Source of the DNA: Chitinophaga niabensis
GTDB lineage: Bacteria > Bacteroidota > Bacteroidia > Chitinophagales > Chitinophagaceae
Direction: 5' to 3'
Assembly (NCBI GenBank): GCA_017849435.1
Contig: JAFIGY010000022.1
Coordinates: 124,001-188,000 of the forward strand
Length of the DNA: 64,000 nt
In this document: positions 1 through 64,000 of the stretch, piece by piece
Numbering within the stretch: the first letter of the stretch is position 1
Layout of the letters: the number at the start of each line of letters is the position of its first letter
Program-made: the position numbers and the translations under genes
The notes under the pieces: model-generated
What the model saw: the letters and a program-made list of their open reading frames with translations, nothing else
Database searches by the model: none
What the model was told of the DNA's origin: nothing

Positions 1-1405
1 AGTAACCAGCAATTTGCTGGATCTTCACAACCTGGCGGTTACAGCAGAAGACCGTTTGTTTTTTATCGTTAATAAAGATGGTCGGCCCTGCCTGATGGCC
101 TGCGAGGCAGGAACAGGTGTTATATCTGTTATACGTTCGAATGTAAACGACTTTCAGACCGTTACCGGTCAACTTCTTTGCCGACAAGGCAACGACTTTA
201 GCCTGCTGGAAACTATGCCACCACATCGTGCACAGGAGATTCGCATACCTTCACTTTCTGTCATGGTCGACCCGACTGCGGAATGGCGGAATGAGTTTAA
301 TGAAACGCTCCGGCTGATACGCGATTTCTTCCGCGGCTCCAGGCATCCTGATGTAAATGCGTTGAAACAGCGATACGAACCCTGGTTAGCTATGCTGACC
401 TGCCGGGAAGATTTCAAGTACCTGCTCAGGCAAATGCTCGGGGAACTTCAAAGCAGTCATGTTTTCTTTTCCTCATCAAAAGAACCGGCTCAGGTGGATG
501 AAGCAATAGGGCTGCTTGGTGCCGACTGGGAGATTGACCAGGGACATTACCGCCTAAATAGGATCTATCACGGTGATGTGTGGGGAGCTACCAGCTCGAA
601 CCCGCTTGACAGGGATAGCGTACATGTATCTGAAGGTGACTATCTTGTTTCCATTGACGGGAAACCTGTTCCGGCCGGAGCGCCGTTCGAAGCTCTGTTA
701 CAAGGCGCGGCCGGAAAACGTGTGATGCTTGGATTCAGCCACCAGCTGTCCGCCGTCGAAGAACGGCTTTATCCGGTCTTACCGCTTGATAACGATGAAG
801 ACCTTCGTCGCTGGCAATGGGTATCAGGAAATCGATTTTTTGTAGATTCAATGAGTAAAGGCAGGGCCGGTTACATTTACCTGTCCGATACGCACCGGTC
901 GGGTTATCAAGCCTTCAACCGAGACTTTGCTTCCCAGGCAAATAAAGCATTTCTCATCGTTGATGCCCGGTTTAATGCTGGCGGCTATTTTCCGGACTAC
1001 TTTGTTGAGATGCTTGCGCGCAGGCCGCTGCTCCAATTCCTGCGAAATAATGCCTCGCCACTCCAGGAGCCGCTAATGACAGCCGCGCCGAAAATAATGC
1101 TCCTCATCAACCAGCGGACGGCGTCCGGTGGTGAACTGCTGGCCGCGGAATTCCGGCAGCGTGGACTTGGTCTAATTGCCGGCACGCGAACCGCCGGATT
1201 AAGTAATCCCTATACTTGTGATCACCAGTTGCTGGATGGAACCACGGTCGTTTTACCAACCCTGGAGCTGACTGACCTTAAGTATCATCTTATCCTCGAA
1301 AATCAGGGCCTGGTACCGGATATCATCGTACCCGGCAATACTGAGGAACCGGCAGGCAGGACACAATTGCTCCGGTCTTTAGCACACTTACTCTCTAATC
1401 AATAA
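1..1405 (+). CDS. S41 family peptidase (5' end outside window)
   Basis: The reading frame is open to the first base, so the gene almost certainly starts upstream; the first start codon inside the window is a TTG at 14, and residue numbers here count from it. The C-terminal half has the S41 (C-terminal processing/tricorn) protease fold: a PDZ-like stretch around residues 195-240, then the nucleophile motif TASGGEL with Ser371. In CtpA/Prc enzymes a lysine follows 25 residues after the serine to form a Ser-Lys dyad; here that position is Leu396 (context RTAGLSNP), so this belongs with the tricorn-like branch or uses another base. It probably acts on peptides in the envelope, but the N-terminus that would show a signal peptide is missing. 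The stop lies 4 bases before the next gene, suggesting co-transcription. Confidence 0.82.
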   Translation, partial: VTSNLLDLHNLAVTAEDRLFFIVNKDGRPCLMACEAGTGVISVIRSNVNDFQTVTGQLLCRQGNDFSLLETMPPHRAQEIRIPSLSVMVDPTAEWRNEFNETLRLIRDFFRGSRHPDVNALKQRYEPWLAMLTCREDFKYLLRQMLGELQSSHVFFSSSKEPAQVDEAIGLLGADWEIDQGHYRLNRIYHGDVWGATSSNPLDRDSVHVSEGDYLVSIDGKPVPAGAPFEALLQGAAGKRVMLGFSHQLSAVEERLYPVLPLDNDEDLRRWQWVSGNRFFVDSMSKGRAGYIYLSDTHRSGYQAFNRDFASQANKAFLIVDARFNAGGYFPDYFVEMLARRPLLQFLRNNASPLQEPLMTAAPKIMLLINQRTASGGELLAAEFRQRGLGLIAGTRTAGLSNPYTCDHQLLDGTTVVLPTLELTDLKYHLILENQGLVPDIIVPGNTEEPAGRTQLLRSLAHLLSNQ

Positions 1406-1409
1406 TCAG

Positions 1410-2915
1410 ATGAAATCTTATTTGTTATTATTCGGATGCACTTTTCTTTCTTTTTCCAGCTTTGCCCAGCAACAAAATCCACGTTACTCAGGAGTGACCG
1501 AACGGCGCATCGCACAGGTTGAACAGCACTTGAATGGCTGGGTTAGAGAATCCGGCAAAGCAGACTTTACACTAGCTGAGCGGATGGCGTATTACCACGT
1601 CAACGGCGTCAGTATTGCCGTAATCAATAACTTTAGAGTGGATTGGGCGCGCGGATACGGCTGGGCGGATAAAAACCGTCAACAACCCGTTACGGTGAAC
1701 ACGGTCTTCCAGGCAGGCTCTGTCAGCAAAACGGTTAACGCCATCGCGCTCATGCAATTAGTACAGGAAGGTAAATTGCAGCTTGACCAGGATATTAACG
1801 CCCTGTTAAAAACCTGGCAGTTTCCGTACGATTCGGTTAGTCAGGGCGTAAAAATTACGCTCCGGCATTTATTGAGCCACCGGGCGGGGCTCAATGTCAG
1901 CGGATTCGCCGGTTATGAGCGCCCGGATACGATTCCCGACATCTACCAGATACTGGATGGCCGTTCACCCGCCAAAAGTAGTCCGGTAAGATCGCGATTG
2001 GTTCCCGGATCAGCTTTCCGTTATTCGGGGGGCGGCATTATGATCTCTCAGCTGCTGGCGATGGACGCGGATGCCAGTTCTTATAATGATCTGATGAAGC
2101 GACGGCTGTTTGAGCCGCTGGGGATGAAGCACAGCATTTATTATGGGGATCAGTTGCCGTTCAAGGCAACCGGTTATTACTGGGATGACAAGGAGTTGCC
2201 GGGGCAATACCGTCTTTACCCGGAAGCGGCTGCTGCCGGCCTGTGGACCACGCCTGCAGACTTGGCCAAACTGTTGATCGCCTACCAACAAGCTTATTCG
2301 GGCCTTTCTAACCAGTTGCTCAGCAAACAAGCCGCGCGTGAAATGGCAAAACTCGATCTTCGTGCGGAAGGCGACCGCCATAAGTCAGCTTTGGGATTCT
2401 TTATCGAGCAGCGTGGTGGACGTACCTACTTTACGCATGACGGTAAGGTAGAGGGCTTTCTTAGCTTGTTCTTTATAGACCCGGAGAAGGGTAACGGTTT
2501 GGTGGTGATGAACAATGCAAACGATGCCACCGGCCTGAACATCGAGATCGCCAACAGTATCGCCCAGGTCTATGGATGGAAGGGATTCAACATCCCGGAG
2601 GAGCGTAAGACCATAGCAATGAAAACTGATTCGCTTGCAGTATATAACGGGACCTATGTCAACGGATCGGATACGCTGACCTTGATGACACGTCAGGAAG
2701 GCCTTTTTTTTGCCAGCAGCTTCAGTTATTATGGACGGCCGCAACTCGTGACTTTCGTGACCAAGGAGCAGTTCTATGTCTACGAGGAAGAGTTTTTCAC
2801 CGATTACTGGGGCTACAAAAATCAATATTTTGCCAAACGGAGTGCAGATGGTCAAGTTACCGAGATCGTTAAACGGGTTAAAGGGATGCCAGAAAAGGTT
2901 TTTGTCAGGGAGTAG
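1410..2915 (+). CDS. Serine hydrolase, beta-lactamase class C family
   Basis: A 501-residue exported protein. Residues 1-19 form a signal peptide ending in SFAQ. The penicillin-binding/class C fold is shown by the nucleophile motif S104-V-S-K107 (SxxK) and a third motif THDGK near residue 345 in place of KTG. The second motif reads Y205-S-G where class C enzymes have Y-x-N, so the asparagine is replaced. The roughly 100-residue C-terminal extension is typical of Bacteroidota members. These proteins act as esterases, D-amino-peptidases or amidases in the periplasm; the substrate cannot be told from sequence. It follows the S41 peptidase after 4 bases, so the two may form an envelope peptide-handling operon. 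A true drug-inactivating beta-lactamase is unlikely. Confidence 0.85.
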   Translation: MKSYLLLFGCTFLSFSSFAQQQNPRYSGVTERRIAQVEQHLNGWVRESGKADFTLAERMAYYHVNGVSIAVINNFRVDWARGYGWADKNRQQPVTVNTVFQAGSVSKTVNAIALMQLVQEGKLQLDQDINALLKTWQFPYDSVSQGVKITLRHLLSHRAGLNVSGFAGYERPDTIPDIYQILDGRSPAKSSPVRSRLVPGSAFRYSGGGIMISQLLAMDADASSYNDLMKRRLFEPLGMKHSIYYGDQLPFKATGYYWDDKELPGQYRLYPEAAAAGLWTTPADLAKLLIAYQQAYSGLSNQLLSKQAAREMAKLDLRAEGDRHKSALGFFIEQRGGRTYFTHDGKVEGFLSLFFIDPEKGNGLVVMNNANDATGLNIEIANSIAQVYGWKGFNIPEERKTIAMKTDSLAVYNGTYVNGSDTLTLMTRQEGLFFASSFSYYGRPQLVTFVTKEQFYVYEEEFFTDYWGYKNQYFAKRSADGQVTEIVKRVKGMPEKVFVRE

Positions 2916-3089
2916 TGTTGTTGTTACCATTCCGGTCTCACGTAATTAACACGTAAAAGCTTCCCCAGGTGACATTATTGTATCTGGTTCAGTAAATATT
3001 GTATCTCGTACTTTATTGTTAAATTCTCTGTTTGAGTATAATCTTAAAACCGAATGCTTAAAGAGAGCACCACAGAGAAATCTATGGCG

Positions 3090-3581
3090 TTACCTGTTCT
3101 TCCGTCTAAAGGGACCTTTTGGGGCGATGATCTCCAGATTGGTACCATCAGGGTCTTGGAAATAAGCTACGGCCGTGCCAAATCCTGATTTTAATCCATC
3201 TTCCTGCTGGAATACGATTGGTTCACCTTCCGGTTCCACGCCTATTTCTTTCAGGCGTTGTATAGCAGCAGCTATATCATCTACCTCAAAACAAAGATGC
3301 ATAGCACTGATCTGGTTGTTCTGATAAGACGTTTTTTCAGGAACAGGAAGCACATATTCCAAAATATCGATGTTCAGATTATCCAGGTGGAGATTCGCGT
3401 ATTTGATGAGGGTATCTTCCAATCCCTGTGTTTTAGCCATTCTTGGTCCACCGATTTCATCCTTATTCGATATTTTGGTACCAGTCAATGCTTCATAAAA
3501 AGCGATAGACTTTTCCAAATTGCTGACGGTAATTCCGACGTGATTGGCACGTGAGAATCCGGATACTTTTGCGTTTGTCAT
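3090..3581 (-). CDS. VOC family protein (glyoxalase/bleomycin resistance fold)
   Basis: A 163-residue cytosolic protein with two beta-alpha-beta-beta-beta modules. It opens with ANHVGITVSNLEKSIAFYE, the usual first strand and metal-binding histidine, and ends with a second module containing DPDGTNLEIIAP, whose glutamate usually completes a VOC metal site. Family members include glyoxalase I, dioxygenases and antibiotic-binding proteins, and which of these applies is not visible. It lies 26 bases downstream of the aldo/keto reductase on the same strand and is probably the last gene of a three-gene redox/detoxification operon whose first gene starts at 5241. Confidence 0.85.
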   Translation of the reverse strand: MTNAKVSGFSRANHVGITVSNLEKSIAFYEALTGTKISNKDEIGGPRMAKTQGLEDTLIKYANLHLDNLNIDILEYVLPVPEKTSYQNNQISAMHLCFEVDDIAAAIQRLKEIGVEPEGEPIVFQQEDGLKSGFGTAVAYFQDPDGTNLEIIAPKGPFRRKNR

Positions 3582-3607
3582 AGTGTCTGGTTTTTATTTT
3601 TATACAG

Positions 3608-4603
3608 TTAGTAGATGGCAACAGGATTTACAAGTGCACTGTTGATAGCGTTCATTTCTTCCGGGGAGAGCCGGATATCCATTGCTTTAGCATTGGCCAT
3701 GGCCTGTTCTGCGTTTCTTGCACCTGCCAGCACCACGGTGATCGCGGGTTGCAGGCTAGTCCAGCGTAATACCAGTTGAGATAACGTCGCATTTTTAGCT
3801 TCCGCTATCGGGGCAATTGTATCGAGGAATGTTTTCACCTTCTCTAAATCAAACTGCTGGAAATATCCATTTCTATGATCATTATCTTTCAGTTTACCTT
3901 CTTTGAAGTATTTACCAGTGAGTAACCCCCTTTCCATGGGGCTATACACGATAATACCCACATCATTTTTCAGGGCGTAAGGCACCAGGTCTTGTTCAAT
4001 ACTCCGGTTTAGCATGCTATAACCCACCTGGTTGCTGGCAATGTTCACGGTATTCCGGGCTTCCGCCAGTTGGTCAACGCTGTAGTTGCTGACCCCTGCT
4101 GCGCGGATTTTCCCTTGTTGTAAAAGCTGTTCCAGCGCTTCCATGGTTTCAGCAATGGGGGTGGTACTATCCGGCCAGTGGATCTGCAACAGATCAATAT
4201 AGTCTGTCTGCAGGCGATGAAGACTTTCTTCCACTTCCTTCACTACGCTGGCTTTGGAAGCGTATTTATACACAGGTATTTTTTTGCCGGCATCCTCCGC
4301 ATCAAAGAAAAATTCGCCTTTCCCATGGTTGCTGCCGTCCCACACCAGGCCGAATTTGGTTAACAGTTGAATCTTACTTCTATCATATCCTTTGGTGGCC
4401 TCGCCAATCATTTCTTCACTCAGTCCGAGCCCGTAGAACGGCGCAGTATCCAGTGTGGTTACACCGTTGTCAATAGAGGCTTTTACCGATGCGATGGAGT
4501 CTTTTTTCTCGTTACCACCCCACATGTTACCGCCGATAGCGAAGGCACCGTAAGTAATGGCAGATAATTTCAGTTCTGTATTTCCCAGTTTTCTGTATTC
4601 CAT
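3608..4603 (-). CDS. Aldo/keto reductase
   Basis: A 331-residue NADPH-dependent oxidoreductase with a TIM-barrel fold. All four catalytic residues are visible: Asp52 and Tyr57 in DTAPFYG, Lys83 in LLTKFGL and His142 in LLQIHWPD. The C-terminal cofactor-binding region holds LAGARNAEQAMANAKA, a typical NADP phosphate-binding stretch. Length matches the family. It likely reduces small aldehydes or ketones in the cytosol. It sits 11 bases after the MdaB-like gene and 26 before the VOC gene, all on the minus strand, and the operon faces away from the LysR gene, which is its likely regulator. Confidence 0.9.
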   Translation of the reverse strand: MEYRKLGNTELKLSAITYGAFAIGGNMWGGNEKKDSIASVKASIDNGVTTLDTAPFYGLGLSEEMIGEATKGYDRSKIQLLTKFGLVWDGSNHGKGEFFFDAEDAGKKIPVYKYASKASVVKEVEESLHRLQTDYIDLLQIHWPDSTTPIAETMEALEQLLQQGKIRAAGVSNYSVDQLAEARNTVNIASNQVGYSMLNRSIEQDLVPYALKNDVGIIVYSPMERGLLTGKYFKEGKLKDNDHRNGYFQQFDLEKVKTFLDTIAPIAEAKNATLSQLVLRWTSLQPAITVVLAGARNAEQAMANAKAMDIRLSPEEMNAINSALVNPVAIY

Positions 4604-4614
4604 TTTTTATTTTC

Positions 4615-5241
4615 TTAGTGAGATGAATATCCGGACAATTGTTTTTGATGCTTCAGTACTTGTTCCAGGTGCCTGATGTAGTCCTGATGATAGTTATTGA
4701 TCCGTTCTGGTGTAGCGTTTTTTTCCAGATCATGAAAGTGGAAGCCGGTTGTTCTATCCATGCCTACGAACTGGTTCATCTTGTGAAAACCGAACAATAC
4801 ACCATCATCCACTGATCTTTGATCAAAAAATTCACCCGGGAGCGTAAAAGCAGTCTCAGGGGCATTCCAGGTAGTGGTGACCATATATTTTGTACCCTGC
4901 ATCAGTCCGCCGGTACCGTAATTGATAGCCGGATTTTTCCGGCTTCTGCCGTCGCTGGCGTACATACCATTCTGATGACCGGCCGTGAATACTTCGTCTA
5001 TATATTTCTTTAAACGATTGGGTACCTGGAACCACCATATGGGGGTGTGATAGATAACCAGGTCGGCCCATTTAAAGTGCTCCACTTCGGCCATCGCATC
5101 AAAATCATCATTGATATTGACCACCCGATACTCGAACCCATTTTGGGCCAGGAATGCTGCCGTCCAGCTCGTCAGCAGGTTACTAAACCTGCCACCGGAG
5201 TGAGCGAATACCTGTCCAGCATTGATAATGAATACCTTCAT
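4615..5241 (-). CDS. NAD(P)H-dependent flavin oxidoreductase, MdaB-like
   Basis: A 208-residue protein of the flavodoxin-like quinone reductase family, close to E. coli MdaB (modulator of drug activity B). Visible signatures are the N-terminal strand MKVFIINAGQ followed by HSGG, the flavin-binding loop YHTPIWWFQVP, and the loop near residues 110-135 containing NYGTGGLMQG. These enzymes bind FAD or FMN and carry out two-electron reduction of quinones, limiting oxidative stress. It is the first gene of the minus-strand redox operon, and its start faces the LysR gene across 97 bases, the usual arrangement for a LysR regulator and its target. Confidence 0.85.
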   Translation of the reverse strand: MKVFIINAGQVFAHSGGRFSNLLTSWTAAFLAQNGFEYRVVNINDDFDAMAEVEHFKWADLVIYHTPIWWFQVPNRLKKYIDEVFTAGHQNGMYASDGRSRKNPAINYGTGGLMQGTKYMVTTTWNAPETAFTLPGEFFDQRSVDDGVLFGFHKMNQFVGMDRTTGFHFHDLEKNATPERINNYHQDYIRHLEQVLKHQKQLSGYSSH

Positions 5242-5245
5242 TTAT

Positions 5246-5259
5246 ATAATTTTAATTAT
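5246..5259. promoter_or_regulatory. Inverted repeat in LysR/MdaB divergent promoter region
   Basis: ATAATT-TT-AATTAT is a perfect inverted repeat with a 2-base spacer, placed just upstream of the MdaB-like start in the 97-base divergent region. It could be a LysR operator half, but the region is very AT-rich and such palindromes arise by chance. Confidence 0.3.
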
Positions 5260-5338
5260 CGATACCGCAAAGTTCTATTATTTTTATATATCACACAAAT
5301 AACTTAAATTGCAGTATAGTATCATAAAAATTATAGTT

Positions 5339-6253
5339 ATGCCATGGAATCTCGAATGGCTTCGAACATTTAAGGCCATATATGAAGGCGGAACACTATC
5401 TGCAGCGGCGCAGGAGCTTTCTGTTTCCCAGCCAGGCGTAAGCCTTCATTTAAACTCGCTGGAAGCTTTTACCGGGTATAAACTGTTTGACCGGTCCGCC
5501 AGAAAGATGGTCCCTACAGAAAAAGGAAAGATCCTGTACAACTACATACTGGCCCCCTTGAAAAAACTGGAAACGGGGGAACAACATTTTCACAAGCGTT
5601 CGAAAGAAGAGCGTGCAACGATTAGTGTGGGAATGTGTTTTGAAACGTTCCAATACACGCTGGAAGAACATATTGCCAATCTACCATTTAATCTGATCAT
5701 CAAATTCGGGGAATATCCGCAGATGCAACAGGATCTCGACAATGGTCTGCTGGACCTGATCATTACACCACAAAAGGGGCAACAGCAAAATCTGCAATAC
5801 CTGCCATTTTCCAAAGAGAAGATTGTGCTGATTGCCGGCAATAAAACAAAAACAGCCGAACTGGAGAATTTGTTTGATCAGGGAAAAACGAAAGAAGCGA
5901 CTCGCTTATTAAAGCAGCAACTCTGGTATAGTACAGCAGCAGACATGGAACACCTGAAAAATTTCTGGGTAAGGCATTTTGGAGAACATCCGGATTTCAG
6001 TCCGAATTTTATTGTTCCCAATATCAGCTCCATTATCCGCTGTCTGAGTGATGGTAGAGGATTTTCGGTCGTACCGGATTTTCTTTGTGCGGAAGCCATT
6101 GCGGCGGGGAAAATAAAGGTAGCCTGGGAAGGCACTAACCCGCTGGAGAATACGCTTTATTTCGGCACCCGGAAGAAGACCATGTACCAGAAAGAAATCG
6201 GGCAACTGGAACAGTTACTGAAAGAAAAATGGGAAATAAAAGCTGAAAAATAG
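5339..6253 (+). CDS. LysR family transcriptional regulator
   Basis: About 304 residues from the ATG at 5339; the frame is open back to a TTG at 5309, but the family begins with a sequence like MPWNLEWLRTFKAIYE, so 5339 is preferred. Residues 1-60 form the winged helix-turn-helix (LSAAAQELSVSQPGVSLHLNSLE), and the rest is the periplasmic-binding-protein-like effector domain. LysR proteins act as tetramers and usually control the divergently transcribed gene. Here the target would be the MdaB-like/aldo-keto reductase/VOC operon, so a redox-active or electrophilic effector is plausible. The effector cannot be read from sequence. Confidence 0.9.
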   Translation: MPWNLEWLRTFKAIYEGGTLSAAAQELSVSQPGVSLHLNSLEAFTGYKLFDRSARKMVPTEKGKILYNYILAPLKKLETGEQHFHKRSKEERATISVGMCFETFQYTLEEHIANLPFNLIIKFGEYPQMQQDLDNGLLDLIITPQKGQQQNLQYLPFSKEKIVLIAGNKTKTAELENLFDQGKTKEATRLLKQQLWYSTAADMEHLKNFWVRHFGEHPDFSPNFIVPNISSIIRCLSDGRGFSVVPDFLCAEAIAAGKIKVAWEGTNPLENTLYFGTRKKTMYQKEIGQLEQLLKEKWEIKAEK

Positions 6254-6463
6254 CTCTTACAGGTCCGATTTATACTGGCAGGTATTTATTAAGTACTTTC
6301 CAATTTTCCAGCTAAATAACCTAAAACGAAGTAACTTACAACCACTCTTCAAAGGATAAAAAGTGATTACAAACTATAAAAAAAGAATACGAATTTTGTA
6401 ATAATCCAATCACAAGTTAGCGGTCATTGTATGGCGATACCCTACAACTTTTGAGCAAATAAT

Positions 6464-7318
6464 ATGCAAGCACAAAAAGGGAAATACGAGGGCTTACAGA
6501 ATGATGAGCTGGGAATAAAGATTCGCTCAAACGACAATCCTTATCTTTCAGTTGACATTCAAAAAGAACTGCTACAACCTCGCAGATTATCTTCTTATTT
6601 TATTGTATTAATTGAAAGTGGTTCAATCACATACAATTTTGACTTACAAGACTTTATGCTTACTGACGGGCACTTGCTTTTTGCAATGCCCAATCAAATT
6701 TTTACGCCACCCGCTAAAATAGACAATCTTAAATATTTCAAGCTGCTGTTTGATGAAAATACACTGGCATTATTGCCACAACAATTTCCCTTCCTGGTCA
6801 ACCCTTTAAACGCACAAACCATAGTTCTTGACAGTGCTGCAAAAGAAAGAGTAATAAAGGTTTTTGGAATTTTGAATCAGATACTTCACTTAGATAAATA
6901 TAAGACGGACGCTGAAATAATATTAGCTTATTTGAACTCATTACTATCAGAACTAAACAGCGCTTATTTCAAAAACAAAGAACCCGTCAATATCTTAAAC
7001 ACTAATCTTTCAAAGTTTGTCGAGTTCAAATTAGTCGTGGAAACGCACCTTACAGAGCAACCTTCTATCAACGCAATTGCAGAAAAATTAGCTTTATCTA
7101 CAAACAGTTTATATCGGATAGTAAAAGAATATTCCGGAACATCACCCAAAGATTATTTTATTAACCGCTTGATGGCGGAAGCTCAGAGAAGATTGCGTTA
7201 TTCTAATATTTCTATCAAAGAATTGGCCTACGAATTAGGCTTTAATGATCCTGATTATTTTTCAAGGCTCTTCAAAAAAAGCACAGGAAAAAGTGCAAGC
7301 GAATTTTCGCCCAAGTAA
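6464..7318 (+). CDS. AraC family transcriptional regulator
   Basis: 284 residues. The C-terminal part, about residues 195-282, has the two helix-turn-helix motifs of the AraC/XylS family, ending in the typical ELAYELGFNDPDYFSRLFKK and GKSASEF. The N-terminal 170 residues look like a cupin-type sensing domain. The gene is clearly more AT-rich than the chromosome around it and prefers A/T-ending codons, as does the next gene 83 bases downstream, so the pair was probably acquired together. The likely target is the adjacent short-chain dehydrogenase gene, a common AraC/oxidoreductase arrangement in Bacteroidota. Confidence 0.9.
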   Translation: MQAQKGKYEGLQNDELGIKIRSNDNPYLSVDIQKELLQPRRLSSYFIVLIESGSITYNFDLQDFMLTDGHLLFAMPNQIFTPPAKIDNLKYFKLLFDENTLALLPQQFPFLVNPLNAQTIVLDSAAKERVIKVFGILNQILHLDKYKTDAEIILAYLNSLLSELNSAYFKNKEPVNILNTNLSKFVEFKLVVETHLTEQPSINAIAEKLALSTNSLYRIVKEYSGTSPKDYFINRLMAEAQRRLRYSNISIKELAYELGFNDPDYFSRLFKKSTGKSASEFSPK

Positions 7319-7371
7319 GATTTGTCGGGGAAATAAAATGAATTGTCCATTTCCGCTATTTTTTAACCCTC

Positions 7372-7379
7372 TACTTTTG
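7372..7379 (+). promoter_or_regulatory. Putative -7 box (TACTTTTG) for the SDR gene
   Basis: TACTTTTG fits the Bacteroidota -7 consensus TAnnTTTG and lies 22 bases before the ATG at 7402. No clear TTTG -33 box is seen at normal spacing. It suggests that the dehydrogenase can be transcribed independently of the AraC gene. Confidence 0.45.
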
Positions 7380-7401
7380 CCTCATAAAATTCATACAGGA
7401 A

Positions 7402-8139
7402 ATGAAATTTGCATTAGTAACGGGAGCTAACAAAGGCATTGGCTTTGAAGTTGCACAGCAACTTGCTCAAAAAGGAATTTATATTTACCTCGGCAGTCGT
7501 AATTTAGAAAATGGTGTTGAAGCCGTTGATAAATTAAAAGCGAAGGGATTAAACAATGTAGAAGTTATTCAGCTTGACATTACAGATGACGAATCAGTAA
7601 TTAAAGCCCGTAAAGAAATAGGTAAAAAAACAAAAGTGTTGGACATACTTATTAATAATGCGGGTATTTATGGTGGTTACCCGCAAACGGCACTTGACTC
7701 AACTATTGACCAGTTTAAAGCAGCTTATGATACAAATATTTATGGCGTGGTGCGAGTTACACAGGTATTTATTGATTTATTGAAAAAGTCGTCAGCACCC
7801 CGTATTGTAAATGTAAGTTCAAGTCAAGGCTCAATTACCCTGCACAGCGACCCAACATATAAATACTACGACTACAAAGGTGTTGTATATCTTTCTTCAA
7901 AATCTGCCCTGAATATGTACACTGTTGTTTTGGCATACGAATTTAAAAATACCAACTTCAAAATAAATGCCGTTTGTCCGGGATATACAAAAACAGATTT
8001 CAATGGACATCGTGGGCCCGGAACTGTTAAAGATGCCGGAAAACGGATAGTAAAATATGCGCTCATTGACAATGATGGCCCAACAGGAAAGTTTTTTAGC
8101 GAGGAAAATAATCCTGAAACAGGAGAAATACCCTGGTAA
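7402..8139 (+). CDS. Short-chain dehydrogenase/reductase
   Basis: A 245-residue Rossmann-fold oxidoreductase. The nucleotide-binding motif is TGANKGIG near the N-terminus, followed by the NNAG motif (LINNAGIYG), the catalytic serine in NVSSSQGS and a Y-x-x-x-K pair in YLSSK. The C-terminus resembles carbonyl-reductase-like SDRs. The substrate is unknown. Base composition is low in GC like the preceding AraC gene, which points to joint horizontal acquisition. Confidence 0.9.
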   Translation: MKFALVTGANKGIGFEVAQQLAQKGIYIYLGSRNLENGVEAVDKLKAKGLNNVEVIQLDITDDESVIKARKEIGKKTKVLDILINNAGIYGGYPQTALDSTIDQFKAAYDTNIYGVVRVTQVFIDLLKKSSAPRIVNVSSSQGSITLHSDPTYKYYDYKGVVYLSSKSALNMYTVVLAYEFKNTNFKINAVCPGYTKTDFNGHRGPGTVKDAGKRIVKYALIDNDGPTGKFFSEENNPETGEIPW

Positions 8140-8214
8140 CGAAGATTAAGTATAAGACCTGAAACAACGAACCACTAACAGGTATTTGCAATATGGCGGC
8201 CTGATGTTAAATGC

Positions 8215-8452
8215 TCAACAGTATGTCAAAGACCTGACCCCGGTTTCTTCTACATAGGGTAAAAGCGCTATAGTCGGATCCGTAGCATCACTCAGGTTAA
8301 TATATGCTCTCACATCAGCGGTTGTCAGTTAGTTTCGGCGCATCTATGACGGCGAAATAGCCTATTGTGTCAATGGCTCCGGCAGGACCGGCACTGCCAT
8401 CCTTGTTGCAAGCGTTCACTAAAAAAATTGCAGATGTCAATGAGATCAGCAT
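8215..8452 (-). pseudogene. Decayed lipoprotein gene (frameshifted)
   Basis: On the minus strand an ATG at 8452 opens a lipoprotein-like signal ending in a lipobox-like LVNAC, followed by NKDGSAGPAGA, the collagen-like linker common in small Bacteroidota surface lipoproteins, and then GYFAVIDAPKLTDNR-stop. Reading on in the next frame restores a sensible sequence (LTTADVRAYINLSDATDPT, then ALLPYVEE) to a stop at 8215. The APKLT and LPYVE elements resemble those of intact family members as I remember them, so this reads as one gene broken by a frameshift and shortened at the 3' end. The signal may begin further upstream, near 8488, where the frame is open but has no ATG. Confidence 0.55.
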
Positions 8453-8628
8453 AGAAAATTGGGATAGTTTGATTGGAGTTCGTTTTTTTAATGCTAGTTA
8501 AAGTGGGCAATTCTCTTTTCATATCCCAACAATAAACCTTCTTTCAATTTTTAGTACCGGACTTTTACGACCTGGTGATTTATGCTGGTTATACTGAAAA
8601 ACCAGGCTGGTGGATGGGTTAAAACGAA

Positions 8629-8654
8629 AAAAGGTACGATTGCTCGTACCTTTT
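8629..8654 (-). terminator. Rho-independent terminator of tRNA-Lys
   Basis: An 11-base stem AAAAGGTACGA with loop TTGC and perfect complement TCGTACCTTTT; on the minus strand it ends in a T run, directly after the tRNA 3' end. Confidence 0.8.
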
Positions 8655-8655
8655 G

Positions 8656-8728
8656 TGATCCCGCTGGGACTCGAACCCAGGACCCATACATTAAAAGTGT
8701 ATTGCTCTACCAACTGAGCTACGGAATC
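8656..8728 (-). tRNA. tRNA-Lys (anticodon TTT)
   Basis: The minus strand folds as a full 73-base cloverleaf: acceptor stem GATTCCG/CGGGATC with one T-G pair, D-arm GCTC/GAGC with AGTTGGTA loop, anticodon stem ATACA/TGTAT with loop CTTTTAA (anticodon TTT, lysine), 5-base variable loop and T-arm CTGGG/CCCAG with TTCGAGT loop. The discriminator base is A, and CCA is not encoded. It has its own promoter upstream and terminator downstream, so it is a single-gene unit. Confidence 0.95.
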
Positions 8729-8744
8729 GCTATCAAAGCGGGTG

Positions 8745-8775
8745 CAAAAATAGGAATATTTTTATTTCATCCAAA
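8745..8775 (-). promoter_or_regulatory. Promoter of tRNA-Lys (TTTG-N19-TATTTTTG)
   Basis: On the minus strand a TTTG -33 box and a TATTTTTG -7 box are separated by 19 bases, matching the Bacteroidota housekeeping sigma consensus. The -7 box ends 16 bases before the mature tRNA 5' end. Confidence 0.75.
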
Positions 8776-8802
8776 TTTTTGAAATTTTTTTTCAGTCAGC
8801 CT

Positions 8803-9822
8803 TCATTTCCGCTTCTGATTGAACGCTTTAATCTCCTCAACCAACCGCGCCCTCCCTTTCTCCGGCCGCTCCAGCATCACGTAATGCGTCCCCTCCGGCA
8901 ACGTCACAAACTGCTTCTTCGGCGTATTCACCAGTTTATTTTCGAGCGCTGCCATATCTTCCGGCCGGCTCCAGGTATCATATGCGCCGCGTACCACGAG
9001 CACAGGCACACGAATATCTTTCGCCTGCCACAACCCCTTGCCCTGCGCGGTATAGAACCCCTCGGCCCGATACCCCCCGGGAACTTCCAGCACGCTGTCG
9101 GCATTAAAACTGATGGCGGTGTGCTGGTAAGCCTCGGCCACTGCCGGGTCGCGCCAGCTGCTCTTATCGGCGGAAGGAATAACGCTGTTCCAGTTCTCGA
9201 TCAGCATAGCCGCGCTGGCCCGGCGTAATACGGGTGTAGAAGCGTAATTGAACTGGGTAGTGTCCAACGGATTGCGGAAAACCCTGGTATAGGCCCAGGG
9301 AGCCTTGACGTTATAGAGACTGTTCAGCATGATGAGCGCAGCGATCTTGTCCGGATACATGCACGCGTAATATCCCATCCAATGCCCACCACTGGCCCAG
9401 CCGAAAAGGGTGACGCGTTTCTTCCGCGTCTTTTCGGTGATGAATTCCACCACTGCATCGATATCGTGGGAAACTTCCGCGGCAGATCCTGCAATGACCC
9501 AACGGCGCGTAGTATCGTAATCAGGGCGGGTAGAGGATTCCCACCCACGCGCATCCATGATGAATACGTCCATTCCCGCTTTCGCGAGGTCTTCAGCAAG
9601 CGAGCCGCCGGGCACGGACAGATCGAAGGAGGCGATTGCACCCGGACCGCCCCCATGCAGCAACAATATCGGCGGTTTGCGGCTGTGTTTCCGGGCCCTG
9701 ATCTCCCGCACAAAGATGCGCACGCCGGGGTCACTGGCAATGGTATAGTCTTCCCGATGGATCTCTTGGGCAATAGCGGTGTACGAAAGGTGTAATGACA
9801 GGACTAACAAGGTTTTCCACAT
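8803..9822 (-). CDS. Alpha/beta hydrolase with alanine at the nucleophile position
   Basis: A 339-residue exported protein (signal peptide of about 18 residues ending TAIAQ). It has the oxyanion-loop motif HGGGPGA, then LFGWASGGHW where hydrolases of this type have the nucleophile elbow G-x-S-x-G-G. Aligned that way, the serine is Ala (codon GCC) and the next residue is Ser. The acid (VVRGAYDTWSRP) and base (PEGTHYVML) regions are retained. It may be a non-catalytic relative, use the shifted serine, or have changed chemistry. The nearest gene is an acetyltransferase on the other strand, so context gives no substrate. Confidence 0.85.
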   Translation of the reverse strand: MWKTLLVLSLHLSYTAIAQEIHREDYTIASDPGVRIFVREIRARKHSRKPPILLLHGGGPGAIASFDLSVPGGSLAEDLAKAGMDVFIMDARGWESSTRPDYDTTRRWVIAGSAAEVSHDIDAVVEFITEKTRKKRVTLFGWASGGHWMGYYACMYPDKIAALIMLNSLYNVKAPWAYTRVFRNPLDTTQFNYASTPVLRRASAAMLIENWNSVIPSADKSSWRDPAVAEAYQHTAISFNADSVLEVPGGYRAEGFYTAQGKGLWQAKDIRVPVLVVRGAYDTWSRPEDMAALENKLVNTPKKQFVTLPEGTHYVMLERPEKGRARLVEEIKAFNQKRK

Positions 9823-9869
9823 AAATCATGGATGATTCAGGCATAAAAATAACGTAATTTACGGACAGA

Positions 9870-10403
9870 ATGAAAGAACTACATATCTCGCAGGTGGAGG
9901 AAACCGACCTGCCCCTGCTCATACAGCTGGAGCAACAGACCTTCCTGGACGCGTTCGAATCAGCGTATAAACCGAAGGACGTAGAGGCTTTTCTCCACGA
10001 AAGGAAGAACATGACCGTTATTCATGCGGAATGGACAACAAAGAATACATTCTTTTACATCCTGCGCCATACCGGCACGCCTGCCGGTTTTTTAAAACTG
10101 AACCTCCACAAACAACCGGATAACGGAACGGTTTTCCCCGAACCGGTCATGGAACTGGAACGGATCTATCTGTTATCAACCTTCACAGGAAAGCAACTCG
10201 GGAAAGAACTGATCGCGTTTGCCTACCAAAAAGCGCGGCATCATTTCGTAGAGGCGTTGTGGTTAGGAGTGTGGGAACATAACCATAAAGCGCAGAGATT
10301 CTACGAAAAGGAGGGATTCCTGCATTTCGGGGAACACAACTTCATGGTGGGGCAACAGCAGGACCGGGACCTGTTACTGGTGAAGCGGATGGGGAATGAG
10401 TGA
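9870..10403 (+). CDS. GNAT family N-acetyltransferase
   Basis: A 177-residue cytosolic acetyltransferase that transfers acetyl from acetyl-CoA to an amine. The acetyl-CoA-binding loop appears as FTGKQLGKELIAFAYQKA near residues 108-125 (a Q/R-x-x-G-x-G/A-like motif), followed by the strand LWLGVWEHNHKAQRFYEKEG typical of GNAT motif B. The overall pattern resembles PaiA-like polyamine/diamine acetyltransferases, but the substrate is inferred weakly. It is a single gene; a possible hairpin terminator lies about 90 bases downstream. Confidence 0.87.
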   Translation: MKELHISQVEETDLPLLIQLEQQTFLDAFESAYKPKDVEAFLHERKNMTVIHAEWTTKNTFFYILRHTGTPAGFLKLNLHKQPDNGTVFPEPVMELERIYLLSTFTGKQLGKELIAFAYQKARHHFVEALWLGVWEHNHKAQRFYEKEGFLHFGEHNFMVGQQQDRDLLLVKRMGNE

Positions 10404-10492
10404 AAAAACTACAAAGAATAGCTAAAAACATGGTACCGGAACGACCGGATTTCGCCGATATTGCTGTCATAAACGGATCAATCCGCGTTATG

Positions 10493-10516
10493 AAAAGCGC
10501 ATCGCGCTTATTTTTT
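10493..10516 (+). terminator. Possible terminator downstream of the GNAT gene
   Basis: AAGCGC-ATC-GCGCTT hairpin followed by ATTTTTT. The stem is short (6 pairs, 3-base loop) and 90 bases from the stop codon, so this is only a moderate call. Confidence 0.45.
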
Positions 10517-10565
10517 GGATTTATCCTGCAAACGATTGCACTCACTTAAAATCAACAAGAATTCC

Positions 10566-11918
10566 ATGAAAAAACTGGCATGTCTGCTTACGATGCTGAT
10601 CACCGCGCAATCCCTTTTCGCCCAGAAGGACGACCACATGAAATGGTGGCGCGACGCGCGGTTCGGTATGTTCATCCACTGGGGCGTGTACGCCGTTCCG
10701 GCTGGTACTTATAAAGGCTATCCCATGGCGCGGGGAGGAGGGGAATGGATCATGAACCGGAGCAAGATACCGGTGACGGAATATCAACAATACGCCAAAC
10801 AGTTCAATCCCGTTAAATATGATGCGGATGCCTGGGTAAAAATGGCGAAGGACGCAGGAATGAAGTACATCGTGATCACGGCGAAGCATCACGACGGCTT
10901 CGCACTCTTCAATTCTAAAGCCAGCAAATGGAATGTGGCGGATGCAACACCCTATGGGAAAGATCTCCTGAAACCCCTGGCCGCGGCCTGTAAGAAATAC
11001 GGGATCAAACTGGGGTTCTATTACTCTCAGGCACAGGACTGGAACAATCCCGGCGGAGCCGTTGCCCGTAAGGAAATGCGCGAAGGCTGGCCGAACCCTG
11101 ATTCTGCTAAAATAGACGCCTATACGAAAGAACACAGCGGTCACTGGGATCCCGCTCAAACAACGGCTACTTTTGATCAGTATATCGACAGGGTGGCTGT
11201 TCCCCAGGTGAAGGAGCTGCTCACCAATTATGGGGAAGTAGCGGTGCTCTGGTGGGATACGCCGACTAACATGACGGATGACGCTGCGAAAAAACTGCAA
11301 TCTGAACTGGCACTGCAACCGAATATCGTTACGAATGACCGCCTCAAACGCCCGAATTTCCCTGGCGATTATAAAACGCCGGAACAACGCATTCCCAACG
11401 CCAGCGAGCTTGATGGCCGCGATTGGGAAACCTGCATGACGATGAACGGCACCTGGGGCTACAAAAGCTACGATAATAAATGGAAATCCGTATCCACACT
11501 CGTCCGTAACCTGATAGACATCGCTTCCAAGGGCGGGAATTATTTATTGAATGTAGGGCCTACGGCGGAAGGGGAGTTCCCGGAAGAAAGTATCAAAAGT
11601 CTGAAAGGCATTGGCGACTGGATGAAAGTGAACGGGGAAGCGATCTACGGTACAAAAGGTAATCCGCTGCAGGCGCAGGAGTGGGGCCGTATCACCCGGA
11701 AGCAGAACACTTTATACCTTTCCGTTTTTGACTGGCCGTCCAATGGCCAACTGAGCGTTTCCGGTCTGAAGAACAAGGTGAAAAGCGCTACCATACTGGG
11801 TACCAAAGGAAAACTCAAAACTACTGTCAACGGCGATCAGCTGTCTGTCAGCCTGCCGACACAGCCCGTTAATGAAATTGCTACGGTGGTGAAAGTAGAA
11901 GTGGAAGGGAATCTTTAA
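10566..11918 (+). CDS. Alpha-L-fucosidase, GH29
   Basis: 450 residues from the ATG at 10566, chosen because it starts a clean signal peptide (MKKLACLLTMLITAQSLFAQ); an upstream ATG at 10515 would precede it with an unlikely 17-residue extension. The protein hydrolyses terminal alpha-L-fucose from glycans, most likely in the periplasm. GH29 signatures are visible: WWRDARFGMFIHWG near the N-terminus, AKHHDGFALF, and AVLWWDT, whose aspartate is the expected nucleophile. A beta-sandwich C-terminal domain follows from about residue 360. No SusC/SusD pair is adjacent, so this is not part of a visible polysaccharide utilisation locus. The stop overlaps the convergent MtfA-like gene by 4 bases. Confidence 0.92.
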   Translation: MKKLACLLTMLITAQSLFAQKDDHMKWWRDARFGMFIHWGVYAVPAGTYKGYPMARGGGEWIMNRSKIPVTEYQQYAKQFNPVKYDADAWVKMAKDAGMKYIVITAKHHDGFALFNSKASKWNVADATPYGKDLLKPLAAACKKYGIKLGFYYSQAQDWNNPGGAVARKEMREGWPNPDSAKIDAYTKEHSGHWDPAQTTATFDQYIDRVAVPQVKELLTNYGEVAVLWWDTPTNMTDDAAKKLQSELALQPNIVTNDRLKRPNFPGDYKTPEQRIPNASELDGRDWETCMTMNGTWGYKSYDNKWKSVSTLVRNLIDIASKGGNYLLNVGPTAEGEFPEESIKSLKGIGDWMKVNGEAIYGTKGNPLQAQEWGRITRKQNTLYLSVFDWPSNGQLSVSGLKNKVKSATILGTKGKLKTTVNGDQLSVSLPTQPVNEIATVVKVEVEGNL

Positions 11919-12694
11919 CTCGCTTTCTTTCCCACCGGATCCTGCCGGAACATCTTTGCCAGTAAGGCATACAACTCGGGGTGATGCGTCTGCATCGCCT
12001 CGGGTTTTTCAAAGAAATACTCTGATACTACGGCCAGGAACTCACTCTGGTTCATGGCGGCGTAAGGGTTGATATCCGAATGCCCTTCTTCTATCCGTCT
12101 GATCTCTTCATGCATCACCTGCAGCCAGGGAAGGCTGTAGCTGTTCTGCAGCAGGGACTCCGGCATACCGTCTACAGCGCCGTCCGTTTTATCTACCAGG
12201 TGTACGAATTCATGAATAGCAGTATTGTGTTTCCCTTCATGATCGGAAAAGCCTGCCCGCAGCGCGGATTGGGACAGTAACATTTGCCCGTTCAGCGCAC
12301 CGCTGCCCACCATGCCGAGAATATTCCGCCGGTCGCCTTCATACTGGTATGTTTCATCGAAAGTATCCGGATAGAGAATCACATTGGTGAGATTACGGTA
12401 ACGCCAGCCGGGAAAATAAAAGATCGGGATCACTGCGCTGGCCGCGATCAGCACCCGGTCCACATCTTCCACCTTCGTACCTACACCTTCAATGGTCACG
12501 TCCCGCAGGAAATCCTGTACAGCGGCCACGAAACGAGGTTTTTCCTCCGGTTTCAGCTCGCGGTAATAACGTACCTGTGCTGTCAGCAACGCTTCCGTAT
12601 TGGCGGGAATAACAATTCCCCGGCGCTTACGCGGGCGGCGCCAGAACCACCAGAAAAGCAGCAGAAAAACGATGATCGGTATCACAAATGCCAT
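11915..12694 (-). CDS. Zinc-dependent peptidase, M90 (MtfA-like)
   Basis: A 259-residue protein with one N-terminal membrane helix (residues 2-18) followed by a basic stretch. The M90/MtfA family signature is the zinc motif HEFVHLVDKTDG near residue 160, preceded by the conserved FPGWRY region. In E. coli MtfA regulates glucose PTS through Mlc and has aminopeptidase activity; PTS partners are not visible here, so the role in this organism is open. The membrane anchor is a common variation in Bacteroidota. It is convergent with the fucosidase gene (4-base overlap). Confidence 0.87.
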   Translation of the reverse strand: MAFVIPIIVFLLLFWWFWRRPRKRRGIVIPANTEALLTAQVRYYRELKPEEKPRFVAAVQDFLRDVTIEGVGTKVEDVDRVLIAASAVIPIFYFPGWRYRNLTNVILYPDTFDETYQYEGDRRNILGMVGSGALNGQMLLSQSALRAGFSDHEGKHNTAIHEFVHLVDKTDGAVDGMPESLLQNSYSLPWLQVMHEEIRRIEEGHSDINPYAAMNQSEFLAVVSEYFFEKPEAMQTHHPELYALLAKMFRQDPVGKKAS

Positions 12695-12777
12695 AGATCA
12701 AATGTCGCATTTCGCCCTCACCTCCGCAACTTTTTCTATTAGGGATTGTTTATCAAACAGAACAATCAACTCCGCTC

Positions 12778-15186
12778 ATGCCAAGATGGTTACGCATTAC
12801 CTTCATCTCCACCGGAAGTTTTATCGTTCTGATCATCCTGCTATGGCTGGTGCTCGCATGGATCATCCGCAGTAATAAGCAAACCCTGCTCCGGGAAATA
12901 TCCGCGCAGTTGAGCAACCGGCTGAACGGACAGCTGGAGATCAGAGACATGGAGCCATCACTGGTGCATAGTTTCCCCAATATTTCCGTTACCTTGAAAG
13001 ATGTTTCGCTGAAGGATAGTCTTTTCCGGCAACATCATCATGCTTTGCTGGACGTAAAGGAAATATTTGTGAAAGTGAATACTTTCGCCATTCTTCGCAA
13101 AAAAGTGGAGATCCGCCAGATATCGCTGAAAGACGGGAATATTGATTTGTACACCGACAGCTCCGGATATTCCAACACATACCTGCTGCAGGGTCACTCC
13201 TCTGGCGGAAAACAGCCCGTCATAGAGCGTTTCCGGATGGAGAACATGCAGTTCTCCCTGGAGAATGGTCAGAAGAATAAACGGTTCCGCTTCGCTATCC
13301 GTTCCATGCGTGGCGAAATGAAAAATAATGAAGAAGGATGGACATGCGCGCTGCATACGGATATGCGGATACAGGATATGGCTTTCAATACGGCGAAGGG
13401 AAGCTATGCACAGAACAAAACGCTGCAGGCCGATATCGATCTCCGGTTCACATCCGCCACACGCACGCTGTCTGTCCCTTCCCAGATATTGTATTTCGAT
13501 CAACAACCTTTTACATTCGACGGTACTTTCAATTTTTCCCAGGCGCCACCTGTCTTTAGCCTGAAGATCACAGGCAACCATGTGCATTTCAGGGAAGCGG
13601 CGTCCCTGCTTACGCCCGCTATTTCCCGGAAGCTGGATAGTATTGACTTTGCACAACCGCTCAATGTACAGGCAGATATCCGGGGACATATGCAATACCG
13701 GGATACGCCTTATGTGCACGTCACCTGGGATACGAAGGACAATGTATTGTCCGCACAGTCCCTCGTCCTCGGAAGCTGCAGTTTCCGAGGCGGGTTCCTG
13801 AACGAAGTAACCCCGGGTAACGGTCATAACGATGCCAATTCACGGTTAAGCCTATACGATTTTAAATGCCGTTTTGGCGATATCCCTGTTTCGGCGGACA
13901 CGATCCGCATATTCAATCTGAAGAAACCCCTGCTCACCGGCCGCTTCAGATCCCGTTTCCCGCTCGGCAGCCTCACAGCAGTCATGGACACTGGTTTATT
14001 CAGGTTTTCCAAAGGCGGGATGGATGTGGACCTCGAATACCAGGGTTCCTGGGACGCGAGGGATACCATGGCCGGCTTTCTCCGGGGTACAATGAAAGTG
14101 CAGGATGGGGCTTTTGTTTATGTGCCGAGGGGGCTTGCTTTTTCCAACTGCCAGGCTACGCTGGATTTTACCGGCCAGGACCTTTTCCTCCGCAACGTGC
14201 ATGTGCAAAGCGGCAACAGTACTGTACAAATGGAAGGAAGTATCCGCAACATCCTCAATTTTTATTTTTCCGCACCTGAGAAGATCGTGCTGGACTGGTC
14301 GGTTCGCAGCCCGCTGATCAACCTCAACGAATTCCAGTCCTTCTTCACACAACGCCGCAAAGGAGCGGTCAGTCAGCGTAAAAAGCAGCAGGATATGGCG
14401 CGGGCGATAAAACAGCTGGAAGTGATGCTGGATGCCTGCAGTATGAATATGAAGGTAGCGCTGGATAAAGTGCGGTACCGGCAATTCACGGCTTCCAATG
14501 TAAAGGCCGGCATTTACGTGACCCGGAACGACGTCAGACTCAATAATGTGGCTTTGCAGACAGCAGGCGGACAAATGCAGTTGAACGGCAGTATAGCGCA
14601 TGGAGGGGTCGGGAACGACCGGTTTTCTGTGGACGCGCGGCTCCGGCAGGTGCAGATAGATCAGCTGTTCCATGCATTCGAAGATTTCGGGCAGAATGCG
14701 ATCCGGGGAAAGAATCTGAAAGGAATATTATCCGCCACCGCAAAGGTTTCCGGCGGATTGAAGGAAGACGTTTCCATCAAGCGGCATTCGCTGTTCGGCG
14801 CTGTTACCTTCGATCTCAACAAAGGCGCACTCATACACTTTGAGCCGCTGGAAGATATCGGTATGTTTATTTTCAGGAAAAGGGACATGAGCAATATCAC
14901 TTTCGAGAATATCCACAACACGCTGGACATTCAGGGCAACAAAATCATCATCCACCCGATGATGATTGCTTCCAGCGTATTGAATATCCAGCTCGAAGGC
15001 ATATACGGATTTTCAAAAGGAACCAATATCAAAATGAAAGTCCCGTTACGCAACCCTAAGAAGGATGAGTTGATCACGGATGCGGAAGAATTGAAAAAAC
15101 GGAGAAAAAAAGGCATTGTGATCAACCTGCGTGCGGTAGACGGACCGGACGGGAAAGTGAAGATCAAACTGGGTAAGGGAGATTGA
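12778..15186 (+). CDS. AsmA-like envelope protein
   Basis: 802 residues: an N-terminal membrane helix (about residues 8-30), then a long beta-rich region with an AsmA-type start (NGQLEIRDMEPSLVHSFPNI) and AsmA C-terminal repeats ending near residue 760. AsmA/TamB-like proteins form hydrophobic grooves thought to carry phospholipids between inner and outer membrane. The C-terminal basic tail (KKRRKKG) is notable. The stop codon overlaps a possible early start of the next nuclease gene, but that gene's preferred start is 80 bases downstream. Confidence 0.85.
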   Translation: MPRWLRITFISTGSFIVLIILLWLVLAWIIRSNKQTLLREISAQLSNRLNGQLEIRDMEPSLVHSFPNISVTLKDVSLKDSLFRQHHHALLDVKEIFVKVNTFAILRKKVEIRQISLKDGNIDLYTDSSGYSNTYLLQGHSSGGKQPVIERFRMENMQFSLENGQKNKRFRFAIRSMRGEMKNNEEGWTCALHTDMRIQDMAFNTAKGSYAQNKTLQADIDLRFTSATRTLSVPSQILYFDQQPFTFDGTFNFSQAPPVFSLKITGNHVHFREAASLLTPAISRKLDSIDFAQPLNVQADIRGHMQYRDTPYVHVTWDTKDNVLSAQSLVLGSCSFRGGFLNEVTPGNGHNDANSRLSLYDFKCRFGDIPVSADTIRIFNLKKPLLTGRFRSRFPLGSLTAVMDTGLFRFSKGGMDVDLEYQGSWDARDTMAGFLRGTMKVQDGAFVYVPRGLAFSNCQATLDFTGQDLFLRNVHVQSGNSTVQMEGSIRNILNFYFSAPEKIVLDWSVRSPLINLNEFQSFFTQRRKGAVSQRKKQQDMARAIKQLEVMLDACSMNMKVALDKVRYRQFTASNVKAGIYVTRNDVRLNNVALQTAGGQMQLNGSIAHGGVGNDRFSVDARLRQVQIDQLFHAFEDFGQNAIRGKNLKGILSATAKVSGGLKEDVSIKRHSLFGAVTFDLNKGALIHFEPLEDIGMFIFRKRDMSNITFENIHNTLDIQGNKIIIHPMMIASSVLNIQLEGIYGFSKGTNIKMKVPLRNPKKDELITDAEELKKRRKKGIVINLRAVDGPDGKVKIKLGKGD

Positions 15187-15253
15187 CCATGGATCGGGCA
15201 AGGAATTCCCCGGTGCCTGACAGCAGTATATTTTCTGTTATCGCCGATCCGCG

Positions 15254-15261
15254 TATATTTG
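15254..15261 (+). promoter_or_regulatory. -7 box (TATATTTG) next to the nuclease start
   Basis: TATATTTG matches TAnnTTTG and ends 5 bases before the preferred ATG at 15267. If active, the transcript would start at or very near the start codon (leaderless). The -33 element is not clear. Confidence 0.4.
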
Positions 15262-15266
15262 CCAAT

Positions 15267-16634
15267 ATGTACGCCATTGTAGACATTGAAACAACAGGGG
15301 GCTATGCCGGCGCAGGGAGCATCACGGAAATCGCCATTTTTATCCATGACGGCATGCAGGTGGTAGATCAGTATGAAACGCTTGTAAACCCTGGTGTACC
15401 GATCCCCCGTTATATTCAGGCATTGACCGGCATTACGGACGAAATGGTGGCGGATGCGCCTTATTTTGAAGATGTATCCGCAAAAGTGTTCGAATTGTTG
15501 CAGGGTCAGATATTTGTGGCGCACAATGTGAATTTCGATTATTCCTTTCTCCGGCATCAGCTGGAATCCTGCGGATACCGCCTGCAAAGCAAAAAGCTCT
15601 GCACCGTACGCCTCAGCCGGAAAATATTTCCGGGATACCCTTCTTACAGCCTGGGCAATATCTGCCGTTCCCTGAACATCCATATACAGCAACGCCACCG
15701 CGCATCAGGGGACGCTGCGGCTACTGTACTGTTGTTTGAAAGGCTGCTGAACGCGGACAAGGATAAGGCGATTGCTGCCGCCCTGCACGCTCGTTCCGGA
15801 GAAAAATGGCTGCCGATGCATTTGCCGGAAGACCAGGTATCGGTATTGCCCGCTTCACCCGGTGTGTATTACTTCCATAATGAAAAAGGGAAAGTGGTGT
15901 ACGTGGGGAAGGCGAGGAATATCCGGAAGCGCGTCACCAGCCACTTTACCGGCAACAACCCCGGCCGGCAGCGGCAGGAGTTCCTACGGAACATCCACAG
16001 TATTACGTTTGAGCGGACAGGAACGGAACTGATGGCCTTTATCCTTGAATCAATAGAGATACGCCGGCTCTGGCCACGATATAACAATGCGCAGAAACGC
16101 ATCGAATCAAAGTTTGGATTTTATGCTTTTGAAGATCAGCAGGGGTATTTAAGGCTGGCCATTGAAAAGCGGAGAAAATACACCACGCCGGTGTTTGCGT
16201 TCAACCTGCTGGTGGAAGGGCATCAACGGCTGAGGGCGTTGGTAAAGGAGTTCAAGCTCTGCCCGAAACTCTGCTTCCTGCAAACGGGCAACGACGTCTG
16301 CATCGGCATCGAAGAGAAAACCTGCAAAGGCGCCTGTGAGAAAAAGGAGAAGCCGAAAAAGTATAATCAGCGGGTACAAAAAGCGATCGAACATCTGCAG
16401 ACGGAGCAACCGTCATTTGCCATCATGGATGCGGGACGCATCGCTACGGAACAGAGCTGCATCCTGATGGAGAAAGGGAAATTCTACGGCATGGGTTATG
16501 TTCCCCGCGATGTGGCAGTTTCCGACGGTGAAATGCTGAAGAACTGGCTTACACAGTACCCTGAAAATGAATTCATCCTCAATTTATTACGGCAGTATGC
16601 CAACAACAATACGGCAAGGCTGATCAGTCTGTGA
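15267..16634 (+). CDS. DnaQ-like exonuclease fused to GIY-YIG (UvrC/Cho-like) nuclease
   Basis: 455 residues from the ATG at 15267, chosen because the exonuclease domain starts exactly there (MYAIVDIETTGG); the frame is open back to 15183. Residues 1-165 are a DEDDh 3'-5' exonuclease: D-x-E in DIETTGG, HNVNFD, and HRASGDAA with the final His/Asp. A GIY-YIG nuclease follows at about 195-270 (SPGVYYF, VVYVGKARNIRKRV and a distal Glu), as in UvrC and Cho. Such fusions are widespread and may assist nucleotide excision repair. A CxxxC-x5-C-like cysteine cluster (CPKLCFLQ, TCKGACEK) lies near residues 332-355. It converges on the giant helicase gene with an 11-base overlap. Confidence 0.88.
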   Translation: MYAIVDIETTGGYAGAGSITEIAIFIHDGMQVVDQYETLVNPGVPIPRYIQALTGITDEMVADAPYFEDVSAKVFELLQGQIFVAHNVNFDYSFLRHQLESCGYRLQSKKLCTVRLSRKIFPGYPSYSLGNICRSLNIHIQQRHRASGDAAATVLLFERLLNADKDKAIAAALHARSGEKWLPMHLPEDQVSVLPASPGVYYFHNEKGKVVYVGKARNIRKRVTSHFTGNNPGRQRQEFLRNIHSITFERTGTELMAFILESIEIRRLWPRYNNAQKRIESKFGFYAFEDQQGYLRLAIEKRRKYTTPVFAFNLLVEGHQRLRALVKEFKLCPKLCFLQTGNDVCIGIEEKTCKGACEKKEKPKKYNQRVQKAIEHLQTEQPSFAIMDAGRIATEQSCILMEKGKFYGMGYVPRDVAVSDGEMLKNWLTQYPENEFILNLLRQYANNNTARLISL

Positions 16635-19600
16635 TCTTTTTCCAGCCGCCAGCTGTCTTTTCCTGCACCATTCTTTCCTGTTCCTTTTCAGCATCGGCGG
16701 CATCTGCACAGGTTTTTACCTGTATCTGGCCTTTGGTGCCGGCCTTGCCCTGCCGGATGAATAGTTTAGCGCCACTTAAAGCCACTTCCCAGAATTTCTC
16801 CTGTTTCCCTTCGCCCTGCACGAGGCGGATGGTGCCGGCTGGTATGGCCGCTGAAGGAATGAGGGAGGAGAGCGGAGCAGCATCCGGAAGCCGGTCGAGG
16901 CGACGGAGAATATCTTCCATCACTTTCTGCGGCTGTTGCAGCCAGTCCTTCGCATATACCGTGATCGTGCGCCAGCCAAAGCTTTCGAGAATGGCGGGGC
17001 GCTGATAGTATTGTTCCAGCACATCGGGATGCTGATAGTAGCTTTCGTCATCCACGAGGATGCTCAGGGTAAAGGCTTTGTCTTCCGGCTTCGCCTTCAC
17101 TGCCAGCGAACATTTGAAACCCGATTGTCCCACATGCGTTGCAGTGATGAATCCCATCTGCTCCAGCTGTTGCCGGATATCGTGGAGTACAACGGTATCG
17201 GGTATACGATAATGAGCGGATGACCGGTCTGTTGCCAGTCCGTCCAGTATATTGCGGGTCATGGCCATATTACCTGTGCTCACGGCCTCTGCGTATTGCA
17301 GGAAGCGCCGGAGGTAATTAGCGCCGGCATTATAAACATTGGTGATCTGGTGGTGCCGGATGCTGCTGACAATAGCCATATGCTGTTTGGCACGGCTGAA
17401 GATCACGTTCAGCCGCTTTTCTCCACCTTTCCGGTTAATCGGCCCGAAATGCATGGCCATTTTCCCGCGATGGTCCTGTGCATAGCAAACGCTCATGATG
17501 ATGATATCTCTTTCATCTCCCTGCACATTCTCCAGGTTCTTGATGAACAAGCCGGTGAACTGACCTTCATCCGTCCTTTCCGTGGCGGCATCCAGCAGTT
17601 CATCGAATGTTTTATCATGGGCAGTCAACGTTTCCAGCGCGGTTTCAATAGCATGTTGCTGCTCCTGGCTAAAGGCCACAATGCCAATGCTTTCCGGCCT
17701 GCGCTTCAACAACAGCTCCCGCACGAGATGCGCGATGTACGTGGCTTCAGCAATGTTGCCCCGTTTGGCGTATCGCCCTTCCGGGAGATGATGGAAACTG
17801 ATGCTCCGGTCAAACAGCGTATTCACGGTGAAAAGGGCGTCTGAGGGTTGTTGTACCGTGATGGCAGGTTTTTCTGTGCTGTGGATGCTGCGATCGGGAA
17901 TGGTCAGCAGTCCTGCCCCGTAAAAAGCATGGTTGCTGTAACTGATGAGCGTTTCAAAATGACTACGGTAGTGCCATCCGAGCATCACGCTGTTCATCTT
18001 CCTGGCCCCCTGCACCAACAGACTATCCGCATCCGCACTAAGTATTTCGTCCTCTTCCTCTTCGCGTTCAAGATCATCGGGATCCCCGGATTTCGCCGTG
18101 AAAAAGTCCGTAGGCGGCATCTGCCGGTCATCTCCCACGATGATCGTTTGCGGAGCGCGGTAGAGGGCGGGGACGCCTTCTTCCAATGTGATCTGGCTGG
18201 CTTCGTCAAAGATGACGGCATCAAAATAAGGCTGATCGAGCGGGAGGGAGTCGCTGACACTCAGCGGACTCATGAGCCACACCGGCTTCAGGTCCCGCAG
18301 TACCCGGCCGCTGGCGCGTGAGCTCAGTTCCCGGATGCTCTTGTAACGCATGCTTTTGGCGAATTCATTCTCCAGTATCTTCCGGCCTTCGGCATAGATC
18401 TTCGCAAATTCCTGTTCCGCTTCCGGCACCATGGAAACCGCTTTGCTACTCAGTTGCACATGGGCAGAGAAGCGTTGGCGGATATGGGCACGGATGAAGG
18501 CTGCGTTGAGTTTCAGCAGTTCGTTATAACAGTGCTTTATTTTTTCAACTATCTCTTCGATAGACTGGGAGCCGGTTTGGGCAAAAGACTTATTGTACTG
18601 ATAAACCTGCCGGAGCGTTTTGTGTGCCATGCCGGCCTCCATTTCCGGAGGCGACCAGGGCAGCTTGCGTAAGGCCAGTTTTAACGCGGCGGGCATTTCC
18701 ATATAATTGCCGAGGGCGGGCAGCAATTCCTCCAGCGCGGGCATGTTGAGGCGGATGGAATCGAGCGTGTCGTGGAGCGTGGAGAAGGTCCGGGGTGGAG
18801 GGTCTTGCAAAACCTGCTGCAAGGCCTGTTCCAGCCGGTTCAGATTCTCGTGCAGGCCAGCCAGTTGTATCACGGCCTGTTGTGCCTGCGGGTGTTGCAA
18901 TAGGTATTGCAGCGAGCTGTCAGCCTGCCGCGCCCGCAACCTTTCAATGGCCAGCCAGGTAAGCTCGATGTTCTCTATCTGATATTGCTGCTGCACCGAG
19001 TTACGTGTATCCGTGAACGTTTGTTGTGCGGCATATTCGGATTTCAGCAGCTCAAGGATATGGCTGTAAGTGGGAATGACGGCATGTTTGGAGAGATCAT
19101 AACATGCACTGATCTGCCTTTTCAGCCTTCGCCAGCTGCCGGAGAGAAACCGCCAGAAAGAATTTTCGTGCCGGTATGCCACTTCCAGCGCCTGCAGGGT
19201 ATCCTGTTCACTGAATTTCCTCGTCCAGTGCACATTCTGCTGCGCCGCTTGTTCCGCTGCCTGCTGCAAAGCGCGGCACTCCCTGACCTTCTGCTCAAAA
19301 GCCCTTGCCTCAGGATTCTCCGCCATCACCAAACGTAAATTGCCGCTGACAGGCTGGAGCAATACGGCATTGAGCACCAGTTGCCGCAGTTCTTCCAGCG
19401 TTCCCACGGTTACCTGGCCAGCCTGCATGGTTTTCTCTACGGTTTCGAGGCGTCTGTCGGCGTCTTCCAGCAGCCGGGTCAACAGCTGATGCGGTTGTTC
19501 CGATGCAAACACCCGCTCCTGTACCTTGCTCAACGGATGCGCTGCAAATACAGGCTCCGCACCGCTTTCCTCCAGTGCTGCTCCCAGCTGTTCGATCATA

Positions 19601-21801
19601 TTGCCGAACTGCAGCCATTGCCGGTAATGCGGAATGGTTTCTTCGGTAGCGGGGTCGGTGGGATGGAGAAGGGGCTTGAGGGCGAGGAGGCGCTCTGTAA
19701 GCGTGCGCACGGGTATGCCGGCATTTTCTTCCGGTGTGCCCTGCGTGGTGTGAAAGGCACGCAACGTCTCCAGTTGTTGTTGCAGTTGGTGGAGAAGTGT
19801 GTTCCGTTTCAGCGTAATGCTGTGCAGATCCGGACCCGGACGCAGGAAATCTTCATATGTCTCCTTCAAATCTTTGATGAAGGATCGTTTATCACCCTGA
19901 CTATCATGAATGTAACAGCATAACTCATCCAGCCCTTGCTGCTTCAACCGGTGAAAAACCACGTCCAGCGCGGCTCTTTTCTCACATACAAACAACACCT
20001 GCTTTCCACGCGCCACAAAATCGGCGATGAGATTCGTGATGGTCTGGCTTTTTCCCGTGCCCGGCGGCCCCTGGATGATATAGCTTTCTCCAAGCTGCGC
20101 CTGCTGAATGGCTTTTGTTTGCGTAGGATCGGCCAGTATCACGTGATACCAGGCTTCGGGCAGTACCGGAGCGATATCGTCGTCCACCGCCACCGGTTTG
20201 GGCCGTTCACTGAAAAGCTGCTCGAACACTTCATGCTGCTGCGGTTGCTCAATCACCTGGTTGTAATCCCGCACCAGGCTCATCTTTTTATAATTGAAAT
20301 TCCCGAGCACGATATGGCAGGTGTCGAAATCCCAGCGGTAGGGATTATTTTCTTCCGCCGCCATTTCAAACAGCTCCCGTTCTACCGGCTTACCTGCTTT
20401 CTGCTGGTATTGTTGCACGGTGTCTTTGGCCTCCTTATAAATCAGGTTGATGCGCGGTTTGCACCGGTTTTGCAGCACGATGCCGCGGTTGGCGCCTTCG
20501 ATCTGCGTTTGCAGCAGCTGATAGAACTGCTCTACAGACATCTCCTCGAGATCTACCATATCGGGCAACTCAATCCCGTAGAGTTCCCGCAACTGGTTGG
20601 CCAGCACGGGATTCACTTCTGCATTATTATCTGTGATGCCCAACACATACTGATCCGCGCCTACCTGTTTCTTTTTCCTCAATTCCGCAGGTATCAGCAG
20701 GAGGGGACTGAAAATGCTTTCCTCCGGCTCTTCACGGAGGTTGTGCCATTTGAGGAATGCGATCACAAGCCTGAGCTGGCTGAAACCATACTCCTGCACA
20801 TCCCGCTGCGCTTCCAGCCGTACTTTATTGAGGATACCGGGCAGATAGGAATGGTCTTCAAAGCGGAGATATTTATTCAACGCGAGGTCTTTCATCCCGA
20901 TCACCTGTGCTGCGATGACTTCATTCCAGGTGAATAGCAGGTCCGGGCGGATGCTCTGGTGATGCAATACCATCGGTACGCTGCTATGGGTGAGATTGGC
21001 GAACCGGCTGTTGGGCTTGTAGTATAACAACCGGTTACGGCGACTGATATCGAAAAGGCGGTTGCGGAGTTTATGCAGGATGAAGGACTGTTTTTCTTTC
21101 CGGTCATTATACACCCATCCCGCCACCTGCGCCAGATCGAGCTGTTTTTCCGGATCAAAATCGCGGTAATGTTCCAGCCGGTGAATCGCTTCCTGCAGGT
21201 CCTGCGTACGTTGCGCACGGTCCAGTTCCGTCATCTCTGTGATGAGGGTGCCGAGGGTGGGATGCAGTTGCTGGTGCTGAAGGGGGTGTTTACGTTGTTC
21301 TGCCAGCTGGTCGATGTTGTTGGCTGTATACAGGTCCAGCCCCAATGCCACACTCGCCAGTACAAGTCCCAGGCAGAAGATATCCGTTTGCGCATCATGA
21401 TGACCGAGCAGCATTTCATAGCTACGATAACCGGGAATATAGGCAGCATGAAGCAGCGGCTGTTGCAGATCCTTGTGCACCAGGAGGTTGATGGCATCCG
21501 GATGATCCGCCGTCAGCTTCATTTTCCCGGCAATAGCAAAATGCGGGTTATGTCCGTTTGAGCGTGCGTGAACTTTCTCCAAAGCTTCCAGGGGCGGGTG
21601 CGCTTCCGTAATGTTGATGGTAATGGTATGACCAGTGGTTTGCAGCGAATCTTCGAGATCGAAAGGTGCTACGAGGCTGGCGTCGTGCAGGGTTTGCACC
21701 TGTTTGAAAAGCGGCAATACCGCTGCGATCACATCGTCAGTGGTGTAGGCTCCGTGCTGGAAAGCGGTTTGCAGAAACTGCGGGAAAGAGATCGTCGTCA
21801 A
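16624..21801 (-). CDS. DUF4011/SF1 helicase with kinase-like N-terminus, degenerate Vsr-like nuclease and WGR domain
   Basis: 1725 residues. Domains in order: a kinase C-lobe-like region at about 40-225 (YRSYEMLLGH, then TDIFCLGLVLASVALG near 140, resembling the post-activation-loop region and subdomain IX) with no N-lobe and no HRD motif; DUF4011 from about 235 (LRNRLFDISRRNRLLYY); SF1 helicase with Walker A GPPGTGKS near 577, Walker B FDEAS near 1198, GDDRQMPP near 1224 and RLNVIFSRAK near 1463; a Vsr/MTES_1575-like nuclease at 1530-1630; and a WGR-like domain at 1650-1725. The nuclease appears inactive: GFKCSLAV replaces the usual I-D-L-A-V and LSILVDD replaces G-I-E-x-D-G. Related DUF4011-helicase-Vsr proteins are reported in phage defence. 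It stands alone, with no toxin or methylase neighbour. Confidence 0.85.
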   Translation of the reverse strand: MTTISFPQFLQTAFQHGAYTTDDVIAAVLPLFKQVQTLHDASLVAPFDLEDSLQTTGHTITINITEAHPPLEALEKVHARSNGHNPHFAIAGKMKLTADHPDAINLLVHKDLQQPLLHAAYIPGYRSYEMLLGHHDAQTDIFCLGLVLASVALGLDLYTANNIDQLAEQRKHPLQHQQLHPTLGTLITEMTELDRAQRTQDLQEAIHRLEHYRDFDPEKQLDLAQVAGWVYNDRKEKQSFILHKLRNRLFDISRRNRLLYYKPNSRFANLTHSSVPMVLHHQSIRPDLLFTWNEVIAAQVIGMKDLALNKYLRFEDHSYLPGILNKVRLEAQRDVQEYGFSQLRLVIAFLKWHNLREEPEESIFSPLLLIPAELRKKKQVGADQYVLGITDNNAEVNPVLANQLRELYGIELPDMVDLEEMSVEQFYQLLQTQIEGANRGIVLQNRCKPRINLIYKEAKDTVQQYQQKAGKPVERELFEMAAEENNPYRWDFDTCHIVLGNFNYKKMSLVRDYNQVIEQPQQHEVFEQLFSERPKPVAVDDDIAPVLPEAWYHVILADPTQTKAIQQAQLGESYIIQGPPGTGKSQTITNLIADFVARGKQVLFVCEKRAALDVVFHRLKQQGLDELCCYIHDSQGDKRSFIKDLKETYEDFLRPGPDLHSITLKRNTLLHQLQQQLETLRAFHTTQGTPEENAGIPVRTLTERLLALKPLLHPTDPATEETIPHYRQWLQFGNMIEQLGAALEESGAEPVFAAHPLSKVQERVFASEQPHQLLTRLLEDADRRLETVEKTMQAGQVTVGTLEELRQLVLNAVLLQPVSGNLRLVMAENPEARAFEQKVRECRALQQAAEQAAQQNVHWTRKFSEQDTLQALEVAYRHENSFWRFLSGSWRRLKRQISACYDLSKHAVIPTYSHILELLKSEYAAQQTFTDTRNSVQQQYQIENIELTWLAIERLRARQADSSLQYLLQHPQAQQAVIQLAGLHENLNRLEQALQQVLQDPPPRTFSTLHDTLDSIRLNMPALEELLPALGNYMEMPAALKLALRKLPWSPPEMEAGMAHKTLRQVYQYNKSFAQTGSQSIEEIVEKIKHCYNELLKLNAAFIRAHIRQRFSAHVQLSSKAVSMVPEAEQEFAKIYAEGRKILENEFAKSMRYKSIRELSSRASGRVLRDLKPVWLMSPLSVSDSLPLDQPYFDAVIFDEASQITLEEGVPALYRAPQTIIVGDDRQMPPTDFFTAKSGDPDDLEREEEEDEILSADADSLLVQGARKMNSVMLGWHYRSHFETLISYSNHAFYGAGLLTIPDRSIHSTEKPAITVQQPSDALFTVNTLFDRSISFHHLPEGRYAKRGNIAEATYIAHLVRELLLKRRPESIGIVAFSQEQQHAIETALETLTAHDKTFDELLDAATERTDEGQFTGLFIKNLENVQGDERDIIIMSVCYAQDHRGKMAMHFGPINRKGGEKRLNVIFSRAKQHMAIVSSIRHHQITNVYNAGANYLRRFLQYAEAVSTGNMAMTRNILDGLATDRSSAHYRIPDTVVLHDIRQQLEQMGFITATHVGQSGFKCSLAVKAKPEDKAFTLSILVDDESYYQHPDVLEQYYQRPAILESFGWRTITVYAKDWLQQPQKVMEDILRRLDRLPDAAPLSSLIPSAAIPAGTIRLVQGEGKQEKFWEVALSGAKLFIRQGKAGTKGQIQVKTCADAADAEKEQERMVQEKTAGGWKKITD

Positions 21802-21897
21802 TGTATTCGTTTATGCTGAACGGTTATAGCCGGCATCATCTGCGAGCCGTTCAAAATTATCAATTTTCACCGGGCGTCAAAGTTAAGGATGTATGTT

Positions 21898-21932
21898 TTT
21901 CCGCTTCGTTGTTGTTTTCTTCCGCTTCGTTG
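21898..21932. repeat. Short direct repeat (TTCCGCTTCGTTG twice)
   Basis: The 13-mer TTCCGCTTCGTTG occurs twice, 22 bases apart, 60-90 bases upstream of the TonB receptor start. It may be a tandem regulator site or a replication slippage product. Confidence 0.5.
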
Positions 21933-21988
21933 ACTTTCGGTTGCCGGGTGGAAGCGGGCAAAGTTACTTTGCTGTAAAACAATATATT

Positions 21989-24160
21989 ATGCAACGAGTG
22001 TTTTGCCTTTTATTCCTGGTGGTTGCAGCCATTAATAACGCGTCGGCACAGCGGATTATTGGCACCGTTCATGATAAAAATAACCAGCCGTTGGAAGGGG
22101 CCAGTGTGGGGCTTAAAGGTACGAGCATTGGTACCACCACGGATTCGGCCGGGGCTTTCCGCCTCGAGGGGGCCGTATCCGGAGAACTGGTGATCTCTTA
22201 CATTGGATATAAAACCAAAACATTACCGGTGCAACCGGGTATGACGGTGAAAGTGGTGCTGGATAAAGACCCCTCCACCCTCGGTCCCGTCACGATCTCC
22301 GCCGGTTCCTTCGAAGCAAACGATAAAAGTAAAGGTGCGGTGATGACGGCGATGGATGTGGTATCCGTGGCCGGTAACGGCGGCGATGTGGCGAATGCCA
22401 TCCGCACATTGCCCGGCGCACAGCAGGTAGGGGAGCGGGAAGGGTTGTTCGTACGTGGTGGTACGGGAGAAGAAACAAGGCAGTTTGTGGATGGAACAAT
22501 GGTACCGCGGCCTTACTTCGTGACCCTGCCTGGAATCCCACAGTTCAACCGCATTTCATCGCCGTTTATGTTTGAAGGGGTGGTGTTCAGCTCCGGGGGA
22601 TATTCGGCGTTGTATGGTCAGGGGCTTAGCGGCGCGCTGATCATGGAAACGGTGGACCTGCCGGAGAAATCCTCCGCCATCCTGGGTATTTCTCCCATTG
22701 TAGCAGTGGCGGGCATTCAGAAACTCGCAGCCAACAAACGCAGCAGCGTTTCGCTGAATACACGGTACATGAACTATAACGCCTATTCAAAAGTGATCCC
22801 GCAAAAACCGGATTACTTTTCCGGCCCGGCTTACTGGATGACGGAAAGCATGATCCGCGCGAAAACAGGGAAAACGGGGATGTTCAAGCTGTACGCCAAT
22901 TTCGGGTACAATAAAACCGGGCTGTACCGGGATGATGTGGATAGTGCCGCCCTGCGGCAGGGTTTTGAGGCAAAAGACCGGAACCTGTACGTGAACATGA
23001 GTCACCGCAGCCGCCCCTGGAAAGGCTGGCAGCTGGATGTGGCAGCGGCATTCAATCATAATGAAACGGATATACGAAATTCCCTCGTGAATGCGGAGAA
23101 AACCATTGTGCAACTGCCGGACACACCTTACAATGCCAAGAACGGCACCTTCCTGACCGGTGGAAACTATTATCAGGGCCGCATTGTGCTAAGCCGGTAC
23201 CTCGCCGGGGATCATGTGTTGAAAGCAGGGGCGGAATATGAACTGAATGACGACCGCTATTACCAGGATCAGCACTACGCCGCTTTTGCCGAAGCGGAAT
23301 GGCGGATAGCCTGGCGGCTCGCACTCCGCACTGGTCTGCGTTTTGAATATTCTCCCGCCGCAGCGGATGCGGAAGCAGCGCCGAGGCTCAGTCTCGCATA
23401 CCGACTGGGAGACGGCTCCCAGCTCAACGCCGCATGGGGCATATTCTATCAGAAAGCAGATCCCCGTTACCTGCGACTGGATCCATATCTATCGCCGGCC
23501 AGGGCAACCCATTACGTAGTGAATTATCTGCGCCGTAGTCATGGAAGGTTGTTCAGGGGCGAGGTGTTCTACAAAAAATATGACCGGCTCTTAAAAACGG
23601 TCCCTCATCTGGATATGAGCGGGAACGGCGATGCGAAAGGGTTTGAATTGTTCTGGCGGGATAAGAAGCCCATCCGCAACCTGGATTACTGGGCCAGCTA
23701 TTCTTTCCTGTCCACCCAACGCAATCACCTGGATTTCCCCCGCCTGATGGAGCCGTCCTTTGCTGCCCCACATACATTTTCACTGGTAGTGAAGCGGTAC
23801 TTTGAACCTATCCACACCAACATCAACCTGTCTTATTCCCTCGCTGCAGGCCGGCCGTATTACGACATTGCCGGTGGTACTATCCGGGATCAGGGTATAA
23901 CCCGGCCCTACAATGTGCTCAACCTCGGCATCTCTTACCTGACGGCGCTTTTCCCGAAGTGGAAGCAGAAGGACTTTACCGTGATCGCCTTCGGGGTGAA
24001 CAATGTACTCGGAACCAGGCAGGTATTCGGATACCAGTATAGTTACAACGGAATGAACAAAGTACCGGTAATGTTACCGGCTACACGGAGTTTCTTCATC
24101 GGCATTTTTATGAGTCTGGGTATCGACCGCACCGAGGATTATCTCAACGAAAATCTTTAA
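21989..24160 (+). CDS. TonB-dependent receptor with carboxypeptidase-regulatory N-terminal domain
   Basis: 723 residues from the ATG at 21989, which starts the signal peptide (ending NNASAQ); an upstream in-frame ATG at 21893 would add 32 residues that do not look like a leader. Residues 22-105 form the CarboxypepD_reg-like domain (IIGTVHDKNNQPLEGASV), 115-230 the TonB plug (LPGAQQVGEREGLFVRGG), and the rest an outer-membrane beta-barrel. It is shorter than SusC-type receptors and has no SusD partner, so it is probably a receptor for a small ligand rather than a glycan importer. It begins an apparent operon with a TPR-like protein, a small membrane protein and a LytS/LytTR pair; gaps are 12 bases or less. 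Confidence 0.9.
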   Translation: MQRVFCLLFLVVAAINNASAQRIIGTVHDKNNQPLEGASVGLKGTSIGTTTDSAGAFRLEGAVSGELVISYIGYKTKTLPVQPGMTVKVVLDKDPSTLGPVTISAGSFEANDKSKGAVMTAMDVVSVAGNGGDVANAIRTLPGAQQVGEREGLFVRGGTGEETRQFVDGTMVPRPYFVTLPGIPQFNRISSPFMFEGVVFSSGGYSALYGQGLSGALIMETVDLPEKSSAILGISPIVAVAGIQKLAANKRSSVSLNTRYMNYNAYSKVIPQKPDYFSGPAYWMTESMIRAKTGKTGMFKLYANFGYNKTGLYRDDVDSAALRQGFEAKDRNLYVNMSHRSRPWKGWQLDVAAAFNHNETDIRNSLVNAEKTIVQLPDTPYNAKNGTFLTGGNYYQGRIVLSRYLAGDHVLKAGAEYELNDDRYYQDQHYAAFAEAEWRIAWRLALRTGLRFEYSPAAADAEAAPRLSLAYRLGDGSQLNAAWGIFYQKADPRYLRLDPYLSPARATHYVVNYLRRSHGRLFRGEVFYKKYDRLLKTVPHLDMSGNGDAKGFELFWRDKKPIRNLDYWASYSFLSTQRNHLDFPRLMEPSFAAPHTFSLVVKRYFEPIHTNINLSYSLAAGRPYYDIAGGTIRDQGITRPYNVLNLGISYLTALFPKWKQKDFTVIAFGVNNVLGTRQVFGYQYSYNGMNKVPVMLPATRSFFIGIFMSLGIDRTEDYLNENL

Positions 24161-24172
24161 AACCAATATATC

Positions 24173-24808
24173 ATGAAACAGGTACTTTCATTGCTCTTCG
24201 TACTGATCCTTACCAGCCGCGTACATGCGCAGGAAGCCCGGCTGGAGACTGCTGTGGCCAAATTGAACAATGCCGCTACCATCGGCGATTACCAGCAACT
24301 GGCCAATGAATTCACCCGGCTCTCCGCAGCATCGCCCGGGGAATGGCTGCCGATCTACTATGCGGCGGTCAGCAATATGAAGCTGGCGTTCCTGCAAAAA
24401 GGGAATCCGGAAAGAGCCATGTTGTTCAGCAACCAGGCGGAAGATCAGATCAAAAAGGCTGAGGAGATCGCCAAACCCGCCAATAATCAGAAAGATCTCT
24501 CGGAGATCTACTGCGTATACAGCTTTGTGAACAGAAGCAGGGTAGAGGCGGATCCTGTGACTAACGGAAGGAAATATGGCCCGGTAGCAGCGGAGCAGCT
24601 GGCCAAAGCCCGTAAACTGGACGCGGCCAATCCCCGTGCGCTTTACCTGGACGGACTGATCAAATTCCAGACACCGCCCATGTGGGGTGGCGACAAAAAG
24701 AAGGCGAAAGAATTGTTCGAGGCGGCCATAAAACAGTTTGCCCAACCACCAGCATCTGCCATAGCGCCACAATGGGGAAAGAAAGATTGTGAAGCGATGT
24801 TAAAATAA
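24173..24808 (+). CDS. Exported TPR-like protein of unknown function
   Basis: 211 residues with a signal peptide (residues 1-19, ending RVHAQ). The rest is helical and built of TPR-like pairs, for example PERAMLFSNQAEDQIKKAEEI, KYGPVAAEQLAKARKLDAANPRALYLDG (spread over about residues 130-165) and DKKKAKELFEAAIKQF. I do not recognise a named family. It starts 12 bases after the TonB receptor and its stop overlaps the start of the next gene (TAATG), so it is translationally coupled. A periplasmic scaffold for the receptor or sensor is a reasonable inference only. Confidence 0.75.
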   Translation: MKQVLSLLFVLILTSRVHAQEARLETAVAKLNNAATIGDYQQLANEFTRLSAASPGEWLPIYYAAVSNMKLAFLQKGNPERAMLFSNQAEDQIKKAEEIAKPANNQKDLSEIYCVYSFVNRSRVEADPVTNGRKYGPVAAEQLAKARKLDAANPRALYLDGLIKFQTPPMWGGDKKKAKELFEAAIKQFAQPPASAIAPQWGKKDCEAMLK

Positions 24809-25038
24809 TGTTCATCATGAAAGCATCCACAGAAAGAAAGATCATCCGCTGGTTTCATATATTGGCCAGTATACCGGTGGTCGGTTATATCTACGGACCG
24901 GTGGCCGGCATTCCGCGCGCTGCGTGGACCGTGAAACTGGTACTCTTCCCGTTGATTGTGCTGAGTGGCTTGTGGCTGTGGAAAGGGCACTGGGTGAAAA
25001 AACAATTCCGTTCCGCGAAAACGGCCGGAAGGGCTTAA
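24808..25038 (+). CDS. Small membrane protein (2 predicted helices)
   Basis: 76 residues with two hydrophobic segments, about 14-35 (FHILASIPVVGYIYGPVAG) and 42-60 (KLVLFPLIVLSGLWLW), and a basic C-terminus. No catalytic motif. The start overlaps the previous stop; a second ATG 9 bases later (24817) could also serve. It sits just ahead of the LytS kinase and may assist membrane sensing. Function unknown. Confidence 0.7.
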   Translation: MFIMKASTERKIIRWFHILASIPVVGYIYGPVAGIPRAAWTVKLVLFPLIVLSGLWLWKGHWVKKQFRSAKTAGRA

Positions 25039-25048
25039 CTTAGGAAAT

Positions 25049-26044
25049 ATGAAATCATTTCTCAGGAAAAATATCTGGCGCATTGCCACCACATTGATAC
25101 TTGTGATTGCGGGATGGGTGGTTCGGCAGGCAATGGCGCCGGATATCAAACTGATCTACCATCTGTTCAGCTCGCTGATCGTGATCGTGGGGACGCAGGT
25201 GGTATGGGGCATCCAGGCAGGTATTCATAAACTGTTGAACAAATGGCTGCCTTTCTCCACTTATCTCTACTTACGCGTGATCGTGCAGCTGTGCGCGGGC
25301 CTGCTGGCCATGTACCTCTTGCGTCTCCTGATATTCGGTGTGTTCTTCCCGAACGCCCCCGTCAGTCTCGCGCTGGTGACCCTGATCAACAGCCTCGTAT
25401 CCATATTGGTGAACCTCGCCCTGATGAGCGAACAGTTCACCGCCTGGTGGGTGGAAAGCCAGGTAAGGGCAGAAAGACTGGAAAAGGAGAAAGTACAGGT
25501 ACAATATCTGCATCTCAAGAATCAGGTAGATCCACATTTCCTGTTCAATGCACTTACCTCGCTGGACAGCCTGGTGAAAACAGAACCGGACCTTGCCTCA
25601 CAGTTTATCGGACACATGGCTAAGGTATACCGTTATGCCCTGCAGAACCGCGACAGGGAAGTGGTGAGCCTGCACACCGAGCTGTCTTTCCTGGAGCACT
25701 ATATCTCACTGCAAAAGATCCGCTTCGGACCGGCATTGGGAATTGACATACAGATCGATAAAATGCAGCAGGAGAAAGGAATTGCGATGGTATCCCTGCA
25801 AATGCTCATCGACAATGCCATCAAGCATAACGAGATACATGCGGAATATCCTCTCCGGATCAGCATTTTTGTGGAAGGAGATTACCTGTACGTTCGCAAC
25901 AACAAACAGGTTCGCCGGCAGCTGTTGCATTCTGATAAACGCGGATTGCAGCAGATGACGCAATTGTATACTTTCCTGACTGATCGCCCGGTATTAGTAA
26001 GAGACGAAATCGATACCTTTACCGTGGCATTGCCATTATTGTAA
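25049..26044 (+). CDS. LytS/YehU-type sensor histidine kinase
   Basis: 331 residues: about four membrane helices in residues 1-135, then the His_kinase internal region with the phospho-acceptor in NQVDPHFLFNAL (His near 163), a coiled linker (RLEKEKVQVQYLHLKNQ), and a HATPase region with the N-box LQMLIDNAIKHN. Periplasmic loops are very short, so the ligand is probably sensed in or near the membrane. It lies 11 bases upstream of the LytTR regulator and downstream of the TonB receptor genes, implying a shared circuit. Confidence 0.9.
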   Translation: MKSFLRKNIWRIATTLILVIAGWVVRQAMAPDIKLIYHLFSSLIVIVGTQVVWGIQAGIHKLLNKWLPFSTYLYLRVIVQLCAGLLAMYLLRLLIFGVFFPNAPVSLALVTLINSLVSILVNLALMSEQFTAWWVESQVRAERLEKEKVQVQYLHLKNQVDPHFLFNALTSLDSLVKTEPDLASQFIGHMAKVYRYALQNRDREVVSLHTELSFLEHYISLQKIRFGPALGIDIQIDKMQQEKGIAMVSLQMLIDNAIKHNEIHAEYPLRISIFVEGDYLYVRNNKQVRRQLLHSDKRGLQQMTQLYTFLTDRPVLVRDEIDTFTVALPLL

Positions 26045-26055
26045 AACCCAATCCG

Positions 26056-26832
26056 ATGCAGGTATTGATATTGGAAGATGAACCATTGGTAGCGAATCAT
26101 TTGATCCGCCTGGTGCATCAATTGCAGCCGGACTGGCGGATCACCGGTCCGGTAGCCAGCGTTCGGGAAGCCGCATTACAGCTGCAGCGGGGGCCGCAAC
26201 CTGACCTCATACTGGCGGACATCCAGCTATCGGATGGCATCAGCCTCGATCTGTTCCTCCATATGCAACCGGCACAGCCGGTGATCTTTACCACTGCCTA
26301 CGATCATTATGCGATCCGCGCTTTCAAGCTTAACAGCATCGACTATCTGCTGAAACCGATAGATGTGGAAGAGCTGGCCGCCGCATTCCGGAAATATCAT
26401 TTGCTCCGCGAGAAATATAATAACCCCGTTTACCTGGAAGAGCTGATGCATTTTGTACAGCACCAGCAGCGGAAACAGGCGTACAAGGAGAGTTTTGCCG
26501 TACATTATGGTCGCACCGTATATGTGGTACCGTTAGCGGAGATCGTTTGTTTTTCGAAGCAGGAACTGATCTTCCTGCATCAGTCTGACGGGAGACAATG
26601 GATCACGGACTATCGTTCTCTGGATGAAGTGGAAGACCTCCTCGACCCTCAACGATTCTACCGCGCCAACCGCCAGTCCATCATACAAAAATCTTTCCTC
26701 TCCGGCTACAAATCGGATGATACCGGTAAACTTACTTTACATCTGAAAATGGAAAAACCACCTGCCGTAATGGTGAGCAAAGACAAAGCAGCAGCGTTTA
26801 AGACCTGGTTTGAAGGCAATGCTATGCCGTGA
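26056..26832 (+). CDS. LytTR family response regulator
   Basis: 258 residues: receiver domain at 1-120 with phospho-acceptor Asp55 (LILADIQLSDG) and Thr/Ala and Lys switch residues (FTTAYD, YLLKPID), then a LytTR DNA-binding domain from about 155 (CFSKQELIFLHQ, RFYRANRQSIIQ). It is the partner of the kinase 11 bases upstream. Its 3' end overlaps the convergent ABC exporter gene by 11 bases. Targets cannot be seen, but autoregulation of the TonB receptor operon is a natural guess. Confidence 0.92.
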   Translation: MQVLILEDEPLVANHLIRLVHQLQPDWRITGPVASVREAALQLQRGPQPDLILADIQLSDGISLDLFLHMQPAQPVIFTTAYDHYAIRAFKLNSIDYLLKPIDVEELAAAFRKYHLLREKYNNPVYLEELMHFVQHQQRKQAYKESFAVHYGRTVYVVPLAEIVCFSKQELIFLHQSDGRQWITDYRSLDEVEDLLDPQRFYRANRQSIIQKSFLSGYKSDDTGKLTLHLKMEKPPAVMVSKDKAAAFKTWFEGNAMP

Positions 26833-28597
26833 ATTGCAATTCACTCAGTCCCCGGTACAACCCCTCTTCGTTTTCCATCAATTCCTCATGCGTTCCTTTC
26901 TCTACGATCGTTCCTTTATCCAGCACCAATATCAGGTCAGCACGACGAACGGTGGACAATCTGTGCGCGATCACAATGGAAGTTCTGCCCTGCATCAGCT
27001 TATCCAGCGCATCCTGCACCAGCCGCTCTGATTCTGAATCCAGCGCAGACGTGGCTTCATCGAGGATGAGGATACGGGGATCCCTCAACACTGCGCGCGC
27101 TATGGCGATCCGCTGGCGCTGTCCACCGGAAAGCTGTATCCCGCGTTCACCAACGATCGTATCGAGCCCTTCGGGGAAATCCCGGATGAATTCCCAGGCA
27201 TTCGCCTGTTTGGCGGCGTGTATGATGGCATCTTCCCCGGCTTCGGGGTTGCCATAAGCAATGTTCTCGCGGATGGTACCGCCGAAAAGGAATACGTCCT
27301 GCGGTACCACGGCCATCTGGCTGCGCAATTCGGAGAGGTCATAATCCCGGGCCTCCCTGCCATCGAACGTGATACGTCCCTGTTCGGGATCGTAGAAACG
27401 CAGGAGCAGCGAAACGATGGTGGATTTACCGGCGCCGCTGGGGCCTACCAGCGCCACCTGCCAGCCCGGCTGTACCTGGAAGCTGACGTTGCGCAGCACG
27501 GCGATATCTTTGCGGGAAGGGTATTGGAAACTCACATTCTCGAAACGGATCTCCCCGGAAATGCCGGTCCTCCGTTGTGCGGTAGATAATGGCTGAATGG
27601 CCTCCACCGGCTCGTTCAGTATCTCCAGCAGATGCTCGGAAGCTCCCATGGCGCGCTGGATGCGGGTGTATATTTCGGCAAGACCGCTGATTGATCCGCC
27701 AATGAAACCGGAATACAGGATGAAAGAAAACAATTGCCCCACTTCCAGCTGTCCTTCCGCCATCAGCATCGCGCCTTTCCAGATCACGGCTACCATAGCG
27801 CCGAACAGTCCCAGTATCAGGAAAGAAACGAAGGCGCCCTGGTAAAGGCCGGCTTTTATACCGGTTTGCGCCGCTTCGTTCGTTTTCTTCTTATATCGGC
27901 CTATCTCGAAATATTCATTCGCAAATGCTTTCACATTGAATATCCCTTGCAGCGTTTCCTCCACGATCGTATTGGAATCCGCTACCTGCGCCTGTACCTG
28001 CTTGGAAAAACGGCGGATGAACTTACCGAAGAACACGGCAGCTACGCAGATCAACGGAACGATGGCGAGCATGAACAAGGTCAGCTTCGGCGAAGTAATG
28101 GCCAGCAGAGCAATACCACCACTGATCACGATGAGCTGGCGCAGGAATTCCGCAAGGGTAGTGGTGAACATGTCCTGCAACTGGGATATGTCGGAGGAAA
28201 TGCGACTGTTCAGTTCTCCCACACGGCGCTCGGAGAAGAACTTCATCGGCAGCCTGATCAAATGACTATAAGTGGCCTGCCGCAGGGATGCCAGCGTTTT
28301 TTCGGTGACGCTCACAAAAATGCGGATGCGGAAATAGGAGAAAAGGGATTGCAATATCAGCACGACCGCCAGCAAAAGCCCGATCCGGTCCAGCTGCTGC
28401 AGCAACAAGCCCTTATGCCCGGCGTCTATGAGGTCTCCAAGGAGCTTAGGAAAAGCCAGGCTGGCGCTGCTGGAAAGAAGAAGCATGATCAGCCCCAGCG
28501 CAAACTGCCAGCGATAGGGTTTTGCGTATTGATAAAGGCGTAACGCCCTGCGGATACCGGATAATGTGATCTTTGCGCGCTTATTCTGCTGCTCCAT
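26822..28597 (-). CDS. ABC transporter, fused permease/ATPase (MsbA/BmrA type)
   Basis: 591 residues. Six membrane helices in residues 1-320 form an ABC exporter domain; the ATPase follows with Walker A GPSGAGKST near 385, signature LSGGQRQRIAIARA and Walker B ILILDEATSALD. Half-transporters like this act as homodimers exporting lipids or drugs. No partner gene or obvious substrate clue is near. The gene ends within the convergent LytTR gene. Confidence 0.92.
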   Translation of the reverse strand: MEQQNKRAKITLSGIRRALRLYQYAKPYRWQFALGLIMLLLSSSASLAFPKLLGDLIDAGHKGLLLQQLDRIGLLLAVVLILQSLFSYFRIRIFVSVTEKTLASLRQATYSHLIRLPMKFFSERRVGELNSRISSDISQLQDMFTTTLAEFLRQLIVISGGIALLAITSPKLTLFMLAIVPLICVAAVFFGKFIRRFSKQVQAQVADSNTIVEETLQGIFNVKAFANEYFEIGRYKKKTNEAAQTGIKAGLYQGAFVSFLILGLFGAMVAVIWKGAMLMAEGQLEVGQLFSFILYSGFIGGSISGLAEIYTRIQRAMGASEHLLEILNEPVEAIQPLSTAQRRTGISGEIRFENVSFQYPSRKDIAVLRNVSFQVQPGWQVALVGPSGAGKSTIVSLLLRFYDPEQGRITFDGREARDYDLSELRSQMAVVPQDVFLFGGTIRENIAYGNPEAGEDAIIHAAKQANAWEFIRDFPEGLDTIVGERGIQLSGGQRQRIAIARAVLRDPRILILDEATSALDSESERLVQDALDKLMQGRTSIVIAHRLSTVRRADLILVLDKGTIVEKGTHEELMENEEGLYRGLSELQFTA

Positions 28598-28670
28598 AAT
28601 ACATGAAATTAAGGCTTTCGGGTGAATGCCGGTCTAATGATGTAGACGTACGGACAGCAGAAATATTGTA

Positions 28671-29303
28671 TCAGGCGGCGGCTTTGATCCGTTTACTGAC
28701 GAAAAAGAAAACAAGCACCTCCGCCAGCATCAGCCCGGCATACCATAAACTGTCCGGCCAATAGTCGCCTGACATCCAGAAATAGAACGCCAGCGGCAGG
28801 GTAATAGCCAGGCCGGTAATGGCGATGAGGAACTTGGCGTACACGTTGAACGTATACCTGCGGAAGATTTGCGCGTTATCGCTCACTACCGGGTGACGGA
28901 GTTTCTGCAGGCAGTATATATTCTCGAGGATGTCAAATATCCAGGCAAAGAGCTGAAGAAAGGCCACCAGCCAGAAAAAATATTGTCCGTAGCCGGTCTT
29001 GTTCCCGATCAGGATGCAGAGTAAAGCAATAGAAGGATAAGTGCCTGCCATGAAGAAGAAATCCACCCGCAGATGGGTTCGCAATGCTTGTTGCGTGCCG
29101 GTGGACATACCTTTGATCATATCGCAGAGCTCCTGTTCAGAAGAAGGAAGTTGTGTGTCGAGGATACTGAAAGGGGTTGCCTCTCCGTTGCGGTCTGTAT
29201 AGCTGAAACGCCGGGCCAGCGCGGTCATCCACAGGGAAGTGACCAGCACGATGCTGAAACAGATCACGAGATAAGGCCAGGGGTTGGAAAATATCGCGTC
29301 CAT
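28671..29303 (-). CDS. Integral membrane protein of unknown function
   Basis: 210 residues from the ATG at 29303; the frame runs back to 29342, but that would overlap the patatin gene, whereas 29303 leaves a 1-base gap to its stop, typical of coupled genes. Four membrane helices are visible (about residues 9-28, 84-104, 112-132, 158-180) plus a fifth near 185-205. A cytosolic or loop segment at 30-70 contains LPSSEQELCDMIKG. I do not recognise a family. Co-transcription with the patatin phospholipase suggests work on the same membrane substrate. Confidence 0.7.
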   Translation of the reverse strand: MDAIFSNPWPYLVICFSIVLVTSLWMTALARRFSYTDRNGEATPFSILDTQLPSSEQELCDMIKGMSTGTQQALRTHLRVDFFFMAGTYPSIALLCILIGNKTGYGQYFFWLVAFLQLFAWIFDILENIYCLQKLRHPVVSDNAQIFRRYTFNVYAKFLIAITGLAITLPLAFYFWMSGDYWPDSLWYAGLMLAEVLVFFFVSKRIKAAA

Positions 29304-29304
29304 A

Positions 29305-30852
29305 TTATTTCTTGCTTTGGGTGAGGATATCGGAAACGCCACGCATATCTTTTTGGGAAGAGTTGATCTGCTGGTGAACGATGATACGCGCGGTCTTATA
29401 TTCTTCCCAGTTGAAGTCCTCGATCAGGAACTTCGTGGCAGCCTGGGCGCCGAGCACAAACAACTCCCGCTGCTTGCCTACCGGGATGTTAAAATCCAGC
29501 CAGTTGTAATCGCTCACATGGATCACCCCGATCCCTTTCCGGAAAAGACTGTTCTTGAGCAGAAAATCCTTGTCGTAATAATACCGTACGGTGTTGAAGA
29601 GTTTTCCCAGATAGGTACCCAGACCCATATTATCCGCCCGGTTCTGTGTGTTATCCGCAGGTTTGCTGTCATCCAGCTCTATGCCGAAAGTAGGAAGCCG
29701 GGGCTTGACCACTTCCGGGTTGTACAGGATGTTGATCGGAAAATTGGATAAAACGCCGCCATCCACAAAGCGAACGGCAGTGGGAATATCCTGCGGCTCC
29801 ATCAGCAGATAGTTCTTCCAGTTCGTCTGGATAATCGGCTCATCCCGCGGGATGTTCCGGATGATATGCGACTCGAAGAAAATGGGGATGCTCATGGAGG
29901 CCCGCACAAATTCAGCCGGATGAATATCTTCCTGGTTCACGCGGAATAGGTTCCACATCCTCGGAAATTCAATCTTGTTCTGTGTGATAATGTCAGAAGT
30001 GATGAGCGTAATGTCCGGCACAAGACCTTTAGTGGGATTATCATCCGGTGTACGATCCGGGTCATTGTCTTCCACACGCAGGCCATCCGGCACTTTTCCC
30101 GATACCCGCAACAGGTCATCTATCGTACTGACGCCATTTTCGCCCATGATCATCTTCATCCAGTCCGTAAAATTCCGCCCGGGGTTGATCCCGAAACCAC
30201 GATTCTTGAGCCGCTGGATAAGATAGGTGCCGTATCCCGCCGCAAAACCCAGTCCCAGCAGGATGATACCCGTGAAAACATAACTGAAGATAGCGATGCC
30301 GTGAAAAATGGGGTGACGATAGCTCAGGCCGGTAGTGATGATATCCAGAAGCAGGAACACCACCAGTGAAATACCCATCCACAGGCCGCCGTTCCGGATG
30401 CGTTGCGCGAAATGCTCGGTTTTGATGATCCACCGGATCAATGCGCGGGCAATGGGATGCCCGTCAACGAAATCGAAAAAAGGTTTCTCGCAGAGATATT
30501 GCAGGATGCGTTCGGAGCTGGTGATCTGCCGGGCCTTGTCTTCTTTCACCACCGCCAGCAGGGTTGTATTGATAGCTCCTGCACTGGTACCGGCGAGCCG
30601 CATGAAGCGAATGCCCAGTTTCTCGAGGATGTACGTATAGCCTACCAGCGCTACGCCCAGTACGCCACCGCCTTCCTGTACGAGGTTCACATATTGATGC
30701 CCTTCCGCATCGAAAGTATCTGAAATACGAAGTTTTTTGTAATTGTGGGGAGTGCCGGGCTCGTCAAATTTATCAGCCAACTGCTGTAACGCAGTGACCA
30801 CTTCCGGGGCCTGCGTGAAATATTCCGGCGGAACTTTTTGGGTTGCAGCCAT
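29305..30852 (-). CDS. Patatin-like phospholipase with inserted membrane helices
   Basis: 515 residues. The patatin Ser-Asp dyad is visible: GGGVLGVALVG oxyanion loop near 60, nucleophile GTSAG near residue 90, and the DGG motif FVDGGVLSNFP near residue 362. Between them lie two strongly hydrophobic segments, about 157-178 (MGISLVVFLLLDIITTGL) and 182-206, so the catalytic domain is interrupted by a membrane hairpin. Bacterial patatins are usually soluble or secreted; this one should sit in the inner membrane with the active site on one face. No signal peptide. It precedes a membrane-protein gene with a 1-base gap. Confidence 0.88.
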   Translation of the reverse strand: MAATQKVPPEYFTQAPEVVTALQQLADKFDEPGTPHNYKKLRISDTFDAEGHQYVNLVQEGGGVLGVALVGYTYILEKLGIRFMRLAGTSAGAINTTLLAVVKEDKARQITSSERILQYLCEKPFFDFVDGHPIARALIRWIIKTEHFAQRIRNGGLWMGISLVVFLLLDIITTGLSYRHPIFHGIAIFSYVFTGIILLGLGFAAGYGTYLIQRLKNRGFGINPGRNFTDWMKMIMGENGVSTIDDLLRVSGKVPDGLRVEDNDPDRTPDDNPTKGLVPDITLITSDIITQNKIEFPRMWNLFRVNQEDIHPAEFVRASMSIPIFFESHIIRNIPRDEPIIQTNWKNYLLMEPQDIPTAVRFVDGGVLSNFPINILYNPEVVKPRLPTFGIELDDSKPADNTQNRADNMGLGTYLGKLFNTVRYYYDKDFLLKNSLFRKGIGVIHVSDYNWLDFNIPVGKQRELFVLGAQAATKFLIEDFNWEEYKTARIIVHQQINSSQKDMRGVSDILTQSKK

Positions 30853-30924
30853 ATAGGATATTTTTTGGGTGTTAACTATTAAACTTAAATGTAAGGAATT
30901 GGGGCGATAAATCCAATGCGGGAA

Positions 30925-31515
30925 CTACTCAAATACACGGAAACCCTTGTATTGGGCAATGGCGAGCATTTCGCGGTCGCCGCCGCTGTCCCCGTAGGCA
31001 TAAATGGTGTCAAATGTGGTCAGATGCACTGCCTCCTTGATCCGGTGCACCTTTTCTTCCCCATTGCAGTTCCTGCCTTCCAGCCTGCCGGTGATCCGGC
31101 CATCTTTTACTTCCAGTAAGGTAGCGATGCAGGGGATACTCAAAGCGCTGCTCCACGGCGCGATCCAGTTGGATGCAGATGCGGTGACGATGTATATTTT
31201 ATGTCCTGCAGCCTGATGCCATGCAATGGCATTGAGCGCTTTCGGACGAAGCAGGCCGGGAAGGCGCTCGCGACAGAAATCATCACAACGCCGCTGGAAA
31301 ACCTGCAGAGGGGTATTACGGAAAAAATGCCCCAGCACCATCTCCTTCATCCGCTGATTGGAGATCGCTTTCAGTTTGAACAGCATCAGGAAAGGGGAGA
31401 GCAAACCCATTCCCAGATAGAACCGCAACGGACCCTTCTGGTACCGGATGATCTCAAACAGGGTATCCCTGCGGGTGATAGTCCCGTCAAAATCAAAAAA
31501 AGCGATAACGTTCAT
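30925..31515 (-). CDS. HAD-IB family phosphatase (SerB-like); possible prenyl-phosphoribose phosphatase
   Basis: A 196-residue HAD hydrolase. Motif I is FFDFDGTITRRD, motif II VTASASNW, and motif IV YGDSGGDREML, all intact. It resembles phosphoserine phosphatase and CicA-like proteins. It is the last gene of a minus-strand operon (prenyltransferase, oxidase, reductase, phosphatase) with its start overlapping the previous stop (TAATG). In mycobacteria the 5-phosphate of decaprenylphosphoryl-phosphoribose must be removed before epimerisation, so this enzyme is a natural candidate for that step here. This is inference from context. Confidence 0.88.
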   Translation of the reverse strand: MNVIAFFDFDGTITRRDTLFEIIRYQKGPLRFYLGMGLLSPFLMLFKLKAISNQRMKEMVLGHFFRNTPLQVFQRRCDDFCRERLPGLLRPKALNAIAWHQAAGHKIYIVTASASNWIAPWSSALSIPCIATLLEVKDGRITGRLEGRNCNGEEKVHRIKEAVHLTTFDTIYAYGDSGGDREMLAIAQYKGFRVFE

Positions 31516-32258
31516 TACAGTTTAAGCTTTTTGAAAATGAACTCAGGTATGTTGCGGATGATCAGCATAATATATCGCCAGAACCATTTCGTGTAAATGA
31601 CGTTCTTTTTCTTTGCCGCCGCCTTGAAAACATCTTTCGCCACCTGTTCCGGCTGCGCGGTCAATAGCGGTGGTAAAGACAAATTTTCGGTCATGCGCGT
31701 GTTCACGAAACCGGGCTGCACGCTCATAACGTGTACGCCTGTATGAAAAAGGCGGTTGCGCAAACCGGAAAGATAAGCCGTGAACCCCGCTTTGGCACTG
31801 CCATACAGGTAGTTGCTCATCCTGCCCCTTTCTCCCGCCACGGAACTGATCCCGATGATGGTGCCGGATTTCCGCGCGGCCATATCTTCTGCCACGACAT
31901 TGAGGATGGACACTGCGCCGGTATAATTGGTGTGCAGGATGCGGGATGCCTCCTGCCAGTCGCGCTGCCCCTTTTCCTGGTCGCCGAGATAGCCGAACAC
32001 GCAGATTACAATCTCAGGTTTTACAGGCAGGGATTGATAAAAAGCAGCATGACTGTCAAAATCTGTGGCGTCAAAAGCATGAGTGGTAGCGGTGGTATTA
32101 TGCCGGATCTGCAGGTCCTGTTGAAGGGCATGCAGCTGTTCCGGCCTGCGGGCGGCCAGCTGGATGGCGTAACTTTCGGATGCATACTTGCGGGCGATGG
32201 CCACGGCCATATCAGAGCCGGCGCCGAGTATCAATACAGTAGGTATCATATTGGTCAA
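31515..32258 (-). CDS. SDR oxidoreductase, DprE2-like
   Basis: 247 residues. N-terminal Rossmann motif LILGAGSDMAVAIARKYA, catalytic Ser in GISSVAGERG and Y-x-x-x-K in YGSAKAG. The central RMSNYLYGSAKAGFTAYLSG and the ending (PGFVNTRMTENL, then FWRYIMLIIRNIPEFIF) match my memory of DprE2, which reduces the 2-keto intermediate made by DprE1. The start could be 32258 or 32249, the nearer ATG. Gene order prenyltransferase, DprE1-like, DprE2-like, phosphatase supports a polyprenyl-phosphate pentose pathway. Confidence 0.85.
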   Translation of the reverse strand: MTNMIPTVLILGAGSDMAVAIARKYASESYAIQLAARRPEQLHALQQDLQIRHNTTATTHAFDATDFDSHAAFYQSLPVKPEIVICVFGYLGDQEKGQRDWQEASRILHTNYTGAVSILNVVAEDMAARKSGTIIGISSVAGERGRMSNYLYGSAKAGFTAYLSGLRNRLFHTGVHVMSVQPGFVNTRMTENLSLPPLLTAQPEQVAKDVFKAAAKKKNVIYTKWFWRYIMLIIRNIPEFIFKKLKL

Positions 32259-32350
32259 TTACGAATTACGAATTATCAATTACGAATTGTATATAAGAGA
32301 AAAAGCAATAAGTTCTTCACTCGTAATTCGTAATTGCTAATTCATAATTG
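32256..32350. repeat. Palindromic AT-rich repeat element (AATTACGA units)
   Basis: The left arm (32256-32289) has several copies of AATTACGA/AATTATCA, and the right arm (32320-32350) has the inverse TCGTAATT units, around a 30-base spacer. The arms could form a long imperfect hairpin. The element fills most of the gap between the two coupled genes and encodes the last residues of the upstream gene. Such AATTACGAATT repeats appear dispersed in Bacteroidota genomes (from memory). No transposase or target duplication is visible. Confidence 0.7.
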
Positions 32351-33672
32351 TTTATCCCCAGCCGGTCAGATTGTACAGAGCGGAATTTTCCGCCGGGGTT
32401 ATAGGTTTTCACGATGTCTGCAAACTTCGCAGCGTTCGGGTAGCTCTTCCAGAACACTTCCTGCTGCATACGTGCATCCTTGCTGAGATAGAGCCTTCCT
32501 CCATATGCCAGCACCATCGCGTCCAGCTCGTCCAGAAAGGGGAAAAGCCCTTTCCGCACGGGGAAATCGAGTGCCAGCGTATATCCTTCCATCGGAAAGG
32601 AGATCAGATCATCCTGCTTCCCAAAAACTTTCAACACGGCGAGGAAAGAGCCCCATCCTTTTTCGCTGATGCGACGGAGGATGGCTGCCAGCCCTTCTTT
32701 CCGGTCTATCGGCAACACAAACTGGTACTGCACGAAGCCCTGTTTACCATATCCTCTGTTCCAGTGATGGATGGCGTCCAGCGGGTAGAAGAAGGGTTCG
32801 TAAGGCACCACGTTGTTGATCTCCTTTTTGAAGTTCTTGGCGTAGTATAATGCATTGAATGCTTTAACGGTGAAGTTGTTCAGCACGAAAGAGGGAAGGT
32901 TGAACGGTACGGTGAGCTTTAGCTTTTCCGGCAGTTCCAGCGGAAAGCGGACCTGCTTACTGTTCAGCTCTTCTTTCTTTGCATGCTCACCTACGATGAG
33001 AATGCTGCGGCCGAAGCTTTTACCTTTCTGCAGGCAATCGATCCAGGCCATGGAATAGGTATAATGCCTGTACTCATCGAACAGGCGCAGAATGTCATCA
33101 AGGTTTTCGGCCTTGATCTGTTTCTGTTTGATATAGGCGGTCTCTATCTTCTTTAAACGAAATTTTACTTTGGTGATCACGCCGGTGAGCCCCATTCCGC
33201 CACAGGTAGCCCAGAACAGATCGCTGTCCTGATCCGGGGAACAGGTGACATAACCCTTGCCGGTAAGCACTTCCATACTGATCACGTGGTTGGAAAAGCT
33301 GCCTTCCGCATGATGGTTCTTACCATGTACATCGGAAGCAACGGCGCCCCCAACGGTGATGAATTTGGTGCCGGGGGTAACGGGCAGAAACCATCCGTCC
33401 CGTACGATGATCTCCAGCACCTGGTCCAGCGTAACCCCGGACTGGCATTCAAAGATGCCGGCCTTAATATCGAAGGACAGTACTTTGTCGTAACGCAGGG
33501 TGGAAATGCTATGCTCGCCGAGGGATGCATCACCGTAGCAACGGCCATTCCCCCGCGCGATCATATGATCGTGGGTGTTAACGTACTGCAACAACTGATC
33601 TTCCTGCGAAAAGGAGCTTTCGTCACAGTCCAATGCGGGGTAATTTCCCCAGTTTGATAATTGTTTGCGCAT
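32317..33672 (-). CDS. FAD-dependent oxidase, DprE1-like (polyprenylphospho-ribose 2-oxidase)
   Basis: 451 residues of the vanillyl-alcohol oxidase fold. FAD-binding elements are ARGNGRCYGD (residues 39-48) and PGTKFITVGGAVASDVHGKNHH (100-121), followed by LFWATCGGMGLTG. The C-terminal FGGRLYLSKDAR-like stretch (here AYGGRLYLSKDAR) keeps the lysine used in DprE1. In the motif I recall as N-V-C-V-D-F-P, containing the benzothiazinone-reactive cysteine of mycobacterial DprE1, this protein has TLALDFP, with Ala. The last 11 residues (NNYELAITNYE) are encoded by the palindromic repeat, so the native end is probably near DRLGI. It overlaps the UbiA stop by 1 base. Confidence 0.87.
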   Translation of the reverse strand: MRKQLSNWGNYPALDCDESSFSQEDQLLQYVNTHDHMIARGNGRCYGDASLGEHSISTLRYDKVLSFDIKAGIFECQSGVTLDQVLEIIVRDGWFLPVTPGTKFITVGGAVASDVHGKNHHAEGSFSNHVISMEVLTGKGYVTCSPDQDSDLFWATCGGMGLTGVITKVKFRLKKIETAYIKQKQIKAENLDDILRLFDEYRHYTYSMAWIDCLQKGKSFGRSILIVGEHAKKEELNSKQVRFPLELPEKLKLTVPFNLPSFVLNNFTVKAFNALYYAKNFKKEINNVVPYEPFFYPLDAIHHWNRGYGKQGFVQYQFVLPIDRKEGLAAILRRISEKGWGSFLAVLKVFGKQDDLISFPMEGYTLALDFPVRKGLFPFLDELDAMVLAYGGRLYLSKDARMQQEVFWKSYPNAAKFADIVKTYNPGGKFRSVQSDRLGINNYELAITNYE

Positions 33673-34559
33673 TATTCAAAAAAACTTTTATTCGTCGGTA
33701 AATAAATGATCACATAAAAGCTCAGGATCCACAGGAGAATGGTTAATTGAATAAAGCGGTCTTTGTACAGGATTTTAGTGGGAGAACCGGTATCGTTCTC
33801 CACGTAGGTTATTTGCAAATATCGCATTAATCCCGCAATTACAAAAACGGCGGTATAATAAAGCCGGTAGGTTTTGAAGTGCGCCTGGGTGAGATCGTCC
33901 ATGGTGTACATGATATAGGTAACGATGATCACCGCGGAAACCAGCGCCAGGGAAACGTTCAGGAAATCCATATTATATCCCTTGGAAGCAACGCGCATAT
34001 CTTTCCCGGACGCGATCTTCAGTACAATATCGTCCCGCCTCTTGGCGATCGCCATAAACAGCGCCAGCAGAAAGACCATCAGCATGAGCCATTCGGATAC
34101 GGGGATTTGGGAAGCCACACCGCCAGCCTTTACACGCAGCACAAAACCCGCGGCAACGATAAAGATATCGAGGATGGAAATATTCTTCAGCCCGAAGGAA
34201 TAGGCCAGGTTCAGCACGAAGTAGATGCTCAGCACAAACAGGAACTTGTTTCCGATCAGCCAGGCGCCCCCTAGTCCCGCCACCACCAGCAACCCGAAAA
34301 CCACCAATGCCACAGACTTGGAAATAGCACCGGAAGCGAGCGGCCGTTTGCATTTCTCCGGATGCGCCCTGTCCGCCTCAATATCCCTGTAATCATTGAT
34401 CACATAAATGCTGCTGGCCAGCAGGCTGAAACATGCAAAAGCCCCCAGCAGCACAACGACCTTATTCACATTGAATATCTCGCCCGCGAAAAAGAGGGGA
34501 ATGAACAGAAAAAGGTTCTTGGCCCAGTGTTTCGGCCGTAAGAGTTTCAAGTATTGCAC
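33672..34559 (-). CDS. UbiA-type prenyltransferase (polyprenyl-phosphate phosphoribosyltransferase-like)
   Basis: 295 residues with about eight membrane helices. The prenyl-binding aspartate motif is N55-D-Y-R-D-I-E-A-D63 and is followed by RAHPEKCKRPLASG, the extended motif I recognise from decaprenyl-phosphate phosphoribose synthases rather than quinone-biosynthesis UbiA/MenA. The first gene of the operon, it would attach phosphoribose from PRPP to a polyprenyl phosphate in the inner membrane. The DprE1-like, DprE2-like and HAD genes follow, completing a polyprenyl-phosphate pentose pathway. Confidence 0.88.
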   Translation of the reverse strand: MQYLKLLRPKHWAKNLFLFIPLFFAGEIFNVNKVVVLLGAFACFSLLASSIYVINDYRDIEADRAHPEKCKRPLASGAISKSVALVVFGLLVVAGLGGAWLIGNKFLFVLSIYFVLNLAYSFGLKNISILDIFIVAAGFVLRVKAGGVASQIPVSEWLMLMVFLLALFMAIAKRRDDIVLKIASGKDMRVASKGYNMDFLNVSLALVSAVIIVTYIMYTMDDLTQAHFKTYRLYYTAVFVIAGLMRYLQITYVENDTGSPTKILYKDRFIQLTILLWILSFYVIIYLPTNKSFFE

Positions 34560-34612
34560 GGGGATTAAACATTAATGCGCGGCAAGATACAACGAATCTG
34601 AGGATTTGTAAT

Positions 34613-34620
34613 TATTTTTG
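34613..34620 (+). promoter_or_regulatory. -7 box (TATTTTTG) for the GT-C-like gene
   Basis: TATTTTTG fits TAnnTTTG and lies 52 bases upstream of the preferred ATG at 34673. The -33 box is not convincing. It lies in the 113-base divergent region shared with the UbiA operon. Confidence 0.4.
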
Positions 34621-34672
34621 CCCGTCTCGAATATCAAAATACCATTATTTGTTTAAAATACCCCATACGACT

Positions 34673-36295
34673 ATGCACAAAGCTTTTATGACACCTCGAC
34701 GGGCTACAATACTGGAATACCTCATCATTATTGGCTTTGCCCTGGTGCCGCTGTTGGTCACATTTCCCTATCGCGTGAATATTTTTCTTTCCTGGGAAGG
34801 GGCATACCGACTTTCGCAGGGCCAGGTACCTTACCGGGATTTCGGCACGCCGCTCGGTTTCGGGTACTGGCTCGTACCGGCGCTGTTCTTTAAGCTGCTT
34901 GGTCCCCAGCTGATCTCGCTCGTAAAAGCACAGGTGGTTTTAAATATCATAGGTGGCCTGGCCTTCCGGTCTATCCTGAAAAGTCTGCAGGTACCAACGG
35001 GCACGCGCATACTGTCCGTGCTGTTATACGTGCTGTCTTATTCTTTCATGAACTTCTGGCCCTGGTATAATAACACCGTTATTATCTATCAGCTGACGGG
35101 CATGGCTTTCCTGCTCTGCGGCATCAGCCGGACCGGCAAATGGAAATGGGCGCAGCTCTTTGCCGCGGCGTTCTTCACTTTCCTGAGCTTCTTCACCAAG
35201 CAGGATGGCGGCGGACTTGCTTTATTGCTCTGCCTTGCGCTGCTGGCTTATCACAGTCTGCATGAAAAACGCTGGCAGAAGCTGGCAGCATTTATCGGGT
35301 TTTATATCATCGTGGCCTGCGCGTTCATCTTACCTTTCGTTCCTCACGGTTTCGGCTATTGGTTCAATCATGGCCAGCCGCCGCATAACTCCCGTTTATC
35401 GGTAAAGGATTTCGCGGATGAGTTGTTAAACGCCTCCCAGTGGCTCAAATTCTATTTTCTGTTGATTGTATTGTTGCTGATACCAGGACTTCGGGACTGG
35501 AGGGGGCTGTGGGCGAATAAAACCCGGATGCTCTTCCTACTCGTCACCCTTGGCATACTGGTAGAAGCGGCGCTGTTCCAGGTAACGAGTTATACACCGC
35601 CGGACAATAACATCTTCTTCCATAGTTTCGCTTTTGCTTTCATTCTCACCATGATGGGGGAAATGCTGCAATTAAAAATGGAAACTCCCAAAGCCTTCTT
35701 CGCATCCGCATTGCTGATCCTGCTTTGGTGGTCAGGCTCCTATTACAAGTATATCGACAGGATACTGGAACGCGTACTGCCCTCGCCGCCGGAAACCGTA
35801 CAAGGTGGTGAGAACGTTGTTTCCCGCAGGAATTTCATGATCGATACGGATACAACCGATGTGCCCTCTTCGCAATGGATTTTTTCCGATCTGCCGGAAT
35901 TCAAAAAAATATACATGCCGCCATCCACCGTACATGGGATAGAACGGCTGATGGCCATGCCCGAAATAAAATCCAAAAGGGGAGGGGTTGATCTGTTGAA
36001 TCTCACCGAGTTAACCCCACTGGATCATGCTATCGGGTACAAACTGGAAACCGGCCATCAGATACCGCTGTGGCATCACCTCGGTGTAGGCATGTTCAAC
36101 AGACAACTGGCCGATTATGCCGCTAAGATCCGGCAGAAGAAATACGATGTGGTGCTTTACGAATACGCGCCTACGCTGAATAATTTCTTTCCTTTTGCAC
36201 TCCGGGATGAGCTGAAACAGCATTACCGGCAGGTAGACACCTTCCTGGCACCAAGAAGGCCTACCAATGCAACGATAGAGGTGTACGTCCGATAA
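34673..36295 (+). CDS. Multipass membrane protein, probable GT-C glycosyltransferase
   Basis: 540 residues from the ATG at 34673 (the frame extends to a TTG at 34649; the ATG at 34688 is also possible). About 9-11 membrane helices occupy residues 15-370, with a soluble C-terminal part to 540. The first outer loop holds SWEGAYRLSQGQVPYRDF, the acidic residue pattern and PYRDF box typical of GT-C/GT39-like enzymes that use polyprenyl-phosphate sugars. It is divergent from the polyprenyl-phosphate-pentose operon, so it may transfer that pentose. Specific activity is inferred. The stop overlaps the EamA start by 1 base. Confidence 0.75.
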   Translation: MHKAFMTPRRATILEYLIIIGFALVPLLVTFPYRVNIFLSWEGAYRLSQGQVPYRDFGTPLGFGYWLVPALFFKLLGPQLISLVKAQVVLNIIGGLAFRSILKSLQVPTGTRILSVLLYVLSYSFMNFWPWYNNTVIIYQLTGMAFLLCGISRTGKWKWAQLFAAAFFTFLSFFTKQDGGGLALLLCLALLAYHSLHEKRWQKLAAFIGFYIIVACAFILPFVPHGFGYWFNHGQPPHNSRLSVKDFADELLNASQWLKFYFLLIVLLLIPGLRDWRGLWANKTRMLFLLVTLGILVEAALFQVTSYTPPDNNIFFHSFAFAFILTMMGEMLQLKMETPKAFFASALLILLWWSGSYYKYIDRILERVLPSPPETVQGGENVVSRRNFMIDTDTTDVPSSQWIFSDLPEFKKIYMPPSTVHGIERLMAMPEIKSKRGGVDLLNLTELTPLDHAIGYKLETGHQIPLWHHLGVGMFNRQLADYAAKIRQKKYDVVLYEYAPTLNNFFPFALRDELKQHYRQVDTFLAPRRPTNATIEVYVR

Positions 36296-37188
36296 TGAAG
36301 ACTAAATTGATCACAGCCCTCGGGCTGGTGTATATTATCTGGGGTTCTACATACCTCGGTATGAAAATAGCGGCAGAGGTACTGCCACCTTTTCTTTTAT
36401 CTGCCATCCGTTTTATTATTGCGGGATGCCTGATGACGACCATCGGTCTGGTACGGGAAAAGACGCTGCCTACAAAAGAACAGGTGCGCAATGCGGCCAT
36501 TGTAGGGGTGTTGCTGCTGGGGTGCGGCAATTCCAGTGTAGCCCTGGCCGTTAAGTTCATTCCATCCGGACTGGTAGCCCTGTTCGTAGCGGCTTTGCCT
36601 GCCTGGATGATCATGCTGGACTGGGCTTTCTTCAGCAAACAACGTCCCAAACCCCTCACCCTCGGCGGCCTCGCACTCGGCTTCGTGGGCCTTTTCTATA
36701 TATTCGATCCTTTCCACTTTTTCCATACGGCCGATGCGGCGGCCAGATCCTACCCGCTCTGGCCTATTCCCGTACTCACGGCGGGTTCTATCGCCTGGGC
36801 CCTCGGTTCTCTGCTGTCCCCGCGGCTGAACCTTCCCAAACCATTGACGGCCTCGGGGCTGCAAATGCTGGCGGGGATGCTGGCTTCCATTATACTTAGC
36901 TATATTTTGGAGCGGCAGGACTGGCACCTGGCCGGTCAGATGACCCTCCGCACCTGGTCCGCGATCCTTTATCTCGTGTTCTTTGGTTCGCTCGTGGGAT
37001 ATACCGCTTACAGCTGGTTAGTCAATAATGCGCCTACGCGGCTCACGGCCACGTATGCTTATGTAAACCCGGTGGTAGCTATATTTCTGGGATGGCTGAT
37101 CGCCCATGAGAGCCTGTCAGTATACGCGATGATCGGCTCCGGTATTGTAATTGCCGGAGTAGTGCTGATGACCTGGAAGAAAAAATAA
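36295..37188 (+). CDS. EamA/DMT family transporter
   Basis: 297 residues, ten membrane helices, two EamA repeats (residues 7-135 and 150-292). The N-terminal WGSTYLGMKIAAE and PTRLTATYAYVNPVVAIFLG near the end are typical of the RhaT/YedA drug/metabolite exporter subfamily. The start overlaps the previous stop (TAATG), so it is coupled to the GT-C-like gene. Export of an amino acid or metabolite is likely; substrate unknown. It abuts the convergent MgtC gene without a visible terminator. Confidence 0.9.
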   Translation: MKTKLITALGLVYIIWGSTYLGMKIAAEVLPPFLLSAIRFIIAGCLMTTIGLVREKTLPTKEQVRNAAIVGVLLLGCGNSSVALAVKFIPSGLVALFVAALPAWMIMLDWAFFSKQRPKPLTLGGLALGFVGLFYIFDPFHFFHTADAAARSYPLWPIPVLTAGSIAWALGSLLSPRLNLPKPLTASGLQMLAGMLASIILSYILERQDWHLAGQMTLRTWSAILYLVFFGSLVGYTAYSWLVNNAPTRLTATYAYVNPVVAIFLGWLIAHESLSVYAMIGSGIVIAGVVLMTWKKK

Positions 37189-37857
37189 TTACTTGGCCGC
37201 TTCTATGCCAAAACTCATGATGTTGGTATTCACCAGCAGCTGATCGTTCATGTTCTCCATATGCCGGGAAGTACCGGTGAGCTCGTATTTCCCTTCAAAT
37301 ATGGTATGTCCGCTTGTTTCGTCAAGGGACTTGGTGGTGCAGATGGATTTCACCTGCAGGCGGTGATGATGAAATATCTTTTCGAGGTCGCCAGGCTGCA
37401 TCACATCTTCCCGGTAACGAATGGCATAGAATCTTTTTTCTGCATGGCTGAGAATGTAGGCTTCCAGGGGATGCAACGCCCACAAGAGGATCAGCGCAAT
37501 AATAGTTGTGAATCCCCCGATGTAGAATTCTCCCAATCCCATCGCCATCCCGATAGCCGCAGAGGCCCAGATCACGGCGGCAGTGGTGATACCGTCCACC
37601 GTAAGCCCGCTTCTGAAAATAACACCTCCTCCTATAAAACCCACACCTGTAAGGATGTTGGAGGCGATACGGTCTCCTGTGGAGCCACCTGCATAGTGGC
37701 TGAGCACCGTGAATAAGGCAGAGCTTACACAAATAACAGCAATGGTGCGTACACCGGCCGCTTTGCGCCGTAATTCCCGTTCCAGCCCGAGGAGGCAGCC
37801 TGCCAATGCTGCCACAACAAGGCGGGTACACATGAGTTCTACTTGTGAAGTATTCAT
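37189..37857 (-). CDS. MgtC/SapB family membrane protein
   Basis: 222 residues. Five membrane helices (residues 8-150) carry the family signature CLLGLERELRRKAAGVRT and NILTGVGFIGGGVIF. A C-terminal ACT-like cytosolic domain (about 155-222) follows. MgtC proteins modulate Mg2+ homeostasis and ATP synthase in some pathogens; the exact role in this organism is unknown. It follows the Rof-like gene by 9 bases and is presumably co-transcribed with it. Confidence 0.9.
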   Translation of the reverse strand: MNTSQVELMCTRLVVAALAGCLLGLERELRRKAAGVRTIAVICVSSALFTVLSHYAGGSTGDRIASNILTGVGFIGGGVIFRSGLTVDGITTAAVIWASAAIGMAMGLGEFYIGGFTTIIALILLWALHPLEAYILSHAEKRFYAIRYREDVMQPGDLEKIFHHHRLQVKSICTTKSLDETSGHTIFEGKYELTGTSRHMENMNDQLLVNTNIMSFGIEAAK

Positions 37858-37866
37858 GCCCTAAAT

Positions 37867-38109
37867 TTAGCAAGTTCCCGGCAGCGGAACGCCATTGACG
37901 GATAAAAGTTTGTCCAGGCGGATCACCAGCCCGTTATCCGTCAGGAGATATTCCGCTTTATCCAGCGTATACAGATCCCCGATACGGGCGGAAAGTTCCT
38001 GCTGAACACCGTTCTCGTCCAGAAATACCAGCAGGCAGGGCACACGCATGGTAGCCCAGGCCTCCAGGCGGTCGTAGTAATTGCAATCTATCGGCTGATA
38101 TCGGTCCAT
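37867..38109 (-). CDS. rof: Rho-binding antiterminator (Rof/YaeO-like)
   Basis: 80 residues. The N-terminus YQPIDCNYYDRLEAWA, the central LSARIGDLYTLDKAEYLL and the closing RLDKLLSVNG match the pattern of E. coli Rof/YaeO (YQPINC-x-x-Y-D-x-L-E, then EYL and RLDKI), a small Sm-like protein that binds Rho and blocks RNA loading. No other domain is present. The MgtC gene follows after 9 bases. The divergent purC promoter starts 63 bases upstream of its ATG. The family call is by recognition of motifs, not by search. Confidence 0.75.
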   Translation of the reverse strand: MDRYQPIDCNYYDRLEAWATMRVPCLLVFLDENGVQQELSARIGDLYTLDKAEYLLTDNGLVIRLDKLLSVNGVPLPGTC

Positions 38110-38118
38110 AAAATTTGC

Positions 38119-38151
38119 TTTGTAAAATTAAGTTGTGCTGAAGTATTTTTG
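38119..38151 (+). promoter_or_regulatory. purC promoter (TTTG-N21-TATTTTTG)
   Basis: A TTTG -33 box at 38119-38122 and a TATTTTTG -7 box at 38144-38151 are spaced by 21 bases; the ATG of purC is at 38173. This fits the Bacteroidota housekeeping consensus. Confidence 0.7.
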
Positions 38152-38172
38152 CAACACTAAAAATAATCCGGC

Positions 38173-39102
38173 ATGTTAGAATCTACTTTTAAATTTCCCC
38201 ACCAGACCGCCTTCTACAAAGGCAAGGTGCGGGACGTATACACCATTGAGGACAAATGGATGGTAATGTTCGTGAGTGACCGCATCTCTGCCTTCGATGT
38301 GGTATTGCCCCGCCCGATCCCGTACAAGGGGCAGGTGTTGAACCAGATTGCGGCGATCATGCTGGATGCTACGAAAGATATCGTACCGAATTGGGTGAAA
38401 TCCGTACCCTTACCCAACGCCACCGTAGGATTGAAGTGCGAGACTTTCCCCGTGGAAATGGTGGTGCGCGGTAACCTTACCGGCCATGCATGGCGTACCT
38501 ACAAGAGCGGTAAACGTGAACTCTGCGGTGTAGCGCTGCCGGAAGGCCTGAAGGAGAACGATTTTTTCGCAAACCCCATCATCACCCCCACCACCAAGGC
38601 ACATGAAGGGCATGATGAGGATATTTCCCGCGAGCAGATCATCGCGCAGGGGCTGGTGAGCAAAGAAGATTACGAAAAACTGGAAAAATATACCCTTGCC
38701 CTGTTCCAACGCGGCCGGGAACTCGCGGCCAAACGCGGATTGATACTGGTGGATACCAAATATGAGTTCGGTAAGATCGGTGATACGATCTACCTGATCG
38801 ATGAGATCCATACCCCGGACTCTTCCCGTTATTTCTATGCAGAAGGATATGAGGAAAAACAAAAAGCAGACGAGCCGCAGAAACAGCTAAGCAAGGAATT
38901 TGTGCGTGAATGGCTGATGGAGAACGGCTTTCAGGGGAAAGACGGCCAAACGGTACCGGAAATGACCGATGCGTTCGTGGAAAGCGTAACCAACCGGTAC
39001 ATCGAACTGTTCGAGAAAATCACCGGCCAGCCGTTCAAAAAAGAAGATGTAAGCCAGGCGGATGCCGAAAAGAAGATACTCGAAACTTTAAAGGGTTTGT
39101 AA
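38173..39102 (+). CDS. purC: Phosphoribosylaminoimidazole-succinocarboxamide synthase
   Basis: 309 residues, eukaryotic/large-type SAICAR synthase length. Converts CAIR and aspartate to SAICAR with ATP in purine synthesis. Motifs: GKVRDVYTI near the N-terminus, [33 protein letters not shown], and [13 protein letters not shown]. It is a single gene between the divergent Rof/MgtC operon and a convergent Crp/Fnr gene, with a strong promoter and terminator. Confidence 0.95.
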
Positions 39103-39107
39103 AGCAG

Positions 39108-39134
39108 AAAGGGAGCAGCAATGCTCCCTTTTTT
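39108..39134 (+). terminator. purC terminator
   Basis: AAAGGGAGCA stem, GCAA loop, perfect complement TGCTCCCTTT followed by T run. It begins 5 bases after the purC stop. Confidence 0.85.
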
Positions 39135-39140
39135 GTGGCT

Positions 39141-39815
39141 TCACTGCAGGCCGTCACCCATACAGGCTTTCAGCTTCTTTTCTTTTTTGATCCGGATATG
39201 CTTTCCTTCGGTATGGATGATGCCGTCCCGCGTCAGTTCGTTCATTACTTTGAAGAGGGATTCATAGGTAGTGCCCGCAAATGATGCGATGTCCTGCTTC
39301 GTAAGTATGTTATTGATATTCCCATGTTCATCTGTTCCGAACAGATCGCGGATTTTCAGCAGAGCTCCGGCAATCCGGCCTTTTACATCCAGGTGGATCA
39401 TATTGCGCATACTGTGTTCGGTGGCCTGCAATTCATGGGCATAGAGCATCATCATCTGGTAGGCCAGTTCACTATTCACTTTCAGCGTGGTCCGGAAAAA
39501 GGCACTGGTCACAAAACAGGCTTCCCCGTTGTCCAGCGCAGTAGCGGTGACGGGGTAACGCTGATCAGGACCGATTCCCCGGTGGCCCAGTACATCGCCC
39601 GCTACTGCAAATTTGATGATCAATTCTTTCTCATCTCCCCATCGTTTGTGAACTTTTACTTTCCCTTCGTGCAGAAAATAAAAACCTTCAGCCGGATCAT
39701 CTTCCCGGAAAATCACCTGTCCTTTTTTGAAACGCAGTAGTTGCATCTCAGCAGCAATGGCGGGCAGCCATTCCGCAAGGCAGTAACGGCACAAAAAACA
39801 GTTCGGATGGTGCAT
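39141..39815 (-). CDS. Crp/Fnr family transcriptional regulator
   Basis: 224 residues: cyclic-nucleotide-binding-like beta-roll at about 15-125 (FREDDPAEGFYFLHEGKVKV), then a C-terminal winged HTH (LTKQDIASFAGTTYESLFKVMNELTRDG). Four N-terminal cysteines (CFLCRYC and the later CFVT) raise the possibility of an Fe-S cluster as in Fnr: the start HHPNCFLCRYCLAEW has a C-x-x-C-x-x-C spacing. It is divergent from the ClC channel gene across 98 bases, a possible target. Confidence 0.9.
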   Translation of the reverse strand: MHHPNCFLCRYCLAEWLPAIAAEMQLLRFKKGQVIFREDDPAEGFYFLHEGKVKVHKRWGDEKELIIKFAVAGDVLGHRGIGPDQRYPVTATALDNGEACFVTSAFFRTTLKVNSELAYQMMMLYAHELQATEHSMRNMIHLDVKGRIAGALLKIRDLFGTDEHGNINNILTKQDIASFAGTTYESLFKVMNELTRDGIIHTEGKHIRIKKEKKLKACMGDGLQ

Positions 39816-39884
39816 AAATATTGCCTGATTAATATAATTACGATGAAAAATGAAAATATATCTTCAAAAATATTGCATAAATAA

Positions 39885-39892
39885 TACTTTTG
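39885..39892 (+). promoter_or_regulatory. -7 box (TACTTTTG) for the ClC gene
   Basis: TACTTTTG fits TAnnTTTG, 21 bases before the ATG at 39914. No good -33 box at normal spacing, consistent with activation by a regulator, perhaps the divergent Crp/Fnr protein. Confidence 0.45.
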
Positions 39893-39913
39893 TAGCCGAA
39901 AAGCATATATTTT

Positions 39914-41611
39914 ATGGATGAAACTTCCATCCCTGTAGCACCTTCGCTGGAAGCGGATATTTCTCCTGATCCGGAAAGCTCGCTTGTTTCACATCGCGTT
40001 TTTCTCCTCAGTGTGCAGGTAGTGATCAATGCCATCCTGATCGGATGCATTGCGAAGTTCCTGGTGGCATTAATTAATCTTATCACGAATATATCCTTTT
40101 ACGGCCGCTTCTCCTTTGCGGAAGGAAATCCGGCTCATCATGCATTGGGGTATTGGGTGATCCTGGTGCCGGTGATCGGCGGGTTACTGGTAGGGATCAT
40201 TGCCAGAAGGGGATCAGCAGCCATCCGGGGGCATGGTATACCGGAAGCGATGGAACAGGTGTTGACGAATGAAAGTCGCATCAAACCGGTCATCACACTC
40301 CTCAAGCCTTTATCGGCGGCAATCTCTATTGGAACGGGAGGGCCTTTTGGGGCTGAGGGGCCTATCATTGCAACGGGCGGCGCCTTTGGTTCCCTGGCAG
40401 GACAGATCATGCGCATCTCGCCTAATGAGCGGAAGATCATGCTCACCGCCGGCGCAACCGCCGGTATGGCGGCTATTTTCGGAACTCCTATAGCTGCGGT
40501 GTTACTGGCCATCGAATTATTACTGTTTGAATTTTCACCGCGTTCCATTATCCCGGTTGCCCTGGCATGTGCCACCGGCGCTGCTATGCACTATCTGCTT
40601 TTCAGTACGGCCCCTGTTTTCGCCATGCCGGATATCCCTGCTCCGGGATACGAGCAAATGCTCTGGTACCTGGCGCTGGGCGCTATTATCGGGGTAATGG
40701 CCGCTTTCATTTCCAAGAGCATCTACCTGATTGAAGACATGTTCGAGAAGCTGCCCGTTCACTGGATGTGGTGGCCTGCAATTGGCGCTGTTGCAGTGGG
40801 TGTAACCGGATATTTTGCACCGTACACACTGGGAGTTGGATACAACAATATTACCGCGTTGTTATCAGGCCAGCTGACTGCGCAAATGGTGCTTGGACTG
40901 TGTTTCCTGAAATTCATTTCCTGGTCTGTTTCCCTCGGAAGCGGCACATCAGGCGGAACACTGGCGCCGCTGCTAACCATTGGCGGCGCTGCCGGCGTTG
41001 GTTTGGGGATGATCGTGCTCGATATCTTCCCCGAAAGTCATCTCAGTCTTTCTACCTGCGCGTTAATAGGAATGGCTGCCATGTTTGCCGGCGCCGCCAG
41101 AGCGCTGCTTACTTCCATCATTTTTGCATTTGAATGCACGATGCAGCCGCATGGACTTTTACCGCTGCTGGGAGCTTGTACGGCTTCTTATTTCGTCTCC
41201 TTTTTCCTGATGAAAGGCTCGATCATGACAGAGAAGATCCGGCGGCGGGGTGTTTCCACGCCGGAAGCTTATGAACCCGATGTGTTGCAGCATTTGAAGG
41301 CAGGGGAAGTGATGGAACCGCGAACATCCCTGATCAACGAGGAACATCAAACGCTGTACGTCTACCCAGAAAGCAGACTCAGCCTGGCGATCGATATCAT
41401 GAGCCGTTACAGGATCGATCATCTGCCCGTGGTACAGAAAGAGCGAAAGGACCAGGTGGTCGGTATGCTCAGCGCCCAAACGATTTTCGCGGCATACCGG
41501 AAATACCGGATGGCCGGAGAGCGTCATCAACGGGCGATTTCTCTGCGGCGAAGAGGGTATCGGCTGATCCTTCGGGGAAAGCATTTGTTCAAAGATGAGC
41601 GAAATGGGTAA
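39914..41611 (+). CDS. ClC family chloride channel/transporter with CBS domains
   Basis: 565 residues, about ten to twelve membrane helices (residues 30-420). Selectivity motifs: RGHGIPEAM (canonical G-S-G-I-P has Ser; here His), GTGGPFGAEGP (gating glutamate kept), and GSGTSGGTLAPLLTIGG. C-terminal CBS pair at about 440-540 (VMEPRTSLINEEH, SRYRIDHLPVVQKE), which would bind adenine nucleotides or sense ionic strength. The histidine in the first motif is common in bacterial CBS-containing members as I recall, so it may alter anion selectivity. It is divergent from the Crp/Fnr gene. Confidence 0.9.
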   Translation: MDETSIPVAPSLEADISPDPESSLVSHRVFLLSVQVVINAILIGCIAKFLVALINLITNISFYGRFSFAEGNPAHHALGYWVILVPVIGGLLVGIIARRGSAAIRGHGIPEAMEQVLTNESRIKPVITLLKPLSAAISIGTGGPFGAEGPIIATGGAFGSLAGQIMRISPNERKIMLTAGATAGMAAIFGTPIAAVLLAIELLLFEFSPRSIIPVALACATGAAMHYLLFSTAPVFAMPDIPAPGYEQMLWYLALGAIIGVMAAFISKSIYLIEDMFEKLPVHWMWWPAIGAVAVGVTGYFAPYTLGVGYNNITALLSGQLTAQMVLGLCFLKFISWSVSLGSGTSGGTLAPLLTIGGAAGVGLGMIVLDIFPESHLSLSTCALIGMAAMFAGAARALLTSIIFAFECTMQPHGLLPLLGACTASYFVSFFLMKGSIMTEKIRRRGVSTPEAYEPDVLQHLKAGEVMEPRTSLINEEHQTLYVYPESRLSLAIDIMSRYRIDHLPVVQKERKDQVVGMLSAQTIFAAYRKYRMAGERHQRAISLRRRGYRLILRGKHLFKDERNG

Positions 41612-41619
41612 TCAATCGC

Positions 41620-41627
41620 TACATTTG
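41620..41627 (+). promoter_or_regulatory. -7 box (TACATTTG) for the ABC exporter gene
   Basis: TACATTTG fits TAnnTTTG and lies between the ClC stop (41611) and the ATG at 41658. The -33 element is unclear. Confidence 0.45.
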
Positions 41628-41657
41628 CAGGGTATAATGAATTGAGCGATTAAACGG

Positions 41658-43457
41658 ATGAAACACCTTGCAGCTTTAAATAAATACTTTGTCAAATACA
41701 AATGGCGCTTCCTGCTGGGCATGTTGTTCACCGCCATCTCCATCGTATTCAGCGTTTTCCAGCCCATTCTCGTTCGCCAGATATTCGACCTCCTCGAAGA
41801 AAACCTCAAGAACTACCGGATGATCAGCGACACGGGCCTGAAAGGCGCTTTCCGCAGCGGGTTCTCGCAAACGCTTACTTTCTACGGTGTATCCATCCTT
41901 GGCCTGGCGCTCCTGAGCGGTTTCTTCATGTTCCTGCAAAGGCAAACCCTCATTGTGATGAGCCGCCATATCGAGTACGATCTGAAGAATGCGATCTACA
42001 AACAATACCAGCGGCTGGACCTGAATTTCTTCAAAATGAACCGCACCGGCGACCTGATGAGCCGTATCACGGAAGATGTATCCAGGGTACGCATGTACGT
42101 TGGACCTGCGTTGATGTATGCCACCAGAACGGTGATCATGATGGTCATCATCATCTGGCTGATGTGGAACGTGAACCCGGTACTTACGCTATATACCTTA
42201 TCCCCGCTGCCTTTGCTGGCAATCACCATTTATTTCGTGAACCGGGTGATCCACAAGAAAAGCGAACGCATTCAGGCGCAACTTTCCAATATCACTTCCA
42301 TTGCACAGGAAAATTATTCCGGCATCCGGGTGATCAAATCCTATGTGCAGGAGGAGCCCAGCGCGGTGCACTTCGAAGAGGCAAGTGAAACCTATAAGCA
42401 CAGCTCTATCAGTCTTGCCAAAACAGACGCCCTCTATCAACCCGCCATGGCGCTCATGATAGGCCTCAGTGTTATCCTGACCATCTTCACCGGCGGTATG
42501 CAGGTTATACATGGCAATATCACCATCGGTAACCTGGCGGAGTTTGTGTTGTATGTGAACATGCTCACATTCCCGTTTTTTTCCATCGGGTGGGTAGCTT
42601 CCATGATCCAGCGGGCAGCCGCTTCACAACAACGTATCAATGAATTCCTCGATATCCGGCCGGAGATCAGGGATGCGGCGAATGCGAAGGAGCAGACGCT
42701 GACGGGGGAAGTCCATTTCAACAATGTATCCTTCACTTATCCGCATACCGGCATCCGGGCATTGCAAAACCTTGAATTGAAGATCAGCGCAGGCCAGAAA
42801 ATAGCGGTGATTGGTCGTACCGGTTCCGGCAAATCCACACTCGCACAGCTGCTGATCCGGATGTATGATCCGCAGGAAGGACAGGTGAAGGTGGATGGGG
42901 AAGATGTACGTGAACTAAAGCTGCATTCCCTCCGTAACCAGATCAGCTATGTACCACAGGATGTATTCCTGTTCTCCGATACCATCAGCAATAATATCCG
43001 CTTTGGAGAGCCGCAGGCAGGCGAGGAGGATGTGCGTCAGGCGGCCAGGCAGGCATCCGTAGAGAAAGATATTCTCCAGTTCCCGGAAGGTTTCGGAACT
43101 GTAGTAGGGGAAAGGGGTGTAACCCTCAGTGGTGGCCAGAAACAACGGGTATCCATTGCGAGGGCGCTGATCCGGAACCCCAACATCCTTGTGTTCGACG
43201 ATTGTCTCTCTGCCGTGGATGCGCGTACGGAGAAGGAGATCATCGGCAATCTCTATGCTTACCTGAAAGACAAAACGGCCATTATCATCACCCATCGTAT
43301 CTTCTCCCTTTTCGCATTCGACCGCATCATTGTACTGGATGAGGGAAGGATGGTAGAGAGTGGTACACATGAAGAATTATTGCTGTTGAACGGCTATTAT
43401 GCAGAGCTGTATGCCCGTCAGCAAACAGGGGAGGAAGAGAGCGTAAATGAATCATAG
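41658..43457 (+). CDS. ABC transporter, fused permease/ATPase
   Basis: 599 residues. Exporter-type membrane domain with six helices at 15-330, then an ATPase with Walker A GRTGSGKST near 385, LSGGQKQRVSIARAL signature and a Walker B ending FDDCLSAVD, where Asp replaces the usual Glu (D-E). That substitution of the catalytic glutamate is typical of the degenerate half of heterodimeric exporters, although no partner half-transporter is adjacent here. Function: lipid or drug export inferred. Confidence 0.9.
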   Translation: MKHLAALNKYFVKYKWRFLLGMLFTAISIVFSVFQPILVRQIFDLLEENLKNYRMISDTGLKGAFRSGFSQTLTFYGVSILGLALLSGFFMFLQRQTLIVMSRHIEYDLKNAIYKQYQRLDLNFFKMNRTGDLMSRITEDVSRVRMYVGPALMYATRTVIMMVIIIWLMWNVNPVLTLYTLSPLPLLAITIYFVNRVIHKKSERIQAQLSNITSIAQENYSGIRVIKSYVQEEPSAVHFEEASETYKHSSISLAKTDALYQPAMALMIGLSVILTIFTGGMQVIHGNITIGNLAEFVLYVNMLTFPFFSIGWVASMIQRAAASQQRINEFLDIRPEIRDAANAKEQTLTGEVHFNNVSFTYPHTGIRALQNLELKISAGQKIAVIGRTGSGKSTLAQLLIRMYDPQEGQVKVDGEDVRELKLHSLRNQISYVPQDVFLFSDTISNNIRFGEPQAGEEDVRQAARQASVEKDILQFPEGFGTVVGERGVTLSGGQKQRVSIARALIRNPNILVFDDCLSAVDARTEKEIIGNLYAYLKDKTAIIITHRIFSLFAFDRIIVLDEGRMVESGTHEELLLLNGYYAELYARQQTGEEESVNES

Positions 43458-43532
43458 TCATTGCGTTGTAATGCAATACCATCAAGGTTTCCGGGAAATA
43501 TAAGATGATTTTTCAAAATCATTTAAAATTAT

Positions 43533-43562
43533 TTTGATATTTGTAAAACAATAGTATATTTG
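43533..43562 (+). promoter_or_regulatory. Promoter of PUR-family gene (TTTG-N18-TATATTTG)
   Basis: TTTG at 43533-43536 and TATATTTG at 43555-43562, spacer 18 bases, 56 bases before the GTG start. Good fit to the Bacteroidota consensus. Confidence 0.65.
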
Positions 43563-43618
43563 TTGATTATTGATCATTCAAACAGGATTTGATTCGTTAA
43601 CACTTAAATCTATCAACT

Positions 43619-44038
43619 GTGGCGTACGAAAACAACAATCAACAGGAAAGAAACAACGACAGCATCTTTTCCAAGCGATTGAAAGCGGGCAAAAGAAGAA
43701 CTTATTTCTTTGATGTAAAAACTACCCGGGGGAACGACTACTTTCTGACTATCACGGAAAGCAAAAAACGTTTCAACGATAACGGTTACGACAGGCACAA
43801 AGTATTCCTGTACAAAGAAGACTTTAACAAGTTCCTGAATGCTTTAACCGAAACGATCAATTATGTGAAAACAGAATTGATGCCCGATTTTGACTTTGAT
43901 GCTTACAACCATGACTACTCCCGTGACGATGAGCAGGATGGCGAAGGTGTAGAAGTAGCTGCTTCCCGTACAGAAGTTGCCGCTGAAGCCGAAGCTGAAG
44001 CTCAGGCCCCTTCCAACGAGGATGTAGACAAATGGTAA
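43619..44038 (+). CDS. PUR family DNA/RNA-binding protein (DUF3276)
   Basis: 139 residues from a GTG start. Residues 18-90 form a PUR-alpha-like single-stranded nucleic-acid-binding repeat: SKRLKAGKRRTYFFDVKTTRG, DYFLTITESKKRF, and the helix KEDFNKFLNALTETINYV. The C-terminal tail is acidic and alanine/glutamate-rich (EAEAEAQAP). The family is nearly universal and highly expressed in Bacteroidota. It is a single gene with its own promoter and terminator; its role is probably nucleic-acid binding, with targets unknown. Confidence 0.92.
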   Translation: MAYENNNQQERNNDSIFSKRLKAGKRRTYFFDVKTTRGNDYFLTITESKKRFNDNGYDRHKVFLYKEDFNKFLNALTETINYVKTELMPDFDFDAYNHDYSRDDEQDGEGVEVAASRTEVAAEAEAEAQAPSNEDVDKW

Positions 44039-44070
44039 AACCTTTCCCTGTCAGTAAGATATTGAAAACA

Positions 44071-44099
44071 AAAACTCCGGATCACTCCGGAGTTTTTTT
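44071..44099. terminator. Bidirectional terminator
   Basis: AAAACTCCGG and CCGGAGTTTT arms around ATCACT, with A run before and T run after, between convergent PUR and TlpA genes. Confidence 0.85.
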
Positions 44100-44105
44100 G
44101 TTTAT

Positions 44106-45269
44106 TTACTCAACAAATTTCTTCACCCGCTTCGTCAGTTCTTTTGCTTCATAACCCACCCAGTGATCCACTATAACACCTTCAGGCGAAATCATAACAT
44201 AATGCGGAATACCATTCACCCCATATCGCGCGGCGAGGCCCGCCATTCCCATGTCATCATTCAGGTTGATTGTTGCGGGCGTCTTCTTTTCCAGGAACTT
44301 CTTCCACAGTTCTCTCTTTTCATCCATATTAATGCTGATAACTTTTAACCTCGAGGAAAGTGAATCCGCTATCGCGTCCAGCTCGGGCATGGCTGCGATG
44401 CAGGGGCCGCAACCCACGCTCCAGAAGTCAAGCAACAGGTACATGCCTTTATAGTCTGTCAGCCGGTGCGTTTTCCCCAACAGGTCTGTCATGACAGTAT
44501 CGGCCATCGGTTCTCCTTTTTTAACAACCACTACCGGGTACAGATATACCCTTGTTGCCACCCCGGCACGACTCTTACGTTGATTTTCGGGTAACTTGTT
44601 ATAGAGCTGTATCACTTTTTGCCGGAACGCTTCACGATGATTATAGGTGGCAGATAGCGCCGCCTGCCTGAGTTTAGCCATCCAGATGTCCGTAACCGGC
44701 ATGCGCTCCATGGTAACAAGCTCCCTGTCCATGATCTTATCCATCCATGCCTGTGCCGCTTTGTTCAACGAATCGGCGGCCGCTTTTATCTCACCCGGAC
44801 CGGCATCCGGACGTTTTTTTCTTAGCTGTTTTCTTTCCACAACTGCCTCCTGCCATTGCTTCCATTCATTCGCACTGGGTGCAAAGTAACGGGCAGCCTC
44901 CCGCTGCTCCGGAATATTGCTGCTTACCCGCCAGTTCTTGAAAAGGTAACCCTCTCCATCTATCTTAATGTCAGCACCCGGCGAAGCCCAAACGTCAAGC
45001 CAGGATGACGGGAAGTTATCGCCATCAGCCATCAGCGCATATTTCGTAACGCCTTCCTGTTCCGGTTTCGCCGTAAAGGAAAAGACGCCGTTAACGATGG
45101 TTCCTTTTTCTACCGTTGATAATACCGAACCGTTATCCATCATCAGGAAAATCGGGATACTATCCTTCAGGCCCTTAATGCGACCCTTTATCGTAAATGT
45201 TTGCTGGGCCGAGGCGGATACCAGGCAAAAACAAGCAGCGATGAAGAAGAGGAGAGACTTGTTTGACAT
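44106..45269 (-). CDS. TlpA-like thioredoxin with N-terminal DUF4369
   Basis: 387 residues with a signal peptide (residues 1-21, ending SASAQ). Residues 22-120 are a DUF4369-like beta-sandwich (FTIKGRIKGLKDSIPIFLMM), then a helical linker, then a thioredoxin fold with VGCGPCIAAMPEL (CGPC active site near residues 286-289) and the cis-proline in NGIPHYVMI. Such proteins are periplasmic disulfide reductases, common in Bacteroidota in many copies. Single gene with a terminator at its 3' end. Confidence 0.92.
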   Translation of the reverse strand: MSNKSLLFFIAACFCLVSASAQQTFTIKGRIKGLKDSIPIFLMMDNGSVLSTVEKGTIVNGVFSFTAKPEQEGVTKYALMADGDNFPSSWLDVWASPGADIKIDGEGYLFKNWRVSSNIPEQREAARYFAPSANEWKQWQEAVVERKQLRKKRPDAGPGEIKAAADSLNKAAQAWMDKIMDRELVTMERMPVTDIWMAKLRQAALSATYNHREAFRQKVIQLYNKLPENQRKSRAGVATRVYLYPVVVVKKGEPMADTVMTDLLGKTHRLTDYKGMYLLLDFWSVGCGPCIAAMPELDAIADSLSSRLKVISINMDEKRELWKKFLEKKTPATINLNDDMGMAGLAARYGVNGIPHYVMISPEGVIVDHWVGYEAKELTKRVKKFVE

Positions 45270-45311
45270 ACGAAGCAGTTTAGCTCCGTGAATCTACGAA
45301 TATTTCGTAAC

Positions 45312-45349
45312 AAAAAGCAGGGAAACTATTTACTTGTACAGTTTCCCTG
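45312..45349 (-). terminator. pgi terminator
   Basis: CAGGGAAACT and AGTTTCCCTG arms, 12-base loop; on the minus strand it ends in CTTTTTG. It starts 8 bases after the pgi stop. Confidence 0.8.
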
Positions 45350-45357
45350 TTAAACGA

Positions 45358-46986
45358 TTATTTCCGCAGCTGTTTGTATGCGTTGATAAGCCCGTTGGTA
45401 GAAGTATCATGCGAGCTTACCGGCGTCTCGTTCAGCAGTTCGGGCAGAATGCGGTTCGCGAGTTGCTTACCCAGTTCCACCCCCCATTGGTCGAAGCTGT
45501 AAATGTTCCAGATTACGCCCTGCACGAAGATCTTGTGTTCATACAATGCTATGAGCATGCCGAGGGAACGCGGAGTGATCTGCCTGAGCAGGAATGAGTT
45601 GGTCGGACGGTTGCCTGCAAAGGTTTTATAGGGAACGAGGGGTTCAGGAGTGCCTTCGACCCGTACTTCATCCGCCGTTTTTCCATTCATCAGTGCTTCC
45701 GTTTGCGCGAAGAAATTAGACAGGAGTTTAGGATGATGGTCGCCGATAGGGTTGTGGCTGATTGCAGGTGCAATAAAATCGCAGGGGATCATTTTGGTGC
45801 CCTGGTGGATCAGCTGGTAAAAGGCGTGCTGGCCATTCGTGCCGGGCTCTCCCCAAACAATCGGTCCGGTTTGCCAGGAGACAGGATGCCCGTTCCGGTC
45901 CACATACTTTCCATTGCTCTCCATATTCCCCTGCTGGAAATAGGCGGCAAAGCGATGCATATATTGATCGTAGGGAAGGATCGCTTCGGAATCCGCATCA
46001 AAGAAATTACCATACCATAGCCCGATCAGCGCCATGATCACGGGGATGTTCTTTTCCAACACCGTATCCCGGAAATGCAGGTCGGTAGTATGTGCGCCGG
46101 CCAGTAACGCTTTGAAATGATCGAAGCCGACGGTCAGTGCAATAGACAAACCGATCGCGGACCAGAGGGAATAACGGCCGCCTACCCAATCCCAGAACGC
46201 GAACATGTTCTTTGTATCGATACCAAATTCCTTCACGGCTTTTTCATTGGTGGATAGCGCCGCAAAGTGCAGAGCAATATCCTTTTCCGTGCCGCCATGC
46301 TGCAGGAACCAGCTGCGGGCGGTATGCGCGTTGGTCATGGTTTCCTGTGTGGTGAAAGTTTTGGACGCAATGAGGAACAGGGTTTCATCCACCGTTACTT
46401 TCTTCAGCGTCTCTGCGATATGAGTGCCATCTACATTGGAAACGAAGTAGGCTTGAATGCCCGGAACCCAGTAGGGGTGGAGGGCTTCGGTCACCATCAC
46501 TGGTCCAAGGTCGGAACCGCCAATACCGATGTTCACGATATAACGGATACGCTTACCCGAAAATCCTTTCCATTCCCCGCTGTGTACCCTGCGGCAGCAG
46601 TCTTCCATTTGTTGTAGCACGGCGTTCACCTCCGGCATCACATCCCTGCCATCCAGCATCACCGGGGTGGAAGATACATTGCGCAGCGCAGTGTGCAGTA
46701 CGGCGCGCTGTTCGGTGGCATTGATCTTCTCCGCGCTGAACATCGCATGGACTGCCTCCTCCAGTTTGCATTCCCGGGCCAGTTCCAGTAAGGTTTGGAG
46801 CGTATCCGGGTCTATGAGGTTCTTGGAATGATCGAACAGGATGTCCTCCAGTTGCAGGGAGAACTTCCGGAAGCGATCCGGATCCTTTGCAAAAAGGTCG
46901 CGCATATGGGTCTGTTTCATGGCGGGCGCCAGCGTTTGCAGTTTCTGCCAGGCCTGGGTGGTAAGTGGGTGTACGGATGGGAACAT
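45358..46986 (-). CDS. pgi: Glucose-6-phosphate isomerase
   Basis: 542 residues, proteobacterial-type length. Interconverts glucose-6-phosphate and fructose-6-phosphate. Signatures: [52 protein letters not shown] (catalytic glutamate and histidine), and [13 protein letters not shown] with the active-site lysine. It is a single gene divergent from prfB. Confidence 0.96.
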
Positions 46987-47008
46987 ACGATGCTGTTAAA
47001 GTTTCGTT

Positions 47009-47016
47009 CAAAAATA
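47009..47016 (-). promoter_or_regulatory. -7 box (TATTTTTG) for pgi
   Basis: TATTTTTG on the minus strand, 22 bases before the pgi ATG; a TTTC lies 18 bases further upstream as a weak -33 element. Confidence 0.55.
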
Positions 47017-47074
47017 CGGTGGAAAACCGGGAGATGAAAGGTTTAGCGTGTTTCATAATTCGTTAATAAAGGAT

Positions 47075-47082
47075 TATCTTTG
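47075..47082 (+). promoter_or_regulatory. -7 box (TATCTTTG) for prfB
   Basis: TATCTTTG fits TAnnTTTG and ends 7 bases before the prfB ATG at 47090, so the transcript is expected to begin at or next to the start codon. A TTTC at 47051 is a weak -33 element at 20-base spacing. Confidence 0.55.
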
Positions 47083-47089
47083 CGGACTT

Positions 47090-48185
47090 ATGACAATAGA
47101 GCAACTTAAGGCTATGAGGGACCGTCTGTACGTCCTGGGAGGTTTTCTTTAACGTACAGGACCGCATAGACAAAATCGAAAACGACAAGCAAATGACCCT
47201 CGCGCCCGGTTTCTGGGACGATAACGAGCGGGCTACCGGCATTCTGAAAGAGATCAAGGTGAACAAATTCTGGGTGGACCTCTATGAGCAGGTACGCACT
47301 GCCATTGAGGACAGTGCCGTATTGCTGGAATTCCAGAAGGAAGGCGAAGCCACGGAAGAAGAGGTGAACACCGCGCATCAGCATGCCACCAACGCGCTGG
47401 ACGAACTGGAGTTCAAGAGCACTTTGAACCAGCCGGAAGATGAAATGCCTGCCGTATTGACCATCAACTCCGGTGCCGGTGGTACGGAAAGCCAGGACTG
47501 GGCAGAAATGCTCCTGCGCATGTATCGCATGTACGGGGAAAAGCAGGGCTGGAAAGTAAGTGAGATAGATGTGCAGTATGGGGATGGTGCGGGTATCAAA
47601 TCCGCTACCCTTGAATTTGATGGTGAATTCGCCTATGGCCTGTTGAAAGCCGAAAGCGGGGTACACCGGCTCGTACGCATTTCTCCTTTCGACTCCAACG
47701 CCCGGAGGCATACTTCTTTCGCTTCCGTATTCGTCTACCCGCTGGTAGATGACACCATTGAAGTAACGGTGAACCCGGCAGACCTGGAATGGGAATTCTA
47801 CCGTTCCGGTGGTAAGGGTGGTCAGAACGTGAACAAGGTGGAAACGGCAGTGCGGCTGAAGCACATCCCCTCCGGCATCATCATCGAGTGCCAGCAGGCG
47901 CGTACGCAGGGTGAGAACCGCGAAAAAGCGCTCACTATGTTGAAATCCCGCTTGTATGAAGAAGAGATCCGCCGTCGCGAGGAGCTGAAGAACGCTACCA
48001 ATGCGAACAAACGCAAGATCGAGTGGGGGTCTCAGATCCGTTCCTACGTATTCCATCCTTACAAAATGATCAAAGATCATCGTACCGAGTACGAAGTGGG
48101 CAACGTGCAACCCGTTATGGACGGGGAGCTGGACGGATTCATCAAGGCTTACCTGATGATGCAGAAAGAAGAAGAAAAAGGTTAA
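47090..48185 (+). CDS. prfB: Peptide chain release factor 2, programmed +1 frameshift
   Basis: RF2 reads UGA and UAA stops. The first 20 codons ([20 protein letters not shown]) from the ATG at 47090 end at an in-frame TAA (47150-47152); skipping T47150 joins to AAC GTA and continues to 48185, for about 364 residues, the usual RF2 length. The slip site is CTT TAA C, preceded by a Shine-Dalgarno-like GGGAGG at 47137-47142. The anticodon-like region and RSGGKGGQ (the GGQ peptidyl hydrolysis motif) near residue 245 are intact. The stop is TAA, whereas the classical signal is UGA (RF2-specific). A simple frameshift error is the alternative, but position and signals fit the programmed site. Confidence 0.92.
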
Positions 48186-48226
48186 AGCAGCCAATCATAA
48201 TTTATCACGAAACAACAATCTAAGCC

Positions 48227-49858
48227 ATGCATAACGCTTATTTTGATTTTGCAGCACCAGGCAATGAACCGGTAAAGAGTTTTGCGCCAGGCTCCCCGGA
48301 AAGGGCAGCACTGAAGGCACAGCTGGCCGCGTACAAATCCGTTGAAATGGACATCCCGATGTACATTGGCGGAAAGGAAGTGCGCACCGGCAAAACGGTG
48401 GATATTCGTCCGCCGCACGAGATCAAACACAAACTTGGCCATTTCCATGCCGGCGATGCCAGCCATGTGAAAGCAGCCATTGAGGCAGCACTCGCTGCGC
48501 GTCAGCAATGGGCGGACACTCCCTGGGAGCAACGCGCCGCCGTTTTCCTGAAAGCAGCAGAACTACTGGCCACCAAATATCGCGCGCATACCAATGCCGC
48601 TACCATGCTCGGGCAGAGCAAGAACGCCTACCAGGCTGAAATTGACAGCGCCTGCGAACTCATTGATTTCCTGCGCTTCAACGTACATTACCTCACGGAC
48701 ATCTACGGTCAGCAACCAGTAAGCTCACCGGGCGTGCACAACCGCCTGGAATATCGTCCCCTCGAAGGTTTCGTACTGGCTGTTACACCCTTCAACTTCT
48801 CCGCTATCGGCGGCAACCTGCCTACTTCCGCCGCCATGTGCGGTAACGTAGTAGTTTGGAAACCGGCCAATACGCAGGTATATCACGCCAGCTTCTTCAT
48901 GAAAGTGCTCATTGAAGCAGGTCTTCCTGACGGGGTTATCAACCTCGTATATGCAGATGGACCTACCATCGGGGATGTATGTTTCTCTCATCCTGACTTT
49001 GCAGGTATCCACTTCACCGGCTCCACCGGCGTGTTCCAAACCATGTGGAAAACGATCGGCAATAACATCGCAAAATACAAGACCTATCCGAGGATCGTGG
49101 GTGAAACAGGAGGGAAGGACTTTGTGCTTGTGCATAAATCCGCTGATGTGGATGTGGTGGTAACAGCCCTGGCACGCGGCGCATTCGAATACCAGGGCCA
49201 GAAATGCTCTGCGGCTTCCCGCGCGTATCTGCCAAGCAACCTTGCAGAGGAGATCAAAACGAAACTGAGCGCTACCCTCAAAAGCATGAAAATGGGCAGC
49301 ACGGAAGATTTTTCCAACTTCATCAATGCCGTGATCGATGAGCGTTCTTTTGACAAGATCGCATCCTATATCGATGGAGCAAAGAACGATCCCAAAGCAA
49401 AGATCATCGTGGGTGGGAAGTATGATAAAACAGTTGGGTATTTCATCGAACCTACCGTGATCGAAGCTACGGACCCGCATTACAAAACGATGTGCGAAGA
49501 GATCTTCGGCCCTGTACTCACTATCTACACTTACGACGCCGATAAGTTCGAAGAGGCGTTAACGTTAGTAGACGGTACCAGTGAATATGCGCTGACCGGC
49601 GCGGTGATCGGTCAGGATCGCTATGCACTGGACCTCGCCACGAAAAAACTCGTGAATGCTGCGGGTAACTTCTATATCAACGATAAACCGACCGGCGCAG
49701 TAGTAGGTCAGCAGCCATTTGGCGGCGCCCGTGCATCCGGTACCAACGATAAAGCAGGTTCCCAGTTGAACCTCTACCGCTGGCTGAGCGCGAGAACAGT
49801 GAAGGAAACCTTTGTTCCACCTGTGGATTATAAGTATCCCTTCCTGCAGGAAGCGTAA
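48227..49858 (+). CDS. pruA: L-glutamate gamma-semialdehyde dehydrogenase
   Basis: 543 residues, eukaryotic-type single-domain P5C dehydrogenase. Oxidises glutamate semialdehyde (from proline) to glutamate with NAD+. Motifs: TPFNFSAIGGN, GSTGVFQTMW, catalytic Glu in VGETGGKDF near 293, catalytic Cys in GQKCSAASRAY near 327, and EEIFGPVLTIY. No proline dehydrogenase gene is adjacent. Ends with a strong terminator. Confidence 0.94.
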   Translation: MHNAYFDFAAPGNEPVKSFAPGSPERAALKAQLAAYKSVEMDIPMYIGGKEVRTGKTVDIRPPHEIKHKLGHFHAGDASHVKAAIEAALAARQQWADTPWEQRAAVFLKAAELLATKYRAHTNAATMLGQSKNAYQAEIDSACELIDFLRFNVHYLTDIYGQQPVSSPGVHNRLEYRPLEGFVLAVTPFNFSAIGGNLPTSAAMCGNVVVWKPANTQVYHASFFMKVLIEAGLPDGVINLVYADGPTIGDVCFSHPDFAGIHFTGSTGVFQTMWKTIGNNIAKYKTYPRIVGETGGKDFVLVHKSADVDVVVTALARGAFEYQGQKCSAASRAYLPSNLAEEIKTKLSATLKSMKMGSTEDFSNFINAVIDERSFDKIASYIDGAKNDPKAKIIVGGKYDKTVGYFIEPTVIEATDPHYKTMCEEIFGPVLTIYTYDADKFEEALTLVDGTSEYALTGAVIGQDRYALDLATKKLVNAAGNFYINDKPTGAVVGQQPFGGARASGTNDKAGSQLNLYRWLSARTVKETFVPPVDYKYPFLQEA

Positions 49859-49878
49859 TACAGGGTACATGCAAAAGA

Positions 49879-49916
49879 AAAAAGGATGATCTTCTTCGCG
49901 GGGATCATCCTTTTTT
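49879..49916. terminator. Terminator between pruA and peroxiredoxin genes
   Basis: AAAGGATGATC and GATCATCCTTT arms, 11-base loop, flanked by A and T runs; it can serve both convergent genes. Confidence 0.85.
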
Positions 49917-49920
49917 GTTG

Positions 49921-50445
49921 TTACTGTTCATGCTGGATCTTGCTGATCGCGGTTAACGCTTCGTCCACATGCTGTGTTGCCTGAGACAAGGAGTTGAACT
50001 GGTGTATCACCACGCCGTCTTTATTCAGCACATATGTCACCCGTCCGGGTAACAACATCATTCTCGGCACACCAAAAAGCTTCCGCACTTTATTGTTCTC
50101 GTCGCTCAATAAGGTGAAAGGAAGGTGATATTTTTCCGCAAATTTCTTGTGAGATGCCACATTGTCCCCGGATATTCCTACCACCTGCACGCCCTCATCC
50201 TTAAACTTCGCGAATGAATCCCGGAAAGAGCAGGCTTCTTTGGTACAGCCGGGGGTATCATCTTTCGGATAGAAATAAACAACAACAGGGCCTTTGGCCA
50301 ATGCTTCAGAAAGCCTGAACGTTTTCCCGTCCTGATCTTTCAATTCAAAATCGGGTACCTTGGAACCCGTGGTGATCTGGGCTCTGGCAGCAGTGCCAAA
50401 TCCGAGGATAGCCAATGTCAGCAACATGATATGTAAGTGTTTCAT
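49921..50445 (-). CDS. Peroxiredoxin, Bcp/PrxQ type, exported
   Basis: 174 residues with a signal peptide (residues 1-23, ending ARAQ). Peroxidatic Cys67 and resolving Cys72 are in DTPGCTKEACSFRD, the 5-residue spacing of PrxQ/Bcp. It reduces peroxides with thioredoxin-type donors, here in the periplasm. A TAGCTTTG box on the minus strand at 50466-50473 may be its -7 element. Most Bcp proteins are cytosolic, so export is a variation seen in Bacteroidota. Confidence 0.9.
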   Translation of the reverse strand: MKHLHIMLLTLAILGFGTAARAQITTGSKVPDFELKDQDGKTFRLSEALAKGPVVVYFYPKDDTPGCTKEACSFRDSFAKFKDEGVQVVGISGDNVASHKKFAEKYHLPFTLLSDENNKVRKLFGVPRMMLLPGRVTYVLNKDGVVIHQFNSLSQATQHVDEALTAISKIQHEQ

Positions 50446-50601
50446 GACACAATGATTATTCCTGTCAAAGCTACAAAAGCTGTACCATTCGGAAATGTTA
50501 AAACAGCAGGGTCATACCGGACGGAAGGCGGCTGATGCAACAAGTTCGATGCCGGTTTATTCATTAAAAGTAAAACATTATGTTAATTACATATTTGTGT
50601 G

Positions 50602-50620
50602 ATCATGATATTATCGTGAT
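50602..50620. promoter_or_regulatory. Imperfect inverted repeat upstream of pyrR
   Basis: ATCATGATA-T-TATCGTGAT pairs at 8 of 9 positions, about 40 bases upstream of the pyrR -7 box. It could be an operator; nothing links it to a known regulator. Confidence 0.3.
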
Positions 50621-50658
50621 GCGATGATCTTTCCTTTTTAAACTGCCGAATGAATCCT

Positions 50659-50666
50659 TATTTTTG
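50659..50666 (+). promoter_or_regulatory. -7 box (TATTTTTG) for pyrR
   Basis: TATTTTTG fits TAnnTTTG, 20 bases before the TTG start at 50687. The leader between them is too short for a PyrR-controlled attenuator. Confidence 0.55.
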
Positions 50667-50686
50667 ATCTTCAAATTCCATTTGCT

Positions 50687-51217
50687 TTGAAATCTATTTT
50701 AACAGAGAGGCAATTAGCGATCACGATCGACCGGCTCAGTCATCAGCTGGTGGAGAATCATCTTCAGTTCAGGGACACGGTGCTGATAGGGCTGCAGCCA
50801 CGCGGTATTTATTTATCCAACCGGATCTTTCATAAAGTGCAGGACCTGTTGCCCGGTGTGCATATCCCTTATGGCCGGCTGGATATCACTTTCTACCGGG
50901 ATGATTATAAAAGTGAGAAGGGGTTGCAGGTTCCCAATGAGACTGACATCAATTTTTCTATCGAGAATAAAAGAGTGATCCTGATCGATGATGTGCTCTA
51001 TACCGGCCGTACCATCCGTTCCGCGATGGACGCTATGCTGGACTTCGGTCGCCCTGCAGCGGTAGAACTGCTGGTGCTGATCGATCGGCGCTTCAGCCGG
51101 GAACTGCCTATACAACCTGATTACACCGGCCGTACCATAGACGCGATCATTACGGAGCGGGTGAAAGTGTTGTGGCAGGAAAGGGATGGGAAAGATGAAG
51201 TTGTGTTGATTGCATAA
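50687..51217 (+). CDS. pyrR: PyrR (pyr operon regulator/uracil phosphoribosyltransferase)
   Basis: 176 residues from a TTG start (no nearer ATG matches the family N-terminus MKSILTERQLAITIDRLSHQ-like). A type I phosphoribosyltransferase with PRPP loop VILIDDVLYTGRTIRSA. In Firmicutes PyrR binds pyr mRNA leaders; here the 5' leader is only a few tens of bases and shows no attenuator, so the protein may act mainly as an uracil phosphoribosyltransferase. pyrB follows after 23 bases with its own -7 box. Confidence 0.93.
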   Translation: MKSILTERQLAITIDRLSHQLVENHLQFRDTVLIGLQPRGIYLSNRIFHKVQDLLPGVHIPYGRLDITFYRDDYKSEKGLQVPNETDINFSIENKRVILIDDVLYTGRTIRSAMDAMLDFGRPAAVELLVLIDRRFSRELPIQPDYTGRTIDAIITERVKVLWQERDGKDEVVLIA

Positions 51218-51223
51218 ACCTCT

Positions 51224-51231
51224 TATATTTG
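51224..51231 (+). promoter_or_regulatory. -7 box (TATATTTG) for pyrB
   Basis: TATATTTG with a TTG 20 bases upstream (51201-51203); only 9 bases separate the box from the ATG at 51241, so a near-leaderless transcript is likely. Confidence 0.55.
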
Positions 51232-51240
51232 CACCTTAGA

Positions 51241-52167
51241 ATGTCACTGTCTGTTAAACATCTTCTGGGTATACGCGAACTGACGCGTCAGGATATAGAG
51301 CTTATTTTTCAAACTGCCGACCAATTCAAGGAGGTTTTACAACGGCCCATCAAGAAAGTTCCCACCCTTCGGGACACCACCATCGTCAATGTTTTTTTTG
51401 AGAATTCCACCCGTACGCGCATTTCGTTTGAACTGGCGGAAAAGCGGCTTGGTGCGGATGTGGTGAATTTTTCGGCCTCGGGTTCTTCCGTATCCAAAGG
51501 GGAGACCCTGATCGATACCGTGAATAACATCCTGTCGATGAAGGTGGATATGGTGGTGATGCGCCACTCTGCCAGCGGTGCGCCGCATTTCCTGCAAAAG
51601 CATATACAGGTGCCGATCATCAATGCCGGCGACGGCATCAATGAACACCCTACACAGGCTTTGCTGGATGCGTTTTCCATCCGCGAAAAACTGGGTGGGG
51701 TAGAAGGGAAGAAAGTAGCTATTTGTGGAGACATCATGCATTCACGGGTGGCACTCTCGAATATTTACTGCCTCAAAAAACTGGGCGCTGAAGTCACAGT
51801 AGTAGGTCCGCCCACACTGATCCCCAAGCATATCGAAAAAGCGCTGGATGTGAACGTGAGTTACAACATCCGCGAAGCGCTGAACTGGTGCGATGTGGCC
51901 AATGTGCTGCGCATCCAGCTGGAACGGCAGAATATGCCGCTTTTTTCCTCGCTCCGGGAATATTCCCTCGCTTATGGCGTGAATCGTGCGTTGCTGGACA
52001 GTCTGCAGAAAGATATCCTGATCATGCATCCCGGTCCCATCAACAGAGGGGTGGAATTAAGCTCGGATGTAGCGGATTCCGGCCAGTCCATCATCCTTGA
52101 CCAGGTGGAAAACGGCGTTGCCACCCGCATGGCCGTACTGTATCTCCTCGCCAGAAAAGAAGCCTAA
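51241..52167 (+). CDS. pyrB: Aspartate carbamoyltransferase catalytic subunit
   Basis: 308 residues from the ATG at 51241, preferred over the in-frame TTG at 51229 that would overlap the promoter. Forms carbamoyl-aspartate in pyrimidine synthesis. The carbamoyl-phosphate site is FFENSTRTRISFELAEKRLG (S56-T-R-T-R60), and HPTQALLDAF and MHPGPINRGVE are present. No pyrI regulatory subunit is seen, consistent with a class B or C enzyme. It overlaps the convergent permease gene by 4 bases. Confidence 0.95.
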   Translation: MSLSVKHLLGIRELTRQDIELIFQTADQFKEVLQRPIKKVPTLRDTTIVNVFFENSTRTRISFELAEKRLGADVVNFSASGSSVSKGETLIDTVNNILSMKVDMVVMRHSASGAPHFLQKHIQVPIINAGDGINEHPTQALLDAFSIREKLGGVEGKKVAICGDIMHSRVALSNIYCLKKLGAEVTVVGPPTLIPKHIEKALDVNVSYNIREALNWCDVANVLRIQLERQNMPLFSSLREYSLAYGVNRALLDSLQKDILIMHPGPINRGVELSSDVADSGQSIILDQVENGVATRMAVLYLLARKEA

Positions 52168-54542
52168 TCATTCTTCAGACTTCGGGTTGGGTTCATCAGC
52201 GCCGCGCGCCAGGTTTGGGATATGATCGCCATGAGACCGATCAGTAATAACAACCCGAAACACAGCACCAGGCTGCCGATGCCGAAACTGATCCGCAACG
52301 GGAAGTTCTGCAGGAACAGGTTACTAAGCAGATATCCAATGGGCAGGGCAATGCACCCCGCGATAAGAAGAAGTCGCAGGAAACCCCTCGACAACAGGAT
52401 CACCAGACTCCCCACACCAGCCCCCATCACTTTACGCACACCTATTTCCTTCCGCCGCAACGCGGTAGCATAGATCACCAGTGCCAGCAACCCCAGCACC
52501 GCGATCACCACGGTCATCAGGGCGAGATAGCCGAGGAAAGAGATATCACCCCACTTGGCGTTCCGCCGGTACAACGTCTCCTGCAACCACGAGGTTTGCA
52601 AAGGCTGCCCGGGATAAAGTTTTTCCCACCCCGCCTTCACCTGTTGCAGGAATTTTTCCTTGTCCGCATGCACCTTCACATTCACAAGGCTGTAATTTCC
52701 CGGTTCCGTACGGAAGGCCAGCGGCGCAATGGCCCGGCCCAGCTGTTCATAATGGAAATCCCTCACCACCCCGCGCACTTGCGCCTGCACCGTGTCATTC
52801 AGCCACAACAGCTTGTCCACAGCCGCTTCTGGCGATAAGAACCCCAGGTTCAGCACAGCCTGCTCATTCAATAAAAGTTGCGGCAGGGCCTGTTGTCCCC
52901 CGAAATTGGAACCCGCCACCAGCTTCAATCCCATCATCGGCAGAAAAGCGCTGTCCACATTGTAATAATTCATTTCTGCCGATCCTTTCTCTTTACTAAC
53001 GGAAAGGGTCATACGATCTCCCCTGTGCAAACCGAGGTTGCCCGAAGCCGCAGAAACGGCCGTTGTACCGCTTAACGCGGCAAGCTCCTGCTTCAGCAAC
53101 TGCTCCTTGTTCCCCTGCAACTGGATGCTGAGGATATTCTCAGCATTGAAACCCGGATCTGTAGTGGCCATGAAATGGAACTGCCGGTAGAAAGCGAACA
53201 GGAAAATGATCACCACGAGGGAAAGGGACAACTGGAAAACGATCAGGCTCTTACGCAGGTTGATCTTCCCAAACACCTTCCATGAAGGCATGCTCTTCAA
53301 TACTTCCGCCGGTTTGAAGGAGGAAAGTATCCAGGCAGGCAATGTACCGGCCAGCAGGCCGGTAAAAAGACTGAAGCCCAGGAAAACCAGCAATACCTTC
53401 CACGTAAGCACCAGCTCCGGGATGTTTTCGTAATCCACATTAAAGATGCCGGAGCGGCGGAAGAGTACCAGCAGCAGGTACGACAATCCAAGCGCCAGCA
53501 GGGAGATCAGCACTGCCTCCAGAATGTATTGCGCGAACAGCTGGGATCGCGTGGCGCCGGATACCTTCCGTATCCCTACCTCCCTCGCCCTGGTCAATGA
53601 ACGGGCGATCGAAAGATTCGTATAATTGAAACAGGCGGATACAAGGATGATCAACCCTACACCCAGCGCCCCCAATAACTTCGGCCAGCCACTCCCGCCG
53701 CCGATATCGTTATAGATATCATCCCAGGAAGGGGTGATGCCGGTTAAGGACTGCACGGGGAAACGGATGCTTCCCTGCGATGGGTCCTGGTTTACACCGG
53801 AAACGATCCGGTTTAATAAACCTTCCAGTGTAGAACGTTTAACGCCGGGCTGCAGGAGCACATACGTATAGGCGTCCGCGTAAGTGTCCCAGTTCAGGGA
53901 TTTCTCCGGGAGCAGTCCGTTCTTCTCCAATTGCGGAATGGTGCCGGCAGAAGCATACGCATCAAAGGCAATATGCGATTTCTCCGTACGCGGCTGCAGT
54001 ACGCCCGTTACCTGGAAATTCCCCATCTTCCCGATGGAGATCATCTTGCCGATGGGCGCTGTGCTGCCAAAGAAACGTTGTGCCGTTTCGTAACTGAGCA
54101 CAATACTGTTCGGTTGCTGCAATGCTGTGGCGGTATTGCCTTTGTTCAGCGCAAATCCGAATATCCTGAAAAAAGAAGGCGTGGTAAATGCGCCGTTGAT
54201 TGTGATCTCCTTGTTACCGTCTCCTGCTGTGCCTTTGAGCGCAGGGTAGAGGCTCACCGCATCTTCCACCACTCCTTTTTCCGCCGCCAGCAGGTCCCTC
54301 AGTGGCAGCGGCGTACTCGCCAGTTTCCAGCCATTGCCTTTGGCATTGCGCAAATCGGAGAGAACGCGGTAGGTGCGCTCCGGATAAGGATGGAAACGGT
54401 CATATCCCAGCTCGGCCACTGTGTTGTATATAACGATCATGCATACACTCATACTGAGCGCCAACCCGAAAATGTTGATCGCGGTGAACAGTTTGTGCCG
54501 GGTGATATTCCGATACGCAGTGAGGAGGTAGTTACGAAACAT
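52164..54542 (-). CDS. ABC transporter permease, FtsX/MacB type
   Basis: 792 residues: two copies of the MacB periplasmic core plus FtsX module. Helix 1 at about 20-40, periplasmic domain to 280, three helices at 285-400, further helix near 430, second periplasmic domain to 660, last three helices at 665-780. Signatures: NYLLTAYRNITRHKLFTAINIFGLALS at the start (split by many residues), and REVGIRKVSGATR / RRKEIGVRKVMGAG loops. These permeases couple ATP hydrolysis to mechanical force in the periplasm for toxin or lipoprotein handling; the ATPase is encoded elsewhere. Confidence 0.9.
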   Translation of the reverse strand: MFRNYLLTAYRNITRHKLFTAINIFGLALSMSVCMIVIYNTVAELGYDRFHPYPERTYRVLSDLRNAKGNGWKLASTPLPLRDLLAAEKGVVEDAVSLYPALKGTAGDGNKEITINGAFTTPSFFRIFGFALNKGNTATALQQPNSIVLSYETAQRFFGSTAPIGKMISIGKMGNFQVTGVLQPRTEKSHIAFDAYASAGTIPQLEKNGLLPEKSLNWDTYADAYTYVLLQPGVKRSTLEGLLNRIVSGVNQDPSQGSIRFPVQSLTGITPSWDDIYNDIGGGSGWPKLLGALGVGLIILVSACFNYTNLSIARSLTRAREVGIRKVSGATRSQLFAQYILEAVLISLLALGLSYLLLVLFRRSGIFNVDYENIPELVLTWKVLLVFLGFSLFTGLLAGTLPAWILSSFKPAEVLKSMPSWKVFGKINLRKSLIVFQLSLSLVVIIFLFAFYRQFHFMATTDPGFNAENILSIQLQGNKEQLLKQELAALSGTTAVSAASGNLGLHRGDRMTLSVSKEKGSAEMNYYNVDSAFLPMMGLKLVAGSNFGGQQALPQLLLNEQAVLNLGFLSPEAAVDKLLWLNDTVQAQVRGVVRDFHYEQLGRAIAPLAFRTEPGNYSLVNVKVHADKEKFLQQVKAGWEKLYPGQPLQTSWLQETLYRRNAKWGDISFLGYLALMTVVIAVLGLLALVIYATALRRKEIGVRKVMGAGVGSLVILLSRGFLRLLLIAGCIALPIGYLLSNLFLQNFPLRISFGIGSLVLCFGLLLLIGLMAIISQTWRAALMNPTRSLKND

Positions 54543-54698
54543 GCCATTAAGTTATGGATAGCGGCGGTTCAAAGGAAGTGCCAGGAAGAATTTATTTGGG
54601 AATAAAATTAATACACATTAGTTATATTTATAAATTGTCCGAATGCGATCAACTGTTGTCCGCCGTAGAACAAATCGCAAAAATGAGTAGATTAGCTG

Positions 54699-55028
54699 AT
54701 GCGCACGATCCTTTTACTGTTGGTATCCAATGTATTCATGACATACGCCTGGTACGGGCATTTGAGAGATACGAACATTCCGTTGTGGAAAGTTGTTCTC
54801 GTCAGCTGGGGCATTGCTTTTTTCGAGTATTGTTTCATGGTGCCGGCTAACCGTTACGGCTATACGGAAGGCTTTAACGGCTTTCAGCTGAAGATGATCC
54901 AGGAAGTGATCACCCTCACCGTTTTCTGCTTTTTCGCCGTGCTTTTCCTGAAGGAGCCGCTGCGCTGGAATTACCTGATCTCTTTCGGATTACTGCTGGG
55001 CGCCGTATATTTCATGTTCAAAAAATAA
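54699..55028 (+). CDS. DUF486 (DMT-like) small membrane protein
   Basis: 109 residues, four membrane helices, the DUF486 family (TYAWYGHL near the start, EYCFMVPANRYGY and LLGAVYFMFKK at the end). Relative of four-helix drug/metabolite transporters that work as dimers. Function unproven. It precedes the class C beta-lactamase-like gene by 5 bases, suggesting an operon. Confidence 0.88.
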   Translation: MRTILLLLVSNVFMTYAWYGHLRDTNIPLWKVVLVSWGIAFFEYCFMVPANRYGYTEGFNGFQLKMIQEVITLTVFCFFAVLFLKEPLRWNYLISFGLLLGAVYFMFKK

Positions 55029-55033
55029 ATCCT

Positions 55034-56152
55034 GTGAAACAATTATTCCTGACCTGTGCCTGCTGTTGCCTGTCCCTGTTCGGGATCGCGCAAAATACTC
55101 CTTTACAGCAACACCCTGATTCCGTCCACACCGATAATCCGCTGGGAACGCCGCTGGACAAAATGGTGGATTCCTTTTCCCGGCAGGACTTTCAGCAGGG
55201 CAACGCAGTAGGGCTCTGTGTGGCCGTGATCCGCAACGGTGAAACGCATATCTATAATTATGGCGAAACAGCCCGCGGAAATCACACCCTGCCAAACGAA
55301 AATACGGTTTACGAGATCGGCTCCATCAGCAAAACCTTTACCGCCACGCTGCTGGCGCTGCAGGTGACCCGCGGGAAAATGAAGCTGGACGATCCATTGA
55401 CGAAGTACCTTCCCGATTCTGTACCCGTGCCGGTATTTGAAGGCACGCCTGTTACCCTCGTGACGTTGAGCAATCACACTTCCGGGTTACCACGACTCGC
55501 GCCCAACATGGCCGCTCACGCGCGAAAGGATAATTTCTATGCAGATTATACCAATGATCTGCTGTTCCAGTTCCTGCGCAACTTCAAGCCCATCCGCAAA
55601 CCGGGGGAAAAGTACGAGTATTCCAATATAGGCGCGGGCCTGCTGGGTGTGCTGCTGGCCCGTTACGCCGGCACCACCTACGAAACGCTCCTCGAGCGGG
55701 AGATCACCAGACCCCTGCAAATGAAAGACACCCGTGTGCAATTCACGCCTGCCATGAAATCCCGGCTGGCACAGGGATACAAGGCTAATGGAGAAATGCA
55801 GATCCCCTGGGATTTCCAGGAGATTGCCGGTCTGGGGGGCATCCGCTCCACAATGCATGATATGCTGATCTATGCCCGCGCGAATATGAGCAGGTCCGCC
55901 GGCATCCTCGAGAAAGCGATCACATTGACCCATCAGCCTACTTACACCCGCCCGAACACTGACAACGCCACGGTAGCGTTGGGCTGGCATATCTACACCT
56001 GGCAGTCGCATTCCGGTGTGGTACATAACGGCCAGACCGGTGGATATCATTCCTTTATGGCTGTTGATCCGGAAGCCGGTATAGCGATCATCGTATTGTC
56101 CAATGTAGCCACGGAAAACAGAGTAGGTCTGAAACTCCTTCGCGGCCTGTAA
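55034..56152 (+). CDS. Serine hydrolase, beta-lactamase class C family
   Basis: 372 residues from a GTG start. Signal peptide residues 1-19. Nucleophile motif S97-I-S-K100, Y-S-N near residue 194 (KYEYSNIGAG), and HNGQTGG near residue 335 in the KTG position. All three class C motifs are present, unlike the gene at 1410, so AmpC-like or D,D-peptidase-like activity is possible. It is not flanked by an AmpR-type regulator. Function (antibiotic hydrolysis or cell-wall/ester hydrolysis) cannot be settled from sequence. Confidence 0.9.
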   Translation: MKQLFLTCACCCLSLFGIAQNTPLQQHPDSVHTDNPLGTPLDKMVDSFSRQDFQQGNAVGLCVAVIRNGETHIYNYGETARGNHTLPNENTVYEIGSISKTFTATLLALQVTRGKMKLDDPLTKYLPDSVPVPVFEGTPVTLVTLSNHTSGLPRLAPNMAAHARKDNFYADYTNDLLFQFLRNFKPIRKPGEKYEYSNIGAGLLGVLLARYAGTTYETLLEREITRPLQMKDTRVQFTPAMKSRLAQGYKANGEMQIPWDFQEIAGLGGIRSTMHDMLIYARANMSRSAGILEKAITLTHQPTYTRPNTDNATVALGWHIYTWQSHSGVVHNGQTGGYHSFMAVDPEAGIAIIVLSNVATENRVGLKLLRGL

Positions 56153-56188
56153 ATCCACAAACGGTACATCATTCACACGATTAATTGC

Positions 56189-56196
56189 TATTTTTG
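56189..56196 (+). promoter_or_regulatory. -7 box (TATTTTTG) for the PIG-L operon
   Basis: TATTTTTG fits TAnnTTTG, 28 bases before the ATG at 56225. No clear TTTG -33. Confidence 0.5.
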
Positions 56197-56224
56197 ACGA
56201 CTTGATAAAACAGGCCGACACTCC

Positions 56225-58702
56225 ATGTTCAGATACAGATCCTTTTACTGGCTGGCCGCTTCCCTGTGGCTTTGCTCCCTGCGGCTTTCCGCGCAGACCG
56301 CCCCCGCGCTTAACGCCGCGGAAATCAAACTGCAGTTGAAGAAACTCAACACGCTCGGCAGCGTGCTGTACATGGCCGCCCATCCGGATGATGAGAACAC
56401 CCGGCTGCTGGGGTTCCTCGCCAAGGAAAAGCTTTACCGCACCGGATACCTTTCCCTGACCCGGGGAGACGGTGGACAGAACCTGATCGGGAATGAACAG
56501 GCGGAACAACTCGGACTGATCCGTACACAGGAGCTGCTGGCCGCGCGCCGTATAGATGGCGCGGAACAGTTCTTCACCCGCGCCAACGATTTCGGATTTT
56601 CCAAAAGCCCGGAAGAAACATTCCGGATCTGGGACCGGAAAAAGATACTGGGAGATGTGGTATGGGTGATCCGCAAATTCCAGCCCGATGTGATCATTTG
56701 TCGTTTCCCGGCTGACAGTCGCGCCGGACACGGCCATCATACCGCCTCCGCCATGCTGGCTGCCGAAGCTTATGCAGCCGCTGCCGATCCCAAACAATAT
56801 CCCGAACAGCTCACCAACGGCGTAAAACCCTGGCAGGCCAAACGCCTGCTCTGGAACACGTTCAATTTCGGAGCGAACAATACCACATCTGAAGATCAGT
56901 TCAAAACAGACGTGGGGGTTTATAGTGCGTTGCTGGGCAAGGGGTTCGGGGAGATCGCCGCGGAAAGCCGCTCACAGCACAAGAGTCAGGGTTTCGGAGT
57001 GCCTGCTGCACGCGGCTCAGCCCTGGAATATTTTACCACTATTCAGGGCGATGCCCCTAAAAGCAATCTGCTTGATGGCGTAGAAACCAGCTGGCAGCGT
57101 GTTCCAGGTGGCAAAGCGATCGGAGACCGGGTATCGGAACTGATCCGGAAGTATAACCCTGACGATCCCTCCGTCAGCGTACCCACGCTATTGGCCATAC
57201 GAAAATTGATCCAGGCACTGCCGGATGGTTACTGGAAGGAACAGAAGCTCCGTGAAACGGAAAAGCTCGTGCTCTCCTGCGCCGGTATCTGGATGGAAGC
57301 ATTCAGCAACACGCCCGAAGTAGTGCCGGGTGAAGCTTATGGCGCCAGCCTGCAGATCATCAATCGCAGCAATATCCCCGTGAGCCTGCAAAAGATCAGT
57401 ATCAACGGGCGGGACTCGCTCCTGCAGCAGGACCTGCCATTCAATAAATTCATCTCCCTCCCGCAACCGCTCCCCGTACCGGCCAATACTGCTATTTCCC
57501 AGCCTTATTGGTTGCAGGATCCTCATCCCCAGGGGACCTACGTGATCAATGATCCCATGCTCACAGGGAACCCGGAAAATATTCCCGCCCTGTCTGCTAC
57601 TTTCCACCTGAAAGTGCAGGGGGAAACGATCACGGTTACACGACCTTTCATTTACAAGTTCACCGATCCCGTGAAGGGAGAGGTATACCGTCCGCTGGTG
57701 ATCGCACCGCCTGTGATCTCCTCGCTGGGCAACCAGGTATTCATTTTCACCAAAGCAGAACCGCAGGCGGTACCCGTGAAGCTCCGGGCCATGAAGAGCA
57801 ATGTAAGCGGCGTTGTAAAACTACATTTACCGGCGGGGTTCCGCGCGGATAAAGCCGGCATCTCTTATTCCCTTGCCGGCAAAGGCGATGAAACGGAAGT
57901 GGTGTTTCATGTCGCACCCGTGAAGGTGAATGGCCGGAACATCGTAGATACTTTCACTGTTGCGGCCTCCTATAACGGAAAAGAATATACGAAGAGTATG
58001 ACCACAATCCAGTACGATCATATCCCTGCCATTACGATCTTTCCTCCCACGGAAGCACGGCTGGTAACGGTGGATCTAAAATATAACGGCCGGAAACTGG
58101 GATACATCCCCGGCGCAGGCGATAAAGTGCCCGAAGCGCTGCGCCAGGTAGGTTATGAAGTGAGCCCGCTGGATGAAAAAGAGATCATGAGTGGCGACCT
58201 TTCCCGGTATGACGCCATCATCACCGGCGTGCGCGCATACAATACGCAGGACCGCCTCCGTTACTGGCAGCCGCGATTGCTGGAATATGTGAAGAATGGC
58301 GGTACTCTCGTAATCCAGTACAATACGAACAGCGGATTGGTAACCGATAAGCTCGGACCGTATCCCTTCAGCCTTTCCCGCGACAGGGTGACGAATGAAA
58401 ATGCCCCGGTCAAATTTCTGCAACCTGAAAACCGGCTCTTCACCTATCCGAACCACATCGCCGGCAGTGATTTCGACGGATGGGTGCAGGAGAGAGGTCT
58501 TTACTATCCGTCCGGCATTGACGGCGCTTACAGCAAACCACTTGAAATGAACGATCCGGGTGAAAAAGCACTCGACGGATCAACCATCATAGCCAGCTAT
58601 GGCAAGGGAAAATATGTATATACCGGTCTTGCTTTCTTCCGTCAGCTCCCCGCGGGCGTTCCGGGAGCATACCGGTTGTTTGTGAACATGATATCGAAAT
58701 AA
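56225..58702 (+). CDS. PIG-L family deacetylase with large C-terminal region
   Basis: 825 residues with a signal peptide (about 1-24, ending RLSAQ). The zinc deacetylase domain covers 35-300: AAHPDDENTR (His53, Asp56) and the later AGHGHHTASAM for the third zinc ligand. PIG-L enzymes remove N-acetyl groups from GlcNAc-type substrates. The C-terminal 500 residues contain beta-sandwich-like parts and a final domain (DLKYNGRKLGYIPGAGD, SRYDAIITGVRAYN) resembling a class I amidotransferase/ThuA-like fold. Export places activity in the periplasm, and the downstream symporter could import the product. Confidence 0.88.
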   Translation: MFRYRSFYWLAASLWLCSLRLSAQTAPALNAAEIKLQLKKLNTLGSVLYMAAHPDDENTRLLGFLAKEKLYRTGYLSLTRGDGGQNLIGNEQAEQLGLIRTQELLAARRIDGAEQFFTRANDFGFSKSPEETFRIWDRKKILGDVVWVIRKFQPDVIICRFPADSRAGHGHHTASAMLAAEAYAAAADPKQYPEQLTNGVKPWQAKRLLWNTFNFGANNTTSEDQFKTDVGVYSALLGKGFGEIAAESRSQHKSQGFGVPAARGSALEYFTTIQGDAPKSNLLDGVETSWQRVPGGKAIGDRVSELIRKYNPDDPSVSVPTLLAIRKLIQALPDGYWKEQKLRETEKLVLSCAGIWMEAFSNTPEVVPGEAYGASLQIINRSNIPVSLQKISINGRDSLLQQDLPFNKFISLPQPLPVPANTAISQPYWLQDPHPQGTYVINDPMLTGNPENIPALSATFHLKVQGETITVTRPFIYKFTDPVKGEVYRPLVIAPPVISSLGNQVFIFTKAEPQAVPVKLRAMKSNVSGVVKLHLPAGFRADKAGISYSLAGKGDETEVVFHVAPVKVNGRNIVDTFTVAASYNGKEYTKSMTTIQYDHIPAITIFPPTEARLVTVDLKYNGRKLGYIPGAGDKVPEALRQVGYEVSPLDEKEIMSGDLSRYDAIITGVRAYNTQDRLRYWQPRLLEYVKNGGTLVIQYNTNSGLVTDKLGPYPFSLSRDRVTNENAPVKFLQPENRLFTYPNHIAGSDFDGWVQERGLYYPSGIDGAYSKPLEMNDPGEKALDGSTIIASYGKGKYVYTGLAFFRQLPAGVPGAYRLFVNMISK

Positions 58703-58709
58703 ACAAAGT

Positions 58710-58868
58710 ATGAGTAAACGCGATAATACCCGGCTGAATATGTCAGCCGCACTGTGCATAGGACTGGGGCTGCTGATCGGATTCATGATCAAGAAAGTGC
58801 ACATCGGGTTATTAATAGGTCTTGCACTGGGGTTGCTGGGCGGAGGATTGTTGTCAAAAAGAAGCTGA
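58710..58868 (+). CDS. Small membrane protein (52 residues)
   Basis: Short gene too small for many gene callers: ATG at 58710, stop 58866-58868. MSKRDNTRLN, then two hydrophobic glycine-rich segments (about residues 13-25 and 29-47, GLLIGLALGLLGGGLLS), ending KRS. It begins 7 bases after the PIG-L stop and ends 2 bases before the next small gene. The continuous chain of four genes supports it being real. Function unknown. Confidence 0.6.
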   Translation: MSKRDNTRLNMSAALCIGLGLLIGFMIKKVHIGLLIGLALGLLGGGLLSKRS

Positions 58869-58870
58869 TC

Positions 58871-58993
58871 ATGCAAACACCTGAAGAAAAACCACCACTG
58901 TTCCGGCGCTGGTCTACCTGGTACGCAATTGTTGCCGGCTGGCTGGTGGTGTTGATCGTGTTCTTCTATTTGTTCACCAAAACATATTCATGA
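58871..58993 (+). CDS. Small membrane protein (40 residues) ahead of the symporter
   Basis: ATG at 58871, chosen because upstream in-frame sequence overlaps the previous gene. One membrane helix (AIVAGWLVVLIVFFYLF), N-terminal MQTPEEKPPLFRRWSTW. Its stop overlaps the symporter start by 4 bases (ATGA), showing translational coupling. It resembles the short subunit-like proteins seen beside sodium:solute symporters; a stabilising partner role is inferred. Confidence 0.65.
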   Translation: MQTPEEKPPLFRRWSTWYAIVAGWLVVLIVFFYLFTKTYS

Positions 58994-60687
58994 GTTTTTT
59001 AGACTGGGTTGTACTATCTCTCACGTTATCCGCAATTATCCTGTATGGCATCTGGAAAAGCCGGGGGCAGAAGAACCTGGACAGCTACTTTCTCAGCAAC
59101 CGTTCCATGCCCTGGTATATCGTACTGTTATCCATCATCGGTACACAGGCCAGCGCCATTACTTTCTTATCGGCTCCCGGCCAGGCGTATGCGGACGGTA
59201 TGCGCTTTGTGCAGTATTATTTCGGGTTGCCGCTTGCGATGATCGTGATCTGTATCGCCTTTGTCCCTATCTTCCACCGTTTAAAGGTCTATACCGCTTA
59301 TGAATATCTTGAACAGCGCTTTGATCTGAAAACCCGGACGCTTACCTCATTCCTCTTCCTGATACAACGGGGTTTATCTACCGGTATCAGTATATATGCG
59401 CCTTCCATTATCCTGTCGTCTCTCCTCGGCTGGAATATCTACTACACCAACATTTTCATGGGTGGGCTGCTGATCATCTATACCATGTATGGCGGTACCA
59501 AAGCCGTTTCTTACACCCAATCGCTCCAGATGGGCATTATCTTCGCCGGTATGTTCCTCGCAGGCTGGATGGTGGTGCATTTGCTGCCGGAGCATATCGG
59601 GTTTTCGGAAGCGCTGCATGTATCCGGGAAAATGGGGAAGCTCAATGTGATCGTTACCGACTTTGATCTGAAAGACCGCTACAACATCTGGAGTGGTGTG
59701 ATCGGCGGCTTTTTCCTCGCATTGTCTTATTTCGGTACGGATCAAAGCCAGGTGGGCCGTTATCTCACTGCCAAAACCGAAGCGGAAAGCCGGATGAGCC
59801 TGCTCATGAACGGATTGGTAAAAGTGCCGATGCAATTCCTCATCATGCTGATCGGAGCATTGGTTTTTGTATTTTATCTCTATTTCCGTGCACCTATCAG
59901 CTTCAACGAAGGCCAGCTCCGGCTCGTGCACCAGTCCGCTTACGCACCACAGATGCAGGAGCTGGAAAGGAAGTACGATACGCTGGCGCAGGAGAAACAG
60001 GGATATGTGAAAGCCCTCACCACAGCACTCAAAACAAATGACGAAGCGCAGATCAACACGGTAAAAGCGTCTCTTCAGGCTATGGAAGCCGCTTCCGGGA
60101 AGATACGCGATTCTGCGAAAGTGCTCATCCGGAAGGCCGATCCCGGCGCGGAAACCAATGACACGAACTACATTTTCCTTCATTTTGTAGTGAACAATCT
60201 GCCGCAGGGACTCGTGGGTCTGCTCATCGCCATTATCTTCCTCGCATCCTGGGGAAGCATTGCGGCGGCGCTGAACTCGCTGGCTTCTACTACCATGATC
60301 GACGTCTATCAACGGATGATACGGCCGGATGGCTCGGATGCGGATAACCTGCGGATGTCCAAATGGATCACCCTGGGATGGGGTATTTTCAGCATCGCCG
60401 TGGCGCAGTTCGCTACAGGTATGGGCAGCCTGATCGAAGCGGTGAATATCCTCGGCTCCCTTTTCTACGGTACTATTCTTGGAATCTTTGTGGTCGCCTT
60501 CACCATGAAGCGGATAGGAGGGGATGCTACTTTCCTCGCAGCGGTAATCGCGGAAATTGCAGTGGTGATCATCTGGTTAATGGATTCCGTTTCCTTCCTC
60601 TGGCTGAATGTAATAGGATGTTTGCTGGTGATGGCACTGGCCTTGTGTTGCCAGCTGATTATGGGCAGTCGTCGGATAAAAAAATAA
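58990..60687 (+). CDS. Sodium:solute symporter family protein
   Basis: 565 residues, about 13-15 membrane helices, SSS family. Signatures: SRGQKNLDSYFLSNRSMPW-like start (SYFLSNRSMPWYIVLLS), GTQASAITFLSAPGQAYADGMRF and ALSYFGTDQSQVGRYLTAK. A charged loop at about 318-385 (LERKYDTLAQEKQGYV, SGKIRDSAKVLIRK) is unusually long. It imports a solute with Na+; the PIG-L deacetylase upstream suggests an amino sugar or its product. A terminator follows. Confidence 0.9.
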   Translation: MSFLDWVVLSLTLSAIILYGIWKSRGQKNLDSYFLSNRSMPWYIVLLSIIGTQASAITFLSAPGQAYADGMRFVQYYFGLPLAMIVICIAFVPIFHRLKVYTAYEYLEQRFDLKTRTLTSFLFLIQRGLSTGISIYAPSIILSSLLGWNIYYTNIFMGGLLIIYTMYGGTKAVSYTQSLQMGIIFAGMFLAGWMVVHLLPEHIGFSEALHVSGKMGKLNVIVTDFDLKDRYNIWSGVIGGFFLALSYFGTDQSQVGRYLTAKTEAESRMSLLMNGLVKVPMQFLIMLIGALVFVFYLYFRAPISFNEGQLRLVHQSAYAPQMQELERKYDTLAQEKQGYVKALTTALKTNDEAQINTVKASLQAMEAASGKIRDSAKVLIRKADPGAETNDTNYIFLHFVVNNLPQGLVGLLIAIIFLASWGSIAAALNSLASTTMIDVYQRMIRPDGSDADNLRMSKWITLGWGIFSIAVAQFATGMGSLIEAVNILGSLFYGTILGIFVVAFTMKRIGGDATFLAAVIAEIAVVIIWLMDSVSFLWLNVIGCLLVMALALCCQLIMGSRRIKK

Positions 60688-60716
60688 AGGCCGACCCCAA
60701 TGGTCAGCCTTTTATC
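60684..60716. terminator. Terminator after the symporter gene
   Basis: AAAGGC-C-GACC and GGTC-A-GCCTTT arms with one mismatch, loop CCAAT, A run before and T run after; bidirectional between convergent genes. Confidence 0.75.
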
Positions 60717-60734
60717 TTAACGCGTTGTAACTCC

Positions 60735-61574
60735 TTACAAACCCGCGATCAGCTTTTCGTTCAATGCCACATAATCATCATTCTTCGCTGTTTTCGCCAG
60801 TGCGATGGATTTTGTTGCAGTGGCTTTGGCACCGGCCTTATCGCCCATTTTCGCCTGTATTTTCGCTTTCAGGTGGAATATCCAGTAAGCATCCGGACTG
60901 CCTTTAGTGGCAGCATCGGCCCATTCCAGCGCCTTTTTCAGGTCACGGCCGTTTTCGTAGTAATAAGAAGCGGCCTGGAAGTAAGGCTTCTTTTCCGTTT
61001 TCATCGCTTCATCGATCTGCGCCATTATCTTTCCGTCAATATCAGCGGTAACCTCGATGGGTACCATGGTCTGATCCCAGAGGATCATCAAGTTCATCGC
61101 ATTGGGCCGTACATTCTCGAAGGTGATCATGAAAGACTCGATCGGGAAAGGCAGCTGCTGCGGTTGCGCTTCGAAACGTACCACATCGTCTTCTTTTTTA
61201 TACCCGTCAATTCCCCAGTTCTTGAGGCCTTTGTTCAGGATGACTTCCCAATTGTTCTGGCCGGGAACGGTATACAGCACGTATTCCCCTGCAGGAACGG
61301 GTTTGCCGTTCAGTTTCACATCTTCCCCGAACTTGATACGGGTAGCGGCATTCGCCCCTGTGCGCCACAACTTGCCGTAAGGCACCAGGTCTCCCATGAT
61401 CGTTCTGCCTTTCATGGCAGGGCGGGAGTAGGTTACCTCAACGGAAGAGAGGGCAAAGTCCTGTTTGATGGTTTGAGTGGGACTGGGCGCCGGCGTTTTG
61501 ATACCCTGGCCCAGGGCAGGTACAGCAGTAGCCAGGCATATTGCCAGGCCAGTCAGGAGGTTTAGTCGCTTCAT
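60735..61574 (-). CDS. DUF2911 domain protein with TPR-like C-terminus
   Basis: 279 residues with a signal peptide (1-22, ending ALGQ). Residues 38-180 are DUF2911 (VEVTYSRPAMKGRTIMGDLVPYGKLWRTGANAAT-type pattern; note SRPAMKGR and WRTGAN), a Bacteroidota-typical domain of unknown role, followed by TPR-like helices from about 200 (PYFQAASYYYENGRDLKKALEWA). Exported. Single gene with a clear -7 box. Confidence 0.88.
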   Translation of the reverse strand: MKRLNLLTGLAICLATAVPALGQGIKTPAPSPTQTIKQDFALSSVEVTYSRPAMKGRTIMGDLVPYGKLWRTGANAATRIKFGEDVKLNGKPVPAGEYVLYTVPGQNNWEVILNKGLKNWGIDGYKKEDDVVRFEAQPQQLPFPIESFMITFENVRPNAMNLMILWDQTMVPIEVTADIDGKIMAQIDEAMKTEKKPYFQAASYYYENGRDLKKALEWADAATKGSPDAYWIFHLKAKIQAKMGDKAGAKATATKSIALAKTAKNDDYVALNEKLIAGL

Positions 61575-61612
61575 ATTTTAAAGGATTTTTTGGTGGTAAG
61601 AAAAGTGATATG

Positions 61613-61620
61613 CAAAAATA
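61613..61620 (-). promoter_or_regulatory. -7 box (TATTTTTG) for the DUF2911 gene
   Basis: TATTTTTG on the minus strand, 38 bases before the ATG at 61574. The -33 element is weak. Confidence 0.5.
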
Positions 61621-61645
61621 GGGAAGAAAATACAAAGCTGTCCCT

Positions 61646-62305
61646 TTACTCGATCAACCCGTTCCGGAAAGCATACAATACCAGTCCCACCGTATTCTTT
61701 ACGTTAAGCTTTTCCAGGAGTTTCTGCCGAAGGCCTTCTACCGTACGTGGACTGAGAAATATCTGTTCCGATATTTCCTGCGTGGTGTATTCATTGCAGA
61801 TCAGCCGCAATACCTCCAGTTCCCGGTCACCTAACTGTACCTCGTTCTTGAAGGTGGGCTTGAATTGTTGTTTGTTCTTGTGCAGTACTTTTTTGAGCAG
61901 GGCGAGGTTCACGTTCTCATTGAAGTAGAAGCCCTTGTCGTAAGTGGTGCAGATGGCCTCATAGATCTCCTCCGGTTCACTGTTCTTCAGGAGGTAGGCG
62001 TTGGCGCCGTTTTCCACCAGGTGTACGATGAAGTTGTCGTCTTCATACATCGTGAGGATGATCACTTTCACCTCGGGATACTTTTCCTTTACCTTGATGG
62101 TAGCCTGTATCCCGTCCATCTTCGGCATTTTGAGGTCCATCAGGATCACATCCGGCTGCTGTTCCTGCATGATCTGCAGGAGGTGTTCTCCGTCTTCCGC
62201 TTCAAACACCACATTGATATTGTCATAGGGCGTGAGCGTATTAATCACACCGCTGCGAAATATCTTATGATCGTCTGCAATAGCGACTTTAATAGGAGAC
62301 AGCAT
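61646..62305 (-). CDS. NarL/LuxR-type response regulator
   Basis: 219 residues: receiver domain with phospho-acceptor Asp57 (VILMDLKMPKMDG), DD pair at 11-12 and Lys (YLLKNSEP), then LuxR-type HTH at 150-212 (LGDRELEVLRLI, TTQEISEQIFLSPRTVEGLRQ). Partner of the histidine kinase 18 bases upstream. Confidence 0.93.
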   Translation of the reverse strand: MLSPIKVAIADDHKIFRSGVINTLTPYDNINVVFEAEDGEHLLQIMQEQQPDVILMDLKMPKMDGIQATIKVKEKYPEVKVIILTMYEDDNFIVHLVENGANAYLLKNSEPEEIYEAICTTYDKGFYFNENVNLALLKKVLHKNKQQFKPTFKNEVQLGDRELEVLRLICNEYTTQEISEQIFLSPRTVEGLRQKLLEKLNVKNTVGLVLYAFRNGLIE

Positions 62306-62323
62306 AACAGGAAAAAATTTTAC

Positions 62324-63118
62324 TTAGATCACAGGCTGAAAATTCTCTACCTGCACCTCGGCAACAGTACCGGCAGGGGAATTTTTCACAAAGGTGATGT
62401 TTCCGCCGATAATATTCAAGCGGCTTTCGATATTTTTTAAGCCCAGATGTCCTGTTTTCTTGCGTGATTCGTCCAGTCCGTCGATTAGTTTCCCGTTGCC
62501 GTCATCTTCTACGCGAACGGTGAGGAGGTTTGGGGTGCTTTGGTAGCTGATGCGTACATTTTGGGCTTCTGCGTGTTTCAGGATGTTATTGATCAGCTCC
62601 TGTACCACCCGGTAAACGTTCAGGGCTTTTTCCCGGTCAACGGGGTAGCTGGTACCATCCGTCCGGTAGGTGATACTGATCTGTTTGTTCTTGTTCATCA
62701 GGCTGGTAAAGGAATCCAGCGCGTGGTTGAGGCCGAGGTTCTCCAAAGTGGTGGGGTGCAGGCTTTGGGAGATGAACCGCAGCTGTTGAATAATGGTATC
62801 TGTAAAGTCCTTCGTTTCCTTGATCCGTTCTACTTCCCCGTTCCCGGCGCGCTGCTGGAGGGAATTCAGGTTCAGTTTGAGTACAGACAGCTGGGCGCCC
62901 ACCTCGTCGTGGAGATCTTCCGCGATGCGTTTGCGCTCGGTTTCCTGCCCCTGCAGCACGGCCACGAGCCTTTCCTTCTGCAGCTGGAGGTCTTTGTCCC
63001 GCAGCTTCAGCTTATACTGTATCACCATCTTTTGCTGCAAAACAACCAGCACCACCACAAAGATGCCGAGCATCATCATGGCAAGCGTACCGATCATTAT
63101 GAGTTCTACGAGATTCAT
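62324..63118 (-). CDS. NarX-type sensor histidine kinase (HisKA_3)
   Basis: 264 residues: one N-terminal membrane helix (about 5-30), a coiled-coil region, HisKA_3 with His70 in ERKRIAEDLHDEVGAQLSVL, and HATPase with VRVEDDGNGK and HLGLKNIESRLN. It lacks its own sensing domain; the coupled 7-helix protein immediately upstream (4-base overlap) may supply it. Confidence 0.92.
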   Translation of the reverse strand: MNLVELIMIGTLAMMMLGIFVVVLVVLQQKMVIQYKLKLRDKDLQLQKERLVAVLQGQETERKRIAEDLHDEVGAQLSVLKLNLNSLQQRAGNGEVERIKETKDFTDTIIQQLRFISQSLHPTTLENLGLNHALDSFTSLMNKNKQISITYRTDGTSYPVDREKALNVYRVVQELINNILKHAEAQNVRISYQSTPNLLTVRVEDDGNGKLIDGLDESRKKTGHLGLKNIESRLNIIGGNITFVKNSPAGTVAEVQVENFQPVI

Positions 63119-63801
63119 CTCTCCGTTCTTTTGATTTTTCGTAAACCTACATAAAAAAGCACGAACTGGATGATACCGGCAGTAAAGTTAAGCGATCTGG
63201 TGATCTGGTAAGCTGCCCGCAGGGATTTGTCTCCCGCCATGTTCAGATTGGCATTCTGCAGGAAGCTGAAGAAGAGATACATCATGAAAGAGCTGCAGAT
63301 ATAGATGAACAATCCGGCATTGAACCAGAAGGTGGGAAGGGAGTTGATATAGATCGATTGCTCCCGCAGTTCTTCATTCCGTAACAATTGCAGGAAGAAT
63401 GTAACACCATAGATAATGAGGATAACGTTCCGTGTAGTCTGCGATATGGAATTAGCCACTTTATATCCTTCCAGTAAGGTGATATCCAACAGGTAAATCA
63501 CGATCACTACTGCCAGTACTGGCATCACCAGTTTTCGCACGGGGGATTTTTTCAATACCTGCAGGTAGAACATGGACAGGATAATAATTTGAGTCAGGTT
63601 CATAATGGTGTTGAACCACCAGTTATTCTGCACTATCCTTGACAGGATATAGGAGCCTCCGGCGTATATCACGCTGGCAATAACATACAGGTATATCAGG
63701 CGTTCTTCCCGGTTGAGGGATCTGTATTTCATGGTGAAGGGGATCAAAAGTAAACATTCGATCCCCAACATCACGAAAAAAAAGTAGAGCGAAATTGGCA
63801 C
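63115..63801 (-). CDS. Seven-helix membrane protein linked to a histidine kinase
   Basis: 228 residues from a GTG start, seven hydrophobic helices spread over the whole length, with short loops and a basic C-terminus (KIKRTER). Its 3' end overlaps the kinase start by 4 bases, so it is translationally coupled. Such proteins may work as the membrane sensor of the split two-component system. I do not recognise a named family. Confidence 0.72.
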   Translation of the reverse strand: MPISLYFFFVMLGIECLLLIPFTMKYRSLNREERLIYLYVIASVIYAGGSYILSRIVQNNWWFNTIMNLTQIIILSMFYLQVLKKSPVRKLVMPVLAVVIVIYLLDITLLEGYKVANSISQTTRNVILIIYGVTFFLQLLRNEELREQSIYINSLPTFWFNAGLFIYICSSFMMYLFFSFLQNANLNMAGDKSLRAAYQITRSLNFTAGIIQFVLFYVGLRKIKRTER

Positions 63802-63804
63802 TTA

Positions 63805-64000
63805 TTAAACTTTATCTGTATTCAAGGGGTTCGGGGAGGCGCAATCATAAGGACATCCAACACCATCATCGAGGATTTCGGTGGAAGGGGTGTCTTTATT
63901 CATGCCGGCAGCAAGTTTGAGCGCTTCCGGGATAATATCATTCCCGTCCTTGTCAACACCTACGAGCACAAACTTTTTGTCCCTTTTACCATCGCCGTTT
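63805..64000 (-). CDS. Partial hypothetical protein (C-terminal 64 residues)
   Basis: The gene runs off the right edge; only the end is seen: NGDGKRDKKFVLVGVDKDG, NDIIPEALKLAAGMNKDT, then GVGCPYDCASPNP and stop at 63805. It has Asp/Gly-rich calcium-loop-like stretches and a C-x3-C pair. It ends 3 bases upstream of the 7-helix protein start, so it may be the first gene of that operon. No family recognised. Confidence 0.65.
   Translation of the reverse strand, partial: NGDGKRDKKFVLVGVDKDGNDIIPEALKLAAGMNKDTPSTEILDDGVGCPYDCASPNPLNTDKV

Follow-up and report, generated by a model that had tools for sequence, protein, structure and literature searches.

Proteins that join a DUF4011 domain, a superfamily 1 (SF1) helicase and a Vsr-type (MTES_1575) domain, many of them with DUF3320/wHTH as well, have so far been read as DNA-cutting defence machines, and the nearest named relatives of the protein discussed here, Hhe and ProA among them, are anti-phage proteins. 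The portions of PMC3710099 consulted describe MTES_1575-type proteins with HEPN and transglutaminase fusions, and those of PMC10250203 report that in P. aeruginosa a large DUF4011 gene belongs to the core genes bordering a defence hotspot. What might such a protein do when its nuclease residues have been lost and, in most of its relatives, a metalloprotease gene stands upstream? We analyzed a stretch of 64,000 nucleotides from Chitinophaga niabensis (the window) in which one very large gene poses this question. No description of its architecture was found in the literature searched, from which subscription papers and preprints were mostly absent and which included parts of PMC10250203, PMC3710099, PMC8533742 and PMC12839542.

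Architecture of the giant protein

The gene, its domains and its convergent neighbour are as follows, with the basis for each call in brackets.

16624..21801, minus strand: whole giant gene, 1725 aa, TTG start at 21801, stop 16624-16626
21157..21801, minus strand: protein-kinase C-lobe without N-lobe, residues 1-215 (Pfam, alignment, AF2 model, structure comparison)
20590..21060, minus strand: DUF4011, residues 248-404 (Pfam)
20332..20439, minus strand: residues 455-490, site of a segment of about 50 residues found in protease-bearing relatives and missing here (alignment)
17302..20127, minus strand: SF1 helicase core, residues 559-1500 (Pfam and 82-row alignment)
16897..17181, minus strand: Vsr-type (MTES_1575) fold, residues 1541-1635, active site lost (Pfam, alignment, structure comparison)
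16633..16827, minus strand: WGR domain, residues 1659-1723 (Pfam, structure comparison)
15183..16634, plus strand: DEDDh exonuclease and GIY-YIG protein, convergent with the giant gene and sharing 11 bases with it at the 3' end (context, candidate partner only)

The five parts proposed in an earlier note made from the sequence, namely a kinase C-lobe, DUF4011, an SF1 helicase, a Vsr-type domain and a WGR domain, do lie in a single frame. A whole head requires the TTG start, because an in-frame stop lies four codons 5' of it and the earliest internal methionine is residue 94. The protein is the sole match in its own 5.0-Mb, 23-contig genome (E <= 0.001), and is thus single copy. Pfam places DUF4011, AAA_11/AAA_12, MTES_1575 and WGR above their cut-offs, and the kinase C-lobe match is sub-threshold. 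The head had been described as a truncated kinase-like lobe, and structure comparison of its AF2 model agrees: it has the fold of a kinase C-lobe, the alignment begins at residue 95 of PknB, and the N-lobe with the Gly loop and catalytic Lys is missing. The position of the HRD catalytic Asp is aligned with a hydrophobic residue (F47 here), and H39, E129, HHD134-136, D140, R195 and R198 are conserved across the family. Compared with solved structures by sequence, the head matches only kinases, at E values of 0.025-0.9 that are not decisive alone.

The succession of DUF4011 and a split AAA_11/AAA_12 helicase, with scores above the Pfam cut-offs, places the protein in the DUF4011 SF1 superfamily. 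The SF1 motifs I, II, III, V and VI are intact (GPPGTGKS 578-585, DEAS 1199-1202, GDDRQMPP 1223-1230, QGDERD 1427-1432 and RLNVIFSRA 1463-1471), and a less conserved stretch lies inside the core at residues ~660-1130. Most motif positions are kept in at least 97% of rows of the family alignment, whose 82 rows include some genes twice and leave out the broken gene at locus L098.

Behind the helicase, Pfam and structure comparison both find a Vsr/PD-(D/E)XK fold, and the C-terminal structure model matches Vsr-type folds as well as WGR structures, including the PARP2 WGR bound to DNA. Catalysis in MTES_1575 nucleases depends on the Asp of ID and the Glu of IECDG. Both are lost in 80 of the 80 family rows with letters there, so the Vsr-like nuclease of the earlier proposal is not supported as an active enzyme: the Asp of IDLAV has become S, H, T or N, and the Glu of GIECDG has become L, M, Q, I or S (S1565 and L1582 in the giant). 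Outgroup nucleases keep the Glu in 21 of 24 rows with letters and the Asp in 25 of 25, a count partly built in by finding these segments through an ID/LD motif; among whole tails, 19 of 19 show the Asp. All 80 family rows retain the third acid, D1584, and the family also conserves GQS 1558-1560, C1564 (79/80), E1596 (79/80), W1610 and DW 1619-1620. The domain is, as judged from its residues, a putative pseudonuclease; since these other positions are conserved despite the lost active site, it would be retained for a purpose other than cutting. Estimates of dN/dS by the Nei-Gojobori method are 0.00-0.15 in each of head, DUF4011, middle, helicase, pseudonuclease and WGR, for eight species pairs that do not include the window's giant and in which dS is high, with 4 of 48 cells saturated; values this low indicate purifying selection, on the pseudonuclease too. 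The WGR tail also proved correct, being above its Pfam cut-off and aligning in the C-terminal model with PARP WGR-DNA structures; L049, L056, L086 and the short forms of the protein have no such domain. WGR domains bind DNA breaks in PARPs, and by analogy that of the giant may bind DNA.

The upstream metalloprotease gene and the segment before the helicase

The giant gene had been said to stand alone. This is accurate for the window, where no protease match occurs beside it or in its own genome (E <= 0.001, with L033 as the single query, which does find the protease in five other genomes), but not for most of its relatives, which have an upstream protease gene. Clustering of flanking genes places a gene of about 400 residues upstream of the giant and co-directional with it in 57 of 77 loci, and tblastn adds a 58th at L097; leaving aside L050, L063 and L069, which end before the upstream region, the gene is present at 58 of the remaining 74 loci. 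The 16 without it are 15 Chitinophaga loci and L086, from a Saprospiraceae MAG. Among loci with upstream DNA, the protease is thus just upstream in 58 of 59 outside Chitinophaga, whereas 15 of 15 Chitinophaga loci are without it. For 53 of the 57 loci the intergenic gap falls between -1 and 123 nucleotides, the exceptions being L040 (172), L064 (-58, through start choice), L067 (one intervening gene) and L092 of Niabella aurantiaca, in which the giant gene is split in two; two of the 57 proteases (L054 and L057) are partial as called.

By Pfam the protein is a Peptidase_M48, above cut-off in all four sequences scanned, with a weak SprT-like match of 20-22 bits (cut-off 25.6); PADLOC matched none of the three scanned. 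In the HExxH motif H120, E121 and H124 are invariant (55/55), and E167 (55/56) and D171 (56/56) are nearly or fully so. One query found the protease in none of 59 relatives' genomes, the window's included. In a sample of 147 genomes drawn evenly from the family it occurs in five, all of them among the eight that carry the giant; the three carriers without it are the window's genome, G164 of the same genus, and G073. In an evenly drawn sample of 395 genomes from the phylum, a profile finds it in both other head-bearing genomes. The profile's further match in G379, an M48 protease on a 3.6-kb locus without the giant (L114), is distant and was set aside. Across 54 loci, the pairwise divergences of protease and giant correlate (r 0.97); joint descent would produce this, and it is expected of any two vertically inherited neighbours.

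Protease-bearing proteins also differ from those of Chitinophaga between DUF4011 and the helicase. The stretch between residues 455 and 490 measures 88-193 residues (median 93) in protease-bearing rows and 36-63 residues in 15 Chitinophaga rows, apart from one of 196 with an unrelated acidic insert. The extra segment, of about 50 residues, has the conserved pattern YSYxxExxxPLGLExF. Of the rows with the protease, 56 show this pattern and 2 do not; of the other rows, 2 show it and 22 do not (among them L050, which has no letters there). The four exceptions are L097, with a PMGL variant, L092, of which only the longer piece was aligned, and L063 and L069, whose contigs end without upstream DNA. 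L102, which is without the protease, retains a degraded remnant of the segment. We placed these states on a tree of 66 family and 8 outgroup rows, made by a quick method with SH-aLRT only and with long branches flagged, from which L007, L050, L054, L063 and L069 were dropped as partial or duplicate and in which rows more than 95% identical in the core were collapsed. Protease presence requires three changes on this tree and the strict segment pattern five. Joint absence of the two mostly agrees across three independent events (sign test p 0.25, three events being too few for significance to be reachable). The solo state of the giant is probably derived, and L086 may never have had protease or segment. 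The segment could be a docking or cleavage site. At its place a short tandem repeat (TETxQH-like) is seen in L066, and a long acidic insert in L096.

Two other genes deserve mention. At L072:6071-6760 (Pfam) and, by clustering, in 15 other loci, nearly all Flavobacterium, the protease gene is immediately preceded by one for an NrtR-like NUDIX regulator; it may control the protease-giant operon. In the window, an M90 (MtfA-like, HExxH) peptidase gene at 11915-12694 on the minus strand lies two genes past the giant's end, beyond the exonuclease gene and an AsmA-family gene. Its cluster recurs in several Chitinophaga loci; it is distinct from the M48-like gene, and its position may be coincidence.

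Distribution and gene neighbourhood

The best 80 of 83 relatives in a scan of species genomes fall in 77 loci, all Bacteroidota by title, including Chitinophaga, Niastella, Flavobacterium, Pedobacter, Terrimonas, Cesiribacter and the Saprospiraceae MAG; this was one scan, with patterns from the window's protein, which more distant members, also outside Bacteroidota, would escape. The full-length giant is found in 10 of 36 genomes of the window's genus, its own included, and also counting G006, where it comes as two contig pieces with one internal stop; G024 has a short form. With 8 carriers among the 147 sampled family genomes, the giant is far from being present in all Chitinophagaceae at a housekeeping locus, the distribution that the earlier note had named as speaking against its reading. 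The head is clear in 3 of the 395 phylum-sample genomes, the window's own included, and a weak head match in G437 (E 3e-6) was left out because its identity with this domain is doubtful. A scan of viral contigs confirmed no relative, a single match, of 47%, occurs among 50,697 phage records, and 375 of 72,556 plasmid records match, of which none covers 80% of the query and the best are Hhe and similar proteins. In the sequences covered here, the family is chromosomal.

Chitinophaga, Flavobacterium, Niastella and the Puia group each keep a constant order of genes at these loci, which speaks for vertical descent. Among 30 neighbours scanned with PADLOC (10 from the window and 20 flanking genes from 10 of the 77 loci) no defence gene recurs. 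Four of them match, namely the DEDDh exonuclease, which also partly matches the candidate PDC-S48, an ABC transporter, a UvrD helicase and one mad2; we take these matches to be generic, and the sample gives no sign of a defence island at these loci. Conserved order, neighbours without defence genes and the viral and plasmid results together disfavour the idea of a mobile phage-defence gene.

All 40 genomes examined from the window's genus have the DEDDh-GIY exonuclease gene. It adjoins the giant in G000, G001, G006, G015, G021, G025, G033 and G587, lies 2-6.5 kb from it in G003, G012 and G032, and falls in one cluster with genes close to the pair of protease and giant in L038 and L046. Twelve exonuclease regions fetched in search of an empty site gave no clean insertion or deletion boundary; in G002, G007, G008, G013 and G024, read as without the giant at this locus, other genes flank the exonuclease. 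In G009 and G005 a different helicase of the DUF4011 type, whose nuclease residues are intact, is encoded some 2 kb from it (L149:2714-7078 and L150:2753-7120); with best matches of 31% and 25%, it was ruled out as an orthologue. A UvrD gene is near the pair in L033 by Pfam, and the same cluster occurs in eight loci. The short forms at L065, L094 and L101, which are without head, WGR and protease, stand directly before rmuC in all three loci (Pfam for L065, clustering for the other two). At L090 the protease-giant pair (1258-7986) follows a DnaE-type polymerase gene (Pfam), itself preceded by two genes that resemble imuA and imuB by eye, as in a DNA-damage mutagenesis cassette. Some neighbours are repair or replication genes (DEDDh-GIY, UvrD, RmuC, DnaE-type), an association that may be due to chance, and many others are unrelated metabolic or signalling genes.

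Possible roles and comparison with known systems

The explanation that we prefer is a tentative one, and taken as a whole we put it at somewhat less than an even chance: the giant would be a non-nucleolytic motor, the large subunit of a helicase-metalloprotease module, which works solo in Chitinophaga. It would be a helicase or translocase of the DUF4011 SF1 type, with the dead Vsr-like domain and the WGR serving as DNA grips and the half kinase as a protein-docking surface. We take it as the large subunit of a two-gene module with a soluble M48-like HExxH metalloprotease because its gene follows the protease gene in nearly all non-Chitinophaga lineages. The motor would load where DNA has an end, a nick or a roadblock. 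Once engaged, it would present or activate the protease by way of the segment that separates DUF4011 from RecA1, and the targets would be DNA-bound proteins or a regulator. Where protease and segment are gone, as in Chitinophaga, purifying selection would maintain the motor as a remodelling or surveillance factor that works solo. We infer that DNA is the substrate, that the two proteins are physical partners, with docking and activation between them, and that the role lies in genome maintenance rather than in defence against phages.

Against this explanation count, besides the small number of independent losses of protease and segment and the absence of WGR in some members, the anti-phage identity of the nearest named relatives and the patchy distribution (8/147 and 3/395 genomes), which suits an accessory or defence gene equally. 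For the last two reasons an anti-phage role stays a serious rival, if a less likely one. The giant would then be a single-gene anti-phage protein like Hhe, ProA and the PADLOC candidate PDC-S37, sensing or unwinding invading DNA, its added domains would be specificity parts, and the relatives' protease would be an abortive-infection effector. The kinship with DUF4011 anti-phage helicases asserted in the earlier note is real, since PDC-S37, the best PADLOC match, scores 712 bits and Hhe 333; domain loss in some lineages and the presence of distant helicase-core relatives, Hhe among them, on plasmids fit a defence gene as well. However, the protein falls below the curated NCBIfam cut-offs for Hhe (483 versus 2000) and ProA (697 versus 1500), and the loss of the nuclease residues in 80 of 80 rows, single copy in its own genome, gene order kept within genera, neighbours without recurrent defence genes, and the viral and plasmid results all pull the other way.

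An RNA helicase like UPF1 or IGHMBP2, acting on RNA or stalled ribosomes, with the relatives' protease clearing stalled proteins, seems to us quite improbable. Both RNA and DNA serve as substrates in this group of SF1B helicases, and the AAA_11/AAA_12 domains and a TIGR00376 IGHMBP2-family match of 94.1 bits (below the 348.9 cut-off) are compatible with such a role, but the WGR and Vsr-like domains point to DNA and no RNA-binding domain exceeds its Pfam cut-off in the giant. Hardly credible is decay of a former restriction-type nuclease-helicase into a functionless protein. The lost active site, the absent protease, the G006 gene and the L098 copy of Chitinophaga sp. E66, broken over several frames, might suggest it; the low dN/dS in every domain, dead nuclease and head included, is strong counter-evidence, and family-specific conserved residues such as C1564, D1584 and E1596 and frames that are intact in the window and most listed loci speak against it too.

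If the motor-and-protease explanation is right, it would be a new bacterial coupling of nucleic-acid surveillance to proteolysis. In this branch a motor under strong selection is without the chemistry of a nuclease or a kinase and has a genetic link to a metalloprotease, and it therefore looks like a motor plus protease, not a motor plus nuclease; an annotation as 'defence nuclease' from domain names would be wrong for it. Since the protease is missing in some species, comparing them with the others offers a way to separate the roles of the parts.

SPRTN and Wss1 are DNA-protein-crosslink proteases in which an HExxH metalloprotease is tied to a DNA-engaging machine. The family resembles them in linking such a protease, here weakly SprT-like, with a machine that would engage DNA, and differs in that its protease is M48-like by Pfam and is encoded by a separate gene; a role of this protease at crosslinks would be conjecture. 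A counterpart of SPRTN-type repair, in which a helicase with non-cleaving grips and a pseudokinase docking head feeds DNA-bound or crosslinked proteins to the same-operon metalloprotease, and from which Chitinophaga dropped protease and docking segment, is a doubtful specification; if true, Chitinophaga would be a natural separation-of-function experiment.

Closer comparisons are with the helicases themselves. Hhe (NF042953) and ProA (NF058533) share the helicase and Vsr-fold core with the giant; a Klebsiella Hhe, unlike the giant, retains ID...IECDG, and Pfam finds neither a kinase nor a WGR domain in it at E <= 0.01. The best stretch matching PDC-S37, residues 487-1640, omits the head and the WGR, and no paper naming this candidate was found in the literature searched, subscription papers and preprints being mostly outside it. 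With the DUF4011-SF1-MTES_1575 proteins in general, the giant shares the same domains in the same order; unlike them, it has a dead Vsr site, a kinase C-lobe head and a WGR tail, and most of its relatives have an M48 protease gene upstream. A parallel for the peptidase link is the fused transglutaminase-like peptidase that described DUF4011 giants can carry, according to the parts of PMC3710099 consulted. The giant is a further variant among the DUF4011 SF1 helicases, with a metalloprotease strongly linked to it in its relatives.
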